This document shows positions 1-64,000 of a stretch of 64,000 nt of DNA, piece by piece. Numbering within the stretch: position 1 is the first letter of the stretch; each line of letters starts with the position of its first letter. The position numbers and the translations under genes are program-made. The notes beneath the pieces are model-generated. The model was not told the origin of the DNA. It saw only the letters and a program-made list of their open reading frames with translations, and did not search any database. This stretch comes from Clostridium sp. BNL1100 (GTDB lineage: Bacteria; Bacillota; Clostridia; Acetivibrionales; DSM-1351): contig NC_016791.1 of NCBI RefSeq assembly GCF_000244875.1, forward strand, positions 1,237,501 to 1,301,500, given 5' to 3'.

Positions 1-90
1 GCTTTTAAAATGTAATAATAAATATCAATAGCTATATTATTTACAAATAATAGCAAAAATAACATCAAATTCAAAACAGTTTATGAAGTA

Positions 91-120
91 TTGACATATA
101 AAAACAGTAAGGAATATAAT
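91..120 (+). promoter_or_regulatory. Promoter of the thrS T-box operon
   Basis: TTGACA at 91-96 and TATAAT at 115-120 are separated by 18 bases, a near-consensus vegetative promoter. It lies just upstream of the T-box leader. The first 90 bases of the window are AT-rich and show no gene. Confidence 0.75.
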
Positions 121-139
121 AAATAAAAAGATACATTAA

Positions 140-356
140 TATCAGCAAAGGCGTTGACGAGAAGAGTAAGTATAAGCTGGGGTTTCAGAGATTGGATATT
201 ATTAGCTGAAAGTATCCAAACCTTCACTTTACCGAAGACCACCTCCGAGCTGTATCGGTGATAACGTTATAATCAGCGTATTTTTACGCACAGAGCAGAA
301 AGTAGGGTGGAACCGCGAGATAACTCTCGTCCTTATATAAGGACGGGAGTTTTTTA
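140..356 (+). ncRNA. T-box riboswitch, threonine specific, with terminator
   Basis: The leader ends in the conserved T-box AGGGTGGAACCGCG (304-317), which pairs with the acceptor end of uncharged tRNA. It is followed by a hairpin at 323-350 and a T run, the intrinsic terminator. Upstream is a Stem I-like region in which the triplet ACC (238-240, followed by another ACC) sits where the specifier codon is expected; ACC is a threonine codon and fits the downstream gene. Uncharged tRNA-Thr should favour the antiterminator and switch on the synthetase genes. The family is certain; the exact Stem I pairing is inferred by eye. Confidence 0.93.
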
Positions 357-392
357 TGTCTTATAAAGTATTGCAAAAGGGAGGTTTTGTAC

Positions 393-2300
393 ATGATAAA
401 AATTACCTTGAAAGACGGTATTGTAAAAGAATATCAGGAAGGTATAACAGTCCGTGAAATTGCAGAAAGCATAAGTGCGGGATTGGCCAGAGCAGCATTG
501 GCCGGAGAAGTTGACGGTAAGGTAACGGAGCTTGATTTTAAACTGGAGAGTGATTGCAGGTTAAATCTTTTAACTTTCGAAGATGAAGGCGGAAGGTTTG
601 CATACAGACATACCGCTTCCCATGTATTGGCCCAGGCTGTAAAAAGACTGTACCCGAATGCCAAGCTGGCAATAGGGCCTGCAATAGATACCGGATTTTA
701 TTATGACTTTGAAAGGGAAAAACCATTTTCGTTAGAGGAACTTGATAGCATTGAAAAGGAAATGGAAAAGATAATAAAAGAGGACTTAAAGCTGGAGAGG
801 TTTGTTCTTCCAAGGAACGAGGCAATAAAGTTCATGGAGGAGAAGGAAGAACCCTATAAGGTCGAACTTATAAAGGACCTTCCGGAAGGAGAAGAAATAT
901 CCTTTTACAAACAGGGTGATTTTACAGACCTTTGTGCAGGGCCTCATTTATCCGGGACAGGTAAATTAAAAGCCGTAAAATTGCTTTCTGTTGCAGGTGC
1001 CTATTGGAGAGGCAATGAGAAGAATAAAATGCTTCAGAGAATATATGGTACAGCCTTCCCCAAGAGAAGCCAGCTGGATGAATACCTTTTCAGAATTGAA
1101 GAGGCAAAAAAGCGTGACCATAGAAAGCTGGGAAGGGAGCTGGATTTATTCGATATATTGGACGAAGGCCCTGGCTTCCCGTTTTTTATGCCAAAAGGTA
1201 TGGTTCTTCGCAATCTTCTTGAGGATTTCTGGAGATCGGAACACAAAAAAGGCGGATATCAGGAGATTAAAACACCTGTTATCCTGAACAAGGAGCTCTG
1301 GCTGAGATCAGGACACTGGGACACTTATAAAGAGAATATGTATACTGTTGATATTGATGAACAGGAATATGCCATAAAACCCATGAATTGTCCTGGAGGA
1401 ATTCTTGCATTTAAACGTAAACTACATTCTTACAGGGACTTGCCTCAAAGAATGGGAGAACTGGGTCTAGTACACAGGCATGAGCTTTCAGGGGCACTTC
1501 ACGGATTGATGAGAGTAAGGTGCTTTACACAGGATGATGCACACATTTTTATGACACCTGAGCAGATAACTGATGAAATTGTTGGCGTTATAAATTTAAT
1601 TGATGATTTCTATAAAGTTTTTGGATTTAAATACAATGTAGAATTATCTACAAGACCCGAAAACTCAATTGGCTCGGATGAAATGTGGGAATTATCTACA
1701 CAGGGACTTAAAAAAGCATTGGATTTAAAAGGAATTAAGTACACTGTAAATGAGGGAGACGGTGCATTTTACGGGCCGAAGATAGATTTCCATCTGGAGG
1801 ATTCGATTGGACGTACATGGCAATGCGGAACCATTCAGTTGGATATGAACCTGCCGGAACGATTCGACCTCAGTTATATTGGCCCAGACGGTGAAAAGCA
1901 CAGACCTGTAATGATTCACAGGGTTGTTTTCGGTAGCATAGAAAGATTTATAGCCATACTAACAGAACATTTTGCAGGTGCGTTTCCAACGTGGCTGAGT
2001 CCTGTTCAGGTTAAAATTCTTCCTCTGGTTGACAAGCATCACGATTATGCCTATGAAGTTAAAAAGCTTCTGGAAGCTGAAAATGTTAGGGTAGAGGTAG
2101 ATGTCAGAAATGAGAAGATAGGTTATAAGATTCGTGAGGCCCAGATAGAAAAGACTCCTTATATGCTTGTAATCGGTGACAAGGAGCTGGAGGGCAGACT
2201 GGTTTCTGTCAGATCAAGAAAAGAGGGTGATTTAGGGACTATTTTACCTGAACAGTTTGCAGAGAAAATATCGAATGAAATAAAAAATAAGCTGAAATAA
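393..2300 (+). CDS. thrS: Threonyl-tRNA synthetase, copy 1 (canonical core)
   Basis: This class II synthetase charges tRNA-Thr with threonine in the cytoplasm. The 635 residues hold a TGS domain (about 1-62), the SAD editing domain with HTASHVLAQAV (about 70-230), the catalytic core (about 248-527) and the anticodon-binding domain (about 530-630). The zinc-site residues of the family are all visible: Cys in MNCPGG, His in FTQDDAH and His in MIHRVVFGSIERF; the Gln and second Asp of TQDDAH are also canonical. The ATG at 393 is chosen because GGGAGG at 379-384 sits eight bases before it and because it aligns with the start of the second copy; a TTG at 387 is less likely. It is controlled by the T-box and followed 26 bases later by a paralogue with no terminator between them. 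Confidence 0.95.
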   Translation: MIKITLKDGIVKEYQEGITVREIAESISAGLARAALAGEVDGKVTELDFKLESDCRLNLLTFEDEGGRFAYRHTASHVLAQAVKRLYPNAKLAIGPAIDTGFYYDFEREKPFSLEELDSIEKEMEKIIKEDLKLERFVLPRNEAIKFMEEKEEPYKVELIKDLPEGEEISFYKQGDFTDLCAGPHLSGTGKLKAVKLLSVAGAYWRGNEKNKMLQRIYGTAFPKRSQLDEYLFRIEEAKKRDHRKLGRELDLFDILDEGPGFPFFMPKGMVLRNLLEDFWRSEHKKGGYQEIKTPVILNKELWLRSGHWDTYKENMYTVDIDEQEYAIKPMNCPGGILAFKRKLHSYRDLPQRMGELGLVHRHELSGALHGLMRVRCFTQDDAHIFMTPEQITDEIVGVINLIDDFYKVFGFKYNVELSTRPENSIGSDEMWELSTQGLKKALDLKGIKYTVNEGDGAFYGPKIDFHLEDSIGRTWQCGTIQLDMNLPERFDLSYIGPDGEKHRPVMIHRVVFGSIERFIAILTEHFAGAFPTWLSPVQVKILPLVDKHHDYAYEVKKLLEAENVRVEVDVRNEKIGYKIREAQIEKTPYMLVIGDKELEGRLVSVRSRKEGDLGTILPEQFAEKISNEIKNKLK

Positions 2301-2326
2301 ACAGCATTAATAAACGGAGGTAAAAA

Positions 2327-4264
2327 ATGATTAAGATTACATTAAAGGACGGAAGCAATAAGGAATACCAGAACGGTATTACAATCAAGGAAGTTGCTGA
2401 AAGCATCAGTGCAGGACTTGCAAGGGCAGCTCTCGCAGGGGAAGTTGACGGAAAGGTAAAGGAACTTGATTTTAAACTTGAAAATGACTGTTCACTTAGC
2501 CTTTTAACTTTTTCAGATGAAGGCGGAAGACTTGCATACAGACACACCGCATCACATGTTCTTGCACAAGCTGTAAAAAGGTTGTTCCCAAATGTTAAAC
2601 TTGCAATAGGCCCGGCTATAGAAAACGGCTTCTATTATGACTTTGATACTGAAAAGAACTTTGCACCCGAGGATTTGGCAAAGCTTGAAAAGGAAATGGA
2701 GAAAATCATAAAGGAAGATATTCCTCTGGAAAGATTTGCATTGCCTAGGGAAGAGGCAATCAAATTTATGGAAGACAAGGGTGAACCCTATAAGGTTGAG
2801 CTGATAAAGGATTTACCCGAAGGCGAAGAAATATCCTTCTACAAACAGGGGGACTTTGTTGATCTTTGTGCCGGTCCTCATCTTATGTCGACCGGAAAGC
2901 TCAAGGCTGTAAAACTTATGAGTGCTGCAGGTGCATATTGGAGAGGCAATGAAAAAAACAAGATGCTCCAGAGAATTTATGGTACCGCCTTCCCTAAAAA
3001 GAGTGAATTAGAAGAATATGTAACTAAACTTGAAGAGGCAAAGAAAAGAGACCATAACAAACTGGGCAGAGAACTTGAACTGTTCACAACTGTTGAAGAA
3101 GTTGGACAGGGCCTTCCTTTACTTATGCCAAAAGGAGCTAGAATTGTTCAGACCTTGCAAAGATTTGTAGAGGATGAAGAAGAGAGAAGAGGCTATGTGC
3201 TGACAAAAACTCCATTTATGGCAAAGAGCGACTTATATAAGCTATCAGGACACTGGCAGCACTATAAGGATGGAATGTTCCTGCTGGGAGATGAGGAAAA
3301 GGACGAAGAAGTGATGGCATTAAGGCCTATGACCTGTCCTTTCCAGTTTATGATATACAACACAAAGCTTCACAGCTACCGTGATTTGCCTATAAGATAT
3401 GGTGAAACTTCTACCTTGTTCAGAAACGAGGCATCCGGGGAAATGCACGGCCTTATACGTGTCCGTCAGTTTACAATTTCAGAGGGACATTTGGTTTGTA
3501 CTCCTGAACAGCTCGAAGATGAGTTCAAGGGGGTAGTTGACCTGATTAAATTTATGATGGAAACTTTGGGAATACAGGAGGACGTAACTTACAGATTCTC
3601 AAAATGGGATCCTAAGAACAAGGAAAAATATATCGGAAACGAAGAAGACTGGGAAAATGTTCAGGGCCAGATGAGAACTATTTTGGACCACTTGAAAATA
3701 GATTATAAGGAAGCAGAAGGTGAAGCAGCCTTCTACGGACCAAAACTTGATATCCAGTGCAAGAATGTACACGGAAAGGAAGACACCATTATTACAGTAC
3801 AGGTTGACTTTGCCCTTGCCGAAAGACTTAGCATGGTTTACGTAGATAAAAATAATGAAAAGAAACATCCATATATAATTCACAGAACATCAATAGGTTG
3901 TTATGAAAGAACTCTTGCAATGCTTATTGAAAAATACGCAGGAGCGTTCCCAACTTGGTTATGTCCTGTTCAGGCAAAAATTCTTCCTTTGGTTGACAAG
4001 CATCATGATTTTGCACAGAAGGTTGCACAAATGCTCAGAGACAGGGGAGTAAAGGTTGAAGTTGATACAAGAAATGAGAAGATTGGTTATAAGATAAGAG
4101 AAGCTCAGATGGAAAAAATACCTTACATGCTTGTAATAGGCGACAAGGAAATGGAAAACGATGCTGTTTCTGTACGTTCCAGAAAAGACGGCGATCTTGG
4201 AGCAATGTCTGCAGAACAGTTTGTTGACAAGATAGTTGAAGAAATCAGAACCCGTGCGAAATAA
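2327..4264 (+). CDS. thrS: Threonyl-tRNA synthetase, copy 2 (divergent core)
   Basis: This second ThrRS has 645 residues. Its TGS/SAD half (about 1-250) and anticodon-binding end (about 538-640) are nearly the same as in copy 1. The core between them is clearly different: MTCPFQ replaces MNCPGG, FTISEGH replaces FTQDDAH, and TIITVQVD replaces TWQCGTIQLD. The zinc Cys and both His are kept, so it is probably active. The Gln and Asp of the threonine pocket become Ile and Glu. From memory, this core type occurs in other Firmicutes and actinobacteria as a separate ThrRS lineage. The RBS CGGAGG precedes ATG 2327. It probably shares the T-box transcript with copy 1. A role as a stress or inhibitor-resistant isoform is possible but unproven. 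Confidence 0.93.
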   Translation: MIKITLKDGSNKEYQNGITIKEVAESISAGLARAALAGEVDGKVKELDFKLENDCSLSLLTFSDEGGRLAYRHTASHVLAQAVKRLFPNVKLAIGPAIENGFYYDFDTEKNFAPEDLAKLEKEMEKIIKEDIPLERFALPREEAIKFMEDKGEPYKVELIKDLPEGEEISFYKQGDFVDLCAGPHLMSTGKLKAVKLMSAAGAYWRGNEKNKMLQRIYGTAFPKKSELEEYVTKLEEAKKRDHNKLGRELELFTTVEEVGQGLPLLMPKGARIVQTLQRFVEDEEERRGYVLTKTPFMAKSDLYKLSGHWQHYKDGMFLLGDEEKDEEVMALRPMTCPFQFMIYNTKLHSYRDLPIRYGETSTLFRNEASGEMHGLIRVRQFTISEGHLVCTPEQLEDEFKGVVDLIKFMMETLGIQEDVTYRFSKWDPKNKEKYIGNEEDWENVQGQMRTILDHLKIDYKEAEGEAAFYGPKLDIQCKNVHGKEDTIITVQVDFALAERLSMVYVDKNNEKKHPYIIHRTSIGCYERTLAMLIEKYAGAFPTWLCPVQAKILPLVDKHHDFAQKVAQMLRDRGVKVEVDTRNEKIGYKIREAQMEKIPYMLVIGDKEMENDAVSVRSRKDGDLGAMSAEQFVDKIVEEIRTRAK

Positions 4265-4328
4265 CATTTACTTTTATGTATATTTATGGTAGCCTTTTGA
4301 ATAAGAAAAATGAATTTAAGGGGTATAC

Positions 4329-4760
4329 ATGAACGATACAAATTACCATAATGTTATTAGAGAAATGATAAAAGAGGAGACATCCATTGTAAACAACAGG
4401 ATGAATTGGCTTATACTTTTGGAAGGCCTTTTATTTGCCGGCTATTCGAGCTTATCAACCAGAGGCTTTTCGTTATATATTATTGGAATACTTGGGTTTG
4501 TGGTATCTTTATGCATGAGGTATTCGATTCTGTCCAGTGAAAAAGCCATAGCGTTCATAATGGATAACTGGAACAGGTATTTAAAGAAAAACAATATGAA
4601 ATATATGGATTTCCCGCCGGTCTGGGCCGGAGCCAATCTACAGACAAATCGCTTACAGGCAATTATGACTGCACACAGATTTATACCGTTTGTGTTTATG
4701 CTTGCCTGGGTTGGCCTGATTATTAATACTTTGCTACTGAATTTAGGCATATTTAAATAG
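4329..4760 (+). CDS. Small membrane protein of unknown function
   Basis: The product has 143 residues. An N-terminal polar helix (IKEETSIVNNRMNW) leads into two adjacent hydrophobic segments at about 27-62, and a C-terminal membrane segment lies at about 115-140. The middle is basic and aromatic (NWNRYLKKNNMKYMDFPPVW). I do not recognise the family with confidence; it recalls small RipA-like bacterial membrane proteins. It starts 64 bases after thrS copy 2 with no terminator seen between, so it may share the T-box transcript, but nothing else ties it to translation. AAGGGG precedes the ATG. Confidence 0.75.
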   Translation: MNDTNYHNVIREMIKEETSIVNNRMNWLILLEGLLFAGYSSLSTRGFSLYIIGILGFVVSLCMRYSILSSEKAIAFIMDNWNRYLKKNNMKYMDFPPVWAGANLQTNRLQAIMTAHRFIPFVFMLAWVGLIINTLLLNLGIFK

Positions 4761-4777
4761 CGTGTTGGCAGAATATT

Positions 4778-4828
4778 AAAAACAAGGTATGAATACCATT
4801 TTAACAGGTGTTCATACCTTGTTTTACT
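4778..4828. terminator. Bidirectional terminator between convergent genes
   Basis: AACAAGGTATGAA and TTCATACCTTGTT form a 13-bp stem flanked by A and T runs, so it can stop transcription from both sides. Confidence 0.85.
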
Positions 4829-4846
4829 TTAGAATTATTGTAACAT

Positions 4847-5440
4847 TTACCTTGGGCTAAGTCTGAGTTCCATCCAGTCAAATGCTATCCAATCACTTGG
4901 GCCGGCAGTTGAAGTATTTACTATTGTAACTCTGTTGTTTCTTCTTAAATTAGGTACATTAAAGGTTAAATCTCTCCAATTGGTAAACATTCCTCCGGCA
5001 GGTACACCATGCTGCAAAGGCACAGGACCGTTATGGACAACAGAACCGTTTATTGTTATTCTGGCAGAGTAACGGTTTACTGGTACACTTGAATGGTCAT
5101 CAAGAACCGACCTTATAACAATTTGTGCTCTTTGGTTTCCCGGTACAATTAAAAAAGCAGGAGAGTCAAAAGTCCAAGTTCCCTGGTTTCCTGTGTACAG
5201 TATATCCGCATTTCTGCTTGGATTTCCGTAGTTCGGAAAACCGGTAAGCTCTTTGAAAAGTACAATCCTGGTAGTGGCAGGGTTATTACTTAAAACCGGC
5301 GGTGGGTCGCCGGGTTGACGGAAGGCAGAGTAATCATCTGTATACTGGTAAGCATCATATTCAGATTGTACAGGGTAATAAGGTTGTTCCTGCATAACCG
5401 TTGGCTGCTGGCTTACGAAAGGATATCTGATATAAAACAT
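4847..5440 (-). CDS. Unknown protein with proline/tyrosine-rich N-terminus
   Basis: The product has 197 residues and neither a signal peptide nor a membrane segment. Residues 1-55 are rich in Gln, Pro and Tyr (QEQPYYPVQSEYDAYQY), a composition seen in some spore-coat and exosporium proteins. Residues 58-197 are predicted to be beta-rich, with Trp-containing repeats (GTWTFDSPAF, NWRDLTFNVP, DWIAFDWMEL) like a carbohydrate- or surface-binding beta-sandwich. No family is recognised. AGGAGG precedes the ATG at a good distance. It is a single gene, convergent with its left neighbour and divergent from the SLH gene. Confidence 0.75.
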   Translation of the reverse strand: MFYIRYPFVSQQPTVMQEQPYYPVQSEYDAYQYTDDYSAFRQPGDPPPVLSNNPATTRIVLFKELTGFPNYGNPSRNADILYTGNQGTWTFDSPAFLIVPGNQRAQIVIRSVLDDHSSVPVNRYSARITINGSVVHNGPVPLQHGVPAGGMFTNWRDLTFNVPNLRRNNRVTIVNTSTAGPSDWIAFDWMELRLSPR

Positions 5441-5647
5441 AAATCATCCTCCTATAACATTATATTTACATAATATTCAAAAGGTTAGCTTTATGTTACC
5501 TAATTTATAGGAGGATACATTTGAATTTTGGGGGGGCATAATTTACTATATTTTAAGAATTTTTTTATGGAACTTATTACACTAGTCAAGTAAAGTTAAA
5601 GTTGGTACTATAATCATGCAGGGCCAATTTATAATAAGAGGTGACAT

Positions 5648-7432
5648 ATGAAAAAAAGAATAACAGGTAATTTACTTAAAACAGTAACTGCGATTTTGAT
5701 TGCAGGGAACATGGTTTTTGGCTCAGCTACTGTTCAGGCGGCTGAGGTAAGTGATTTGAACAAAAGTTCAACGTATGCCAGAGAAGCTATTCAATGGATG
5801 GCAAACAACAATATCATTAGTGGGGATAAGCAAGGCAACTTTAATCCACGTCAAAGCATAACAAGAGCTGAACTTTTAACGCTACTGGTAAAGGCTCTGG
5901 ACATTGATACTTCAAACCTCCCTTCAACAGCTACTTTTTCGGATGTACCTACAAGCCATTGGGCCTTCAAATATGTTGAAGCTGCCAACAGGGCTGGTAT
6001 AACCAGTGGTACAGGAAGCGGTAAGTTCGGCATTAGTAGCCTGACTACACGGGAACAGGTTACAACAATGCTTTTAAACTATCTTTCAGTATCAAAGGAA
6101 GCTATTATCGCAGAGCAGGGTTTGGATGATCTTTTAAAATTCAAAGATGCCGGAAAGATGTCTGATTGGGCAAAGGCATCAATCAAGTTTGCTGTTTCCA
6201 ATAATATTATGAGCGGAGTAAGTGCTGATTCATTTTCACCGTCAGGAAAAGCGACAAAAGAACAAATAGCTGTTATATTATACAAGTTTTTAAATTCCAA
6301 GGAAAGTATTGAGCAAAATGCAGCAGCTCTAAAAAAAGTAGTTGTTACTTACAACGATGACTTAATTAAACTTCAAACACCTGTTAAGGTTATTGAAAAT
6401 GACATAATGATTCCGGTTGAGGTTTTTTCAAAAACAGGGGCTAAGGTTGATTTTGATAGTCAGATAGGCATAATAGCCATTAAAAGCTTAACAGCTCAGG
6501 ATAAAAATATCTATATGAATATAGGTAGTAAATCAGCTTATGTTAACTATACTGGTAGCGGCAACCCAATCTCAGACCCATCTGCTCAGGATAAACTGGT
6601 TACCCTAAATAATGCGCCTGAACAAATTGATGGGGTAGCTCTTGTTCCTGCAAAGGCAGTAGTGGATGCACTTGGTTTAACAATGGAATGGAACAATAAA
6701 GTCAACCTGTTGAAAATTAAGGATAGTACTATTCCTAAGAATCCACAGTTGTACAATGCAATGAAGAGTATGCTGGATTACAAGGGTGAATATAGTACAG
6801 AATTAATAATAAACATGAAAGAAAACAGCTTGAATATGAATATTGGAATGAATATGTCCATAAATGGAGCGATAAACGGGAATAATTCAACGTCAAACTC
6901 CAAATTTACAATGTCATTTGACGGGGAACAGGAAGACATAATGGATTATCAAACCATAAATATCGGAGACAAGATATATGTAAAAAATCCAGAGACAGAT
7001 TCATGGAACACATACACCAGAAGTCAGGCTGAAGAAGAAGGTATCCTGTATACTGATTTTGAGTCTGATAGAAATGAAATGCTGCGGTTATTGGATGTTT
7101 ACGGAAAAATGAACATATCTAATGAGGGAAAAACAATACTCAATGGAGAAGAAGTTTCAAAGTATCAGGTAAGGCTAAATATGGAATTACTGCAGGGATT
7201 GTTATCAGCAGATATGCTGGAATATGGCTTAGGACTTGAAGATATATACAACAATGGCCTTGATACAAAAATGTTTGTATATGTTAATTCTCAAGGGCAG
7301 CTGGTAAAGCAGGCGATTGTTATATATGGATCCATTGATATGGATGGTTCAACAGGGGAAATTAATATGACAGCCAATAGCATGTATACAAATATCGGAA
7401 AAGAAATAGAGATTGTAAGTCCCATAAAATAA
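5648..7432 (+). CDS. SLH-domain surface protein with stalk domain
   Basis: This 594-residue exported protein has a signal peptide (1-31, ending near VQAAE). Three SLH repeats follow (about 35-215; e.g. AREAIQWMANNNIISGDKQG), which bind secondary cell-wall polymer. Then comes a domain like the copper-amine-oxidase N-terminal stalk (about 230-370; DDLIKLQTPVKVIENDIMIP, ALVPAKAVVDALGLTMEW). The C-terminal ~215 residues resemble DUF6612/LppX-like beta-rich domains. SLH repeats at the N-terminus place the C-terminal domain outward. The start follows GAGGTGAC. A TATAAT at 5609-5614 could be the -10, with no good -35. Function is unknown beyond cell-surface attachment. Confidence 0.88.
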   Translation: MKKRITGNLLKTVTAILIAGNMVFGSATVQAAEVSDLNKSSTYAREAIQWMANNNIISGDKQGNFNPRQSITRAELLTLLVKALDIDTSNLPSTATFSDVPTSHWAFKYVEAANRAGITSGTGSGKFGISSLTTREQVTTMLLNYLSVSKEAIIAEQGLDDLLKFKDAGKMSDWAKASIKFAVSNNIMSGVSADSFSPSGKATKEQIAVILYKFLNSKESIEQNAAALKKVVVTYNDDLIKLQTPVKVIENDIMIPVEVFSKTGAKVDFDSQIGIIAIKSLTAQDKNIYMNIGSKSAYVNYTGSGNPISDPSAQDKLVTLNNAPEQIDGVALVPAKAVVDALGLTMEWNNKVNLLKIKDSTIPKNPQLYNAMKSMLDYKGEYSTELIINMKENSLNMNIGMNMSINGAINGNNSTSNSKFTMSFDGEQEDIMDYQTINIGDKIYVKNPETDSWNTYTRSQAEEEGILYTDFESDRNEMLRLLDVYGKMNISNEGKTILNGEEVSKYQVRLNMELLQGLLSADMLEYGLGLEDIYNNGLDTKMFVYVNSQGQLVKQAIVIYGSIDMDGSTGEINMTANSMYTNIGKEIEIVSPIK

Positions 7433-7448
7433 TCTAGTTATAGCAAAG

Positions 7449-7490
7449 GAGCAGAAGTCTGAGTTAAAGCAGACTCTGCTTTTTTTGTTT
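7449..7490 (+). terminator. Rho-independent terminator of the SLH gene
   Basis: GCAGAaGTCT and AGACtCTGC pair around a short loop at 7451-7479 and are followed by a seven-T run. Confidence 0.85.
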
Positions 7491-7554
7491 AAAGATACTC
7501 TGGAACTTTTTTCATCCTTTAGAGTCAAAGAAATTAAAGTATAATATTAAATGC

Positions 7555-7588
7555 AGAGGGCTCTTTGAAATATTAAAGGCCCTCTTCT
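7555..7588 (+). terminator. Second terminator-like hairpin upstream of padR
   Basis: GAGGGCtCTTT and AAAGGCCCTC form a stem with one bulge at 7556-7584. The following T-rich tract is weak. It lies just before the padR -35 and may insulate the promoter. Confidence 0.5.
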
Positions 7589-7591
7589 TTA

Positions 7592-7643
7592 TTGACATTA
7601 TATATCAGAGTGATATAATGAGACTATATCACTCTGATATATA
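7592..7643 (+). promoter_or_regulatory. padR promoter with overlapping 17-bp palindromic operator
   Basis: TTGACA (7592-7597) and TATAAT (7614-7619) are spaced by 16 bases. TATATCAGAGTGATATA (7601-7617) is repeated exactly in inverted form at 7625-7641 with a seven-base spacer. The palindrome covers the -10 and the start point, so a bound repressor would block RNA polymerase. The best candidate is the PadR protein encoded immediately downstream. Confidence 0.85.
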
Positions 7644-7656
7644 ATGGAGGTTGCAA

Positions 7657-8214
7657 ATGAAAAACAGCAAGACCAAATATGCAGTGTTAGGAGTAATAAG
7701 TCTTTTAGGTCCGATGTCAGGCTATGATATAAAGAAATTTTGCGATAAATCTATTTCATTTTTTTGGAATGAGAATTTCGGACATTTATATCCTGTACTG
7801 GCACAGTTGGAGTCTGATGGACTGATATTGAGAAGCCATTCAGAAGAAGATACGAGAAAAAAGTTGTACATCATTACGGATGAGGGCCGTAAAGAATTGA
7901 AGTCCTGGCTTATTGAGCCGGTTGAATATCAGCCTGAAAGGTCGGAGCTGTTATTGAAGTTGTCCTTTGGAAATGAGATGCAGCTAAAAGATACTATTTG
8001 CATGTTGGTAGCTGCCAAAGCAAGAAACCAGTTAAAGTATGACCAACTAAACAGCATATACGAATATTATCTGAATAATGATGATGCAAAGAAAAAGCCC
8101 CAGTATCCATACTGGCTTATTACCCTCAGATACGGAATAACTTCTTTGGAGGCATCTTTAAAATGGTTTAATGAAGCTTTAGAGTTTTTGAATAAATATG
8201 AAGGGAGAATATAA
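7657..8214 (+). CDS. PadR-family transcriptional regulator
   Basis: The 185-residue product has an N-terminal winged helix (about 8-85; AVLGVISLLGPMSGYDIKKF and GHLYPVLAQLESDGLI) and a C-terminal helical dimerisation domain (VirR/Vir_act_alpha type, about 95-180). ATG 7657 is chosen because GGAGG at 7646-7650 is six bases before it; the upstream TTG 7651 directly abuts the RBS. A perfect palindrome over its own -10 suggests autorepression. The next gene starts just after its stop, so the two should be controlled together. The inducing ligand is unknown. Confidence 0.92.
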   Translation: MKNSKTKYAVLGVISLLGPMSGYDIKKFCDKSISFFWNENFGHLYPVLAQLESDGLILRSHSEEDTRKKLYIITDEGRKELKSWLIEPVEYQPERSELLLKLSFGNEMQLKDTICMLVAAKARNQLKYDQLNSIYEYYLNNDDAKKKPQYPYWLITLRYGITSLEASLKWFNEALEFLNKYEGRI

Positions 8215-8215
8215 G

Positions 8216-8983
8216 ATGAAAATATCAGAAGGATTGGCAATGCTGGAATTGAAGTCAAATGTACCCAATGTTGAGGGCGTAATGTATCCCGTAATCGTAT
8301 GGGATGAAAATGAGCTTGTACTTATAGATACCGGCTTACCTGGGCAGGAAAGTAGCATTTTAGACCTTATAGAAAAAGAAGGAGTTTCTCCTCAAAGAAT
8401 GACAAAAGTCATAATCACGCATCACGATATGGATCACATCGGCAGCCTTGCAGAAATAGTCAAGACTGCAGAGAGCATAAGCGGTAAAAAAGTCGAAGTT
8501 TTATCCCATGAAATTGAAAAACCCTATATTCAAGGAGAGTTAATGCCTTTAAAGTTCACCAAGGAAAAGATAGATTCACTAAAAAAGCAAATGGAGGAGC
8601 TGCCTCCTGAAAAACGCTTAAAATATCAAAGTTTGTTTTCCTCCAATAAACCTAAAGTAACAAAAACACTGGTCGATAAGCAAGAGCTTCCTTATTGTGG
8701 AGGTATAACAATAATACATACTCCGGGACATACATTAGGACATGTTTGTGTTTACCTGAACAGGTACAAAACGCTTTTAGCTGGAGATGGTTTGAATTTT
8801 CTAAAACTTCCGGATGGCGAACCGAAGCTTACAGGGCCTAACCCTCAATTTACGTATAATATGGATGAAGCTGTAAAATCGCTAAAAAAAATCTTGGATT
8901 ACGACATACAGAAAATAGTTTGTTATCACTGCGGTTTGATTCAAAATAATTTAGGCGAACAAATAAACCAAATCTTGGATTAA
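8216..8983 (+). CDS. Metallo-beta-lactamase-fold hydrolase
   Basis: The 255-residue cytoplasmic protein has the family's metal motifs in order: LIDTGLPG (beta-strand Asp), THHDMDHIGS (HxHxDH variant with His-His-Asp-Met-Asp-His), HTPGHTLGH (third His), AGDGLN (bridging Asp) and a late His in CYHCGL. It resembles Bacillus YflN-type Zn hydrolases; the substrate cannot be read from the sequence. ATG 8216 has GGGAG eight bases upstream, overlapping the end of padR; a longer in-frame start at 8198 lies inside padR and lacks an RBS. The single-base gap to padR implies translational coupling and PadR control. Confidence 0.9.
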   Translation: MKISEGLAMLELKSNVPNVEGVMYPVIVWDENELVLIDTGLPGQESSILDLIEKEGVSPQRMTKVIITHHDMDHIGSLAEIVKTAESISGKKVEVLSHEIEKPYIQGELMPLKFTKEKIDSLKKQMEELPPEKRLKYQSLFSSNKPKVTKTLVDKQELPYCGGITIIHTPGHTLGHVCVYLNRYKTLLAGDGLNFLKLPDGEPKLTGPNPQFTYNMDEAVKSLKKILDYDIQKIVCYHCGLIQNNLGEQINQILD

Positions 8984-9008
8984 ACAGGTTATTATATGAG
9001 GAGGCTTT

Positions 9009-9512
9009 ATGCAAAACAATAATATTAACAATATGTATCCCGCTGATAAGAAAGAAATGTATAAGCTTTTAGCTTCACAAATGAAAGCACTTCTTGAGGG
9101 AGAAACAAACACTATAGCAAACTTGGCCAATGCTTCAGCTTTAATGAATGATGCGCTGGATGGAATTAACTGGGTAGGTTTTTACCTTATGGATAACGGA
9201 GAGCTTGTACTGGGCCCGTTTCAGGGAAAGATAGCATGTGTGCGTATCGCTGTAGGAAGGGGTGTTTGCGGTACGGCAGTGAAGGAAAATACAACTCAAT
9301 TGGTTATGGATGTTCACAGTTTTCCGGGACATATTGCTTGCGACAGTGCATCCAATTCCGAGCTTGTAGTGCCCCTTCGCCACCAAGGAGAAGTAGTAGG
9401 AGTGCTGGATATTGATAGTCCGCAAATAGGCAGATTTGACAAGATAGATGCCGACGAACTTGAAAAAATAGCACGAATTATTGAGGAATCCTGCCAATGG
9501 AACAGTAAATAA
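9009..9512 (+). CDS. msrC: Free methionine-(R)-sulfoxide reductase (GAF domain)
   Basis: The 167-residue GAF-domain protein reduces free L-methionine-(R)-sulfoxide, an oxidative-damage repair function. The family signature is clear: NWVGFYL, then three conserved cysteines in GKIACVRI, GRGVCGTA and GHIACDSASNSE, and VVGVLDIDS near the end. The length is normal for the fRMsr/YebR family. GAGGAGG precedes the ATG. It starts 25 bases after the hydrolase gene, so it may be read from the padR promoter, and a large hairpin follows it. Confidence 0.92.
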   Translation: MQNNNINNMYPADKKEMYKLLASQMKALLEGETNTIANLANASALMNDALDGINWVGFYLMDNGELVLGPFQGKIACVRIAVGRGVCGTAVKENTTQLVMDVHSFPGHIACDSASNSELVVPLRHQGEVVGVLDIDSPQIGRFDKIDADELEKIARIIEESCQWNSK

Positions 9513-9517
9513 GTAAA

Positions 9518-9587
9518 GTGTGAATAGCATAAACTTGTATCAATATAGCCTGAAAAGACAGTGTTAGATACAAGTTCATGCTTACAC
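9518..9587. terminator. Long imperfect hairpin between convergent genes
   Basis: GTGTGAATAGCATAAACTTG (continuing TATC) at 9518-9541 is nearly the reverse complement of 9567-9587, with one mismatch and a small gap. The 25-base loop is unstructured. There is no strong T run, so termination is likely rather than certain. Confidence 0.55.
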
Positions 9588-9592
9588 GGCTA

Positions 9593-9808
9593 TTATTTAC
9601 TTGTTTTCCAGGAGCCTTCTTCCGTACAAACTGACTGCAAACCGTTTTCAGTAGTGATTTTTGAGCCTACTGCGTGTCTCTTGTGGTCGTATACGCAGAA
9701 TGGGTCTTTTCCTGCGTTACCTGTACCTTTTTTTGTTACTTTACTTATATCATTTTCCTGAGTTATATTATCAACGGAGATACTGTCTTGTTGTTTTCTA
9801 TTCTGCAT
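9593..9808 (-). CDS. Small protein with CVYD...GSWK motif, unknown
   Basis: The 71-residue product has a polar N-terminus and then a compact segment with two cysteines (DPFCVYDHKRHAVGSKI and SVCTEEGSWK). The pattern of Cys-x-Tyr, a Gly-Ser turn, Cys and a closing Gly-Ser-Trp recalls short bacterial domains of the DUF1496 kind, but I cannot assign a family. GAAAGGA lies about ten bases before the ATG, and the overlapping frame on the other strand lacks such a site, so this frame is preferred. Confidence 0.6.
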   Translation of the reverse strand: MQNRKQQDSISVDNITQENDISKVTKKGTGNAGKDPFCVYDHKRHAVGSKITTENGLQSVCTEEGSWKTSK

Positions 9809-10011
9809 AGTATCAAATCCTTTCGTTTGTTAGCTGATAAAATCTTCAATATAAATATGTGTAAAAGCAATCAGAATGATTCCTTGAAAAATCAGGCAAG
9901 ATAATTGTTAAAAATATTTAACATTATCTCCATACTTTTTTAATAAATTTTCAGTACAATGTTTATGCAGGGAAAATTGGGGTATATATACTATGAAAGG
10001 AGTGTGTAGCT

Positions 10012-10263
10012 TTGTTGGATTCCAGAAAATGTTTGGAGATTTATGAATTTTGTCAGAATCAGTATAAAAAACTTGAGAAAAAGACCGGATATTATAGTCC
10101 TAAGCATGATAAGGTTGTCATGGAACTTGCATCAAAAGAGTTTCAGATGAGTGAGGCTACCATTAATAGTGCCTTTGATTTAGCTGCACAAACATTAAGC
10201 AAAAACAATAAAAGTAAGTCTGAAAAAATAATTAGAAACAAGCTTATTCATGGAACCTTCTAA
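10012..10263 (+). CDS. Small helical protein, unknown
   Basis: The 83-residue, highly charged product is predicted to be all helical (EIYEFCQNQYKKLEKKTGYY, then SEATINSAFDLAAQTLSKNN). It has no signal peptide or membrane segment. The second half looks like a short helix-turn-helix-like or bundle segment, without a recognisable family. The start is TTG 10012 with GAAAGGAG nine bases upstream; no ATG is available. A hairpin follows. Confidence 0.6.
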   Translation: MLDSRKCLEIYEFCQNQYKKLEKKTGYYSPKHDKVVMELASKEFQMSEATINSAFDLAAQTLSKNNKSKSEKIIRNKLIHGTF

Positions 10264-10288
10264 TCAATATATAAAATATATAAAAAAT

Positions 10289-10322
10289 TAAGGCATAGGC
10301 ATTAAAAGTCTGTGCTTTTTTT
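10289..10322 (+). terminator. Rho-independent terminator
   Basis: AAGGCATAG and CTGTGCTT pair with one bulged G and one G-T pair, followed by seven T's. Confidence 0.6.
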
Positions 10323-10401
10323 ATATATATAAAAATCACATTCGGAGTAAAATTGTATCAATTACAAAATAATTACATTATTACAATATTATCGTCGATT
10401 A

Positions 10402-10430
10402 TTGAGAATAATTGGTTTGTAGGATATAAT
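10402..10430 (+). promoter_or_regulatory. Promoter of the YuaF-flotillin operon
   Basis: TTGAGA (10402-10407) and TATAAT (10425-10430) are 17 bases apart. This is a vegetative-type promoter, not the ECF sigma-W type that drives the homologous pair in Bacillus subtilis. Confidence 0.6.
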
Positions 10431-10479
10431 TTATCTAAGATTCTACTTAATTAGTACAATCTATAAATGGGGGTGTATT

Positions 10480-11151
10480 ATGTATCACTTTTATACAACG
10501 GTTTTTTTGGTAGGAGTTTTTTACACCATTATTTCTTTAATTATAAGTGGTATATCAGGAGTCTTTCATTCAAACGGGGACTTTGGGGGCTCTCATATGC
10601 ACGGACATGGCGGAGACAGCGGGCATATACCGGGACATGTTCATGCCGATGGGGGAAGTGTTGATGGAAATCATTCGGTTCATGGGTCTCACAGCGGTGA
10701 CGTGACTGATATGTCGAACAGCATTCTTTCTTGGGTAGGACTGTTATTCAATCCGTTGGTAGCAGTTTCTTTCCTGACAGTGTTTGGAGGGATAGGAATT
10801 ACCAGTACTAAATTCTTGAGCTGGAATTGGGTTGTTGTTTTAATAGTTGCATTAGGTTCCGGCATAATTATTTCAACAATTTTATATAACTTAGTAGCAA
10901 AGCCCCTTTACAGGAGTGAAAATTCTTCTGGCGTTTCCAGAGAAGAACTTTTGGGAATTCAGGCAGAGGTGACAACCGATATTATGGAAAATGGTTTTGG
11001 TACTATCAAGTACACTGTTAATTCAATCAAGTATACTGCACCTGCAAGACATGTTGAAAATAAACTCGTAAAGCAAGGTGAAAAGGTATTTATATGTAAG
11101 ATAGAGAATAATACTTTCTATATTAGTGAGTTGTCAAAAGTAATAGTTTAG
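10480..11151 (+). CDS. YuaF/NfeD-like membrane protein with His-rich loop
   Basis: The 223-residue protein has a first membrane segment (about 5-28), a Gly/His/Ser-rich loop (about 30-78), two more membrane segments (about 82-105 and 112-138) and a soluble C-terminal domain (about 150-222) of the NfeD OB-fold type. NfeD-like proteins are encoded beside flotillins and act with them in membrane microdomains; that neighbour is present here (gene at 11237). The loop is unusual: it contains HMHGHGGDSGHIPGHVHADG and more than ten histidines, as in metal-binding tracts. The RBS is GGGGGTG. Confidence 0.85.
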   Translation: MYHFYTTVFLVGVFYTIISLIISGISGVFHSNGDFGGSHMHGHGGDSGHIPGHVHADGGSVDGNHSVHGSHSGDVTDMSNSILSWVGLLFNPLVAVSFLTVFGGIGITSTKFLSWNWVVVLIVALGSGIIISTILYNLVAKPLYRSENSSGVSREELLGIQAEVTTDIMENGFGTIKYTVNSIKYTAPARHVENKLVKQGEKVFICKIENNTFYISELSKVIV

Positions 11152-11236
11152 AAAACAACTTTCATTTTCCAGATAAATTAAATCTTTATATGGAGAATTT
11201 AAGGTTGAAATATAAAAATCACAAAGGAGTGTTAAA

Positions 11237-12664
11237 ATGTTTGATTCAATTTATTTTGTGCCGGGAGTAATCATAGCTGTAGTATTTATATTGATTCTTA
11301 CCTTTGTTTCAATGTACAAGAAGGTACCTCAGGACAAAGCTTTGGTAGTAACCGGGTTCAGAGGTAGGAGAGTTATAACCGGCGGTGGCGGTATTGTTGT
11401 GCCGATGCTTGAAAGAACAGACATCATTTCACTGGAAAACATGCAGATAGATATAAGAATTGATGGGGCATTAACTTCTCAGGGAGTTGGCATAGTAGCT
11501 GATGGAGTTGCGGTAGTAAAAGTTAAATCCGATAAGGAGTCCATCCTGTCGGCTGCTGAGCAGTTCAATACTTCAAAGGGTCTTGACTACATGCTTGGAA
11601 TAATAGCAAAAACTACTCAGCAGGTTCTGGAAGGTAAGCTCCGTGAAATAGTTTCAAAAATGACAGTAGAAGAAATTTATAAAGACAGAGAAACCTTTGC
11701 ATCACACGTTCAGGGTGTTGCAGCAACAGAGCTGCAAAACATGGGTCTTGAATTAAAGGTTCTTACAATCAAAGATATAGCAGATAAAAACGGCTATCTT
11801 GAAGCTCTTGGAAAACCGAGAATCGCTGAAGTAAAAAGAGATGCTCAGATAGCAGAAGCAAATGCAACAAAGGAAACCAAGGTTAAAACTGCTGAGGCTA
11901 ACAGAGAGGGTGAAGCAGCAAGAATTCAAGCTGAAACTCAGATAGCTGAGGCAAACAAGGATAAGGAACTGAAGGTTCAGTCCTATAACAAGGATCAGCA
12001 GACAGCTAAGGCTGAAGCTGACCTGGCATACGATATTAAAGCCAATATCGTTAAGAAGGAAGTTGCTGAAACTGCAATGCAGGTAGAAATAGTTAAGAAA
12101 CAGAAGGAAATTGAACTTGCAGAACAGGAAGCAATGAGAAGAGAAAAGGAACTGGAAGCTACTGTAAAGAAACAGGCAGATGCTGAAAACTATCAGGCAA
12201 CAAAGGTAGCTGATGCCAACAAGTACAGAGAAGTTGCAGCTGCGGAAGCAAGATCACGTGCTATTGAGATGGAAGGTGAAGCCAAAGCTAAAGCTAAGAG
12301 AGCCGAAGGTATGGCAGAAGTTGAAATCATCAAAGCAAAAGGTGAAGCGGAAGCTCTTGCAATGGCGAAAAAGGCTGAAGCCTTTAAAATGTACAATGAT
12401 GCGGCCGTTACACAGATGATTATAGAAAAACTTCCTGAAATAGCAAATGCAGTAGCTAGTCCGCTTTCAAAGACAGAGAAGATAGTTATAGTAGACAATG
12501 GCGGACAAGGAAAAGGTGCATCAAAGGTAACTGGATATGTAACAGATATAATATCTCAATTACCTGAAACCGTAGAAGCACTTACTGGAATGAACGTACT
12601 GGATTTCCTTAAAAAGAATACCGTTCAGACCCAGAATGAAAATGTAGTGGAAGACGCAGAATAG
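11237..12664 (+). CDS. floT: Flotillin (SPFH/band 7 protein)
   Basis: The 475-residue scaffold protein of functional membrane microdomains has a membrane-inserting N-terminal segment (about 5-25; VPGVIIAVVFILILTFVSMY), an SPFH domain (about 30-200) and a long Ala/Glu/Lys-rich coiled coil (about 200-400; many AEA, KAEA and EAN repeats), as in flotillins. A C-terminal domain with VDNGGQGKGAS follows. It starts 85 bases after the YuaF-like gene, and the pair matches yuaF-yuaG of Bacillus. AAAGGAG precedes the ATG, and a strong terminator follows. Confidence 0.93.
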   Translation: MFDSIYFVPGVIIAVVFILILTFVSMYKKVPQDKALVVTGFRGRRVITGGGGIVVPMLERTDIISLENMQIDIRIDGALTSQGVGIVADGVAVVKVKSDKESILSAAEQFNTSKGLDYMLGIIAKTTQQVLEGKLREIVSKMTVEEIYKDRETFASHVQGVAATELQNMGLELKVLTIKDIADKNGYLEALGKPRIAEVKRDAQIAEANATKETKVKTAEANREGEAARIQAETQIAEANKDKELKVQSYNKDQQTAKAEADLAYDIKANIVKKEVAETAMQVEIVKKQKEIELAEQEAMRREKELEATVKKQADAENYQATKVADANKYREVAAAEARSRAIEMEGEAKAKAKRAEGMAEVEIIKAKGEAEALAMAKKAEAFKMYNDAAVTQMIIEKLPEIANAVASPLSKTEKIVIVDNGGQGKGASKVTGYVTDIISQLPETVEALTGMNVLDFLKKNTVQTQNENVVEDAE

Positions 12665-12673
12665 AATTAGATA

Positions 12674-12714
12674 AAAACAGCCCTGCATAAAAGTTTGGCA
12701 GGGCTGTTTTTTTT
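12674..12714 (+). terminator. Rho-independent terminator of the flotillin operon
   Basis: AAAACAGCCCTGC and GCAGGGCTGTTTT form a perfect 13-bp stem followed by more T's. Confidence 0.92.
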
Positions 12715-12838
12715 GTTGCTTAAACACAATATTATACAAAATTTACATATTTTATATTGTAAAAATTCACATAAATCTTTCATATAATATGCAAATATTC
12801 AGCAATTAAATGAAAATATTTTATTTTCATGGTTAAAA

Positions 12839-12868
12839 TTGACATGCATATTATTACAGGTTTACAAT
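12839..12868 (+). promoter_or_regulatory. Promoter of the chemotaxis receptor gene
   Basis: TTGACA (12839-12844) and TACAAT (12863-12868) are 18 bases apart, just upstream of the receptor gene. No flagellar sigma-D type sequence is seen. Confidence 0.6.
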
Positions 12869-12909
12869 TTATATGTTTCCATAAAATATAAATTGTTGAG
12901 GTGTAATAT

Positions 12910-14625
12910 ATGTTAAAAAACCTGAAGATAGCACATAAAATAATTTTTCTATCCGCTGTTTTACTTTTGTTCATAGTTATTGTAGGTTTTACAGGTTACT
13001 ATTTTATAAATAGCTCCCATACAGAAATGGGTAGTATGTACCAGGACAGGCTGTTGCCCATAGAATGGCTGAACGATAACATAAGTAAAACAAATGAAAA
13101 TGAATCATATATACTTTATTTAGTATTGTACGGCAATGATAAGCAATCGCAAACTCAGTTTATAAACAATATAGAAATCAATTCAAAAGCAATAGACGAA
13201 AATTGGGAAAAATATAAAAAAACGAAACTGGACAAATTTGAATCAGACAATATTGTGGTATTTGAAAAAGCCAGAAAAGAATTCAGAGACGTGAGGGATA
13301 AAATATTAGCAGCAGCATGTGCTGGGAATAAGGAAGAAGCCATTGATTTACTGAACAACAATATTAGTTATTTACGGGGTGAGCAAAAAACACTCGAGGA
13401 TTTAGCTGAATACTGTAGAAATGTTGCAAATGACATTAATTCACAGAATAATAAAAACTTTATATTTGCTATGGAAATTATGATTGCAATAATTGTTTTT
13501 GCTTTGGTAGCTGGCTTGTTGCTTAGCTTCCTGATTGCAAATGGAATAATTAGACCTATAGGAATGCTAAAAAAAGAACTCAACTTATTGGTTGAAACAG
13601 GCGGAGACCTTACTCAGGAAATAGATATCAAGCGTAAAGATGAGGTAGGACAGCTTGCAGATTCAGTTAATCAATTTTTGGCTAATCTGCGAACTATAGT
13701 AAGCGGCATAATTAAAGAATCAACGGTTGTTGAAAACTCTATAGCATTAGTAGAACAGAAAATGGAGGATTTAAATACATTTGTTGAAAATGTGTCAGCT
13801 ACTACCGAAGAGATTTCTGCCGGCATGGAGGAGACAGCTGCTGCAACGGAACAAGTAAATGCATCATCACAAGAAATTGAATCCGCAATAGAAGCAATGA
13901 ATGAAAAGGCTCAAAATGGTTCAATGGAGGCAGAAGAAATAGGTAATCGGGCGATTACATTAAGAGACAGCTCAATATTATCTGAGAAAACAGCAAATGA
14001 CATTTATGATGAAACAACACATAAATTAAAAACTGCATTGGAAAATTCAAAAGCAGTAGAGCATATTACTGTTCTGACTGGAACAATATTACAAATATCC
14101 GAACAGACTAATCTTCTTGCACTAAATGCAGCAATAGAAGCAGCAAGAGCAGGTGAAGCAGGAAAGGGATTTGCTGTTGTTGCCGACGAAATCCGAAAGC
14201 TGGCTGAGGAATCTAAAATAGCAGTAAATGAGATACAGAGGGTTACAAACGAAGTTGTTTCAGCAGTTGAAGATCTTTCTGAAGGCTCGAGAACAGTATT
14301 GAATTTTCTTGATACAACCGTTAGACCTGATTATTCTAGCATGGTGAAAACAGGTGAATCCTACAATAACGATGCGGCATTTGTATTTGAACTTATTTCT
14401 GATTTTAGTGCAACATCACAAGAACTCACAGCTTCAGTAGAAGGAATAATCCGTGCAATTAATGATGTAACCAAAACAGTAAATGAGGGTGCAGCGGGAA
14501 CACAAAGTATAGCGGAGCAGAATATCGAGATAGTTGAAATGGTAAGTAAGGTTAAGAATGAAATGGAAATCAGCAGCAGAAGCACTCAAAAATTAAAGGG
14601 AATTGTTGAAAAATTTACAGTATAG
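12910..14625 (+). CDS. Methyl-accepting chemotaxis protein
   Basis: This 571-residue transmembrane receptor has TM1 (about 12-34), an extracellular four-helix-bundle ligand domain (about 35-185), TM2 (about 187-212), a HAMP domain (about 213-265) and a cytoplasmic signalling hairpin (about 280-571). The hairpin tip, [19 protein letters not shown] near residue 398, is the conserved CheA/CheW-binding site. It relays ligand binding to the CheA kinase. No other chemotaxis gene is in the window, so this is an orphan receptor; the ligand is unknown. The RBS is GAGGTG. Confidence 0.95.
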
Positions 14626-14700
14626 ATTTCTATGGACTAAAGCCATTAATATAAGTTATACTAGTTCTGCGCATAATATATTTTTTAACAGGGGTACAAA

Positions 14701-16257
14701 ATGAGTATATTAAATGTAGAGAACGTAAGTCACGGCTTTGGTGCCAGGAAAATATTGGAGGATGCCTCTTTCAGACTTCTTAAGGGAGAGCATGTAGGAC
14801 TTGTCGGTGCCAATGGTGAGGGAAAATCCACTTTTTTAAATATTATAACCGGTAAGCTTATGCCTGATGAGGGTAAGGTGGAATGGTGTAACAGAATAAC
14901 AACGGGATATCTTGACCAACATACGGTTCTTACTCCGGGAAAGACTATCAGAGAAGCACTTCGAGAAGCTTTTCAGTATATGTTTGATTTGGAAAAGGAA
15001 ATGCTGGAGATATATGAAAAAATGGGCGATGCTTCAGAGAGTGAAATTAACTCAATGATGGAAGACGTAGGGGATATACAGAATGTACTGGAGCATAACG
15101 GCTTTTATATATTGGATTCGAAGATAGAAGAAGTAGCAAACGGTCTGGGGCTTGGGGATATAGGTCTTGAAACAGATGTAGCAAACCTGAGCGGAGGACA
15201 GAGAGCAAAGGTACTACTTACAAAACTACTTCTGCAAAGCCCTATGATATTAATATTGGACGAGCCTACCAACTTTTTGGACGAGAATCATATTAACTGG
15301 CTTAAGAATTATTTGAAAAATTACGAAAACGCATTCATTCTTGTTTCACATGACATTCCATTTTTGAATGACGTTGTAAATGTAATTTACCATGTTGAGA
15401 ATGCTGTGCTCACAAGGTATGCGGGAAATTATGATGAGTTCCAGAGAATGTATCAGCTGGCAAAACAGCAGACTCAGCAGGCATATGAGAAGCAGCAGAA
15501 GGAAATTGAGAAGCTTGAGGATTTCATAGCAAGAAACAAGGCTCGTGTAGCAACAACAAATATGGCAAAGAGCAGACAGAAAAAGCTTGACAAGATGGAT
15601 ATTATTGAAAAGGTTAAGGAAAAGGCTAAACCTATTTTCAAATTTAGAGAGGCAAGGGCTCCAGGAAGGTATATTTTCCAGACTGAAAATCTTGTAATCG
15701 GCTATGAATCGGCTTTGTCAAGTCCTTTGAATATCTCCTTGGAGAGAGGGCAAAAAGTAGCTGTAAAGGGAGTAAACGGTCTTGGTAAATCTACCCTGAT
15801 GAAAACCCTTTTAGGTGTACAAAAGTCATTTGCAGGAAGTGTAAAGCTTGATGATTACCTGTATCCGGGCTACTTTGAACAGGAATCTGAACGTTATAAC
15901 ACAAATACTGCATTAGAAGAAGTGTGGAACGATTATCCCGGTATGAGCAATGCCGAGGTACGAGGAGCTTTGGCTAAATGCGGTTTGACTACAGAGCATA
16001 TAACAAGCCAGATGATGGTACTAAGCGGCGGCGAAAACGCAAAGGTCAGACTGTGTAAGCTTATGTTGAAGGATGTTAACTGGCTTATATTGGATGAACC
16101 TACAAACCATTTGGATGTTGATGCAAAAGACGAGCTAAAAAGAGCATTGAGAGAGTTTAAGGGTACAGTACTACTGGTATGCCACGAACCTGAATTCTAT
16201 GAGGATTGGGTTACCGATGTGTGGAATGTGGAGGACTGGACAACAAAAATAGTTTAA
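14701..16257 (+). CDS. ABC-F family ATPase
   Basis: The 518-residue cytoplasmic protein has two ABC ATPase domains and no membrane segments. The first domain has Walker A GANGEGKS and LSGGQRAK followed by LILDEPTNFLD; the second has GVNGLGKS, LSGGENAK and LILDEPTNHLD. The linker (about 255-310; ARVATTNMAKSRQKKLDKM) is the basic, helical P-site tRNA interaction motif typical of ABC-F proteins. These bind the ribosomal E site and rescue or regulate translation; some give antibiotic resistance. It is closest by eye to the YbiT-like housekeeping group rather than to a resistance type. Confidence 0.9.
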   Translation: MSILNVENVSHGFGARKILEDASFRLLKGEHVGLVGANGEGKSTFLNIITGKLMPDEGKVEWCNRITTGYLDQHTVLTPGKTIREALREAFQYMFDLEKEMLEIYEKMGDASESEINSMMEDVGDIQNVLEHNGFYILDSKIEEVANGLGLGDIGLETDVANLSGGQRAKVLLTKLLLQSPMILILDEPTNFLDENHINWLKNYLKNYENAFILVSHDIPFLNDVVNVIYHVENAVLTRYAGNYDEFQRMYQLAKQQTQQAYEKQQKEIEKLEDFIARNKARVATTNMAKSRQKKLDKMDIIEKVKEKAKPIFKFREARAPGRYIFQTENLVIGYESALSSPLNISLERGQKVAVKGVNGLGKSTLMKTLLGVQKSFAGSVKLDDYLYPGYFEQESERYNTNTALEEVWNDYPGMSNAEVRGALAKCGLTTEHITSQMMVLSGGENAKVRLCKLMLKDVNWLILDEPTNHLDVDAKDELKRALREFKGTVLLVCHEPEFYEDWVTDVWNVEDWTTKIV

Positions 16258-16277
16258 TAGCGGTAATAACCGAAATA

Positions 16278-16312
16278 TTAAGCACTAATCTTAAATAGAT
16301 TAGTGCTTTTAT
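16278..16312. terminator. Terminator between convergent ABC-F and yesN-like genes
   Basis: AAGCACTAATCT and AGATTAGTGCTT form a perfect 12-bp stem with a five-base loop, followed by T's. A near copy recurs after galE at 44322-44357. Confidence 0.85.
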
Positions 16313-16371
16313 TTCTTGCATATATATTAAATATACATACGATTCAAGTTCGGGCAACTGAATATTAATAA

Positions 16372-17976
16372 TTATTTGCAAATTTTTTGTTTGTACTCCT
16401 TAGGGCTCATTCCGGCATATTTGGTAAAAACATGAGTAAAGTAGGCGGGATCTTCAATGCCCACAGCACTGGCTACCTCGAAAACTTTTCTTGCAGGGTC
16501 TTTTAAAAGCTTTTTAGCATAGTCAATACGATAGTTGTTAATGGCATCCACGATAGATTCGCCTGTTTCCTTTTTATATACTCTGCTCAGATAACTACTG
16601 TTTATATGGATGTGATCAGCTATGGACTGAAGGTTTATATTTTTGTTAAAATTATCACGAATATGCTTATGGGTTTCCTTTACTAAATAACTGAATTTAT
16701 TATCATTGCTTACAACAACTTGTGCAACACTTTCTATTAACTTCCTTAAGACATCTAGCAAATTTTGGATATTTCTACTGGACTGTATCTGCTTGTATAT
16801 TTCGGGCTCGCTTTCGGCAAGCTCCGGAGCTAACAACTTGTAGCTTGCAAGAAGCCTGAAACAATAAGAGGCTATGAGCATACAGGAGACCTTGATGTTT
16901 TCTATAGGCTCTTTATTACTCCTGTATTCCTCTAAAAGCTTTTCAATGCTTTTTACTGCCTCTGATGGATTTTCCAACTTGAGACTACTGACAATTTTCT
17001 CAGCAAAATAATGTGGATGGTTTGTTGAGGAAAGCACAGGGGGGGTGTGGGGCATAAAAACTGAAACATGGTTGTTATTGTAAAATCCACCCTTCAGTGC
17101 TTCCTTGGCCTCCTGGTAGGCAACAGGCAGAGCCTGAACCTTTTGCTGCATTTGACTCAGTCCAATACTGATAGTAAACCTCATGAAGCTGTCCGCCATA
17201 GACAGAATTTCATTGCAGGTCATGAGCAGGGTTTGAGTACATACAGGAACATTGTAGTTCTTGAAAGAAATTACGGCAGCAAGGAGATTTCTGTCCATTG
17301 CCACAGTATAGTGAGGGTAACTCTTAAATGCCAGGGAAAGCAAATTATTCACAGACTGAATGAATTTATTGTAGTCCTCGGGGCTGATTAATGAATTTCC
17401 GTTCGAAACGCTGTGAATGTCAAATAAAACAACAAAATAGTTTTCGATATTTATTTCAAGTTCAGCAAGTTTGCTTTGAAGAATAGTTTCATTTACAATA
17501 ATTCCATTAAACACATCTTTGAAAAACTTTTCCCTTATTTCTGATAGTCTCAGATTTGCTTTTTCTTCCATAAGCTTCAACTTTTCTTCTGTTGCTTTTT
17601 CTTGTGCAATTAAAGCCTTTGCTTTACAAATGGCATCAGGGATTTTCTCAGTTGGGTTTGTTTTTATGACAAAATCCAATACATTGTATTTAATTGCAGC
17701 CTGAGCATAGGTGAAGTCTGAAAAGGCTGTAAGAATGATGACTTTTATAGAAGGATAATTTTCATATATAAGTTTTGATAGTTCCAGGCCATCCATTCCA
17801 GGCATTTTAATATCAGTTAAGACAATATCCACGGGATGGACTGCCAATTTTTCCAATGCATCAATCCCATTTTGTGCATCACATATCACTTGGCAATCAA
17901 GAGCTTCCCAATTGACAAAGCATAAAAGCCCCTGCTTTATTACCGGTTCATCATCAACAATCATTACGTTATACAT
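16372..17976 (-). CDS. yesN: YesN-type response regulator with AraC output domain
   Basis: The 534-residue regulator has a receiver domain (about 1-122; acidic VDDEP, phospho-acceptor Asp in VLTDIKMPG, LTAF, and Lys in FVIKTN). It has a long central helical region and a C-terminal AraC/XylS pair of helix-turn-helix motifs (about 430-532; IADHIHINSSYLSRVYKKET and EVASAVGIEDPAYFTHVFTK). It should activate sugar genes after phosphorylation by the neighbouring kinase. ATG 17976 is preferred because AGGAGTG lies nine bases upstream; the longer start at 17997 has no RBS. The gene overlaps the kinase gene by eight bases, implying translational coupling. It is transcribed away from the SLH glycosidase gene, its probable target. 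Confidence 0.93.
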   Translation of the reverse strand: MYNVMIVDDEPVIKQGLLCFVNWEALDCQVICDAQNGIDALEKLAVHPVDIVLTDIKMPGMDGLELSKLIYENYPSIKVIILTAFSDFTYAQAAIKYNVLDFVIKTNPTEKIPDAICKAKALIAQEKATEEKLKLMEEKANLRLSEIREKFFKDVFNGIIVNETILQSKLAELEINIENYFVVLFDIHSVSNGNSLISPEDYNKFIQSVNNLLSLAFKSYPHYTVAMDRNLLAAVISFKNYNVPVCTQTLLMTCNEILSMADSFMRFTISIGLSQMQQKVQALPVAYQEAKEALKGGFYNNNHVSVFMPHTPPVLSSTNHPHYFAEKIVSSLKLENPSEAVKSIEKLLEEYRSNKEPIENIKVSCMLIASYCFRLLASYKLLAPELAESEPEIYKQIQSSRNIQNLLDVLRKLIESVAQVVVSNDNKFSYLVKETHKHIRDNFNKNINLQSIADHIHINSSYLSRVYKKETGESIVDAINNYRIDYAKKLLKDPARKVFEVASAVGIEDPAYFTHVFTKYAGMSPKEYKQKICK

Positions 17977-19771
17977 TATCTGTTTCACTCCTATCAATGG
18001 GGATATGTACTGTTACCTTTGCTCCTATGTTAGTCTTGCTCTCAATTTGAACACCATAAGGCTCTCCATACATCAGCCTGATTCTTTTATGGGTATTTAA
18101 AAGGCCTATATTGTTATGCCCCTTCTTGCGTCGGGTAATGGTTTCGTTATCTTCCAGATTAATTTTGCCGGTTTTAAAACCTGCACCGTCATCTGTTACT
18201 TCAAAGAATATGGATTCGTTTTCCCTTCGTATAGTTAGTTCTAGGGTGCCTTTTCCGACCTTTTCTTCCAGCCCGTGAACTACCGCATTCTCCACAAGAG
18301 GTTCGATACACAGTTTGGGAAGTACAAAATCTAAAATGCTTTCGTCAGAAACATGAATATTATACTCAAGGTTGTCTCCGAATCGCATTTTCTGCAAATA
18401 AAGATAAAATTTCACAAATTCCAATTCCTGCCTTATGGGGATCTTTGCCTGACTATTGGAATAAATACCAGCTTGTAACAGCTCTGTGAGGGATGTGACC
18501 ATTTTATAGATAGTCTCATCTTTTGCTAACTTGGCTTTATATCCAATAGTAATAAGGGTGTTGAAAAGGAAATGCGGATTCATCTGGGACTGAAGAAATT
18601 TAAATTCTGTCTCTTTTATTAGCAATTGTTTTTCATAAACCTGATTGATAAGATACTTTATTTCATCGGTCATATTGTTGAAGGTATTACTCAGCAGTTC
18701 CAGTTCGCTCTCTTTGTAATAAGGCATTTTAACCTCATAATCTCCAACTTTTACCCTGTTAATAACGGAAAGCAGGTCTCTGACAAATCTGGTAAACCTC
18801 AGGGAAATAATAATTCCGGCAAAAACCGATACAAATATAATAATAGCTGTGATAACGATATAATTTTTCATACTGTTGGACAGATTTGCCAAAACCTGTT
18901 TTTTGGGAATTCCGGCAATAAAGTTCAGCCCGGTATCACTTATTTTTCTACGTGCAATTAAATATGTAATATTTCCTATGTCAATCTCACAAACACCTGT
19001 ATCATTTACTAAATTCATGATGGAGGAATGTACATTGCTTCCAATCATGTCTCTCTGAGAACTGGAATAAATAATGCCTTTTTCATCCGTAATATATACC
19101 ATTGACCCTTGAAATGAAAGTAGTTCGCTATATTCTTTATAGAGATCTTCTTCTTCGGTTCCTAAAATCATAACCAACCTTTGCTTAGGATTATTAATGT
19201 TTGTGACTATGCGTGTAAAATAAATAGTTCTGTCATTCAAGGAAGGGGGTATTATTGTCTTTCCCCTGATTTTGCTGCCGCTTATTTTTTTAAATATTTT
19301 TATATTGTTATCGTCTAACAGCTGTATATTTGGTGTGGATTTGAAAATGGAGCAATAAGTGTCTTCATTCAAAAAAACATAGGCTGTAGAGATGAGGTTC
19401 ATATCCCATGCATTATTAAACATCAAGCTGTATTTGAGGTCTTCTTCAATAAGGCTTTTATTTATGAAAAGGCTGTAGAAATCTCCATCAAAAGTCGTAT
19501 TGCCCGAAGCCCAGGATCTTATAGATTTATTGGAAAGAAAATGAAGAGAGGTGGTGTCGATTATTTTATAAGAATTCTCAATATTTCCGTTTGTTTGATG
19601 AATAAGATGAATCAAATTGTCATTGGCGTTTTTTGTTAATACTGAAGCCATGTTCCAATAAAAATAAATGCCAACAAGAGACATGGATAGCAGAAGTAAT
19701 AGAACTACAGCTAATGTAATCTTGTGCCGGATGGGTGTTCTTTTGATGTATTGGATCATATTCATTAGCAA
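17969..19771 (-). CDS. yesM: YesM-type sensor histidine kinase
   Basis: The 600-residue membrane kinase has TM1 (about 18-40), an extracellular sensor of the dCache type (about 42-300), TM2 (about 305-328), HAMP (about 329-380) and a His_kinase/HATPase module. The phospho-acceptor His is in QMNPHFLFNTL, the N box is VENAVVHGLEE, and the G box is DDGAGFKTG. YesM-type kinases usually sense sugars or sugar-binding proteins. The start is TTG 19771 with AAGGAGTT six bases upstream; ATG 19765 is the alternative. It precedes yesN in one operon and is divergent from the large SLH protein gene. Confidence 0.92.
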   Translation of the reverse strand: MLMNMIQYIKRTPIRHKITLAVVLLLLLSMSLVGIYFYWNMASVLTKNANDNLIHLIHQTNGNIENSYKIIDTTSLHFLSNKSIRSWASGNTTFDGDFYSLFINKSLIEEDLKYSLMFNNAWDMNLISTAYVFLNEDTYCSIFKSTPNIQLLDDNNIKIFKKISGSKIRGKTIIPPSLNDRTIYFTRIVTNINNPKQRLVMILGTEEEDLYKEYSELLSFQGSMVYITDEKGIIYSSSQRDMIGSNVHSSIMNLVNDTGVCEIDIGNITYLIARRKISDTGLNFIAGIPKKQVLANLSNSMKNYIVITAIIIFVSVFAGIIISLRFTRFVRDLLSVINRVKVGDYEVKMPYYKESELELLSNTFNNMTDEIKYLINQVYEKQLLIKETEFKFLQSQMNPHFLFNTLITIGYKAKLAKDETIYKMVTSLTELLQAGIYSNSQAKIPIRQELEFVKFYLYLQKMRFGDNLEYNIHVSDESILDFVLPKLCIEPLVENAVVHGLEEKVGKGTLELTIRRENESIFFEVTDDGAGFKTGKINLEDNETITRRKKGHNNIGLLNTHKRIRLMYGEPYGVQIESKTNIGAKVTVHIPIDRSETDNV

Positions 19772-20130
19772 TGTGTCAACTCCTTAATTATAGCATGTTA
19801 AGAGGGAATATAGAATTATATATTATGTAACCCTATAATTCTACATAATTCTACAAAATAATTCTACAAGATAATTCTACAAATTAAGTTGTGTTCCTTC
19901 TCCAAAAAAGCATGAGGTAAAAAAAATCATACAATGGTAAAGATATTACAAGCAATTCTGAATCGGTAAATATTTTCTCTGAAATGGGAATTTAATTTAG
20001 AAATATTACAAAAACAAGTATAAATAACTAATTAACTTTATGTCATCTGGGAAGTAAAATATAATTCATTAAAATGAGAGGAGTATCTAGAATTCGGATG
20101 ATCTTTTAGTAAATTTAATGGAGGGATAAA
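19772..20130. promoter_or_regulatory. Divergent control region with short repeats and ~124-bp upstream element
   Basis: This 359-base stretch has no gene. The motif ATAATTCTAC occurs at 19835, 19845, 19858 and 19871, with an inverted copy TAGAATTATA at 19811-19820. From 19916 to 20040 lies a sequence that recurs upstream of the sugar-binding-protein gene (27121-27244). A TATAAT at 20060-20065 with only a poor -35 is the likely promoter of the downstream gene, as expected when an activator is needed. Confidence 0.65.
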
Positions 20131-23100
20131 ATGTATAAAAAGGTTATTATGAAAATGGTTTCGGTAGTACTAAGCGTTTGCATGTTACTTTCAACTGCAT
20201 TTCAAAGCGGAATAACATACGCAGCGGGTAGTGATACAAGCTTAATTATTGATCAAAGCCAATTGAACGGGGAATATGCTCTTAATCTATCACAGGTTGG
20301 AGATATTGATTGGTTACATTTTAAAGGCGATGGTTCAAATGGTGTTACACCGATTAGTAAGTCAGCTACTTCAAGTGCTATATCATTTAATGTACTCCCC
20401 AATTCTGCCCCTGAGGGTAAAGTAAGTAATGGCGATCCCGATCGAGTAGCCAGTACTTGGATTGACGGTATGGCCGGTTATGAATCAGGCACCAATGATA
20501 CCGGGTTTGCTGTTCTATTCCCCCCGGCAGGCAGCAGAGGTGCCGGTACCTGCGCTGATAACGTCGGCTGGAATTTTTCAGTAGCAGCGCAGCCTGTCCA
20601 GACAACAGTTGTATTTACTGTTGGGCTTTGGCAGTCAAAAGTTGATGTAAAATTCTACATGGATGGCACGCAGGTTGATACAAAAAGTTTATCTGTCGGC
20701 GGCGGCGCTCAGGTATATAAATACCAGGTAATGGTACCTGCAAATAAGGTATTGAAGGTTGAAGGTATACAAACAGAAATATTATCACAGGACGGTAATT
20801 CTTCAATCTCAAACATAGCAGTGGGTACAAAGGGACTTAATATTTCACAAAACCAGGTGAGCGGGGAATCTGTTCTTAATCTTTCAACAGCTGGAAATGT
20901 TGACTGGTTGCATTTAAAAGGAGACGGTTCAGGCAATATCTTACAAATAAAGAAAGCAACTACTCCAAGTGCCATTTCATTCAACACATTATCAAATACA
21001 GGTTCTGAGGGCAAAGTAAGTAATGGTGATGCAGACCGTATGGCCTATACCTGGACTGACGGTATGGCAGGATATGAAGCGGGTACTAATGATACAGGGT
21101 TTGGTGTTTTATTTCCAAAAGACAATAGAGGCTCAGGTATCTGCAGCGCTGACGTAGGCCTTAATTTTACGGTAGCAGCACAACAGCAGGAAACAACAGT
21201 GCTATTTGGCGTGGGACTCTGGCAGGCAAAAGTAGATGTAAAATTCTATATGGATGGTGTACTGGCTGATACCAAAAGGATTTCGGCAGGCGGTGGTGCC
21301 CAGACATACAAATATCAGGTAATTGTACCTGCAAATACGGAACTGAAGGTTGAGGGTATACAAAAAGAGACTTTATTCCAGGATGGTAATTTTTCACTCT
21401 CTGGTATAGCGGTGGGCGATGGAGCCTATGTTGATAAGACAGCTTTACAAAACCTATATGATGGAGTTAAGGATTTAGTTCAGGGTTCCTATACAGCAGA
21501 ATCATGGGCAGCTTTTGATAGTGCGCGTACTTCTGCAAAAGCTGTTCTTGACGATCCGGCTGCAACACAGACTGCAATAGACAGTGCAAAAACTATATTG
21601 GAACAGGCACAGGCTGCTCTTGTGACCATTAATGCAAATGATTTAAAAATTACTCAAACTCAAAGTAATGGGGTGTACAACATTGACCTGACTGTAGTTG
21701 GAAATGTTGACTGGCTACATTTAAAAGGAAATGGTTCAAACGGTCTTATACAGATTAAGAAGAATACTGAGAATGCCATTTCTTTCAACGCACTTCCTAA
21801 TACTGTAACAGAAGGGAAGGAAACTAATGGTGATACTAACCGTGCGGTCGCATCTTGGACAGATGGAATGGCTGGTTATGAATCACTCAGCAATGATACC
21901 GGCTTTGGTGTTTTCCTACCTTTGGCGGATGATAGAGCTGCCGGTGCCTGCAAGGAAAATGTAGGCTGGAATTTTTCAGTAGCAGCACAACCTACTTTGA
22001 CAACCGTTGTATTCAGTACTGGTATCTGGCAGGCAAAAGTAGATGTAAAATTCTACCTTGATGGTCAATTCGTTTCTACTAAAACTATGGAAGCAGGCGG
22101 TACTTCACAAGTATTCAAATATCAGGTAGTTGTTCCTGCAAACAAGGTTCTTAAGGTTGAGGGTATTCAAACATATAAAAATGCTTATGATGGTAACTCA
22201 TCATTATCAAATATAGCAGTAAGCAGCGTAGAAATCGCTGACAAGTCTTCCTTACAAACATTATATGATGAACTTAACGGAATAACCCAAAGCTTTTTTA
22301 CAGATGCCTCATGGCAGATTTTTATTGATTCAAAAGTAGCAGCAAAAGCAATCCTGGATAAAACCAGCGCGACACAGGCAGAGGTTGACAATGCAAAAGC
22401 TGCACTTACCTTGGCTCTGAATAATCTTGTAAAAAAAGCTACAAATGTGATGATTGACTATACAGGTGGTAAAAAGGGGTTAAGTTATGCTCTGGGTCAT
22501 GAGATAGATCAACAGGACAGATACCAGACCTTTACATCCAGTGTTGATTTCACAATGGAATATGTCCAAGTTGGGTTATATAAAAATTCTGAGGATGGAA
22601 ACGATTTAATTGTAAAGTTGTATGCAACAGATAGCAATGGACTGCCTACGGGAACTGCTCTAGCGCAAACGACTGTGCCAAAGTCAGACATTATACAAGG
22701 TGGCTTAACTACAGCTAAGCTTAGCTATAATATAGTTAAAGACACAAGATATGCTATCGATGTAACTCAGTCTACATTAAAAAATGGCATGTACAACTGG
22801 ATAGTTATGCCAAAAAATTATTATACAAAAAATGAATTTTACGGTAAGACAGTTTCAGGAAGTTTTGTACCTGAGGCATGGCTTGGTACAGGGTTATTGA
22901 AAGTTATAAAACAACTGAATGTAAACAGAGATTCACTTGAAGCGTTGGTATCAGAAGTAAGCAAGTATAATGATAAAATTTATACTGTTGAATCCTGGCT
23001 GACTTTAGTGGATGCTAAAGAATCAGCAAAAAATTGCCTGAATAACTTTGATGCATCGCAGGCAGAAATTGATGCTCAAACCGCAAACCTGATGGCTGCT

Positions 23101-26100
23101 AAAGATAGTCTTGTTATAAATATAGACATATCTGATTTCAACAGTTTTATTACAAGTTTTGATAATATGGTAGTTAAAGGCTATACAACTGCTTCTGTAG
23201 CTGTATTAACAGATGCAATTGCAAATGCAAAACAATTGGACAGCAGCGTTTCCGATGCTGAAAAGCTGCAGGCCTACGTATCAGTTCTGAACGCTATTTC
23301 AAAACTTCAGGTTTCAGGAAAATATTCATCTGAAACAGATGGAGGACTGACAGGGTCATTTGGTTTTGAAGGTGACATGAATGCTCCGATAGCTTATATT
23401 GACGGATCCTTTAGATTGCCAAGCAGAGGTAATCTGATGATAAGATTTGGTGTGACAGGGCTTAAGGAAAAAGGAGTTTCAGTTGATTGGTATAACAGGG
23501 ACGGATATTTGCCTTGTTATGTAAGTGAATACACAGTAGATGGTGTTACATATAAAATCGAAGAGTTTGCCAATAAACACACAATAGACGGCAACCCTGT
23601 AGAAATTGCATATGTAAAAATGACGGCAATAAACAACTCAGGTGAAAAACGATTACTTCCTGTTGTATCAAAGGAATTAGTGCCGCTTAATAACGCTGCT
23701 GAATCTTCTTACGTTATAAATGCAGGAGAAACAGTTGTAAGAGAGTATGCAATAAAAGCAGATAGATTTGAAAATGAGGGGCATACCGGAGAAAGGTATG
23801 AGGTGGAACCTAAAGCCCCGTTCCCAGTGGATCAGAAAATTCTTGAAGCTGCAAAAGTTGTTGCTGATACTGGTAAAAACAGTATATTTGAAAATAATTA
23901 TGCAGCAATGAAGAATTACTGGGATAACAGACTTGCAGGAATAATAGATATAGAAATGCCTAACAGTAAAGATGCAAATAACAAAGACAGTCTGGTTAAT
24001 GCATATAAGGCAGGATATATTTATACTCTTATTATCAAGGATAAAACATTCTTACATGTTGGTGAGAACGGCTATGACAGACTGTTTTCACACGATACAA
24101 TCGGAATTTTGCAGTCACTTATTACTGCGGGTGACTTCCAAGAAGCTAAGGATTATCTTGAAAGCGTTCCCATGACCGGTGGAGTAAACATTGAGAATGG
24201 TGAAGTAGATCCTGATCTATACTGGGATGCAAACTGGAAGTTACCATGGGCATACTCAGTGTATTTAAGTAAAACGGGAGATCTTGATTTTATAAAAGAA
24301 AAGTATGAAGGTGTAATCAAAAAGATGGCACATTCTATTCATGACGACCGTACAGGTGCAAACCATGATGGAATTATGAAAAGCACTCTCGCTATTGATT
24401 CATACGGCCAATGGACAGTTGATGATCAGGCTGCGCTTATGGGGATTATAGCATATAAATACATTTGTAACGAATTAGCAATAAAGGAAAATGACCAAAG
24501 CAAGAAAGAGTACTACTTATCAGAGGCTCAATGGGCAAATACTGAATATGACAGTTTATTGAAAGTGGTAACAGAGACTCTTGAAAATACTATTAGCACT
24601 AATAATTTAAACTATATTCCGGCTTCAATAGTTCAGCCGAATACTGAAAACAGATGTAATGATATTAGAGATGCAAACTGGGCATCAATGTTGTTATTCG
24701 GATCATTCCCATGGGATGGATATCTGTATGGCGCGGATCAAAGCAAGGCTGGGGCGAATATAGATATGATAGACCAGACTTATGCATATGGGTTAGAAAG
24801 ACGTAAAGACTTGCCGGGTGCTTCACCTTATAATTTTGGAGGTTATCCTCACGGCTGGTACTCAAGTGCATATAATGCAGGATATGGTATTGCAGCACTT
24901 CGTGGTGAAGCTTATAGAGATATAGGAATAAAAGCTTATGAATTTGCTATAAATAGTGCTATGAGCTCACCCTTTGGCTGGTGGGAAGGTGTCGGACCAA
25001 CTAATTTTCCGACACAAGATCCTACATCTGCATTGTGGAGTCACGATAATGCTTCCGGCGGTGGAGGTTCCTGTCAGCACATGTGGGGACAGGCAACAGC
25101 CTCCAAAGTCCTGTATGATGCATTTATAGCTGAAAGAATCTATAATGATAATAAAAATGCGGATCTTATTATCGGACGCGGTATTCCTAAAGAATGGGTA
25201 ACTAATGCCACTAATGATAATAACGTAGTTGCAGCTGTTGAAAACTCTCCGGTTCTTCAAGGCGGAAGAGCGGGATATACAATTGTAAGAGATGGCAGCA
25301 AGCTGAAATTTACATTTGACCTTAACAAGGAAAACTCAAAAATTGATGCCGGTACTGTAGAACAATGGAGTATCCAACTTCCATATATGGTAAACAATAT
25401 CTATTCAGCTTCTGTTGGAATAGTAGATAATGCCAATGGTATTGTTACCGTTCCTATAGAGACTCAGGAAGTTACAATTGAGCTGAAGGATTTAATGTCT
25501 GGCTCTTTGTCTATAGATACTACATCTTTGCCAAACGGCAAGGTTGGTACAGCATATTCGTATGAACTAAATGCGGTAGGTGGAACAGCGCCCTACAAAT
25601 GGAGTGTTGAAGGACTTCCGGCAGGTCTGTCTATCACAAATGAGGGAGAAATAAAAGGTACTCCTGTAGTAGCCGGTACTTTTAGTGTTAACGTAAATGC
25701 AGAAGACAGCAGCAATCCGATTATGAGTGTAAGTAAAACTTTAAGCATTGTTATAGCTCCTGTAAACGGCACAGGCAGTGGTAATGGAAACACTGGTTCT
25801 GGAAGTACCGGAGAGACTGTAATTCCGGTTGATTCCACCACAAACGGTGATCAAATACTACTCTCTGTTTCATTAAAAGCAGGAAATGAATCGGGAGCAG
25901 CTGTAGCTAATGTTGCAAAAACTACCATTAACAATCTTTTAGAAAAAGCTAAGGAAGCGGAAAGTAATGGACAGAAAGCTACAATTGAAATAAAACTTGA
26001 TTCTGACGAAGATACAAAGTCTGTAAAGATAGGACTTCCTGCGGAAGCGCTGAAAGAAATCTCCAAAACTGTCGGAGCTAACATTAAGTTTAGCACTAGA

Positions 26101-27024
26101 CTGGGAAGTGTTGTTTTTGACGCTGTAGCAATAGATTCAATAAATGCTTCTGCTACATCTGGTAATGTAAACATTATAATAAATAAGGAAGAAGCTTATT
26201 CCTTATCAGAAGAAATAAGGACTACAGTGGGAGATCGTCCTGTTTATGATTTCTCAATTCAGTCTGGTGATAAAGAGATAACAGAATTTGGCGGAGGAAA
26301 AGCCCTGGCAAGCATACCTTATAATCCAAAGTCAAATGAGAAGCAAAACTCTATCATAATCTACCACATAGATAAGGATGGAAACTTAAAAACTGTCAGA
26401 AGTATATATAACCATGTTTCAGGTACAGTGAATTTCATAACCAATCATTTTTCACAGTATGCCGTAGGTTACAATGAAGTAAATTTCAAAGATATTACAT
26501 CCAAAGACTGGTATGATAAAGCAGTTGGATTTATGTCGGCCAGAGGTATAGTGAAAGGTGTGGGAGACAGTAGTTTCGCTCCTCAGAATAAAGTTACAAG
26601 AGCTGATTTCCTCATAATGGTAATGAAGTCTTACGGTATTGAGGTTGATAAGACAGTAACAGACAACTTTACAGATGTCGGCAGCAAATACTATACCAAT
26701 TATCTGGGCACTGCAAAACGCCTTGGTTTGGTATCAGGAACAGGAGATAACAAATACATGCCGGATGCTACCATTAGCAGACAGGATATGCTTGTTATAC
26801 TGTACCGAGTATTAAACACACTTGGTGAATTACCGGCTGCAAAAAACGGAAATTTTGATGGTTTTAGCGATACAAAGGATATTTCCGGGTACGCGAAAGA
26901 TACAATGAAGTTATTTGTTGAGGCAGGTATTGTTGCTGGAGATAACAATAAATTGAACCCTAAGGCCAACACATCAAGAGCTGAGGCAGTACAGGTATTG
27001 TATAATCTACTGTCCAAAATATAA
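20131..27024 (+). CDS. Giant SLH-anchored putative glycosidase
   Basis: The 2297-residue exported protein has a signal peptide (1-32) and three ~195-residue copies of a beta-rich module starting near 37, 237 and 506 (shared VDWLHLKG, DGMAGYE and NDTGFGV motifs). FIVAR-like three-helix modules lie near 435, 704 and 932, and a beta module at 772-930. A beta-sandwich (about 1070-1230) leads into a helical (alpha/alpha)6-barrel-like region (about 1280-1720; RLFSHDTIG, WDANWKLPWAY, QHMWGQA), the layout of GH15/GH65-like enzymes. A putative-Ig domain (about 1795-1880), a Gly/Ser/Thr linker, a pre-SLH domain (about 1910-2110) and three SLH repeats (2117-2297) follow. It probably cuts a glucan or glycoside at the cell surface. 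The exact GH family and substrate are not recognised. GGAGGG precedes the ATG. Confidence 0.85.
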   Translation: MYKKVIMKMVSVVLSVCMLLSTAFQSGITYAAGSDTSLIIDQSQLNGEYALNLSQVGDIDWLHFKGDGSNGVTPISKSATSSAISFNVLPNSAPEGKVSNGDPDRVASTWIDGMAGYESGTNDTGFAVLFPPAGSRGAGTCADNVGWNFSVAAQPVQTTVVFTVGLWQSKVDVKFYMDGTQVDTKSLSVGGGAQVYKYQVMVPANKVLKVEGIQTEILSQDGNSSISNIAVGTKGLNISQNQVSGESVLNLSTAGNVDWLHLKGDGSGNILQIKKATTPSAISFNTLSNTGSEGKVSNGDADRMAYTWTDGMAGYEAGTNDTGFGVLFPKDNRGSGICSADVGLNFTVAAQQQETTVLFGVGLWQAKVDVKFYMDGVLADTKRISAGGGAQTYKYQVIVPANTELKVEGIQKETLFQDGNFSLSGIAVGDGAYVDKTALQNLYDGVKDLVQGSYTAESWAAFDSARTSAKAVLDDPAATQTAIDSAKTILEQAQAALVTINANDLKITQTQSNGVYNIDLTVVGNVDWLHLKGNGSNGLIQIKKNTENAISFNALPNTVTEGKETNGDTNRAVASWTDGMAGYESLSNDTGFGVFLPLADDRAAGACKENVGWNFSVAAQPTLTTVVFSTGIWQAKVDVKFYLDGQFVSTKTMEAGGTSQVFKYQVVVPANKVLKVEGIQTYKNAYDGNSSLSNIAVSSVEIADKSSLQTLYDELNGITQSFFTDASWQIFIDSKVAAKAILDKTSATQAEVDNAKAALTLALNNLVKKATNVMIDYTGGKKGLSYALGHEIDQQDRYQTFTSSVDFTMEYVQVGLYKNSEDGNDLIVKLYATDSNGLPTGTALAQTTVPKSDIIQGGLTTAKLSYNIVKDTRYAIDVTQSTLKNGMYNWIVMPKNYYTKNEFYGKTVSGSFVPEAWLGTGLLKVIKQLNVNRDSLEALVSEVSKYNDKIYTVESWLTLVDAKESAKNCLNNFDASQAEIDAQTANLMAAKDSLVINIDISDFNSFITSFDNMVVKGYTTASVAVLTDAIANAKQLDSSVSDAEKLQAYVSVLNAISKLQVSGKYSSETDGGLTGSFGFEGDMNAPIAYIDGSFRLPSRGNLMIRFGVTGLKEKGVSVDWYNRDGYLPCYVSEYTVDGVTYKIEEFANKHTIDGNPVEIAYVKMTAINNSGEKRLLPVVSKELVPLNNAAESSYVINAGETVVREYAIKADRFENEGHTGERYEVEPKAPFPVDQKILEAAKVVADTGKNSIFENNYAAMKNYWDNRLAGIIDIEMPNSKDANNKDSLVNAYKAGYIYTLIIKDKTFLHVGENGYDRLFSHDTIGILQSLITAGDFQEAKDYLESVPMTGGVNIENGEVDPDLYWDANWKLPWAYSVYLSKTGDLDFIKEKYEGVIKKMAHSIHDDRTGANHDGIMKSTLAIDSYGQWTVDDQAALMGIIAYKYICNELAIKENDQSKKEYYLSEAQWANTEYDSLLKVVTETLENTISTNNLNYIPASIVQPNTENRCNDIRDANWASMLLFGSFPWDGYLYGADQSKAGANIDMIDQTYAYGLERRKDLPGASPYNFGGYPHGWYSSAYNAGYGIAALRGEAYRDIGIKAYEFAINSAMSSPFGWWEGVGPTNFPTQDPTSALWSHDNASGGGGSCQHMWGQATASKVLYDAFIAERIYNDNKNADLIIGRGIPKEWVTNATNDNNVVAAVENSPVLQGGRAGYTIVRDGSKLKFTFDLNKENSKIDAGTVEQWSIQLPYMVNNIYSASVGIVDNANGIVTVPIETQEVTIELKDLMSGSLSIDTTSLPNGKVGTAYSYELNAVGGTAPYKWSVEGLPAGLSITNEGEIKGTPVVAGTFSVNVNAEDSSNPIMSVSKTLSIVIAPVNGTGSGNGNTGSGSTGETVIPVDSTTNGDQILLSVSLKAGNESGAAVANVAKTTINNLLEKAKEAESNGQKATIEIKLDSDEDTKSVKIGLPAEALKEISKTVGANIKFSTRLGSVVFDAVAIDSINASATSGNVNIIINKEEAYSLSEEIRTTVGDRPVYDFSIQSGDKEITEFGGGKALASIPYNPKSNEKQNSIIIYHIDKDGNLKTVRSIYNHVSGTVNFITNHFSQYAVGYNEVNFKDITSKDWYDKAVGFMSARGIVKGVGDSSFAPQNKVTRADFLIMVMKSYGIEVDKTVTDNFTDVGSKYYTNYLGTAKRLGLVSGTGDNKYMPDATISRQDMLVILYRVLNTLGELPAAKNGNFDGFSDTKDISGYAKDTMKLFVEAGIVAGDNNKLNPKANTSRAEAVQVLYNLLSKI

Positions 27025-27316
27025 TAAATTAAGGGGTTAATCCTGAAAAATGCACCTAAACTGATAGGACATTACATGGTGTTCATCAGTTCAGGTGCAT
27101 TTTTTAAGCCGAAGCAGAAAGTAAAAAAAATTATACAATGGTAAAAATATTACAAGCAATTTAAAATTGTTGAATAATTTATCGGCAGTAGGGAATTTAA
27201 TTAGAAATATTACAAAAACAAGTATAAATAACAAATTAACTTTTAAGATTCAACATCCTATAATTTTATTGTAGCGCTACTAGTCAAAATGTAAAAACAA
27301 CAAGGAGGAATTTAGA
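27025..27316 (+). promoter_or_regulatory. Control region of the sugar importer operon
   Basis: After the terminator at 27046-27105 comes the second copy of the ~124-bp upstream element (27121-27244). A weak TTAACT (27236-27241) and TATAAT (27259-27264) are 17 bases apart. The ten-base palindrome GTAGCGCTAC (27271-27280), with the central CG typical of LacI/CcpA-type operators, sits just after the -10, where a repressor would block initiation. Confidence 0.65.
27046..27105 (+). terminator. Rho-independent terminator of the SLH glycosidase gene
   Basis: TGCACCTAAACTGAT (27051-27065) and ATCAGTTCAGGTGCA (27085-27099) pair with one mismatch, followed by a T run. Confidence 0.88.
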
Positions 27317-28648
27317 ATGAAAAGGTCCGCAGCATTATTATTAACTGCAGCAATGGTTGCATCTTTAGCTGCATGTGGTTCAAATGCAACTTCTGACAAA
27401 ACGGCAGAGGTTTCAGGGTCAACCAGCGCGAAAACAAGTGTTGAAGCAAAGGCACCGGTAACAATAAAATATCCTACATACAGAGTAGGTACTCATTACT
27501 CTGCTCCTTTCGAGAAGGATCAGATTGAAAAATTTAATGAAAAATTCGGCAATGAAATAAAGGTGCAGGTGGAAGAGATTCCTAGCGATACGGCATATAA
27601 CGACAAAATGAAAATTTTAGCAGCGTCAGGAGATCTTCCCGATGTTATTATGGGTAAAAACGGAATAAATGAAATATTAATCAAAGGCAACCTGGCTACA
27701 CCTTTTAATGAATATATGGATAAGGATCCAGAATGGAAATCTGATATAGGTGATGAAGCACTTGCCGCAAATACACGGGATGGGAAAATATGGTCCATCA
27801 GTGATCAAAAACAGGTTATAGGTTATTTTTACAATAAGGATATGTTCGAAAAGGCAGGTATAAAGCCTGCTGAAACCTGGGATGAGTTTATGACTAACTG
27901 CGACAAATTAAAAGCAGCAGGTTTTGCTCCGTTGGCTTTGATGACAGGTGAAAATGCATGGACAACCAACCTTTTGCTTTCCTCAATGGTAGGTACAAGC
28001 GGAGAGGCCGGAACTAAATACATGAATACTCTTCACCCAACAAGTTTTGAAACTCCTGAAGTTATCGATGCATTGAAGAAAATGCAAATAATGTTGCAGA
28101 AATATACAACAAAAGATGCAATAGGAGCAGTATATGCAAATGCAGCAAATAATTTCGAACAGGGTAAAACTGCTATAATTGCCAACGGCCCATGGATGAT
28201 CGGTGATTTCAGTGATAAGACCAAGTCTCCGGAAGGCTTCGACAAGAAGGTTGGTGTTGCTGCATACCCTGGAAGCGGAGCATTTTTGTCGTACGAAGTA
28301 GGATATATGATTGGCTCAGAAACTCAAGAGAAAAAAGATGCTGCAGCTAAATTTATTAAGTACAAGACCGGCGTTGAAGGACAATCCATAGCACTGGAAC
28401 TCGGTAACGTGTTACCCGTTTCAGACAAGGTACAGCCTTCAGAAGAATTCAAACAGAAATATCCGGTATTTGTAGAGACCATTGAGGTAGGAAATAGTGC
28501 AAAGGTTAAATACCAGTACTTTGACACTATTGTACTCCCAAATGTAACTGATTCCTGGAAGAATTTGTATCCAGAATTGGCTTTCAATAAGATAACAGCC
28601 GAAGAGATGGCAAAGAAACTTACTGAGATATCTGCAAAGAATAAATAG
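27317..28648 (+). CDS. Sugar-binding lipoprotein of an ABC importer
   Basis: The 443-residue family 1 extracellular solute-binding protein is the ligand receptor of a carbohydrate ABC importer (CUT1 type). A lipoprotein signal (1-20) ends in the lipobox LAAC, so the mature protein is anchored through Cys20. A Ser/Thr/Ala-rich linker follows to about residue 45, then the two-lobed binding fold (DKMKILAASGDLPDVIMG; AIIANGPWMIGDF). GGAGG precedes the ATG. The two permease genes follow after a 255-base gap that carries a repeat-like element and a hairpin, which may set a higher level of the binding protein. Confidence 0.93.
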   Translation: MKRSAALLLTAAMVASLAACGSNATSDKTAEVSGSTSAKTSVEAKAPVTIKYPTYRVGTHYSAPFEKDQIEKFNEKFGNEIKVQVEEIPSDTAYNDKMKILAASGDLPDVIMGKNGINEILIKGNLATPFNEYMDKDPEWKSDIGDEALAANTRDGKIWSISDQKQVIGYFYNKDMFEKAGIKPAETWDEFMTNCDKLKAAGFAPLALMTGENAWTTNLLLSSMVGTSGEAGTKYMNTLHPTSFETPEVIDALKKMQIMLQKYTTKDAIGAVYANAANNFEQGKTAIIANGPWMIGDFSDKTKSPEGFDKKVGVAAYPGSGAFLSYEVGYMIGSETQEKKDAAAKFIKYKTGVEGQSIALELGNVLPVSDKVQPSEEFKQKYPVFVETIEVGNSAKVKYQYFDTIVLPNVTDSWKNLYPELAFNKITAEEMAKKLTEISAKNK

Positions 28649-28662
28649 TATTACTGTCTGTT

Positions 28663-28829
28663 AGAACCTGCTCAGTATCTTATTACACTCGTCATTTTGG
28701 CGGACTTCACACCATGCTGCGTTAAATTTTCTTGCAATAAACAAATTTTATTTACTGCGAAAATTTGGTCCTTGCCTGACACAAAATCCACTTGAAATGC
28801 CAAGCACAAGCAGATACTGAACAGGTTCT
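28663..28829. repeat. Inverted-repeat element (MITE-like)
   Basis: AGAACCTGCTCAGTATCT (28663-28680) and AGATACTGAACAGGTTCT (28812-28829) are reverse complements except for one base and enclose about 130 bases without a plausible gene. The size and terminal inverted repeats suit a small non-autonomous mobile element or a dispersed intergenic repeat. No target-site duplication is clear. Only one copy lies in the window. Confidence 0.5.
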
Positions 28830-28853
28830 TATAAAGAAATAAAGGTTGTAATG

Positions 28854-28883
28854 AATTCTCCTCGGAAAGTTCCGCGGAGAATT
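28854..28883 (+). other. Hairpin upstream of the permease RBS
   Basis: AATTCTCC..GGAA and TTCC..GGAGAATT form a strong interrupted stem with a two-base loop. It ends about nine bases before the AAGGAG of the permease gene and has no T run. It could shield the upstream transcript from 3' decay or affect permease translation. Confidence 0.55.
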
Positions 28884-28903
28884 GCATTTAAGGAGATGAT
28901 GAA

Positions 28904-29776
28904 ATGACTAAAAATAAAGGCTACATAGCTTTATTCCTTATACCCACTTTAATTCTGTTTTTAATAGTTTATGCAGTATCAATTGTTATCCTTTTTGGTA
29001 CTTCTTTTACAGAATGGTCAACAGGAAGAAATCCTATTTTTATAGGATTAGGCAACTATATTAAAATGTTTACCGATGATTCGGATTTTAGGCAGAGCTT
29101 TATTAATACTATTATATGGATTGTTCTGCAGTCCACTGTTCACGTTTGTATTGGTGTTGTATTCGCTATTATTCTGAATATGAAGGAATTTTATTGGAAA
29201 TTTGCAAGAACAGTATTTATGATACCAAACATTATATCGGGGGCTGCCGTGGGAATGCTGTTCCTATGTATATTAAACCCTGAGTTTGGAGCTGTAAATA
29301 GTATTATCCGGTTATTGGGACTTGAGGATTTTTCTCAAAACTGGTTTATGGACTATAAAACATCTTTCTTTTCTGTAACTATGACCTGGTTACCTTATGC
29401 CGCTATTGTTACAATACTTGTTCTTGCTGAAATAGCAGCGATTCCTGATGGCCTTTTTGAAGCGGCCAGAATTGATGGCGCCAGCGAGATTAAAATAAAC
29501 CTGTATGTAGTGCTTCCTTTACTCAGAAATATTATCGGAACCTGTGTTATTTTATCTGGGACAAGTATGCTTCAGAAGCTAGATATAATTGTGATGACTA
29601 CAGGAGGAGGACCCGGAAATCAGACAATGAACCTCCCTATGTATATATATAAAACAGCATTAATGGACAACAATTTTGGATACTCGAATACTATAGGTAC
29701 ATTTCTTGTAGCGTTTGGAATTGTATTAGTACTAATATATCGTAAAATATTTAAAATAGGCAGTTCAGATGTATGA
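28904..29776 (+). CDS. Sugar ABC transporter permease (MalF-like)
   Basis: The 290-residue inner-membrane protein has six predicted membrane segments. The cytoplasmic EAA loop that docks the ATPase is visible as EAARIDGASEIKINLYVVLP (about 187-206). With the next gene it forms the membrane channel of a CUT1-type importer for an oligosaccharide. AAGGAG precedes the ATG. It is followed immediately, with a small overlap or a short gap depending on the start, by the second permease. Confidence 0.94.
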   Translation: MTKNKGYIALFLIPTLILFLIVYAVSIVILFGTSFTEWSTGRNPIFIGLGNYIKMFTDDSDFRQSFINTIIWIVLQSTVHVCIGVVFAIILNMKEFYWKFARTVFMIPNIISGAAVGMLFLCILNPEFGAVNSIIRLLGLEDFSQNWFMDYKTSFFSVTMTWLPYAAIVTILVLAEIAAIPDGLFEAARIDGASEIKINLYVVLPLLRNIIGTCVILSGTSMLQKLDIIVMTTGGGPGNQTMNLPMYIYKTALMDNNFGYSNTIGTFLVAFGIVLVLIYRKIFKIGSSDV

Positions 29777-29790
29777 AAGGGGTGACTGAT

Positions 29791-30621
29791 TTGAAAGGAA
29801 TGAAGCTTTTTTTATCAATTTTAAAATACATATTTGTTTTAGCCATAATTGTTTTATCAATTGGGCCATTTTTATGGGTGTTCATATCATCGTTTAAAAC
29901 GAATTCAGAGATACTTAATTCTACAATAGGATGGCCTTCAAGTCTTAGATTTTCAAATTATTTGAATGCATTTAAAATAGCTCCTTTAACACAGTTCTAT
30001 TTGAACAGTGTCATTGTAGGTATTTTCGGTACCTTATTGAATTTGATTATTATGGGAATGTCGGCTTATGTAGTTGCAAGGTTTGACTTTAAGGGTAAGA
30101 AATTATTAGTAGGTCTTTTTTCCCTATCTCTTCTAATCCCAGGTGCTGCAATGCTGCAGCCTTTGTATCTGACAGTGAATACGCTTGGACTGTATGACAA
30201 ACTAATAGGTTTGATTATTGTTTATGCAGGATTTGGACTTCCCGCATCACTTTATATAATTTCAAGTTATTTTCAAACAATACCAAAAGAAATGGAAGAG
30301 TCAGCCAGCTTGGATGGAGCAGGTTTTATCAGAACATTTGTCTCAATTATTCTTCCAATTGCTAAGCCTGGATTTGGAACAGCAGCTGTACTTCAGTTCC
30401 TGCTCTGCTGGAATGAATTTCAGTTTGCAATTACCCTTACTACAGGTAATAAGAGCCGTACGCTTCCATTGGCACTTTACTACTTTAAAAGTCAGTTTGC
30501 CAGTGATTATGGAGTAATGTTTGCGGCTACAGTTATTGTTATTATTCCAAGTATTATTGTGTATGTACTTCTGCAAAAGCAGGTTGTATCTGGATTGGCA
30601 GCGGGAGCGGTCAAAGGTTAA
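29791..30621 (+). CDS. Sugar ABC transporter permease (MalG-like)
   Basis: The product has about 276 residues, six membrane segments and the EAA loop ESASLDGAGFIRTFVSIILP. It is the partner of the upstream permease. The start is uncertain: ATG 29773 overlaps the stop of the previous gene but has no RBS, whereas TTG 29791 has AAAGGGG eight bases upstream, so the TTG is used here. No ATPase subunit is encoded nearby, so an MsmK/MalK-type ATPase from elsewhere must power the importer, as is common for Firmicute CUT1 systems. Confidence 0.92.
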   Translation: MKGMKLFLSILKYIFVLAIIVLSIGPFLWVFISSFKTNSEILNSTIGWPSSLRFSNYLNAFKIAPLTQFYLNSVIVGIFGTLLNLIIMGMSAYVVARFDFKGKKLLVGLFSLSLLIPGAAMLQPLYLTVNTLGLYDKLIGLIIVYAGFGLPASLYIISSYFQTIPKEMEESASLDGAGFIRTFVSIILPIAKPGFGTAAVLQFLLCWNEFQFAITLTTGNKSRTLPLALYYFKSQFASDYGVMFAATVIVIIPSIIVYVLLQKQVVSGLAAGAVKG

Positions 30622-30655
30622 ATGAGCTTCACTATTTGAAAAGGAATGGATTTTG

Positions 30656-32908
30656 ATGAGTAAACAAAATAAGACACATGTAGCAGACGGTTTATGGTGT
30701 ATAGAAGAGAACAGGTTTAGCCTGGATACAAACAAACATTTTGAAGGACTATTTACCCAGGGTAATGGCTATATGCATGTGAGAGGAAGCTTTGAGGAAG
30801 GCCTCCGGGGAGCGGCACAGGATGAAGAGTATATGCGTATGCCTGCTAATGTTACCCTTGAACAGCCAAGGCACACAGAAACTAAATGGGGAACCTTTAT
30901 ACCGGGTATTGTAGGAAAGCACCCGCTTCTAAAAGAGGAAATAATAAATCTGCCTTATTTTCTTGGTATGGACTTAGTCATTGCTGATGAAAAATTGGAT
31001 ATGGAGTCAAGTACCATAAAGGATTATAGAAGATGGTTGGATTTGAGGGACGGTTGCCTTTATAGAAGCTTCATATGGGTAACAGAAAATGGACTAAACC
31101 TTAAACTTAGTTATAAACGTTTTGTCAGTATAGAGGATAAACACCTCTGTTTGCAGCAGCTGCAGATAGAAATGCTCTCCGGAGAGGGGATTCTTGACAT
31201 CAGATGCGGCATAGATTCGGAAGTTAGAACCAATGGTTTTAATCATTTCAAAGAAGTACTGACAGAGGACAAGCACTCGGAATACATTTGTACAAAGACT
31301 GTTACAGATGGAGGAAACAATGTTTTAATGCTGTCAGGTATCAATGCTTCTGAGAATATTTGCTGGAGCAAGTTAACCCAAAGCAAAAATATATTTTTTT
31401 CAGGATTTAAGTTATTAAAGGCCGGAGATAGTCTGGAGGTTCAGAAAGTAACGTCGGTTGTCACCGACAGGGACCTTGAGGATGGAACTCTTATAGAAAG
31501 AGGACAGAAATATCTTGAATACTTCTTTAATCAAGGCTGGGAGAAAATATATAAAAGACATTCAATGGCTTGGAACAAAAAATGGGTTACCAGTGATATT
31601 GAAATAACCGGAGATGATGAGGCACAGCTTGCAATTCGTACATATATCTATCACCTTATCAGGGCAAATAGTGAAAATGACTCTAGAGTTGCTATCTGTG
31701 CGAAGGGATACGCCGGCGAAGCATATTTCGGACATTATTTCTGGGATACAGAGATAAACATGCTACCCTTCTTCATTCATACCAATCCTGAAGCTGCCAG
31801 AAACTTGTTAATGTATAGATATAACACCCTGAATGGTGCACGGAAAAACGCTATGGAATATGGGTATGAAGGGGCGAAATACGCATGGGAGGCGTCAGTT
31901 ACGGGAGAAGAACAATGTCCCTGCTGGCAGTACGCAGATCACGAAGTACATGTTACTGCGGATATCATATATGCCATGTACCATTATGCAAACGCTACAG
32001 GAGATACTGCATTTGTCAGAAGCTTCGGCATTGATATGATGGTTGAAACTGCAAGATATTGGGTGCAAAGGGTTGACAGAAACAATGACGGATATTACGA
32101 CCTGTTAGGTGTTATGGGGCCGGATGAGTACCTTCCCGTCACAAGGAACAATGCATTTACCAATCGCATGGTTAAGTTCAGTCTGGAAAAAACAGCAGAG
32201 CTTCTTAAAAAAATTAAGCATGAAGATAAAGACGGATATCTGGAAATTGAAAACCGGCTTGGTTTAAAGGCGTGGGAGCTAGACAAAATCAAGGAAGTCG
32301 GAGATAAGTTAATACTCCCTTATGACGAAAATTCAAAAATCGTTCCTCAGTCAGAGGATTTTGAAAGCTATGCGGATGTTAATTTTAATGCAATTTGGAA
32401 GGATAGAACCAAGCCCTTCGGAAATTTCATATCCCAGGAGAAAAACTACCGTTCCAAAGCTTTAAAGCAGGCTGATGTTATTGAACTGATGATGCTTTAT
32501 CCTGATGATTTCACTCGTGAGCAGTTAATTAATGCCTACGACTATTACGAACCTATAACAACCCATGACTCATCACTTTCAGCATCGGTTCACGGAATCG
32601 TAGCTGCCTGGATGGGGAGAATGACTGAATCTGAAAAATTCCTTAAAAAGGTTATGGCTATAGATATGTCTCAGGAGAAGAAAGGTGCGGCAGAAGGTAT
32701 ACACATAGCAAACTGCGGAGGTTTGTGGCAGATGATTGTATATGGCTTTGCCGGTCTTAAGAGTGCTATGTGGTGTGAGGAAATACAATTAGCACCGCAC
32801 CTTCCTGATAAATGGACAAATTTGAAATTTACACTGGCATGGCATGGAAAACGGTATAGAATTACCGTTACAAAAGACAAGCATGAGGTTACTGAATTAT
32901 ACGAGTAA
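30656..32908 (+). CDS. GH65 glycoside phosphorylase
   Basis: The 750-residue cytoplasmic enzyme belongs to glycoside hydrolase family 65, whose bacterial members mostly cleave alpha-glucosides with phosphate to give beta-glucose 1-phosphate (maltose, kojibiose, nigerose, trehalose and related substrates). It has an N-terminal beta-sandwich (about 1-280), an (alpha/alpha)6 barrel with FGHYFWDTEIN (near 359) and GVMGPDEYLPVTRNN, whose Glu (about 490) is the catalytic acid, and a C-terminal beta domain. No signal peptide is present. ATG 30656 is chosen (AAGGA ten bases upstream). Beta-phosphoglucomutase follows 24 bases later, which strongly supports phosphorylase rather than hydrolase activity. 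The linkage and acceptor sugar cannot be read from the sequence. Confidence 0.93.
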   Translation: MSKQNKTHVADGLWCIEENRFSLDTNKHFEGLFTQGNGYMHVRGSFEEGLRGAAQDEEYMRMPANVTLEQPRHTETKWGTFIPGIVGKHPLLKEEIINLPYFLGMDLVIADEKLDMESSTIKDYRRWLDLRDGCLYRSFIWVTENGLNLKLSYKRFVSIEDKHLCLQQLQIEMLSGEGILDIRCGIDSEVRTNGFNHFKEVLTEDKHSEYICTKTVTDGGNNVLMLSGINASENICWSKLTQSKNIFFSGFKLLKAGDSLEVQKVTSVVTDRDLEDGTLIERGQKYLEYFFNQGWEKIYKRHSMAWNKKWVTSDIEITGDDEAQLAIRTYIYHLIRANSENDSRVAICAKGYAGEAYFGHYFWDTEINMLPFFIHTNPEAARNLLMYRYNTLNGARKNAMEYGYEGAKYAWEASVTGEEQCPCWQYADHEVHVTADIIYAMYHYANATGDTAFVRSFGIDMMVETARYWVQRVDRNNDGYYDLLGVMGPDEYLPVTRNNAFTNRMVKFSLEKTAELLKKIKHEDKDGYLEIENRLGLKAWELDKIKEVGDKLILPYDENSKIVPQSEDFESYADVNFNAIWKDRTKPFGNFISQEKNYRSKALKQADVIELMMLYPDDFTREQLINAYDYYEPITTHDSSLSASVHGIVAAWMGRMTESEKFLKKVMAIDMSQEKKGAAEGIHIANCGGLWQMIVYGFAGLKSAMWCEEIQLAPHLPDKWTNLKFTLAWHGKRYRITVTKDKHEVTELYE

Positions 32909-32932
32909 TATAAAAGGACTGGAGGCAATAGT

Positions 32933-33613
32933 GTGGAACCATTTAAGGCGGCAATTTTTGATTTGGATGGAGTAATTGTAGATACAGCAAAGTTCCATTT
33001 TATGGCATGGCGCAGACTGGCGGCAGAATTGGGTTTTAAGTTTACCGAAAAGGATAATGAACGGCAAAAAGGCGTGAGCCGTATGGAATCACTTGAAGTA
33101 CTGCTTGAAGTAGGTGGCTTTTTAGATCTGTCTTTAGAAAAAAAAGAGGAGCTGGCTACTAAAAAAAATGAATGGTATAAGGAATACCTTTACGAAATGA
33201 CTCCGGCAGAGATTTTACCTGGAGCAAAAGATTTCTTGAAATATCTGAGGCTTAGAGGAATAAGAATTGCTTTGGCCTCTGCAAGTAAAAATGCACCCAT
33301 TATACTTGAAAAGCTTAATATCACAGACCTTTTCGATGCCATTGTAGACGGTAACAGCGTTTCAAAAGCAAAGCCGGATCCGGAGGTGTTCTTAAAGGCT
33401 GCTGAACAGCTTGGAATTGACCCGTCTGAATGCTTTGTTTTTGAAGATGCGCAGGCAGGAGTAGAGGGTGCAAAAAGAGCAGGCATGAGGGTTGTAGGTA
33501 TAGGGCAACCTGAATTATTACATCAGGCAGAAATAGTGGTGAAAGGTTTCCCGGAAATAGATCCGGTGATTCTGTTAAGTCATATTCATCCGAAAAGCAG
33601 CATTTGCAGATAA
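32933..33613 (+). CDS. pgmB: Beta-phosphoglucomutase
   Basis: The 226-residue HAD-family enzyme converts beta-glucose 1-phosphate to glucose 6-phosphate. The nucleophile motif is IFDLDGVIVDTA (Asp nucleophile plus acid/base Asp two residues later), the second HAD motif is LASASKN, the Lys motif is SKAKPDPEVF, and the acidic motif is FEDAQAG. The cap-domain lysine and Arg-containing segment (KGVSRMESLEVLLE) match the PgmB group. The GTG start at 32933 has GGAGG seven bases before it. Its place after GH65 forms the standard phosphorolytic pair. Confidence 0.94.
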   Translation: MEPFKAAIFDLDGVIVDTAKFHFMAWRRLAAELGFKFTEKDNERQKGVSRMESLEVLLEVGGFLDLSLEKKEELATKKNEWYKEYLYEMTPAEILPGAKDFLKYLRLRGIRIALASASKNAPIILEKLNITDLFDAIVDGNSVSKAKPDPEVFLKAAEQLGIDPSECFVFEDAQAGVEGAKRAGMRVVGIGQPELLHQAEIVVKGFPEIDPVILLSHIHPKSSICR

Positions 33614-33655
33614 GCAATATGTAAAAGTATATTTGTCATGCATTGGGGGTAAAGG

Positions 33656-34774
33656 ATGATTATGAATAGTAAAAATCAGAAGCGATTTGTTGAATTGAAG
33701 GTGGGTAACCGGATTGAACTGCCATCCGGAGGTTATGTAGAAAAAAAGGTATTCATTGACAGGTATGGATGCCACATAAATATACTGACCATATCCAACG
33801 GTTTGCTGATGTTCACGGTTATTCTGGAAAGAGGAATGGATATAGGTGAAATATTCCTTGGTGAGGACAAAATTACATGGGACAGAAAGGATGAATATCT
33901 TATCCATCCTGATAAAGTAGACCTGTATGAAAAAGGTGGATGGGACAGAGGATTTTATGCGGCTGTTGCAGCTATAGGGCCTGAAATTTTTGGTACTCCC
34001 GATGAAGTAAGAACGGTACACGGGACAGGCTCTTATTCAAAAACAGATTTGCAATCCGTAAGTATTTTATGGAATAATGAGCAGATATGTATTGAAGGTA
34101 CAGTTCCTATAAGGGGCTACAGCACTGAACCCGTTTATCAAAAGGACATCAAAATCTTTACAAGATACAATTCATCATTGATTCTAAGAAAGGACTCCAC
34201 AAGAAATTTAACGGGAGAACATCAGCCTTTGGACGACGGATATCATATCCAATTGGCCGGAAACTATGTTTCAAAGGGAGGAAGATATGTACTTCCTGTT
34301 TCACGGGATAAAATGCTGCTTCGGGATTCGGCACCCGGGGAAAACAATCCTTTTGAGATATATGAATTCAATTCAAGCCTTGACCCAATAAGGTGCTACC
34401 AGTATATACCCGAACCAGTAATCGGGCTGGAAGAAGCTATTGAACTTTCTGATTATTTAGATACGGTTCAGATTAAGGGAAAAATAACGGCAGAAATGAT
34501 AGTAAATTCAGAAAAAACAAAAGGTGCTTATGTTATAAGGTCCCTTGAAAGTTTTCCAAGGTCACTTATTGCCAAGAGAGCCATTGACGAACCTATGTAT
34601 GCTCTGGAACCATGCAGGACAAGACCGAATTCCATACGCCAGAAGGCTATCGATGGAGAGTTGGCATATCTTGAGTCACACGGTCAAGCTGATTCATGGA
34701 TTATTATAGGTGCCGCCTTTAGTAATTCAACAATCCAATTAATGGAGGACTTAATCGAGGGAGCTGTAAAATAA
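33656..34774 (+). CDS. DUF4432 aldose-epimerase-like protein
   Basis: The 372-residue cytoplasmic protein has the galactose-mutarotase-like beta-supersandwich of DUF4432. Visible elements include LLMFTVILERGMDIGEIFLG near the N-terminus, a His in VHGTGSY, HQPLDDGYHIQLAG in the position of the catalytic His region of aldose 1-epimerases, and SWIIIGAAFSN at the end. A sugar-anomer or epimer role fits a phosphorolysis operon, because GH65 and PgmB use specific anomers, but the substrate is unknown. ATG 33656 and ATG 33662 are both possible starts; both have G-rich Shine-Dalgarno-like sequence upstream. Confidence 0.82.
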   Translation: MIMNSKNQKRFVELKVGNRIELPSGGYVEKKVFIDRYGCHINILTISNGLLMFTVILERGMDIGEIFLGEDKITWDRKDEYLIHPDKVDLYEKGGWDRGFYAAVAAIGPEIFGTPDEVRTVHGTGSYSKTDLQSVSILWNNEQICIEGTVPIRGYSTEPVYQKDIKIFTRYNSSLILRKDSTRNLTGEHQPLDDGYHIQLAGNYVSKGGRYVLPVSRDKMLLRDSAPGENNPFEIYEFNSSLDPIRCYQYIPEPVIGLEEAIELSDYLDTVQIKGKITAEMIVNSEKTKGAYVIRSLESFPRSLIAKRAIDEPMYALEPCRTRPNSIRQKAIDGELAYLESHGQADSWIIIGAAFSNSTIQLMEDLIEGAVK

Positions 34775-34970
34775 GTGGTTAAACAGAGAAAATTGTGATA
34801 TCTCCCTATAAATTTGAAACGAAGAGGTAAAAAAAACACAAGAAAAGTAAGAACATTCTGATTTTTTGCATGGTAAAAAAATATATAATAGTTATGTAAA
34901 CAAATAATTAAGCTATCAGATACTTTCCAAAACTTAAAATATTATTCAATAATCTAAAAAGGAGACTGTT

Positions 34971-37900
34971 ATGAGGAAAAAAAGTTTAATTATGGTATCG
35001 TTGGCGATAGTACTTTCAATATTGCTGACAAGCATTTCTTATGCAGATGTAACACCAGATTACCAAAATCCCCTTATGCGCGGCGCTGATCCGACAATTG
35101 CAAGGGCAGCAGATGGATTTTATTACTCATGTTTTGCTGTTGACAATGATATCTACTTAAAGAAAGCAGATACAATTCTCGGAGTAGGGACTGCAAAAAG
35201 CAGACTGGTTTGGGACAAACCCGCTGATTTCGGGTATGTATGGGGACCGTACATCTATAGACTGGATGGGAAATGGTATATCTATTTTACATCAGGCCCG
35301 GAGACAAGTTTTGGTTATGGACATCCAAGTTCCTATGTACTGGAAAACACATCTCCTGATCCATTTGAAGGAACCTGGGAGCTCAAGGGTATGTCCTCTA
35401 ATGCAGACGAAGACGGACAGGTTACTAGCAAGCAGGGACTGCTGAATACTCAAGGCTATGGTTTAGCCTGCGGCGTTGTAACTATGGGTGGAAAGACGTA
35501 TTTCACTTATACAAAATACTTCTATTACCCTGACCCAAATGATCCTACAAAGGAAAAATTTGATGAGTGTCCGACAATTGTGCAAATGTCGGATCCATGG
35601 ACTTTAACAGGGACAGAAGGTACTTTAGCTCGTCCGGTATATGCTTGGGAAAAGCACGGTGACAGCATAAATGAAGGTGCAGCGGTAGTTGAAAGAAACG
35701 GAAAAGTATACTTTGCATATTCCGTAAGCAGCTTTATGAATGACAACTATGCTGTAGGAGTCTCAACAGCAGATTCATCAAGTGACTTGTTACAAGAAAG
35801 AAATTGGACAAAGAACCCTGAGCCGGCAATGTCGAAATCACCTGAAAACAGTACTTTTGGACCTGGCTCACCTTTGTTTGTAAAATCAGAAGACGGAACT
35901 GAGGATTGGCTTATTTATCATGGCGGACCGGTTGGTGGACAAACAGGTTCAAACAGATGGGTAAGAGCTCAGCGTATCAATTGGAATGATGATGGTTCCA
36001 TAAATCTCGGTATCCCATCAAATCCAGGAACTGTGCTTGACAGACCGTCAGGTGAGGAAAAAAGCGAAACTTACGAAGCTGAGGATGCTGCATTCACAGG
36101 AGTGACAAGAACAATTATGAGTGACAGTTCAAAGGCTTCGGGCAGTGGAGTTATGAAATATGATAACAGCAGCAATGGGTATGTGGAATTTACAGTAGAT
36201 GCCAATACACCCGGCAGCTACTCCTTGAATTTTAGATATAATAACAGTACAGGCAGTAACATTCCAATGAGTCTGGATGTAAACCAGAGTGGCAGCAGGG
36301 AACTTTCTTTTGAGCCAAATGGAACCAATAGCACAAACTATGATCTCTTAAGAGTACACAATGTTCAGCTTAATTCAGGACGCAATAAAATCCGACTGTC
36401 TTCAAGTGCAGCAAACGGATTAGTGCTGGATGCAATGATTATTAAAAGAAGTGTAATGTATGAAGCAGAAGATGCTGCATTATCCGGTGGTGCCACAGTA
36501 GGTACCGACCATACTGGCTATAGCGGAACCGGATTTGTGGGAGGTTTGTATACTGAGGGAACTGCGGCTGAATTTACGGTAGATGCTCCTTACAATGGAA
36601 ACTATTCCGTTAATCTGCGTTACTGCAATGGATTTTCTAATATAGACAAGACATTGAGCATGTATGTAAATGGCGTGAAAGTTAAGCAAATAGATTTATT
36701 TAGTTTCGGAGACTGGAACAAATGGTCTGAGCGCTATGACAATGTTGAACTTAAAGCAGGAAGCAATACCATAACATATAAATATGATAACGGCGATGGT
36801 GGTAATGTAAATCTTGACTACATATCAGTTACCGAAGCAACTACAAGGCATTATGAGGCAGAAAATGCAACTCTTACCGGAAATGCACAAACAGGTTCTG
36901 ACCATACCGGCTATACCGGAACAGGCTTTGTAGGCGGACTTTGGAGTGATGGTTCAGTGGACTTTGCTGTAAATGCTGAAACTTCAGCAACCTATGATGT
37001 GAAGCTGAAATATGCACTCGGTTTTGCTGATGGCAGAACCATAAGCCTTTATTTAAATGGCTCCAAAGTTAAGCAGATAACCCTGCCAAGCACCGGAGGC
37101 TGGGATACCTGGAGTGAACATCTGGAAACGTTAAGCTTAAATAAAGGGAATAACACTATTTCATTTAAACGTGAGTCCGGTGATTCAGGCGATGTAAATA
37201 TTGATAGTATCCATATTGATAAGCGAACTCCATGGAAGTATCAAGCTGAAAATGCAACCATGGTTGGAGGCGCACATTCTTCTGACGATCACTTGTGGTA
37301 TGAAGGAACAGGTTTTGCAGGAGGCTTTGAGTCTGCATATGTATCTGATACTCAATATGAAGGAATTCAGTTTAATGTAAGTGTACCAAATACGGCATCC
37401 TACACTGCAACTTTAAGATATTCGGGGGCGCAGCCGTCAAATATAACCATGAGTCTGTATGTTAACGGAAGCAAAATAAAGCAAGTTTCATTACCTCCCA
37501 CAGCAAACTGGGATTCCTGGGCTGAGGCAACAGAGGCAGTAAATCTTAAGGCAGGGAAAAATGTAATAGAATATAGACGTGATGCTGATGATACAGGAAA
37601 ATTTAATATTGACAGTCTCACAATTGATAAATACAGCGGCGGAAGTACTGATTTAAAAAGCAGAGGAATAGTATCAGGAACAGTATATACAATTAAGGCA
37701 AAGCACAGCGGGAAAGCATTGGATGTATCCGGTTATTCATCTGATCCGGGAGCATTGGTTGACCAATGGACTTACGTCGGTGGAAATAATCAGAGATGGG
37801 AAATTATAGACCTTGGCAACGGATACTACACAATAAAATCTGCTCACAGCGGACTTGTACTTGATATTGTCCCGGGATCACCTGATCTAGATATTTGTCA

Positions 37901-40358
37901 AGCTACTCCTAATGCCACAGACAGCCAGCAATGGAGTCTGGAAAAGGTAGGCGGGTACTATAAAATTAGTAATAAAAGCAACGGACAGGTACTTGATGTA
38001 AGTGAAGAATCCACAAATAACGGTAAAAAAGTGCATCTGTACTCTTATGTAGGTAAAGACAACCAGCTGTGGAAAATAGATGTTGCTTCCGCAGACGAAC
38101 TGTTTGTGCCTGTAACACAAATTACTGGTGTACCGACAACAGCGACTGCAGGAACAGATCTGATGCTTCTTGGTGATGTGCTACCCTATAATGCGACAAA
38201 CCCTAATATCGAATGGAGCATAAAGGATGCAGGCGACACGGGAGCAGTCGTAAATGGGAATATTCTGACTACAGCCGCTGCAGGAACAGTTGTAGTGACA
38301 GCAACAGTTATTGATGGTACGGCTGACCGAAATAATTTTACACATGACTATACCATCACTGTAAATCCTGGACAGTTAATAAATGATGCTAAGATCAGTC
38401 CGGTGAGTGTGAACTATGATCTCAGTGCTCCGGCTGATGTAAGCACATCCATCACATTGAATGATGCAAGTACGGTAACGGGGTTGGTATACGGAGAGAA
38501 TCCAGTTGCACCGGACGCCTATGAAGTTAATGGAAGCACATTGACGGTAAGAAGCAGCTATCTGGCTTCACTTGGACTTGTAAACGGCAATGTGGCAGAG
38601 TTTGGTATCCACTTTGATAAAGGAAACCCGGCAACGTTTGCTGTTAACGTTATTGACAGCTCAGATCCGACACCAATCAATAGACCAATTACAGTACTAA
38701 ATGATGTAAATGGTACTGCAAGTGCAAATGTTACATCTGCGGCAGCGGGTGCCGAAATTACACTGACAGCGGTTGCAAATGAAGGTTATCACTTTAAGGA
38801 ATGGCAGGTAAACTATCCGGTAGACCTAGCTCTTACCGGGGACACCTTTACAATGCCAGACGAGGCTGTATCTGTAAAAGCAATATTTGAGAAGAACGCT
38901 GTAGTAAATTATACACTGGTTGTAAATGACAGCTATGCTAACGAATCAGGCGCAGGCAGCTTTACTGAAGGCTCAACTGTTACAATAAATGCCGGCAGCC
39001 GTAGCAATTATACCTTCGCAGGCTGGAGCTCCTCCGACGGCGTGAGCTTTGCAAACATAAACAGCCCTACCACTACATTTACAATGCCTTCAAAGAATGT
39101 CACGGTGACCGCTGCATGGAAATACAATGACAGCTCCGCAGGTAACGGAGGAAGCAGCACTCCTTCCACACCTGCTACGAAAGACTATACAGCAGATATT
39201 AAGGTATCAGATGGATCAGGTAGCAGTACACTACCAATAACTGTTAATACAAAAACCGGTACTGCAGTTTTGGACACAGCTTCAAAGAGCAACCTGATAT
39301 CTAACGGTGGAACCTCTGTTATCACAGTACCATCCATCCCTGACGTTGATACTTACACTACAGGAATCCCTGTATCCTATCTGTCAACGAAAGATTGGCA
39401 AGGTGCTTTGAAAGTTAATACTGAAAATGGCAGCATTACCGTTCCGTCCAACATGCTGACCGGTATTGCAGAGGCAGCTGGAACAAAAGCAGAAATCACA
39501 ATCGGACAGGGTGATAAAACCACACTGACCGAGGCTGCAAAAACAGCTATAGGTGACAGACCGCTGATCCAGCTTTCCATGTCCATAGACGGGAAGAAAT
39601 TGGAATGGAATAACCCAAGTGTATCGGTTATGGTAACTTTACCATATACTCCTACAGCTTCAGAACTTGTAAACCCGGAAAGCATTATCGTCTGGTACAT
39701 CGACGATAATGGTAAAGTAACAGCTGTACCTAACGGACATTATAACAAGGCCAACGGTACAGTGACATTTGCTACAAATCATTTCAGTTACTACGCAGTA
39801 GGCTACAATGCAGTTAACTTCAATGATGTAGCAGAAAATGTATGGTATAATAAGGCTGTTGACTTTATAGCAGCAAGAAGTATCGCTGCAGGTACAGGCA
39901 ACGGCAATTTCAGCCCAAATGCAAACCTGATCCGTGGACAATTTATCGTAATGCTGATGAAGGCTTATGGAATTGCTCCGGATGCAGATCAGTCAGACAA
40001 CTTCACAGATGCCGGCAATTCATACTATACCGGTTATCTGGCTGCAGCAAAGAGACTGGGAATATCAGAGGGTATTGGAAAGAATATGTTTGCACCTGAA
40101 AAAGAGATCACTCGTCAGGAAATGTTCACTATGTTGTACAATGCTTTAAAGACCATCGACAATCTGCCCCAGGGCAATTCCGGCAAAACACTTTCAAGTT
40201 TTGCCGATGAAGAAGAGATTGCTCCATGGGCAAAGAATGCCATGACATTGCTGGTGGAAACCGGAATAATCGGAGGAAATGCCGGACTGCTAACTCCAGC
40301 AAGGACTACCACAAGGGCGGAAATGGCTCAGGTTCTGTACAACATGCTTTCAAAGTAA
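34971..40358 (+). CDS. SLH-anchored multimodular GH43 enzyme
   Basis: The 1795-residue exported protein has a signal peptide (1-25) and a five-bladed GH43 catalytic domain (about 28-363) with the general base Asp in RGADPTIAR and the probable acid Glu in INEGAAVVER. Four CBM6/35-like modules follow (about 366-491, 496-622, 627-748 and 754-890; each opens with YEAEDA or YxAENA). Then come a ricin-type CBM13 trefoil (about 900-1040), an Ig-like domain, an X2 module (about 1140-1230), two InlB-B-type repeats (about 1238-1387), a pre-SLH domain (about 1404-1614) and three SLH repeats (1615-1795). GH43 enzymes release arabinose, xylose or galactose from plant polysaccharides. There is no dockerin, so it is a wall-tethered rather than a cellulosomal enzyme. 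AAGGAG precedes the ATG. Confidence 0.93.
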   Translation: MRKKSLIMVSLAIVLSILLTSISYADVTPDYQNPLMRGADPTIARAADGFYYSCFAVDNDIYLKKADTILGVGTAKSRLVWDKPADFGYVWGPYIYRLDGKWYIYFTSGPETSFGYGHPSSYVLENTSPDPFEGTWELKGMSSNADEDGQVTSKQGLLNTQGYGLACGVVTMGGKTYFTYTKYFYYPDPNDPTKEKFDECPTIVQMSDPWTLTGTEGTLARPVYAWEKHGDSINEGAAVVERNGKVYFAYSVSSFMNDNYAVGVSTADSSSDLLQERNWTKNPEPAMSKSPENSTFGPGSPLFVKSEDGTEDWLIYHGGPVGGQTGSNRWVRAQRINWNDDGSINLGIPSNPGTVLDRPSGEEKSETYEAEDAAFTGVTRTIMSDSSKASGSGVMKYDNSSNGYVEFTVDANTPGSYSLNFRYNNSTGSNIPMSLDVNQSGSRELSFEPNGTNSTNYDLLRVHNVQLNSGRNKIRLSSSAANGLVLDAMIIKRSVMYEAEDAALSGGATVGTDHTGYSGTGFVGGLYTEGTAAEFTVDAPYNGNYSVNLRYCNGFSNIDKTLSMYVNGVKVKQIDLFSFGDWNKWSERYDNVELKAGSNTITYKYDNGDGGNVNLDYISVTEATTRHYEAENATLTGNAQTGSDHTGYTGTGFVGGLWSDGSVDFAVNAETSATYDVKLKYALGFADGRTISLYLNGSKVKQITLPSTGGWDTWSEHLETLSLNKGNNTISFKRESGDSGDVNIDSIHIDKRTPWKYQAENATMVGGAHSSDDHLWYEGTGFAGGFESAYVSDTQYEGIQFNVSVPNTASYTATLRYSGAQPSNITMSLYVNGSKIKQVSLPPTANWDSWAEATEAVNLKAGKNVIEYRRDADDTGKFNIDSLTIDKYSGGSTDLKSRGIVSGTVYTIKAKHSGKALDVSGYSSDPGALVDQWTYVGGNNQRWEIIDLGNGYYTIKSAHSGLVLDIVPGSPDLDICQATPNATDSQQWSLEKVGGYYKISNKSNGQVLDVSEESTNNGKKVHLYSYVGKDNQLWKIDVASADELFVPVTQITGVPTTATAGTDLMLLGDVLPYNATNPNIEWSIKDAGDTGAVVNGNILTTAAAGTVVVTATVIDGTADRNNFTHDYTITVNPGQLINDAKISPVSVNYDLSAPADVSTSITLNDASTVTGLVYGENPVAPDAYEVNGSTLTVRSSYLASLGLVNGNVAEFGIHFDKGNPATFAVNVIDSSDPTPINRPITVLNDVNGTASANVTSAAAGAEITLTAVANEGYHFKEWQVNYPVDLALTGDTFTMPDEAVSVKAIFEKNAVVNYTLVVNDSYANESGAGSFTEGSTVTINAGSRSNYTFAGWSSSDGVSFANINSPTTTFTMPSKNVTVTAAWKYNDSSAGNGGSSTPSTPATKDYTADIKVSDGSGSSTLPITVNTKTGTAVLDTASKSNLISNGGTSVITVPSIPDVDTYTTGIPVSYLSTKDWQGALKVNTENGSITVPSNMLTGIAEAAGTKAEITIGQGDKTTLTEAAKTAIGDRPLIQLSMSIDGKKLEWNNPSVSVMVTLPYTPTASELVNPESIIVWYIDDNGKVTAVPNGHYNKANGTVTFATNHFSYYAVGYNAVNFNDVAENVWYNKAVDFIAARSIAAGTGNGNFSPNANLIRGQFIVMLMKAYGIAPDADQSDNFTDAGNSYYTGYLAAAKRLGISEGIGKNMFAPEKEITRQEMFTMLYNALKTIDNLPQGNSGKTLSSFADEEEIAPWAKNAMTLLVETGIIGGNAGLLTPARTTTRAEMAQVLYNMLSK

Positions 40359-40404
40359 TTGTAAAGTATACATAAATTAAATCAAAAAATAGTCAGGTAA
40401 AACT

Positions 40405-40448
40405 AATCCTCCAATTGGAGCTTAAATTCAACTGGAGGATTTTTTTTA
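40405..40448 (+). terminator. Rho-independent terminator of the GH43 gene
   Basis: AATCCTCCAATTG and CAACTGGAGGATT pair with one mismatch around an 11-base loop, followed by eight T's. Confidence 0.9.
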
Positions 40449-40450
40449 CC

Positions 40451-40479
40451 TTGATTTGAATTTGTTCGCATTTTATCAT
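40451..40479 (+). promoter_or_regulatory. Possible promoter of galT-galK-galE
   Basis: TTGATT (40451-40456) and TATCAT (40474-40479) are 17 bases apart, directly after the terminator of the previous gene and 34 bases before the galT start. Confidence 0.5.
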
Positions 40480-40512
40480 ATGAAAATAAACAATTATAAA
40501 GGGTGGAATACA

Positions 40513-42066
40513 ATGATTAATCCTGCATATGAGATTGAAAGAATACTTCAATTTGGGATAAAACACGGTATGATAGATAAACTTGATATCATAATTGCAC
40601 GAAATCAGCTTTTGAATTTGCTTAAAATAGAAGAGCCGTACAGTGGTAATGTAGTTGATGAGGAATTAGAGTATCCGACTGAGATATTGAGTTCACTTGT
40701 AGAATATGCAGGGGATAAAGGCTTGTTTAATAAAGATATATATGCTTATTCTGAACTGTTTGATACTAAAATAATGGGACTGATAATGCCAAGACAGTCT
40801 GAGATTATTAATAAATTTTATGAATTGGTACAAACACAATCCATAAAGGCTGCAACGGATTACTTCTATGGGCTTTGTTTAGCATCAAATTATATAAGGA
40901 CTTCTCAAATAGCTCAAAATATAAAATGGATAACCGATACGAAATACGGAAGCATGGAAATAACAATAAATCTAACTAAGCCGGAAAAAGACCCAAAAAC
41001 AATAGCAATGGAGAAACTACAGCCTCAGAGCAATTACCCTAAATGTATGCTTTGTATTGATAATATAGGATATTCAGGCAGAATTAATTTTCCTGCAAGA
41101 CAGACACATAGAATAATTCCTGTAACATTATGCGGAGAACAATGGTATTTTCAGTATTCTCCATATGTCTATTATAATGAGCATTGCATTATATTGAGTG
41201 AAAATCATGTGCCAATGGTTGTCTCCAAAAAGACATTTAGCTGGCTTCTGGATTTTGTAAGGCAATTCCCTCATTACATATGTGGGTCAAATGCTGATCT
41301 GCCAATAGTAGGAGGCTCAATACTCAGCCACAATCACTTTCAGGGTGGAAACTATATATTTCCAATGCAGAAAGCATCTATTATTCATAAATACACATGC
41401 AATGAATTCGAAAAAATTAATATAGCTGTAGTCAAGTGGCCTCTGTCAGTTATTCGTGCCACCAGTGAAGATATTTCACAGTTAACCGATTTCTCTGATT
41501 ATGTTTTAAACAGGTGGAGGGATTATAGCGATGAAAGTGTTGAAATTCTTGCACATTCTTATTCAGGGAATGATAAAATCCCTCACAATACCATAACTCC
41601 TATTTGCAGAATAAATGAAGAGGGAAAATATGAGATGGATTTAGTCCTTAGAAATAACAGGACAACTGATGAATATCCAGATGGAATATTTCATCCTCAT
41701 AAAGAAATTCATCACATAAAAAAAGAGAATATTGGTTTGATTGAGGTTATGGGGTTGGCTATATTGCCTGGGAGACTTAAAGCGGAGATTGAACAGATAA
41801 AACAAATACTTTGTGGCAAATCATATAATGTAGATAGTTTTGATAAGGAGCATGTACTGTATAAGCATAAAGCCTGGATAGAAGAACTTGTTTCAAAATA
41901 TGGGAATACATTAACCGATAAATGTGCTGATGAACACATCAGGTTCGAAATTGGAAGGAAGTTTGAAACTTGTCTGGAGCATACAGGTGTGTTTAAGCAA
42001 ACAGATGAAGGGTTAAAGGCATTTTATAAATTTATGAAATCAATTGGCTGTACAAATATAAATTGA
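40513..42066 (+). CDS. galT: Galactose-1-phosphate uridylyltransferase, GalT type 2
   Basis: The 517-residue Leloir enzyme exchanges UDP-glucose and galactose 1-phosphate. It belongs to the long Gram-positive family (about 500 residues), not the ~350-residue Escherichia coli type. The active-site motif is GSILSHNHFQGG; ARQTHRIIP and FHPHKEIHHIKKENIGLIEV are also family landmarks. ATG 40513 follows AAAGGGTGG by six bases; an in-frame start at 40456 lies at the promoter and lacks an RBS. It is first of three genes in the order galT, galK, galE. Confidence 0.93.
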   Translation: MINPAYEIERILQFGIKHGMIDKLDIIIARNQLLNLLKIEEPYSGNVVDEELEYPTEILSSLVEYAGDKGLFNKDIYAYSELFDTKIMGLIMPRQSEIINKFYELVQTQSIKAATDYFYGLCLASNYIRTSQIAQNIKWITDTKYGSMEITINLTKPEKDPKTIAMEKLQPQSNYPKCMLCIDNIGYSGRINFPARQTHRIIPVTLCGEQWYFQYSPYVYYNEHCIILSENHVPMVVSKKTFSWLLDFVRQFPHYICGSNADLPIVGGSILSHNHFQGGNYIFPMQKASIIHKYTCNEFEKINIAVVKWPLSVIRATSEDISQLTDFSDYVLNRWRDYSDESVEILAHSYSGNDKIPHNTITPICRINEEGKYEMDLVLRNNRTTDEYPDGIFHPHKEIHHIKKENIGLIEVMGLAILPGRLKAEIEQIKQILCGKSYNVDSFDKEHVLYKHKAWIEELVSKYGNTLTDKCADEHIRFEIGRKFETCLEHTGVFKQTDEGLKAFYKFMKSIGCTNIN

Positions 42067-42078
42067 AGGAGTTTTATA

Positions 42079-43272
42079 ATGCAGAAAAATTATGACGATC
42101 TAAAGAAAAAGTTTTGTCAGATATACGGGGGGAGTGAAAAGGATTTAAGGATATTTTCAGGGCCCGGAAGAGTTAATCTCATCGGAGAACACATTGACTA
42201 TTGCGGTGGATTTGTTTTCCCGGCAGCTTTGAGCCTTGATTCTACCGTAGTTGCAAGAGTAAATAATAATAATATGCTGAGACTTGCAGCAACAGATCTA
42301 CCGGACAGGGTAGAGGTGAAACTGGATGAGCTGGAAAGTGCAAAGAGTCTGAAATGGGGAAATTATCAGGCAGGAGTAGCATATGTGCTTCAAAATTCAG
42401 GCTACAAGTTGGTTGGGGTAGATATGCTTTTTCACGACACTGTTCCGCTTGGTTCAGGACTTTCATCTTCCGCTGCGATAGAGTTGGCTACGGCTGTTAC
42501 ATTAGTTACCTTGTCCAATGAAGCATTTGGAGTAACAAAACCAATAGATATGGTAGAAATGGCTGTATTGGGACAAAAAGTTGAAAATGAATTCTGCGGG
42601 GTAAGCTGTGGAATAATGGATCAGTTTGCATCTGCAATGGGAAAAAAGGAACATGCTATTTTGTTGGATTGCGGAACATTGAAATATCAATATTTACCGT
42701 TAAGGCTGGAGGGTTACAAAATAGTTCTTGGGAATACAAAGAAAAAACGAGCACTTGGTGAATCAAAATACAATGAAAGAGTCAGAGAATGTGCAGAAGG
42801 CTTAAAAATACTACAACAGTATTTGCCAAACAAAAAGAATCTATGTAACATTACTATTTCTGAATTTGAGCAATACAAGTCAATGATTGAGAATGAAGTA
42901 ATCAGAAAAAGAGTTACTCATGTTATATGGGAAAATGACAGAGTTATAAGGGCTGCAGAGGCATTAAAGAAAAATGACTTAACAGAGCTGGGAAGACTTT
43001 TGGTAGAGGCAAATGCTTCAATCAGGGATTTATATGAAGTTACGGGAAAAGAACTGGACACAATGACTGCTGAAGCTATGAAGGTTGAAGGAGTTATAGG
43101 TGCAAGAATGACCGGGGCCGGTTTTGGGGGATGTACTATAAATATAGTTCCGGAGGATAAGGCTGATTTATTTATTCAGCAAGTAGGCGATAATTATAAA
43201 GAGCAAACCGGGATAACTCCAGAGTTTTATGTAAGTGAAATCAGTGACGGAGCAAGAGAAATCAAAATTTAA
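42079..43272 (+). CDS. galK: Galactokinase
   Basis: The 397-residue GHMP kinase phosphorylates galactose at C1. Motif 1 is GPGRVNLIGEHIDYCGG, motif 2 (ATP loop) is PLGSGLSSSAAIE, and motif 3 is GARMTGAGFGGCTI, all intact. The catalytic Asp lies in CGIMDQFASAMG. It starts 12 bases after galT, with AAGGAG as the RBS. Confidence 0.96.
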   Translation: MQKNYDDLKKKFCQIYGGSEKDLRIFSGPGRVNLIGEHIDYCGGFVFPAALSLDSTVVARVNNNNMLRLAATDLPDRVEVKLDELESAKSLKWGNYQAGVAYVLQNSGYKLVGVDMLFHDTVPLGSGLSSSAAIELATAVTLVTLSNEAFGVTKPIDMVEMAVLGQKVENEFCGVSCGIMDQFASAMGKKEHAILLDCGTLKYQYLPLRLEGYKIVLGNTKKKRALGESKYNERVRECAEGLKILQQYLPNKKNLCNITISEFEQYKSMIENEVIRKRVTHVIWENDRVIRAAEALKKNDLTELGRLLVEANASIRDLYEVTGKELDTMTAEAMKVEGVIGARMTGAGFGGCTINIVPEDKADLFIQQVGDNYKEQTGITPEFYVSEISDGAREIKI

Positions 43273-43318
43273 TATGTATTTTACCATTTTATAAAAATAG
43301 AGACTTGGAGGTACAAGG

Positions 43319-44305
43319 ATGGCAGTTTTAGTGACAGGTGGAGCAGGTTATATAGGAAGCCATACAGTTGCAGAGCTTTTGGATGCAAAAGAGGAGGTCA
43401 TTGTTCTTGACAATTTAGAAAAAGGGCATAGGGAGGCTGTATTAGGCGGTAAATTTATTCAGGCTGACTTAAGAAATATTGATGATATAAGAAAAGTATT
43501 AAATGAAAATGATATAGAAGCTGTAATACACTTTGCAGCATATATTGAGGTAGGAGAAAGTGTCATAAATCCTCTAAAGTATTACAATAATAATGTTATT
43601 GCATCATTAAACCTTTTAACCGCAATACAGGAAGCCGGAGTAAACAAGATAGTTTTTTCATCAACAGCAGCTACTTACGGCATACCTGAGGGAATCCCAA
43701 TAAAAGAGAGCGACAAGACAGCTCCAATCAATCCATACGGAGAAACAAAGTTAACTGTTGAAAAGATATTAAAATGGGCAGATGGTGCTTATGGAATAAA
43801 GTATGCAGTGCTCAGATATTTCAATGCCTGCGGTGCACATGTCAGTGGGAAAATCGGAGAGGCTCATTCACCTGAATCACACCTTATACCTATAATACTG
43901 CAGGTTGCACAGGGTAAGAGAGATGAAATAAAGCTATTCGGAAATGATTACAATACAAAAGACGGAACCTGCGTAAGAGACTATATTCATGTTTCAGACC
44001 TTGCTCAGGCACATGTGCTTGCACTAAAAAATCTGAGAAAAGGTGCAGAAAGTAACACCTTCAATCTTGGAAACGGAACTGGCTTCTCAAACAGAGAGGT
44101 AGTAGAGGTAGCCAGAGCAGTAACAGAAAAGACTATAAAAGCTACCGATGCACCAAGAAGACCGGGAGACCCTGACATACTGGTTGCTTCAGCAGAAAAA
44201 GCAATAAATGTCTTAGGTTGGAAACCAAAATATAATGATTTGAATAAAATCGTTGAAACAGCATGGAATTGGCATTCTACACATCCAAACGGGTATAACG
44301 GATAA
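43319..44305 (+). CDS. galE: UDP-glucose 4-epimerase
   Basis: The 328-residue extended short-chain dehydrogenase interconverts UDP-galactose and UDP-glucose. The NAD site is [12 protein letters not shown]. The active site has SSTAATYG and the Tyr-x3-Lys of [18 protein letters not shown] near the end is typical of GalE. GGAGG precedes the ATG and a terminator follows, closing the Leloir operon. Confidence 0.96.
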
Positions 44306-44321
44306 AATTATATGGAGAGCT

Positions 44322-44357
44322 AAAGCACTTATCTTATATAGATTAGTGCTTTTTTTA
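44322..44357 (+). terminator. Rho-independent terminator after galE
   Basis: AGCACTtATCT and AGATtAGTGCT form a stem with one mismatch and a seven-T tail. Confidence 0.85.
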
Positions 44358-44374
44358 TTGTATAGATTACAATA

Positions 44375-44419
44375 TTGACAAACATAATAACGTAATTTAC
44401 AATTAGTTAGAAACCTAAC
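44375..44419 (+). promoter_or_regulatory. marR-exporter promoter and operator
   Basis: TTGACA (44375-44380) and TACAAT (44398-44403) are 17 bases apart. The inverted repeat GTTAG-AAAC-CTAAC (44406-44419) lies just downstream at the expected start point, a typical MarR operator position. The downstream MarR protein is the likely ligand-responsive repressor. Confidence 0.75.
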
Positions 44420-44445
44420 AATTATATACTAGAGGGAGGATTGAT

Positions 44446-44877
44446 ATGAACAATGATGTGCATATCGGTAAATTAGTCAGTATTTTTTATAAAAGAATTC
44501 ATAGGAGAATAGGACAGGAAGTCAGACAGTATGGATTAACAAGTATTCAAAGTAGAATTCTTGGTTTTGTTTATAATGAGTCTGCTGTAAGGGATATATT
44601 TCAAAAGGATATAGAAGAGGAGTTCGATATAAGACGTTCCTCTGTAACCAGTGTGCTTCAATTGATGGAGAAAAAAGGATACATTAAGAGAATAAGTGTT
44701 TCTGAGGATGCAAGGCTTAAAAAGATAATACTTACTGAAAATGGAATAGAAATTCAAAATAAAATATATGACTCCATACTCCAATTTGAAAAGTCATTAG
44801 AAGTAGAATTGAATAGTGAAGAAAAGGAAATATTGGTCAGTTTAATCAATAGATTATCTGATAAAATAGCGGATTAA
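44446..44877 (+). CDS. MarR-family transcriptional regulator
   Basis: The 143-residue winged-helix dimer includes the recognition region DIRRSSVTSVLQLMEKKGYI and the wing segment RISVSEDARLKKIILTENG (typical SxxDxRxKxxxLT form). GGGAGG precedes the ATG. It overlaps or abuts the following exporter genes, so it probably represses the operon and releases it on binding a toxic compound. Confidence 0.93.
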   Translation: MNNDVHIGKLVSIFYKRIHRRIGQEVRQYGLTSIQSRILGFVYNESAVRDIFQKDIEEEFDIRRSSVTSVLQLMEKKGYIKRISVSEDARLKKIILTENGIEIQNKIYDSILQFEKSLEVELNSEEKEILVSLINRLSDKIAD

Positions 44878-44906
44878 TGCCAGTTAATAAAAAAGGGATG
44901 AGAAAC

Positions 44907-46646
44907 ATGATTAAAAAACTATTAAGTTATGTAAAGGAATTTAAAAGAGATTCTATCGTCACACCAGTATATATAGCACTGGAAGTGGCTATGGAAATAG
45001 CTATTCCATTATTAATGGGATGGATTATTGATAATGGGGTAGAAAAAGGAAATATGAAATATGTACTTACTATTGGGGCAGTAATGGTAGTAGTATCTAT
45101 TTTTTCTTTAACCTTTGGTGTTTTAGCAGGTAAATATGCTGCAAGGGCATCCTCAGGTTTTGCAAGAAACCTGAGAAAGGGAATGTATGATAAAATACAA
45201 AGCTATTCTTTTTCAAGTATAGATAAATTTTCAACAGCCGGGTTGGTAACCAGATTGACTACAGATGTCACAAATGTACAAAATGCTTATCAAATGGCGT
45301 TAAGAATGTTTGCAAGGCCTCCGCTAATGCTGATTTCAGCTCTGGTAATGAGCTTTTACCTAAATGCAAGACTTGCTTTAATATTTGTTGGAGCCATAAT
45401 TTTTCTCGGATTGGCATTATATTTTGTTATGACCAGTGCACATCCTCATTTTAAAAATGTGTTTAGAAAGTATGATGATTTAAATGCCAGCGTACAGGAA
45501 AACCTCACCGGAATTCGTGCCGTAAAGGCATATGTAAGAGAAGGGTATGAAACAAATAAATTTTATAAAGCCTCAAAAAGCATATACGATAACTTTATAA
45601 AAGCTGAGAAGATTATTATATTTAATTCTCCTATAATGCAGTTTACAATGAATGCAAGCATATTACTTTTGTCATGGCTTGGAGCAAAGTTGATTGTGGC
45701 AGGTTCTATGTCTACAGGAGAGCTTATGAGCTTCTTCACATATACGACCAACATTTTGATGAGTCTTATGATGTTATCTATGGTGCTTCTAATGACAATT
45801 ATAGCAAAGTCTTCTGCGGATAGAATTGTTGAAGTACTTGATGAAAAGAGCGATTTATCCAACTGTGATAAACCAATCTATGAAGTAAGGGACGGTTCTA
45901 TAAGTTTTAGTGATGTTGATTTCAGTTACAGTAAGAAGATGGACAACCTAATACTTGAAAACATCAATATAGAAATAAAGTCAGGAGAAACTGTTGGGAT
46001 AATAGGAGGGACAGGTAGCGGTAAATCAACTCTTGTTCAGCTTATTCCAAGATTATATGACGTAACACAAGGCTCAATAAAAGTCGGTGGTATTGATGTA
46101 AGAGAGTATGATATAGAAACTCTTAGAAATGAAGTCTCTATGGTGCTTCAGAAAAACGTGTTATTTTCCGGGACAATAAAAGAAAATTTAAGATGGGGAA
46201 ATAAACAAGCTACTGATGAAGAATTAATTGCTGCCTGCAAGCAGGCTCATGCAGATGAATTTATACAAAACTTCCCTGAGAAATATGATACATATATTGA
46301 ACAGGGTGGAACAAATGTATCCGGGGGACAAAAACAAAGACTCTGTATTGCAAGAGCTTTGCTGAAAAAGCCTAAAATCTTGATTTTAGATGATTCCACA
46401 AGTGCTGTGGACACTAAAACCGATGCACTTATAAGAAAAGCATTTAAAGAAAGTATTCCTGATACGACGAAACTTATAATTGCACAGCGTATATCTTCAG
46501 TTCAGGAGGCAGATAAAATCATTGTGCTCAATGACGGTAAGATAGATGGCATTGGAACACATGAGGAACTGTTAAAATCAAATGCCATATATACTGAAGT
46601 TTATGAATCTCAAGTGAAGGGGGCTGATATTGATGGCGAAAGGTAA
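44907..46646 (+). CDS. ABC exporter half-transporter, degenerate ATP site
   Basis: The 579-residue protein has six membrane segments (about 15-290) fused to one ATPase domain. Walker A is GGTGSGKS and the signature is VSGGQKQR. Walker B is LILDDSTSAVD, in which Asp replaces the catalytic Glu, as in the non-hydrolysing site of heterodimeric exporters such as BmrC or TM287. ATG 44907 is preferred over 44877 because AGGG lies about nine bases upstream and the protein then begins at the usual MIKKLLSY. It overlaps the next gene, its partner. Confidence 0.92.
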   Translation: MIKKLLSYVKEFKRDSIVTPVYIALEVAMEIAIPLLMGWIIDNGVEKGNMKYVLTIGAVMVVVSIFSLTFGVLAGKYAARASSGFARNLRKGMYDKIQSYSFSSIDKFSTAGLVTRLTTDVTNVQNAYQMALRMFARPPLMLISALVMSFYLNARLALIFVGAIIFLGLALYFVMTSAHPHFKNVFRKYDDLNASVQENLTGIRAVKAYVREGYETNKFYKASKSIYDNFIKAEKIIIFNSPIMQFTMNASILLLSWLGAKLIVAGSMSTGELMSFFTYTTNILMSLMMLSMVLLMTIIAKSSADRIVEVLDEKSDLSNCDKPIYEVRDGSISFSDVDFSYSKKMDNLILENINIEIKSGETVGIIGGTGSGKSTLVQLIPRLYDVTQGSIKVGGIDVREYDIETLRNEVSMVLQKNVLFSGTIKENLRWGNKQATDEELIAACKQAHADEFIQNFPEKYDTYIEQGGTNVSGGQKQRLCIARALLKKPKILILDDSTSAVDTKTDALIRKAFKESIPDTTKLIIAQRISSVQEADKIIVLNDGKIDGIGTHEELLKSNAIYTEVYESQVKGADIDGER

Positions 46647-48525
46647 TCCAAAAGGAAGAGGTATTGAAAATCCAATTAAAGTTTTAAAAAGATTACTATC
46701 TTATGTATTAAAGGAATATAAATTTTTATTTGTCATTGTTGTAATATGTATATTTATCAGCTCACTTTCTAATGTTGCGGGTACATTATTTTTGAGAAAT
46801 CTTATTGATGATTATATAACCCCGCTGTTAAATAAAGCCGGGGCTGCTGATTTCGGGCCGCTGTTAAAAGCTATATTAACCATCGCTTCAATTTATCTTG
46901 TAGGGGTTTTAACTAATTACGTATTTAATCGAATTATGATTGTAATATCTCAAGGCTCTTTAAAAAAGATAAGAGATGATATGTTTGCCCATATGGAAAC
47001 CTTGCCTATAAGTCACTTTGATACTCATTCTCATGGAGAGCTTATGAGTTTATATACAAACGATACTGATTCATTAAGGCAGATGATAAGCCAAAGTATA
47101 CCACAGCTGTTGGCTTCAGTTATCACAATTGTAAGTGTATTCTTCTCAATGATTTTTTTAAGCATACCCCTTACGATTGTACAAATTATAGCCATAGCTA
47201 TTATGTTTTACGTAATTAAGGTAATCGGTGGGAAGAGCGGTATGTATTTCGGACTTCAGCAAAGGGACATTGGTAAACTTAATGGCTATGTTGAAGAAAT
47301 GATGGAAGGTCAAAAGGTTGTAAAGGTATTTTGCCATGAAGAAGAAGCAAAACTTAATTTTGATAAATTGAATGACAGCCTTTGTGATAGTGCAAATAAT
47401 GCTAATAAATTTGCCAATATTTTAATGCCTATACTTGGAAATATCGGAAACATAACATATGTACTGATTTCTATTGTAGGTGCAATACTGGCAATTTCCG
47501 GCTTCGGTGGTTTTACAGTCGGAGCATTGGCATCTTTTCTTCAATTAACCAGAAGCTTTAGTCAGACTACAGGACAGGCTTCTCAGCAGTTTAATTTTAT
47601 TGTAATGGCATTAGCCGGGGCTGACCGAATCTTTAAGCTTCTTGATGAAAAGCCGGAGGTAGACCAGGGGTATGTGACTTTGGTTAATGTAAATGAAAAT
47701 GAGCAGGGAGAACTGTCAGAATCAGTAGAACGTACCGGAATATGGGCTTGGAGGCATCCGCATAGTGATGGTACTGTTACCTATACAAAGCTTTTGGGTG
47801 AAGTAGTCTTTGATGACGTGGATTTTGGTTATAGAGAAGATAAAATTATACTGCACAACATAAGTCTATATGCAAAGCCAGGACAAAAGGTAGCTTTTGT
47901 AGGTGCCACCGGAGCCGGAAAAACAACTATTACAAATTTAATCAACAGATTCTACGACATTCAAGACGGAAAAATAAGATACGACGGTATTAATATCAAC
48001 AAAATTAAAAAGAACGATTTGAGAAGTTCATTGGGAATAGTTCTACAGGATGCTCACCTATTTACCGGAACAGTTTCAGACAACATAAGATATGGAAAAT
48101 TAAATGCAACGGACGAAGAGGTTATTGCTGCAGCAAAGCTTGCAAATGCTCATCAGTTTATAAAGCATTTACCTAATGGCTATGAAACAATCATTACTGG
48201 AGACGGAGGCAACCTTTCTCAAGGCCAAAGACAACTTCTGACTATTGCAAGAGCGGCTATTGCAGACCCGCCTGTTTTAATTCTGGATGAAGCAACTTCC
48301 AGTATTGATACAAGGACGGAGGCCATTGTTCAAGAGGGAATGGACAGGCTCATGAGAGGAAGAACAGTATTTGTAATTGCGCATAGGCTTTCAACTGTTA
48401 AAAACTCTGATGTAATTATGGTATTGGAACAAGGTCAGATTATTGAAAGGGGAAGTCACAACGATTTAATTAAGGAAAAAGGAAAGTACTATCAATTGTA
48501 TACAGGAGCCTTTGAGCTGTCATAA
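46633..48525 (+). CDS. ABC exporter half-transporter, canonical ATP site
   Basis: The 630-residue partner has six membrane segments (about 30-320) and an ATPase domain with Walker A GATGAGKT, signature LSQGQRQL and Walker B LILDEATSSID with the catalytic Glu present. An insertion of about 40 residues before the ATPase domain (around ESVERTGIWAWRHPHSDG) is usual for the YfiC/LmrD-like subunit. The start ATG 46633 follows AAGGGGG and overlaps the upstream gene. With that gene it forms a MarR-controlled multidrug or peptide exporter. Confidence 0.93.
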   Translation: MAKGNPKGRGIENPIKVLKRLLSYVLKEYKFLFVIVVICIFISSLSNVAGTLFLRNLIDDYITPLLNKAGAADFGPLLKAILTIASIYLVGVLTNYVFNRIMIVISQGSLKKIRDDMFAHMETLPISHFDTHSHGELMSLYTNDTDSLRQMISQSIPQLLASVITIVSVFFSMIFLSIPLTIVQIIAIAIMFYVIKVIGGKSGMYFGLQQRDIGKLNGYVEEMMEGQKVVKVFCHEEEAKLNFDKLNDSLCDSANNANKFANILMPILGNIGNITYVLISIVGAILAISGFGGFTVGALASFLQLTRSFSQTTGQASQQFNFIVMALAGADRIFKLLDEKPEVDQGYVTLVNVNENEQGELSESVERTGIWAWRHPHSDGTVTYTKLLGEVVFDDVDFGYREDKIILHNISLYAKPGQKVAFVGATGAGKTTITNLINRFYDIQDGKIRYDGININKIKKNDLRSSLGIVLQDAHLFTGTVSDNIRYGKLNATDEEVIAAAKLANAHQFIKHLPNGYETIITGDGGNLSQGQRQLLTIARAAIADPPVLILDEATSSIDTRTEAIVQEGMDRLMRGRTVFVIAHRLSTVKNSDVIMVLEQGQIIERGSHNDLIKEKGKYYQLYTGAFELS

Positions 48526-48534
48526 ATTAAAATA

Positions 48535-48602
48535 AAAAACACAAATTTGTCAAGGTCGGGTTTTTCCGTTAATATATAACCTTGATGGATTTGTGTTTTT
48601 TG
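48535..48602. terminator. Bidirectional terminator
   Basis: AAAAACACAAAT..TCAAGG and CCTTGA..ATTTGTGTTTTT form a long stem with a loop and flanking A/T runs between convergent genes. Confidence 0.85.
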
Positions 48603-48612
48603 ATATATAGTG

Positions 48613-48828
48613 TTATTCTCCAATATACTCAAACCTTCTGAAAGTCAAACCATCCCTTTCAATTATTTCATTCCACATTTCAGCAGGTCTGACCCATATT
48701 CCGAAATCTCCGTAAAGTGCCTGGTAAACAACCATTTCCTCCAACGTTTCACTATGTCTGGCTATATATAGCACTCTGTATTCATTCCCTTTGAAGTGTT
48801 TGTATTTTCCAATTTTTATTCTATTCAT
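48613..48828 (-). CDS. DUF1653 protein
   Basis: This 71-residue single-domain protein has the DUF1653 pattern: [40 protein letters not shown] and a final RF. The family is widespread and short, and its molecular function is unknown. GGAGGAC precedes the ATG. It stands alone between terminators. Confidence 0.9.
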
Positions 48829-48901
48829 GACTGTCCTCCAGTAACTTTATAAAAGCCTTTTCTATATGCTAATGATTATTCACATGTTATGAATAGGAAA
48901 T

Positions 48902-48935
48902 AAAAGCAGCATTAGGTGACCTAATGCTGCTTTTA
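48902..48935. terminator. Perfect bidirectional terminator
   Basis: AAAAGCAGCATTAGGT and ACCTAATGCTGCTTTT pair perfectly around a single base. It closes the unknown membrane-protein gene on the reverse strand. Confidence 0.85.
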
Positions 48936-48960
48936 ATGGTTTTGATAAAACAAATTATAA

Positions 48961-49533
48961 TTATAACTTTTCCAATGATCCCAAATCGGAGATTTCCTCA
49001 TGGTTTTCATCAAAGAATTTAAATTCAGCTACTTCTGAGGTACTAATATCATTGGGAACTTTTTTATACAAAATGAAATATGGACTTTTAATATCAAAGG
49101 TATAACTATTATCATCTAGCTTGACTTTGACATATGTAGCTTTTTTATTATACTCTTTCCCTATAGCAATTAGATATTTACCGCTTTTTGTACTAAAAAC
49201 AGGCAGATATATCAGCCCGGTACCATATCTCACTGATTTTATTTTGAATTTTTCTTTAAAAGGGCTTTCTGCTAATGTGCAATATCCGAAGCTATTTCCT
49301 TCGGAGGAAGAGGCAGCAAAAGAAATGATTTTAATATCCGCAATCCGAATTTCATTCTTTATAGTTATTTTTGTTTCAGGGGTTGTACCTCTGTTAATAA
49401 ATGCTTCTATTTTATACTTAATAACCTTATCGTTATATTCTATAGTAAAAGTTGAATTATAAATAAATAAGGCAGCTAGTAGGATTAATACAGCAACAGG
49501 AATTATAATTAAAGTTATTTTTTTCTTACTCAT
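48961..49533 (-). CDS. Membrane-anchored protein of unknown function
   Basis: The 190-residue product has one N-terminal membrane segment (about 5-27; LIIIPVAVLILLAALFIYNS) that is either a signal anchor or an uncleaved signal, and a beta-rich extracellular part. No motif is recognised. ATG 49533 (MSKKK) is preferred because GGAG lies nine bases upstream; the track start at 49566 would add residues with no RBS. It follows the PII gene on the same strand after a hairpin. Confidence 0.72.
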   Translation of the reverse strand: MSKKKITLIIIPVAVLILLAALFIYNSTFTIEYNDKVIKYKIEAFINRGTTPETKITIKNEIRIADIKIISFAASSSEGNSFGYCTLAESPFKEKFKIKSVRYGTGLIYLPVFSTKSGKYLIAIGKEYNKKATYVKVKLDDNSYTFDIKSPYFILYKKVPNDISTSEVAEFKFFDENHEEISDLGSLEKL

Positions 49534-49566
49534 GGGTTCATTCTCCAATAAAAATAAAATACGCAT

Positions 49567-49610
49567 TAAGGGACAGATGCGTAAAAACAGGCAACTGTCC
49601 CTAATTCTGC
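49567..49610 (-). terminator. Hairpin downstream of the PII gene
   Basis: AGGGACAG and CTGTCCCT form an eight-base stem around an 18-base loop. No clear T run follows on the reverse strand, so it may be only a weak terminator. Confidence 0.4.
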
Positions 49611-49626
49611 TTTCTCAGGTACTATC

Positions 49627-49968
49627 CTATCCGATAGCCTCAGGGCCTTCTTCTCCTGTCCTGATACGATAACACTCTTCAATTGGAAGTACAAAAATTT
49701 TACCGTCTCCGATGTTTCCGCTTCTTGCAGTTTCCATTATGGCATCCACGGTTGGTTTTACATAGTCATCATTCACACATATTTCAAATCTGATTTTGTT
49801 CAAAAGATTTACTTCCGTAACATTACCACGGTAGCTCTCGGTGTATCCCATCTGCTGCCCGCAGCCTTTTACGTGGCTTACTGTCATTTTTGCAACCTTT
49901 GCATTAAAAAGTGCCTGCTTTACATCTTCAAAGGCTTCCGGCCTTACAATTGCAACTATCATCTTCAT
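49627..49968 (-). CDS. glnB: PII nitrogen regulatory protein
   Basis: The 113-residue PII-family signal protein starts MKMIVAIVRPEAFEDVKQAL. It has a T-loop with the Tyr of TESYRGN at the position uridylylated in Proteobacteria, and the C-terminal signature ARSGNIGDGKIFVLPIEE. PII proteins bind ATP/ADP and 2-oxoglutarate and gate nitrogen-assimilation targets. There is no amtB, glnA or nif gene nearby, so its partner is not shown by context. GGGAGGG precedes the ATG. Confidence 0.93.
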   Translation of the reverse strand: MKMIVAIVRPEAFEDVKQALFNAKVAKMTVSHVKGCGQQMGYTESYRGNVTEVNLLNKIRFEICVNDDYVKPTVDAIMETARSGNIGDGKIFVLPIEECYRIRTGEEGPEAIG

Positions 49969-50112
49969 AAGAAAACCCTCCCTTTAAAATATTATCGGTA
50001 TATATTAATACTAATATTACTGTATGTACCCAATAAATAAAAATATTAACTTTTAAAGGAAAATTTAAATTAATTAGGAATATATGATTTTAAGAGGATA
50101 TTTGACGAATTT

Positions 50113-50142
50113 TTGCGAAATCCGTATTAAATATGATATAAT
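50113..50142 (+). promoter_or_regulatory. Promoter of the ior operon
   Basis: TTGCGA (50113-50118) and TATAAT (50137-50142) are 18 bases apart. A six-base-pair hairpin TGAGCC/GGCTCA (50163-50179) lies directly before the GGGAGG ribosome binding site of iorA and might affect its translation. Confidence 0.55.
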
Positions 50143-50190
50143 TTTTCTATTATATTAGTTTTTGAGCCGTTTTGGCTCAGGGGAGGTAAA

Positions 50191-51984
50191 ATGTCTAAGA
50201 AACTACTTATGGGTAACGAGGCCATAGCCCTTGGTGCTATAAGAGCAGGGGTAAATATCGTAACAGGGTACCCCGGAACCCCTTCTACAGAGGTACTTGA
50301 AACAGTAGCCCGTAATAATCCCGGTGATATATATGTTGAATGGTCTGTAAATGAAAAATCTGCCATGGAAGTAGCTGCAGGTGCAGCATATTCCGGTGCC
50401 AGAACCATGGTAACTATGAAGCAGGTAGGATTGAATGTTGCATCTGACCCTCTTATGAGTCTGGCGTATATTGGAGTAAAAGGCGGTATGGTAGTACTGG
50501 TTGCTGATGACCCGGGGCCTTTTTCATCCCAGACTGAGCAGGATACAAGACATTTTGCAAGATACTCCAATCTTCCTGTACTTGACCCATCATCACCTGA
50601 AGAAGCATATGAAATGATACAATATGCTTTTGAATTGTCAGAAATGGTGGAACTGCCCGTATTTTTGAGACCTACTACAAGGATATGTCATTCCTGTGCA
50701 ACTATAGATGTAGATGAAAATAGACTCGACCATAAGATTGAGGGCTTCGTGAAAGACCCCAGATGGGTTATATTTCCGAGCCTTGCTTACAAAAAGCATA
50801 TTCATATTGAATTACTTCAACATAAGCTCAGTGATATTTTTTCAGGCATCAGTTTCAACAAGGTTGAAGGAAGAGATGTAAAACTTGGTGTTGCTGCGTC
50901 AGGAGTTGCGTATTCATATGTGGTGGAGGCTCTGGAAAAATTAAATGCCAATGTAAAGCTGTTTAAAGTGGGAACTCCTTACCCATTGCCTCAGGAGGCG
51001 GCATCATGCTTCCTTGAAGGGCTGGACGAAGTTCTTGTATTCGAAGAGCTTGACCCTGTTGTTGAGGAGGAAATAACCATGCTTTGTGCCTCAAAACAGC
51101 AGAAAACAAGAATACTTGGTAAAAAAACCGGGCATCTGCCATTTGCAGGAGAGTACACCTTTGAATTGGTCTACGAGGCACTTGCAAAATATCTCAATAT
51201 TCAAACAGAAAAAATTGAAAATACGGCAGCCCCTGAACTTCCTGTACGACAGCCCGTACTTTGTGCAGGATGTCCTCACAGAGCTTCCTTCTATGCTGTC
51301 AAAATGGCAATGAAAGGCCAAAAGGCAGTATTCACCGGAGACATAGGCTGTTATACTCTTGGAAATGCAAAACCTTTGGATATGGTAGATACCTGCCTTT
51401 GCATGGGTGCCGGAATTACGGTAGCGCAAGGAATTAAAAGAGCCCAGCCGGAAGCAAAGCATATAGCTTTTATCGGAGACTCCACATTCTTCCATACAGG
51501 AATACCTGGCATTGTAAATGCCGTATATAACAATACCGATATTACAGTGGTCATATTGGATAACAGTACTACCGCTATGACAGGTCATCAGCCACACCCC
51601 GGAACAGGCAAAACAATGATGAACAACATATCTGAAAAAATAGATATTTACGGAATGGTAAAGGCCTGCGGTGTCGGACACATTGTTAAAGGAAATCCAC
51701 TTGATTTTAGCAGTGCTGTAGAAATAATTAAGAAAGCGGTAGAATACAAAGGCCCTTCAGTAGTAATCTTTGAAGCTCCTTGTATCGCTCTTTTCAAGCC
51801 ACCAGTAAAATACACCATTAAAGAGAACTGTAAAAATTGCAAAAAATGTATTACTGACATTGGTTGTCCTGCCATATCATTTATTGACGGCAAAGTCAGT
51901 ATAGAACCGTCACTTTGCTACGGCTGCGGGCTATGTACAAATGTATGTCCGTTTAATGCCATAGGAGGTGAAGAAAATGAGTAA
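50191..51984 (+). CDS. iorA: Indolepyruvate ferredoxin oxidoreductase, alpha subunit
   Basis: The 597-residue catalytic subunit oxidatively decarboxylates aryl pyruvates (indole-, phenyl- and hydroxyphenylpyruvate) to aryl-acetyl-CoA and reduces ferredoxin. The N-terminal pyrimidine-binding domain opens MGNEAIALGAIRAGVNIVTG. The thiamine diphosphate domain has VLCAGCPHRASFY and FTGDIGCYTLG...GDSTFFHTG. Two [4Fe-4S] motifs close the protein (CKNCKKCITDIGCP at about 547 and CYGCGLCTNVCP at about 577). The last bases overlap the start of iorB, as usual. Confidence 0.96.
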   Translation: MSKKLLMGNEAIALGAIRAGVNIVTGYPGTPSTEVLETVARNNPGDIYVEWSVNEKSAMEVAAGAAYSGARTMVTMKQVGLNVASDPLMSLAYIGVKGGMVVLVADDPGPFSSQTEQDTRHFARYSNLPVLDPSSPEEAYEMIQYAFELSEMVELPVFLRPTTRICHSCATIDVDENRLDHKIEGFVKDPRWVIFPSLAYKKHIHIELLQHKLSDIFSGISFNKVEGRDVKLGVAASGVAYSYVVEALEKLNANVKLFKVGTPYPLPQEAASCFLEGLDEVLVFEELDPVVEEEITMLCASKQQKTRILGKKTGHLPFAGEYTFELVYEALAKYLNIQTEKIENTAAPELPVRQPVLCAGCPHRASFYAVKMAMKGQKAVFTGDIGCYTLGNAKPLDMVDTCLCMGAGITVAQGIKRAQPEAKHIAFIGDSTFFHTGIPGIVNAVYNNTDITVVILDNSTTAMTGHQPHPGTGKTMMNNISEKIDIYGMVKACGVGHIVKGNPLDFSSAVEIIKKAVEYKGPSVVIFEAPCIALFKPPVKYTIKENCKNCKKCITDIGCPAISFIDGKVSIEPSLCYGCGLCTNVCPFNAIGGEENE

Positions 51985-52582
51985 ATTTGATATACTGATA
52001 TCCGGTGTCGGAGGACAGGGAACAGTGCTCGCTTCAAGGCTTATAGCTGCGGCAGCTATCAACCAGGGCTGTTTTGCAAGAACTGCTGAAACTATAGGTA
52101 TGTCCCAAAGAGGTGGCTGCGTTGTCAGTCATGTACGTATAGACAGCGAAAAATCCGGCTCTGTAATCCCATTGGGGGGGGCCGATATGATTATAGCATT
52201 TGAGCTTGCAGAAGCCGCCCGCAGTATTCCGAGACTTTCAAAAAAAGGCTGTTGTATTGTGAATACACAGGTAATAAAGCCAGTATCAGCGTCTCTTGGA
52301 AACTCTCACTATGATAATGAAGAAATAATCAAATATATAAAAGATAATTCACAGAAAGTCTATTTTATAGATGGGTATTCTATAGCAGAAAAGGCAGGCA
52401 ATGTAAAGGCTGTAAATGTAGTTTTATTGGGAGCTGCCACAGCTGTCGGGAAAATGCCCTTTACAAGAGAAATAATCCTTGATGCTATCATTGAGAATGT
52501 TCCCCAAAAATTCAGAGAGCTGAACCAGAAGGCATTTGAAATGGGATATGAAGCAACTGTTGAGTTAATAAAAAAAGCCTAA
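51977..52582 (+). CDS. iorB: Indolepyruvate ferredoxin oxidoreductase, beta subunit
   Basis: The 201-residue gamma-domain-type subunit begins FDILISGVGGQGTVLASRL and contains ETIGMSQRGG, both typical of 2-oxoacid:ferredoxin oxidoreductase small subunits. ATG 51977 is chosen because GGAGGTG is eight bases upstream inside iorA; this gives an eight-base overlap and translational coupling. Confidence 0.95.
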   Translation: MSKFDILISGVGGQGTVLASRLIAAAAINQGCFARTAETIGMSQRGGCVVSHVRIDSEKSGSVIPLGGADMIIAFELAEAARSIPRLSKKGCCIVNTQVIKPVSASLGNSHYDNEEIIKYIKDNSQKVYFIDGYSIAEKAGNVKAVNVVLLGAATAVGKMPFTREIILDAIIENVPQKFRELNQKAFEMGYEATVELIKKA

Positions 52583-52636
52583 AAACACATAACATAAATG
52601 ACACAATTAATCGTACAATTACAGGGGGATAAAACT

Positions 52637-53098
52637 ATGAGCACAAATAAACTTGGCAAGCAGAAGCACATAGCATTAATAGCACATGATAACAGAAAAC
52701 AAGACTTGATTAGCTGGGCAAAAAGCAAATCAGACATACTTTGCAGACATTTTTTATGCGGCACGGGAACAACAGCAAAAATGATTACTGAAAACACAGG
52801 ATTGCCTGTTAAGAAGTTTAAAAGCGGACCTCTTGGAGGAGACCAGCAGATAGGTGCATGCATTGCCAATGGTGAAGTAGACTTTATGATATTCTTCTGG
52901 GATCCACTTACTTCACAGCCACATGATCCTGATGTAAAGGCGCTTCTCAGAATAGCCGTTTTGTATGATATTCCGGTTGCAATGAATCAGTCAACTGCTG
53001 ATTTTCTCCTGACGTCAAACCTGATGGAAGACGACTATGAAAGGAATGTAGTGGATTACTACAGCCGCTTAAGGAAGGAGCATTTCGGAGGTCTCTGA
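52637..53098 (+). CDS. mgsA: Methylglyoxal synthase
   Basis: The 153-residue enzyme converts dihydroxyacetone phosphate to methylglyoxal and phosphate, a bypass that frees phosphate when glycolytic intermediates pile up. Conserved pieces are HIALIAHDNRKQ, GTGTTAKMI, SGPLGGDQQIGA (catalytic Asp), FFWDPL and PHDPDVKALLR (active-site His and Asp). ATG 52637 follows AGGGGG; the longer reading from 52598 lacks an RBS. It follows iorB closely and may be transcribed with it, though the link is metabolic only in a loose sense. Confidence 0.93.
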   Translation: MSTNKLGKQKHIALIAHDNRKQDLISWAKSKSDILCRHFLCGTGTTAKMITENTGLPVKKFKSGPLGGDQQIGACIANGEVDFMIFFWDPLTSQPHDPDVKALLRIAVLYDIPVAMNQSTADFLLTSNLMEDDYERNVVDYYSRLRKEHFGGL

Positions 53099-53113
53099 TT
53101 TTATCAAAATTTA

Positions 53114-53142
53114 TAGACAATAAATGCAAAAATTTGTATAAT
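53114..53142 (+). promoter_or_regulatory. Possible promoter of the paaK-like gene
   Basis: TAGACA (53114-53119) and TATAAT (53137-53142) are 17 bases apart in the 77-base gap before the ligase gene. Confidence 0.5.
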
Positions 53143-53175
53143 AAAGAAAAATAATAAGAGAAGAGATGAGTTAAG

Positions 53176-54417
53176 ATGAGAATAGACCAGTTTGAGCTTT
53201 TAAAGAAACTACTGGTAAACATTAGCCGAAACAGTCCATTTTACAAGGATAAATTTCAAAAAAGCGGTGTAAACATTGATGATATAAAATCCCTTGAACA
53301 AATAAAAAATCTTCCTTTCACTGTAAAGGAAGAACTTAGAGATGCTTATCCCCTTGGCTTACAGTCTGTACCCGATGAACAGATTATCAGAATACACTCG
53401 TCATCCGGAACCACAGGTAAGCCAATAATTATACCTTACACTGCTCAGGATGTCTCTGATTGGGCAGAAATGATGTCAAGAAGCTTCAGTATAGCAGGAG
53501 TTACACCCGTTGACAGGGTTCAGATTACCCCGGGCTATGGATTGTGGACAGCCGGCATAGGCTTTCAGGCAGGTGTTGAAAGACTTGGCGCAATGGCTGT
53601 TCCCATGGGTCCCGGCAATACTGACAAACAGCTCCAGATGATGGTGGATTTAAAATCTACAGTTATTATAGGAACATCATCGTATGCACTTGTACTGGCG
53701 GAAGAGGTTGAAAAAAGGGGAATCGGCTCTGATATTCATTTAAGGAAAGGTATTATTGGTTCAGAACGCTGGGGAGAAAAAATGAGACAGCGTATCAAAA
53801 ATGAACTTAACATTGATATCTATGATATTTACGGCCTTACTGAGATTTATGGGCCGGGTATAGCCATTGACTGTCCTTGCCACGACGGAATGCATTATTA
53901 CGATGATTACCTTTACTTTGAAATAATTGACCCTTTAACTGAGGAGGTTCTCCCAGTGGGAGAGGTTGGTGAGTTGGTAATAACCACCCTTCGAAAAGAG
54001 GGAGCACCGCTGTTGAGATACAGAACAAGAGACTTGACCAGAATTATTCCGGGTAAATGTAAGTGTGGTCTGGAATATCCACGTATTGACAGGATTATTG
54101 GTCGAACTGACGACATGGTTAAGGTAAAAGGAGTGAACATCTATCCCGGTCAGATTGACGAGATACTAAAGGATGTTGACGGAGCAAGCAGTGAGTACCA
54201 GATTATTATTGACCATTTGAACGGAAAGGATGTTATGACTCTCAAGGTTGAATATAATTCCGACGGTGATACCGAGCGTGAGGAGATCGAATCCAACATC
54301 GTTGACTTATTTAAAAAAAGAATCGGAATACATATTATAGCCGAGGCAAGTCGAATTGGCAGCCTTCCCAGAAGCGAAAAAAAGAGTAAGAGAATTATTG
54401 ACTACAGACATAGTTAA
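53176..54417 (+). CDS. paaK: Phenylacetate-CoA ligase
   Basis: The 413-residue adenylate-forming enzyme activates aryl acetates to CoA thioesters, or makes acid and ATP in reverse. The phosphate-binding loop is HSSSGTTGKP. The core motif YGLTEIYGPG and the hinge and ligand region YRTRDLTRI with RIDRIIGRTDDMVKVKG are canonical for PaaK. Beside iorAB it fits amino-acid fermentation: IOR makes aryl-acetyl-CoA, and this ligase can release the aryl acid while making ATP or reload it. It has its own candidate promoter. Confidence 0.94.
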   Translation: MRIDQFELLKKLLVNISRNSPFYKDKFQKSGVNIDDIKSLEQIKNLPFTVKEELRDAYPLGLQSVPDEQIIRIHSSSGTTGKPIIIPYTAQDVSDWAEMMSRSFSIAGVTPVDRVQITPGYGLWTAGIGFQAGVERLGAMAVPMGPGNTDKQLQMMVDLKSTVIIGTSSYALVLAEEVEKRGIGSDIHLRKGIIGSERWGEKMRQRIKNELNIDIYDIYGLTEIYGPGIAIDCPCHDGMHYYDDYLYFEIIDPLTEEVLPVGEVGELVITTLRKEGAPLLRYRTRDLTRIIPGKCKCGLEYPRIDRIIGRTDDMVKVKGVNIYPGQIDEILKDVDGASSEYQIIIDHLNGKDVMTLKVEYNSDGDTEREEIESNIVDLFKKRIGIHIIAEASRIGSLPRSEKKSKRIIDYRHS

Positions 54418-54436
54418 ATAATTTATAAAAAACAAA

Positions 54437-54475
54437 CGAGGCAGTTTGCTTTAATAAGCAGACTGTCTTTTTTTA
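54437..54475 (+). terminator. Rho-independent terminator after paaK
   Basis: AGGCAGTTTGCTT and AAGCAGACTGTCTT pair (one mismatch and G-T pairing) around TAAT, followed by seven T's. Confidence 0.88.
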
Positions 54476-54600
54476 TTTATTTCTAGTAATTTGAACCATT
54501 TACAGTTTGTTCACAATTCAAACACAGGGAAAACATAAAAATTTAATAGTATTTTAATAAAAGAATTATGTATTTTACTTATTTTGAAGAGGTGGATTTA

Positions 54601-56538
54601 ATGGGGAAAGGTACTAAAAAGTGGAGTCGTAAAAAAATTATAACACTTGTAATATCACTGGTGGTTGTTTTGGCTGTAGCAGTGGGTATATTCCTTGTAG
54701 TAAGACAAAGAGAAGCAAAGAGTACAACAGCATCAGCAAAAAGGACTACCCAAGTAACCAGGGGTAATATCGAGGTAAGTCTTTCGGGATCAGGAACAAT
54801 TGAGTCTGCCAGTACATCAGATGTAATGTCAAATGTTCAGGGCAAAATAATCAAGTCATATAAAAAAGTAGGGGATACCGTAAAAAAAGGTGATCTGCTT
54901 TATGAAATGGATGATACGGACGCAAAACTCCAGATTCAGAAAATTCAGAATTCTATTGAACAGCAACAGTTAAGCGAAAGCAATACATCAAAAAACTATT
55001 CTAATATGACCGTTACTGCACCATTTAGCGGTAAGGTAACCGGTGTTTCAGCAGTAAAAGGAGACAATGTAAACAACGGAATGAGTCTTTTTACTATCAC
55101 AGATACTTCAAAGCTTAAATTATCTGTTCCGTTAAGTACAGCAAATATTCCATATGTAAAAATAGGACAGTCAGTAAAGGTTAATCTGCAGCAATTCACA
55201 GATACCATAAGCGGTGTAATTACTGAAATCGGTGACAACACTCATACAGCATCCACAGGGGGAATGGTAAGAGATGTGACAGTTACGGTAAATAATCCGG
55301 GAACTTTAACAGATGAATCGATGGCCAGCAGTGTTGATTTCAAGCTCACTAACGGTACAGAGGTAAGCTCAAAAGAAGAAAGCAGATTTTCCTATGCAAG
55401 CAGGGAAACGGTGAAAGCGCAGGCACAAGGTACTCTGTCGACAGTAAATGTTAAGGAAAATCAGTTTGTAAAAAAAGGTGACTTACTTGTAAGAATTGAA
55501 AATGACCAATTACAATTGACTTCCAAAACTGACAGTCTCAAGATGCAGGATCTCCAAAATCAGCGGGATGCCGCACAAAAGCAGCTGGAAGACTATAAAA
55601 TCATCTCGTCAATAGACGGTACCGTTACGGCTCTGGCATATAAAACGGGAGACAGTGTAAAATCCGGAGATACTCTCATTAGTATACGTGACTTTAATCA
55701 AATGCAGTTCATTATTCCAATTGATGAACTTGATATATCAAAAATAAAAGTTGGTCAGAAGGCAACCGTTACAGTAGACGCACTGCCGGAAACAACAGAA
55801 CAACCTCTTAATGGAGAAGTCATAGGCAGGGCAATGGAAGGTACTTCATCAAATGGAGTGGCCACCTACGATGTAACCATAAAAGTAAACGAAACCAAGG
55901 ACCTTCTTGCAGGAATGAATGCTAATGCAAATATTATATTGAATAAGTCGGAAAATGCACTTAGGATTCCCCTTGAAGCGGTAACTAAAATGGGAGACAG
56001 GTCCTTTGTGAGAGTAATGTCAAACGGTGAAGAAGGGCAGCCTGATTCTGAAAGCAAGGGCCCTGAGGGTAATCGGAGCGGTGCAGGAGAATTTGACCGT
56101 AGCAGTGATAAAAACGGTACGGGCGGCACGGGAAGAGCCAGAATGTCTGCAGGATTTATGCAGAATCAGGAGTATTACAAGGATACTGTCATGAAGCAAA
56201 TAGAAGTGGGATTGAATAATGATGAATTTGTTGAAATAAAAAGCGGACTTGAAGAAGGAGAAATAGTCGTGCTTCCTCCGTTAGTTACAAACACTGTAAA
56301 CGGAAATACCAGTACTCAGGGAAGCTTTGGATTAGGAGGTTTCGGAGGTATGGGTGGAATGAACCGGGCAATGGGAGGAAACTTCGGAGGCGGAAACAGC
56401 AACAGAAGTACAAACAGAACTTCAGGCAGCAGTAACTCAGGGACAAATAATTCCGGCGGCAATGCACCCGGTAATAATCCCGGAGTAAATAATTCAGGAG
56501 GTAATTCCGGCAGTAGACAACCGATGGGAGGAAACTAG
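54601..56538 (+). CDS. MacA/HlyD-like efflux adaptor
   Basis: The 645-residue membrane-fusion-protein homologue has an N-terminal anchor (about 12-34), two biotinyl-lipoyl-like domains (around 60-120 with VQGKIIKSYKKVGDTVKKGD, and again near 300), beta-barrel domains and a long insertion. The C-terminal ~80 residues are Gly/Asn/Ser-rich (GGFGGMGGMNRAMGGNFGGG and more) and probably disordered. ATG 54601 follows GAGGTGG; the earlier ATG 54568 has no RBS. It is first of a four-gene set with the ATPase, permease and an SLH protein. The presence of two lipoyl-type hairpins and the Gly-rich tail is unusual for a typical MacA. Confidence 0.9.
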   Translation: MGKGTKKWSRKKIITLVISLVVVLAVAVGIFLVVRQREAKSTTASAKRTTQVTRGNIEVSLSGSGTIESASTSDVMSNVQGKIIKSYKKVGDTVKKGDLLYEMDDTDAKLQIQKIQNSIEQQQLSESNTSKNYSNMTVTAPFSGKVTGVSAVKGDNVNNGMSLFTITDTSKLKLSVPLSTANIPYVKIGQSVKVNLQQFTDTISGVITEIGDNTHTASTGGMVRDVTVTVNNPGTLTDESMASSVDFKLTNGTEVSSKEESRFSYASRETVKAQAQGTLSTVNVKENQFVKKGDLLVRIENDQLQLTSKTDSLKMQDLQNQRDAAQKQLEDYKIISSIDGTVTALAYKTGDSVKSGDTLISIRDFNQMQFIIPIDELDISKIKVGQKATVTVDALPETTEQPLNGEVIGRAMEGTSSNGVATYDVTIKVNETKDLLAGMNANANIILNKSENALRIPLEAVTKMGDRSFVRVMSNGEEGQPDSESKGPEGNRSGAGEFDRSSDKNGTGGTGRARMSAGFMQNQEYYKDTVMKQIEVGLNNDEFVEIKSGLEEGEIVVLPPLVTNTVNGNTSTQGSFGLGGFGGMGGMNRAMGGNFGGGNSNRSTNRTSGSSNSGTNNSGGNAPGNNPGVNNSGGNSGSRQPMGGN

Positions 56539-56584
56539 ACAAAAAACCGGCCTGCAGCAGCAGGCGTTGGAGGGCTAAAAAGTA

Positions 56585-57262
56585 ATGATACAAATATCTA
56601 ATATGTGTAAAATATATGAGATGGGAGAAAACGCCATATATGCACTCAATAATGTCTCACTGCACATTTATAAACACGAATTTGTTGCTATTGTAGGCCC
56701 GTCCGGGTCAGGCAAGTCTACATTGATGAATATGCTGGGCTGTCTGGATGTGCCTACAACCGGAAATTATGTTTTAGACGGGCATGAGGTCAGCAAGCTG
56801 AACGACAGTCAGCTTGCTGAAATAAGAAATAAGAAAATAGGCTTTATTTTTCAGGGCTTCAACCTTCTGAAAAAACTTACGGCTATTGAAAATGTGGAAC
56901 TTCCATTAATCTATCAGGGTATAGGTCACAAGGAAAGACATAGAAGAAGCGTAGAAGCATTAGAACTGGTGGGATTGGGAGATAGAGTTTACCATACGCC
57001 AAATGAATTGTCAGGAGGTCAGCAGCAAAGGGTTGCAATAGCACGTGCACTTGTCAGTAATCCGCCCCTGATTCTGGCGGACGAACCTACCGGAAACCTT
57101 GATACCAAATCAGGTACCGAAATTATGAAGACCTTACATGAACTTCATAAAAAGGGAAACACAATTGTACTGATAACCCATGATAACAATGTAGCTGCTC
57201 AGGCTCAAAGAATTATTAAAATTCAGGATGGCATGATTATCGAGGATAAGGAGGCGGTGTAG
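56585..57262 (+). CDS. MacB-type ABC ATPase
   Basis: The 225-residue ATPase has Walker A GPSGSGKS, signature LSGGQQQR, Walker [13 protein letters not shown] and switch His in LITHD, all intact. It belongs to the LolD/MacB/FtsE group that drives type VII ABC (mechanotransmission) systems. GGAGGG precedes the ATG. It is directly followed, with no gap, by its permease. Confidence 0.95.
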
Positions 57263-58441
57263 ATGGGCTTTTTTCAAGCCTATAAAATGGCTTTGAAAAG
57301 TATAGCCAGCAATAAGGTCAGATCATTTCTTACAATGCTGGGAGTAATAATAGGTGTGGGCTCCGTTATAACCGCTGTAGCATTTGCCCAGGGAAGTACT
57401 AAAAGCATAACGGATTCAATTGAAGGACTGGGCAGCAACCTTATATCAATAAATATTACAGGAAGAAACAGCAACAGAAATATAACCTATGATGAGCTTA
57501 AAACTTTTGCAGATCAAAATTCAAAGGATATCAGTATGATAGCTCCGGTTGTAAACGGCAGTATGACGCTTAAGGCAGGGACAAAAAGCAGAAATTCAAC
57601 GGTTATCGGAACCAGTGAAGAGTATGAATATATAAGGAGCAGACACGTACAGTCGGGACGTTTTATTTTATCTTTTGACAATGATTACAAGCTGAAAACC
57701 GCAGTAATAGGAACAGCTGTTGCCAGTGACCTGTTTGAGGGACAGAATCCTGTAGGTCAGACACTGAAAATAAACGGGCAGGTGTTCAAAGTAGTAGGTG
57801 TACTTCAGCAGATTGACGGGGGACAGGATTCTTCCAGCGACGACCAGGTAATTATTCCGGTTACAGTTGCACAAAGATTAAGCAAAAACAGCAGAATATC
57901 CAACTTTACGGTACAGGCTGCTGATGCTGATTCTGTAGAAACCACCATGGCTAAGCTTAATGTATACTTAACAGGAATTTACGGCAGTACAGATGCATTT
58001 ACGGTAACTAATCAGGCACAGATGCTGTCCACTCTGAATTCAATAACAGATACACTTATGGTTGTTCTTGGTGGCATAGCAGCTATTTCCCTTATAGTAG
58101 GTGGAATCGGAATCATGAACATAATGTTGGTTTCGGTTACAGAAAGAACCAGAGAGATAGGTATTAGAAAAGCAATTGGGGCCAAGCGTAAAAATATAAT
58201 GATTCAGTTTTTAATAGAGGCAGTTATGATAACAGGCATTGGCGGAGCCTTGGGGATTTTAATCGGGTTATTCTGTATACGGTTTATAATCGGAGGATTT
58301 AATATAACCACCCCGGTATATTCACCCTTCTGGATGATGCTTTCCTTTGGGATATCACTGGGAGTCGGTGTTATATTTGGAATGTTTCCCGCATACAAAG
58401 CTGCCAGACTTAACCCCATAGAAGCCCTTAGATTTGAATAG
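57263..58441 (+). CDS. MacB-type ABC permease
   Basis: The 392-residue protein has TM1 (about 18-40), a large periplasm-side domain of the MacB_PCD type (about 41-260), and three C-terminal membrane segments with the FtsX signature (SLIVGGIGIMNIMLVSVTER; IGIRKAIGAKRKNIMIQFLI). With the adaptor and ATPase it should form a MacAB-like pump that moves lipoproteins, peptides or drugs across or out of the cytoplasmic membrane. GGAGG lies in the end of the ATPase gene. Confidence 0.95.
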   Translation: MGFFQAYKMALKSIASNKVRSFLTMLGVIIGVGSVITAVAFAQGSTKSITDSIEGLGSNLISINITGRNSNRNITYDELKTFADQNSKDISMIAPVVNGSMTLKAGTKSRNSTVIGTSEEYEYIRSRHVQSGRFILSFDNDYKLKTAVIGTAVASDLFEGQNPVGQTLKINGQVFKVVGVLQQIDGGQDSSSDDQVIIPVTVAQRLSKNSRISNFTVQAADADSVETTMAKLNVYLTGIYGSTDAFTVTNQAQMLSTLNSITDTLMVVLGGIAAISLIVGGIGIMNIMLVSVTERTREIGIRKAIGAKRKNIMIQFLIEAVMITGIGGALGILIGLFCIRFIIGGFNITTPVYSPFWMMLSFGISLGVGVIFGMFPAYKAARLNPIEALRFE

Positions 58442-58465
58442 AAAAACTTAACAGGAGGTAAAAAA

Positions 58466-60421
58466 ATGTTCAAAAAGATACTTGCATTAACACTTGCTTT
58501 TATTATAACTCTATCAACGGTTGTTACATTTGCAGCAACCACACCTTCCCAGACTGTCTGGAAGGATTCTTTCAATGAACTTAAATCATTGGGAGTGGTC
58601 ACTGATTCGGATTTTAAGACAACGGGAAATATGTCAAGAGCAATATTCTCAAAAATAATTGTAAATGCCTCAGGCAACAATGATATGGCTAAATCACTGG
58701 CTGGCTCGTCAACATTTGCCGATGTATCAACAAAATCAGCTTACTGCGGATATATAAACGCATCAATTAAAAAGGGCTACATGTCTGCATTGGCTGATGG
58801 AAGCTTCAGACCCAATAATGCACTTACAATGGCACAATTATGTACTGCGGTTATCAGGGCTTTAGGATACACGGATAGTGACATTGTAGGAGGATGGCCC
58901 GGGGGATATATAGAGAAAGCAACAAACCTTGGTCTTGCCGAAGGATTTACCTTGAAAAGCGGAGACTCAGTTCCAGTAACAACCGTGATAGTAGTTATTG
59001 ACAGAATGATGAATACTTACATAAAGAAGGTAAACCCCGGAGATATCGATAAAACCCTTAAAGATTCCGTAGGTCTGGTTGACGACCAAAGTAACCTTAT
59101 ATATGGAAAACCGGAGGTTGCATTTAATTTTAAACCAAGCACTAAAAAACTCGGAAGTATAATTTTTAATACAAGTTTACCTATATTACGAAATACTGTA
59201 AACAATTCAGTTACTCCTGCAACAAGTACTATCGGAGAATCCATAACCTTAAACGATATAAAGGACAAGGATGTTGTCTATCCTGTATATAACAAGCTGA
59301 ATGTACTTATTTATTACCTTGTTGTAGATAACAAAGTTGACGGACAGATTACAAGCATTCTGCCAAGCAAATACACACCCAAATCCATAAAAATAAACAA
59401 TATAGAATATCAGCTTGGAGACTATGCAAACATAAGCAGTTTCAATTCTTCAAAAGGTGCCTTTAAGGTAGGAGATACTGTATCTTCAGTTCTGGGATAT
59501 GACGGTAAAGTAGTTGAAGCATATTATACTGACAATTCAGATAACAAGGATTATGCATTTGTTGAAAACACCTCAACAGTGGTATCAAAGGACGCAGCGG
59601 ACTACGGGAAGATTTATTATACTGTGGATTTAATGCTGATAGACGGTACTACAAAAACTTTCAAGGTAAAAGAGGACCCCGGACAATACAAATGGAAGCT
59701 GGTAAAATATTCGGCTGTTACAGAAGATACTATAACTCTGATGAACCTTACTTATATGACTCCAACCGATGTTACGTTAGATAAATACGAAAAGAAGATT
59801 AATCAGGGCTATGCTGCGGATAACATAAAAATATTTAACTACACTGATTCTACAGTGAGACTTGTAAACTTAAATGATATTCCAAACGGAATACTCAGGG
59901 CCGGAAAGGTACAGTATATAGGAACTACGGGTGCGTTTTCGGATGTAAATGTCATGCTCATAAACGATGTTTTTGATGAACAGTATAAAGACTGTGTAGT
60001 TCAGAAAATACAGGTTCCTGACGGAAGGGTAAATTCATACACCTACACTTTACTATCAGGTTCAAATAAGTATACATATACAACTCAGGCTGAAATACCG
60101 GGAGCAACTGTTGGAGCAGTCTTTAAAATGAAAATGTATAATACTAGTATAAATTCCTTTGCCCAAATTAAAGATCCTGATGCTCTGGGCTGGTTTGTTC
60201 AGGCTGTAGATAGCAAGCGTATTATGATTAATAACTGGGTTTATATGTTCAGCCCCGAAATGACAGTTTATTTAGTAGATTATGCCGGCAATATTTCTGT
60301 AAAAAAAGTAGCTGATATTGTCACCGGGACAAATTCATCCTACACGTCTGTGAAGCTTTACTGCGACAGGCCTCTCAATAATGGGGGGAAGGTTCAGACA
60401 ATGGTTATAAGTATGAAATAG
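58466..60421 (+). CDS. SLH-domain protein of the efflux operon
   Basis: The 651-residue exported protein has a signal peptide (1-24), at least two SLH repeats (about 30-190; FRPNNALTMAQLCTAVIRAL) and a long beta-rich remainder (about 200-650) with repeated Asp/Asn/Tyr-rich segments and no recognised family. It begins 24 bases after the permease with AGGAGG as RBS, so it is co-transcribed with the MacAB-like pump. A wall-bound partner or cargo of that pump is possible but not shown. Confidence 0.85.
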   Translation: MFKKILALTLAFIITLSTVVTFAATTPSQTVWKDSFNELKSLGVVTDSDFKTTGNMSRAIFSKIIVNASGNNDMAKSLAGSSTFADVSTKSAYCGYINASIKKGYMSALADGSFRPNNALTMAQLCTAVIRALGYTDSDIVGGWPGGYIEKATNLGLAEGFTLKSGDSVPVTTVIVVIDRMMNTYIKKVNPGDIDKTLKDSVGLVDDQSNLIYGKPEVAFNFKPSTKKLGSIIFNTSLPILRNTVNNSVTPATSTIGESITLNDIKDKDVVYPVYNKLNVLIYYLVVDNKVDGQITSILPSKYTPKSIKINNIEYQLGDYANISSFNSSKGAFKVGDTVSSVLGYDGKVVEAYYTDNSDNKDYAFVENTSTVVSKDAADYGKIYYTVDLMLIDGTTKTFKVKEDPGQYKWKLVKYSAVTEDTITLMNLTYMTPTDVTLDKYEKKINQGYAADNIKIFNYTDSTVRLVNLNDIPNGILRAGKVQYIGTTGAFSDVNVMLINDVFDEQYKDCVVQKIQVPDGRVNSYTYTLLSGSNKYTYTTQAEIPGATVGAVFKMKMYNTSINSFAQIKDPDALGWFVQAVDSKRIMINNWVYMFSPEMTVYLVDYAGNISVKKVADIVTGTNSSYTSVKLYCDRPLNNGGKVQTMVISMK

Positions 60422-60461
60422 ATTCATAAAAAGCTCAATAATAGTATTAAAATCGGAAGAT

Positions 60462-60499
60462 ATAACCCTAAGCACTTAGGCTAAGGGTTATATTTTTTT
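60462..60499 (+). terminator. Rho-independent terminator after the SLH gene
   Basis: ATAACCCT..AG and CT..AGGGTTAT form the stem and are followed by eight T's. Confidence 0.8.
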
Positions 60500-60547
60500 T
60501 ATTAAGAAAACAAGAAAAAAATTTTCCATGGAAAAATTGTATATATT

Positions 60548-60578
60548 TGTTGATTTTACTAATAATAATATCAACAAT
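60548..60578 (+). other. Inverted repeat upstream of the DUF3243 gene
   Basis: TTGTTGAT and ATCAACAA lie 15 bases apart, just before the RBS of the DUF3243 gene, and could be an operator or a leader hairpin. A nearby palindrome AATTTTCCATGGAAAAATT is centred near 60526. Confidence 0.4.
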
Positions 60579-60595
60579 AGCTTGGAGGTGAAAAA

Positions 60596-60853
60596 ATGCA
60601 TTCTGATTCAGAAACTTCTGAATGGGAGAAATGGAAATCCAGCCTGGGAAAGGTAGTGAATACAGCAGAGGCAGCAGGCATGTCGGAACGGGCAGTTGAC
60701 AGTATTGCATATAGAGTCGGGAACGTACTTAATGCAGTTGTTGATCCGAACAATGTTCATCAACGGGTTTTGAAAGAACTGTGGAAAGTAGGAGATGATG
60801 AAGAAAAAAAGACACTTGCCAATATGATTGTAAAATTGGTAAAAAGCGATTAG
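60596..60853 (+). CDS. DUF3243 protein
   Basis: This 85-residue soluble helical protein has the DUF3243 pattern: EWEKWKSSLGKVVNTAEAAG, then VGNVLNAVVDPNN, and VLKELWKVGDDEEKKTLANM. The family includes Bacillus YmfJ and has no known activity. GGAGGTG precedes the ATG. Confidence 0.88.
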   Translation: MHSDSETSEWEKWKSSLGKVVNTAEAAGMSERAVDSIAYRVGNVLNAVVDPNNVHQRVLKELWKVGDDEEKKTLANMIVKLVKSD

Positions 60854-60938
60854 TAAGATTATTTTGAATAAAAGCCTTATGATCCTTTACAAAAGGATTA
60901 TATATAAATTAAAAACATTATATAGGAGGAAACTTTTT

Positions 60939-61499
60939 ATGAAAAAGATTTTTGCATTAGTTATAACATTAGGGTTAGTTTTAAGTATGTCAGCATGTAA
61001 TAAGGCCACTACACCGGGACCTTCAACAACATCACCGTCACCGACTTTAAAGACACCGACCACTACATCACCTACTACACCTACATCACCTGCTCAAACC
61101 TCTCCAACACCGGGAAAAGCATCTCCGTCACCAACAACAACTACTCCTACAAAGTCAGCTCAGGCAGGAAGCTATAAAGATGGAACCTATTCTGCAAAAG
61201 GTGACCCATGGGAAAATGGACAGGAAGAAGCAATGGTTACGGTTAAGAACGGAAAAATTTCCGGTGTATCACTGAAAAGATTGACCAAAGATGGTAAGGC
61301 TGAAGTTGATTACAGCTTGTTTGACGGCAAGGTTCATAATGGAAAACAGTACCCTAATCTTAAAGAATTTAAAGAGACAATGGCAAAGAATATGGTTGAA
61401 AAACAAAGTGCACAGGTTGATACCATTGCAAGTGCGACAACAACAACAAAGAATTGGACTATAGCAGCACAGAGAGCACTTGATAAAGCAAAGAAATAA
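60939..61499 (+). CDS. Lipoprotein with FMN-binding-like domain
   Basis: This 186-residue protein has a lipoprotein signal (1-18 with lipobox SMSAC), a Thr/Ser/Pro-rich linker of about 50 residues (many TTSPTTP-type repeats) and a C-terminal FMN-binding-like domain (about 85-186; GTYSAKGDPW, VTVKNGKISGV, DTIASATTTTKNWT, the last resembling the flavin-attachment Ser/Thr region). Such domains bind FMN covalently in extracytosolic electron transfer. ATG 60939 follows TAGGAGG; the longer reading from 60864 has no support. Confidence 0.85.
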   Translation: MKKIFALVITLGLVLSMSACNKATTPGPSTTSPSPTLKTPTTTSPTTPTSPAQTSPTPGKASPSPTTTTPTKSAQAGSYKDGTYSAKGDPWENGQEEAMVTVKNGKISGVSLKRLTKDGKAEVDYSLFDGKVHNGKQYPNLKEFKETMAKNMVEKQSAQVDTIASATTTTKNWTIAAQRALDKAKK

Positions 61500-61504
61500 A
61501 ACAA

Positions 61505-61548
61505 AAAAATCCGGGTATATAAACATGTATATATTCCCGGATTTTTTT
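61505..61548 (+). terminator. Rho-independent terminator
   Basis: AAAAATCCGGGTATATA and TATATATTCCCGGATTTTT form a long stem with a short loop and a T tail. Confidence 0.9.
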
Positions 61549-61618
61549 ATGAGATTATTGTATAATTATGCATATTGCGTTTTTATAATAAAAGGAGTTA
61601 AAATAAGACCATAAAAAC

Positions 61619-61728
61619 TGGCAGAGTAGATTTTTGTGCGTCAAGTGCCGGAAGGACGGGAAGTTGCCTTTCGGACGAAAAACAATGTATTTTATTGTTT
61701 GCGGTACAAATTTCGCATTCCGCTGCCA
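61619..61728 (+). ncRNA. Tetrahydrofolate riboswitch
   Basis: The sequence matches the THF riboswitch consensus: GGCAGAGTAGA at the 5' end, GCGTCAAGTGCC, GGGAAGTTGCC, GGACGAA, GCGGT..CAAA and TTCGCATTCCGCTGCC closing the outer stem. The ends TGGCAG and CTGCCA pair. It lies upstream of a folate-transporter substrate component, the usual target. There is no terminator after it. A complementary stretch at 61740-61746 can pair with the Shine-Dalgarno region at 61805-61811, so control is probably at translation. Confidence 0.85.
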
Positions 61729-61816
61729 CCAAAAAGGGAATACCTCTTTTGTGTGGCTTCAACAATTTTTAAGGGGCTTTTTATTTTGTCCCTCACATTT
61801 AAAGGAGGTATACATA

Positions 61817-62341
61817 GTGTACGGAAATGTCAAAAAAATGGTTTTGGCAAGTCTTTTTATTGCCATTGAAATTATCACTACAAGATTTTTATCTATTCAG
61901 ACTCCAATTATCAGAATATCATTGGACTTTATCCCTCTAGCCTTATCGGCAATTATACTTGGCCCTTATACAGCAGGTGTGGCAGCTGCGATAGCAGATA
62001 TTTTCGGTATGTTGATTTTTTCTAGAGGAGGAGCCTACTTCCCGGGGTTTACATTAAGTGCTTTTGTATCGGGGTTCTTGTACGGATTCATCCTAAATCA
62101 AAAGCAGATAACAGTAAAAAGATGCTTTTTTGCAGTTCTCACAGTAATAATTTCAACATCCGTTGTACTCAACACAATCTGGCTGGTGATTATAACAAAC
62201 AAGGCAGCATTTGCCATATTAAGTGCCAGAGTCGTAAAAGATTTAATAATGCTGCCAATACAAACGTTTTTTATATATTATGTATGGCGTGCAATTGAGT
62301 CAACAGTGAAAAATACTTTAATATTAAATAAGACTTTTTAA
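61817..62341 (+). CDS. folT: Folate ECF transporter substrate-binding component
   Basis: The 174-residue hydrophobic protein has five to six membrane segments (LASLFIAIEIITTRFLSIQT; DFIPLALSAIILGPYTAG; LSAFVSGFLYGFILN). It is an S component of an energy-coupling factor vitamin importer. FolT is preferred because the THF riboswitch precedes it. The GTG start at 61817 has AAAGGAGG eight bases upstream; the open frame to 61634 is the riboswitch and linker, not protein. The ATPase and T subunits must be encoded elsewhere. Confidence 0.88.
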   Translation: MYGNVKKMVLASLFIAIEIITTRFLSIQTPIIRISLDFIPLALSAIILGPYTAGVAAAIADIFGMLIFSRGGAYFPGFTLSAFVSGFLYGFILNQKQITVKRCFFAVLTVIISTSVVLNTIWLVIITNKAAFAILSARVVKDLIMLPIQTFFIYYVWRAIESTVKNTLILNKTF

Positions 62342-62381
62342 AAGTTATTACGTATCTATTATAAACGATGTTTAGGAGTTG

Positions 62382-63287
62382 ATGAGGAATTTGAATAAGA
62401 AGTTTTTTTCATCTATTGCAATTATATCAGTAGTTAGTATGCTTTTTCTGACAGCCGGTTGCGGTGTAAGGATAAACGGTAAGGACTATACTATATTCGA
62501 GGCAAATCATCAAGTTGACAAAAAGGGTGACAACCTTATTACTGAAGAAGCTATCGGAAGTGAGTCAGAAGAGGGTAACAATAAAATTATTGAGGAAATT
62601 GGAACCGAGGAAGTTCTCAACATTAACAATAATGCCGGAAACATAACAGTTAAAAAGTCTAACGATACCAAACTTGTTGTGGAAATTGAAAAAAAGTTGA
62701 GAGGAGTATCTTCTCAGGAAATAAAAGACGTATTTCGCAGTATGGACGTACTTTTGGAAAGGGATGGAGAAAACTTAAATATTGTATTGAAGACAAAAGA
62801 CGGTAATGATTTTTGGGATTGGAATAAACACGAATTAAGCCTTTTGAAGTGTAGTGTTAATTTTATTGTATCAGTTCCCGAAGGAGTAAAGGAATTAAAT
62901 ACAGAGACAGGAGCTGGCAATATTGATATCAAAGGCATATCTGCCAAAATATCTGCCAATACCGGAGCCGGAAACATTGACCTTGATAGCGTTTCGGCAA
63001 CAGGAGAAACAACACTTGAAACGGGTACAGGCAATGTAGATTTTGACGGAGATATAGACAAAGTTACTTCATTCAGTGCCTCAACAGGAGTTGGAAATGT
63101 TAGATTGAAAGTACCTGAAAATACAAAGATGTCTCTTAATGCAGAAACCGGTCTCGGACATTTATCGGGTTTCTTTATAGATTCAGATGAAAAAGTCAAA
63201 AATAGTTTTAACGGAGACATAAACGGAGGCGGCCCTGAGGTTGAGCTAAGTACAGGTGTTGGAAACACAGAAGTTGATAAAGGATAA
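62382..63287 (+). CDS. DUF4097-like surface lipoprotein
   Basis: The ~301-residue exported protein has a lipoprotein signal with lipobox-like LTAGC near residue 25. A charged region follows, then a repeated beta-strand domain of the DUF4097/adhesin type: TGAGNIDI, TGAGNIDL, TGTGNVDF, TGVGNVRL, TGLGHLSG and TGVGNTEV appear at intervals of about 18-25 residues, suggesting a right-handed beta-helix or sheet stack. Function is unknown. Start choice (ATG 62382, or TTG 62391) is uncertain. It may be transcribed with folT. Confidence 0.8.
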   Translation: MRNLNKKFFSSIAIISVVSMLFLTAGCGVRINGKDYTIFEANHQVDKKGDNLITEEAIGSESEEGNNKIIEEIGTEEVLNINNNAGNITVKKSNDTKLVVEIEKKLRGVSSQEIKDVFRSMDVLLERDGENLNIVLKTKDGNDFWDWNKHELSLLKCSVNFIVSVPEGVKELNTETGAGNIDIKGISAKISANTGAGNIDLDSVSATGETTLETGTGNVDFDGDIDKVTSFSASTGVGNVRLKVPENTKMSLNAETGLGHLSGFFIDSDEKVKNSFNGDINGGGPEVELSTGVGNTEVDKG

Positions 63288-63290
63288 ATA

Positions 63291-63335
63291 AAAGCCGTTC
63301 ATAACATTGAATAAAAGGTATGAACGGCTTTTTTA
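63291..63335. terminator. Bidirectional terminator
   Basis: AAAGCCGTTCATA and TATGAACGGCTTT form a perfect 13-bp stem with flanking A and T runs between convergent genes. Confidence 0.9.
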
Positions 63336-63346
63336 TATATACTACC

Positions 63347-63937
63347 TTATAGGATTGCCTTTATCGAATGCCATAAAATATCACATAGTTCGCAATTATT
63401 ACTATCACCTGAATACATTTCAGGTAAAGAAGAATTTTTCCCCATATCAAAGGTTTTGTCATCAAATGCAACTGACAGGGAAAATTCGCAATCTCCGAAA
63501 TTTTTCCGTTCAAGAATATCAATCATTTGTCCTATATCCAACAGAGGAAGACAATCCTCTTTGTTAAAGGATTCAGGCCTTTGAAGCTCAAAACTGAAAT
63601 CTTCATCTATGGAGAAATCCTCTGCAAAATCATCATTCAGGCTATCATCAGGATGTTCTGTATCCGTATCTGTATCGCTCTCTGAATTATTTTCAGCCGG
63701 TATTGTGAAAAGATTATCAGGCAAAAACTTCATATCGTAGAGAATAATATCATTACGCTTTGTTATGTTGAGTCCTCCGATAACAAATGTAATCTGATTG
63801 TATTTTTCCTCAGCGGCATCTACACAAACACTGGCAACTGCAACATCGTATGCCTGGGGAAGCCATAAATCACAGAGATTTTGCTTTTGTTCAACTGTAA
63901 GATCCGCAAGGTCTTTATCAGTTATTCTTAGTTTCAT
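63347..63937 (-). CDS. Unknown protein with acidic linker
   Basis: The 196-residue soluble product has an N-terminal region (about 1-80; MKLRITDKDLADLTVEQKQN) and a C-terminal region (about 130-196), joined by a very acidic linker (about 88-125; DTDTDTEHPDDSLNDDFAED). Six cysteines are scattered through it. No family is recognised. ATG 63937 has GGAGG eight bases before it; the longer start at 63958 lies upstream of that RBS. Confidence 0.75.
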   Translation of the reverse strand: MKLRITDKDLADLTVEQKQNLCDLWLPQAYDVAVASVCVDAAEEKYNQITFVIGGLNITKRNDIILYDMKFLPDNLFTIPAENNSESDTDTDTEHPDDSLNDDFAEDFSIDEDFSFELQRPESFNKEDCLPLLDIGQMIDILERKNFGDCEFSLSVAFDDKTFDMGKNSSLPEMYSGDSNNCELCDILWHSIKAIL

Positions 63938-64000
63938 ATTATTTTCCTCCGACTTCAATTTGCTTAAAAAGTTACGGAAAATTGTACCAATTTTACCCGT

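Follow-up and report, generated by a model that had tools for sequence, protein, structure and literature searches.

Two copies of a phased half-site array as predicted operators of a YesM/YesN-type two-component system in a sugar-uptake cluster of Clostridium sp. BNL1100

The window analyzed here, a stretch of 64,000 nucleotides from Clostridium sp. BNL1100, raises the question of why a gene for a large surface protein and the genes for a sugar importer are preceded by nearly the same long piece of DNA. Next to them lies a YesM/YesN-type pair. Sugar sensing by pairs of this type is widespread among plant-degrading Firmicutes, and few of their binding sites are defined in the parts of the literature that were available. 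A first reading of the sequence alone had proposed that the duplicated element is an activator array, most likely for the adjacent YesN, that co-regulates the two transcripts. The comparative evidence presented here supports this proposal. The array very probably consists of binding sites for the adjacent AraC-type response regulator, which would activate the surface protein gene, the importer and also a GH43 gene. This is because the array is confined to the cluster, follows the regulator and the importer from genome to genome, is helically phased, and shows selection at the sites and not at the flanks.

The two regulatory genes lie on the minus strand. They encode a YesN-type response regulator with a receiver and an AraC-type helix-turn-helix (HTH) domain (16372-17997; Pfam Response_reg, 5e-24; HTH_18, 2e-17; HTH_AraC) and a YesM-type histidine kinase (17969-19771; Pfam His_kinase, 3e-24; HATPase_c; HAMP). 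The kinase gene is divergent from the surface protein gene (20131-27024; plus strand, like all features given below), whose product of 2297 amino acids is SLH anchored and carries FIVAR domains. In the interval between the kinase gene and the first array copy, imperfect tandem repeats of ATAATTCTACAA occupy 19825-19885, and about 31 bp of this are absent from the G002 ortholog. A strong hairpin with a U tail, resembling an intrinsic terminator (27044-27106; -33.6 kcal/mol, z -7.9), separates the surface gene from the second array copy, and a similar hairpin is present in G002. The sugar ABC importer (27317-30621; Pfam SBP_bac_8/1 and BPD_transp_1) comprises a solute-binding protein (27317-28648) and two permeases (28904-29776 and 29773-30621), and the remainder of its operon (30653-34774) encodes a GH65 enzyme, a beta-phosphoglucomutase-type HAD protein and a DUF4432 protein. 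It is followed by an SLH-anchored GH43 with CBM35, CBM6 and ricin-type modules (34971-40358), with galT and galK downstream. The ortholog of this GH43 is Ccel_3240 (PMC4976890), and the arrangement of galactokinase and GH43 in the relative G002 matches the published loci Ccel_3238 and Ccel_3240 of Ruminiclostridium cellulolyticum (PMC4976890), in keeping with strain H10 of that species.

Two copies that align over nearly their full length are present where they had been reported, before the surface protein gene (copy 1, 19917-20038) and before the importer (copy 2, 27121-27242), each with an aligned core of 122 bp. They are about 84 to 87% identical and have GTAAAAAAAAT, ATACAATGGTAAA, AGAAATATTACAAAAACAAGTATAAATAAC and AATTAACTT in common; their alignment bears out the description of shared ends and a less conserved middle. 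With the importer copy as the query, the surface-gene copy was found at E = 1.4e-35, with 87% identity over 123 bp, in the organism's own genome (one contig, 4,613,747 bp), which excludes chance likeness. The genome-wide search for more copies, which had been suggested as a check, returned only these two full copies, both in the same gene cluster; over the 4,613,747 bp no further full copy was found, the next-best matches reaching at most 38.3 bits. The 28-mer AAATATTACAAAAACAAGTATAAATAAC occurs just twice in the genome with three mismatches tolerated. The weaker genome matches (L003 to L012) were inspected and rejected as chance-like partial matches, mostly in coding sequence; a 45-bp match in G057 sits within a kinase-like coding region. 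Array copies are 93% identical between importer orthologs, 80% between surface-gene orthologs, and 84% and 79% between paralogs; gene conversion between copies may have occurred.

Alignment of all copies resolves the array into four ordered direct-repeat half-sites with the consensus RTMAARAWAWY, namely, A1 (GTAAAAAAAATCATA), A2 (GTAAAGATATTACAA), B1 (TTAGAAATATTACAA) and B2 (GTATAAATAACTAAT), the anchors of which were initially placed by eye. In copy 1 they are located at 19917-19931, 19937-19951, 19997-20011 and 20018-20032, and in copy 2 at 27121-27135, 27141-27155, 27201-27215 and 27222-27236. What had been described as a single long element is conserved, but not uniformly: it consists of the blocks A1-A2 and B1-B2 around a drifting spacer. 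The spacing in Ruminiclostridium is 20 bp for A1-A2, about 60 bp for A2-B1 and 21 bp for B1-B2, and the direct repeats within a pair are about two helical turns apart. In both copies a -35-like TTAACT (4/6) overlaps the end of B2, and a -10 begins 37 bp from the start of B2. The predicted surface-gene promoter (20032-20065) combines TTAACT (20032-20037), a 17-bp spacer and the -10 TAAAAT (20055-20060), with which a second candidate -10, TATAAT (20060-20065), overlaps. The predicted importer promoter (27236-27264) has TTAACT (27236-27241), again 17 bp, and the -10 TATAAT (27259-27264). The earlier observation of a -10 near the end of each copy holds, and the statement that a good -35 is lacking has to be modified, as the 4/6 hexamer stands at the end of the element at 17-bp spacing. 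At these predicted promoters the site is upstream of the weak -35 and touches it. The proximal half-site lies 36 to 38 bp before the -10 hexamer at the Ruminiclostridium importer, GH43 and Paenibacillus promoters, and 26 bp before it, one helical turn less, in Cohnella. The distance to the -10, together with the weak -35, fits a class II activator site for the B pair. In G002, the surface-gene leader (L079) contains an insert of about 124 bp, located between the promoter and the start codon, that is absent from the window; no Rfam match was found in it.

A search with a degenerate A-box (up to three mismatches) gave exactly three matches in the genome, at the surface gene, the importer and the GH43 gene, and none in the reversed control. 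The third of these is a half-array (34827-34889) in which A1 (34827-34841) and A2 (34847-34861) are followed by TATAAT (34884-34889), 37 bp from the start of A2; it is kept in G002 and G008. The looser version suspected near 34827-34915 is therefore real, but it is half length, with A1-A2 only (34827-34861). We predict from this site that the GH43 gene is the third member of the regulon. A generic half-site search (GTMAARAWA, 20-bp period, one mismatch) gave five matches versus five in the reversed control, indicating that a tandem site standing alone, with no B pair, is too weak a signal for delimiting a wider regulon; in this AT-rich genome, A-tract motifs taken singly are weakly specific. 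The importer promoter carries an additional feature just 3' of its -10, the LacI-type/cre-like palindrome TGTAGCGCTACTA (27270-27282), which is the sole genome match to TNTAGCGCTACNA. Six Ruminiclostridium genomes and Cohnella retain this palindrome at their importer promoters; it is absent at the surface gene and in Paenibacillus. It is likely to add a further layer of control, repressive and confined to the importer.

Within the genus, the importer array is shared with five other Ruminiclostridium species. Orthologs of the regulator and the importer are present in 6 of 11 genus genomes, and the array is found in exactly those six, all being missing together in the other five. The regulator gene is thus adjacent to the site and co-inherited with it. 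Between the window's genome (G000) and G002, over both promoters, 83 of 84 positions match in B1-B2 and 69 of 78 in A1-A2, compared to 53 to 63% identity in the flanks and 61% for the spacer of the array at the surface gene, so that, among orthologs sharing the DNA-binding domain, conservation of the sites exceeds the background. Only in G000, G001, G002, G008 and G010 does the surface gene immediately precede the importer, the last of these being a contig fragment with the kinase side outside it. In the R. cellobioparum-type genomes the surface-gene copy has drifted to about 54% identity and still has the 20- and ~50-bp spacing. A lone perfect A-box is seen near the kinase gene of these genomes (L080 in G001, 15321-15355; G008:C58:110449-110483); it may serve the kinase-regulator operon, or it may be a relic. 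In G003, the YesM/YesN-type pair and the importer are direct neighbors in divergent orientation, with a single array in between. In Clostridium folliculivorans the regulator and the importer are directly adjacent as well, and the surface-protein ortholog is found beyond the regulator genes. In this different gene order, the surface gene is still preceded by an A1-A2 pair of its own (20 bp), with a B1 at 61 bp; a clear B2 could not be made out. The A-box search in relatives returned the expected sites and a few before other sugar-transport genes. Similar 20-bp tandem sites precede other solute-binding-protein or permease genes in G000 (L132) and in relatives (L105, L115/L116), that of L132 lying just 3' of what appears to be another YesN-type regulator gene. 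These sites suggest that YesN paralogs share the site type.

The comparison with other genomes, also suggested earlier, extends well beyond the genus, and the array follows the regulator and the importer across species. All 12 Paenibacillus, Fontibacillus and Cohnella genomes have it before the orthologous importer, with a YesM/YesN-type pair directly divergent; their regulators are 48 to 55% and their kinases 58 to 67% identical. Position weight matrices trained only on seven related Ruminiclostridium sequences find the array in 12 of 12 of these orthologs, and in each case none of 200 dinucleotide shuffles reaches the score. At three of the 12 loci, one of about 100 control windows scores as high as the true site. 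When spacing was left free (16 to 26 for half-sites, 25 to 120 for A2-B1), all 13 loci examined still gave an A1-A2 of 20 bp (21 once), and 11 of the 12 Paenibacillaceae gave an A2-B1 of 50/51 or 61/62 bp, values that are one helical turn apart. An A-B distance that changes by full turns fits phasing. B2 is the least conserved half-site, with a spacing of 21 to 26 in distant genomes in the free search. Paenibacillus and three of four Cohnella genomes each have a single A-box, located before the importer; the fourth Cohnella genome has an A1-A2 spacing of 21 bp. The HTH domain, including the recognition helices, is 66 to 87% identical wherever the array occurs and 35 to 53% identical in more distant loci.

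The surface protein had been called a surface glycosidase. The surface part is supported by the SLH and FIVAR domains, but searches of Pfam, NCBIfam and PDB sequences found no recognized catalytic family in the 2297 residues, and a profile comparison with GH65 likewise found nothing. Two relatives share residues ~500-1600 at 58 to 75% identity. In a sample of 391 genomes of the class, residues 1062-1800 turned up in just 3; the structure model of the latter region had a pLDDT of 41 and was left out of the interpretation. Among the five SLH glycoside hydrolases of R. cellulolyticum described in PMC4976890 there is no protein of this 2297-residue type. It is possible that the protein represents a new enzyme family.

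Several other explanations have to be weighed. It is unlikely that the array belongs to a different regulator, either a paralogous YesN or another activator. The related 20-bp-period sites before other importer genes, and the site type that YesN paralogs seem to share, would allow this, but array and adjacent regulator are present or missing together in the Ruminiclostridium genomes and array and adjacent pair remain neighbors across Bacilli and Clostridia. We consider it very unlikely that the second copy merely survives, functionless at one of the two genes, from a segmental duplication or rearrangement that brought in the surface gene. The presence of only two copies and the drift of the R. 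cellobioparum-type surface-gene copy speak for this; against it, the half-sites are near-invariant in both copies while the spacer drifts, each copy has its -10 at 37 bp, the drifted copy keeps its spacing, and C. folliculivorans has an array at the surface gene despite its other gene order.

Two further possibilities have next to no probability. One is a mobile or hitchhiking repeat, which two copies 7.2 kb apart in one genome could bring to mind and which the sequence-only reading had itself set against its proposal. Such a repeat at unrelated genes was looked for in the genome and in plasmids and phages and was not found; the genome holds no further full copies, and in Paenibacillus and Cohnella the array is single copy at the orthologous gene. 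The other, equally improbable, is a transcribed leader RNA (riboswitch or attenuator) instead of a DNA operator. Long conserved noncoding DNA 5' of sugar genes can have this meaning, but here the array ends at the -35-like hexamer, wholly upstream of the predicted -10, its conservation is in short direct repeats and not in paired arms, and no Rfam match was found in the window segment or in relatives.

Operation of the array as the operator of the adjacent regulator can be pictured as follows. The kinase would sense a sugar signal, and the phosphorylated regulator would bind as two dimers to the two tandem sites, whose four direct-repeat half-sites all face the same side of the helix. The proximal dimer at B1-B2, overlapping the -35 region, would recruit sigma-A polymerase to a promoter with a weak -35 and a good -10, and the distal dimer at A1-A2, about six turns upstream, would add to activation. 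Copy 1 would drive the SLH surface protein, copy 2 the importer-GH65 operon and the half-length version the SLH GH43. With a terminator of this strength in front of it, the importer could not rely on an upstream promoter, and therefore each unit would have its own array. In the Ruminiclostridium genomes other than G003, the surface gene lies between regulator and importer, with its own array on one side and a strong terminator and the second array on the other, so that one regulator would serve both units. Because regulator and importer are direct neighbors in Paenibacillaceae, C. folliculivorans and G003, a single array before the importer is likely the ancestral state. The comparisons show the array itself, how it is conserved and spaced, its restriction to the cluster and its tie to the regulator; binding, its dependence on phosphorylation, activation and the order of events are what we infer from them. 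More tentatively, and with somewhat less than even confidence, we propose a phased two-dimer module whose inter-dimer distance evolves only by whole turns (~50 or 61 bp). It would be redeployed as a unit, in full (A and B) or in half (A), so that one sugar sensor has outputs of graded strength at its three targets (importer, surface protein and GH43), having been recruited to the surface gene in at least two gene orders.

In R. cellulolyticum, of the same genus, CuaS/CuaR, XuaS/XuaR, XydS/XydR and XygS/XygR are YesM/YesN-type pairs beside importer or hemicellulase genes (PMC5663094, PMC9675976, PMC3572039, PMC8576529). In an Escherichia coli reporter, the cuaA upstream region is activated by CuaR (PMC5663094), and XydR binds target upstream regions in EMSA (PMC3572039). 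These regulators belong to other clusters and come without a defined consensus site in the available parts of those papers, whereas a predicted site and its architecture are defined here. In Geobacillus stearothermophilus, a local two-component system controls a xylo-oligosaccharide ABC importer (Shulami 2007, as cited in PMC4780118). Another likeness is to Caldicellulosiruptor bescii, where tandem-repeat sites of AraC-type two-component regulators, with a 21- or 32-bp period, have been reconstructed for sugar importers; they are mostly upstream of promoters, so that the regulators are predicted to be activators (PMC8579813). There, too, direct-repeat half-sites about two turns apart lie upstream of the promoter beside a regulator and a CUT1-type importer, BxgRS has two tandem sites, and for AviRS the predicted targets are both a secreted enzyme (celD) and an importer (aviABC) (PMC8579813). 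The likeness drawn here is one of architecture. Unlike in C. bescii, two tandem pairs ~50 or 61 bp apart form one array, and this array has been copied before a surface SLH protein and can be followed through Clostridia and Paenibacillaceae. Operators of this tandem-repeat kind are already known for AraC-type two-component regulators, and the architecture here is unusually clear. The cluster offers an explicit four-half-site arrangement and a predicted three-promoter regulon, and it links an SLH protein without a recognized catalytic family to a defined sugar importer. Its natural spacing series (50 versus 61 bp, with or without the B pair) makes activator helix phasing directly testable.
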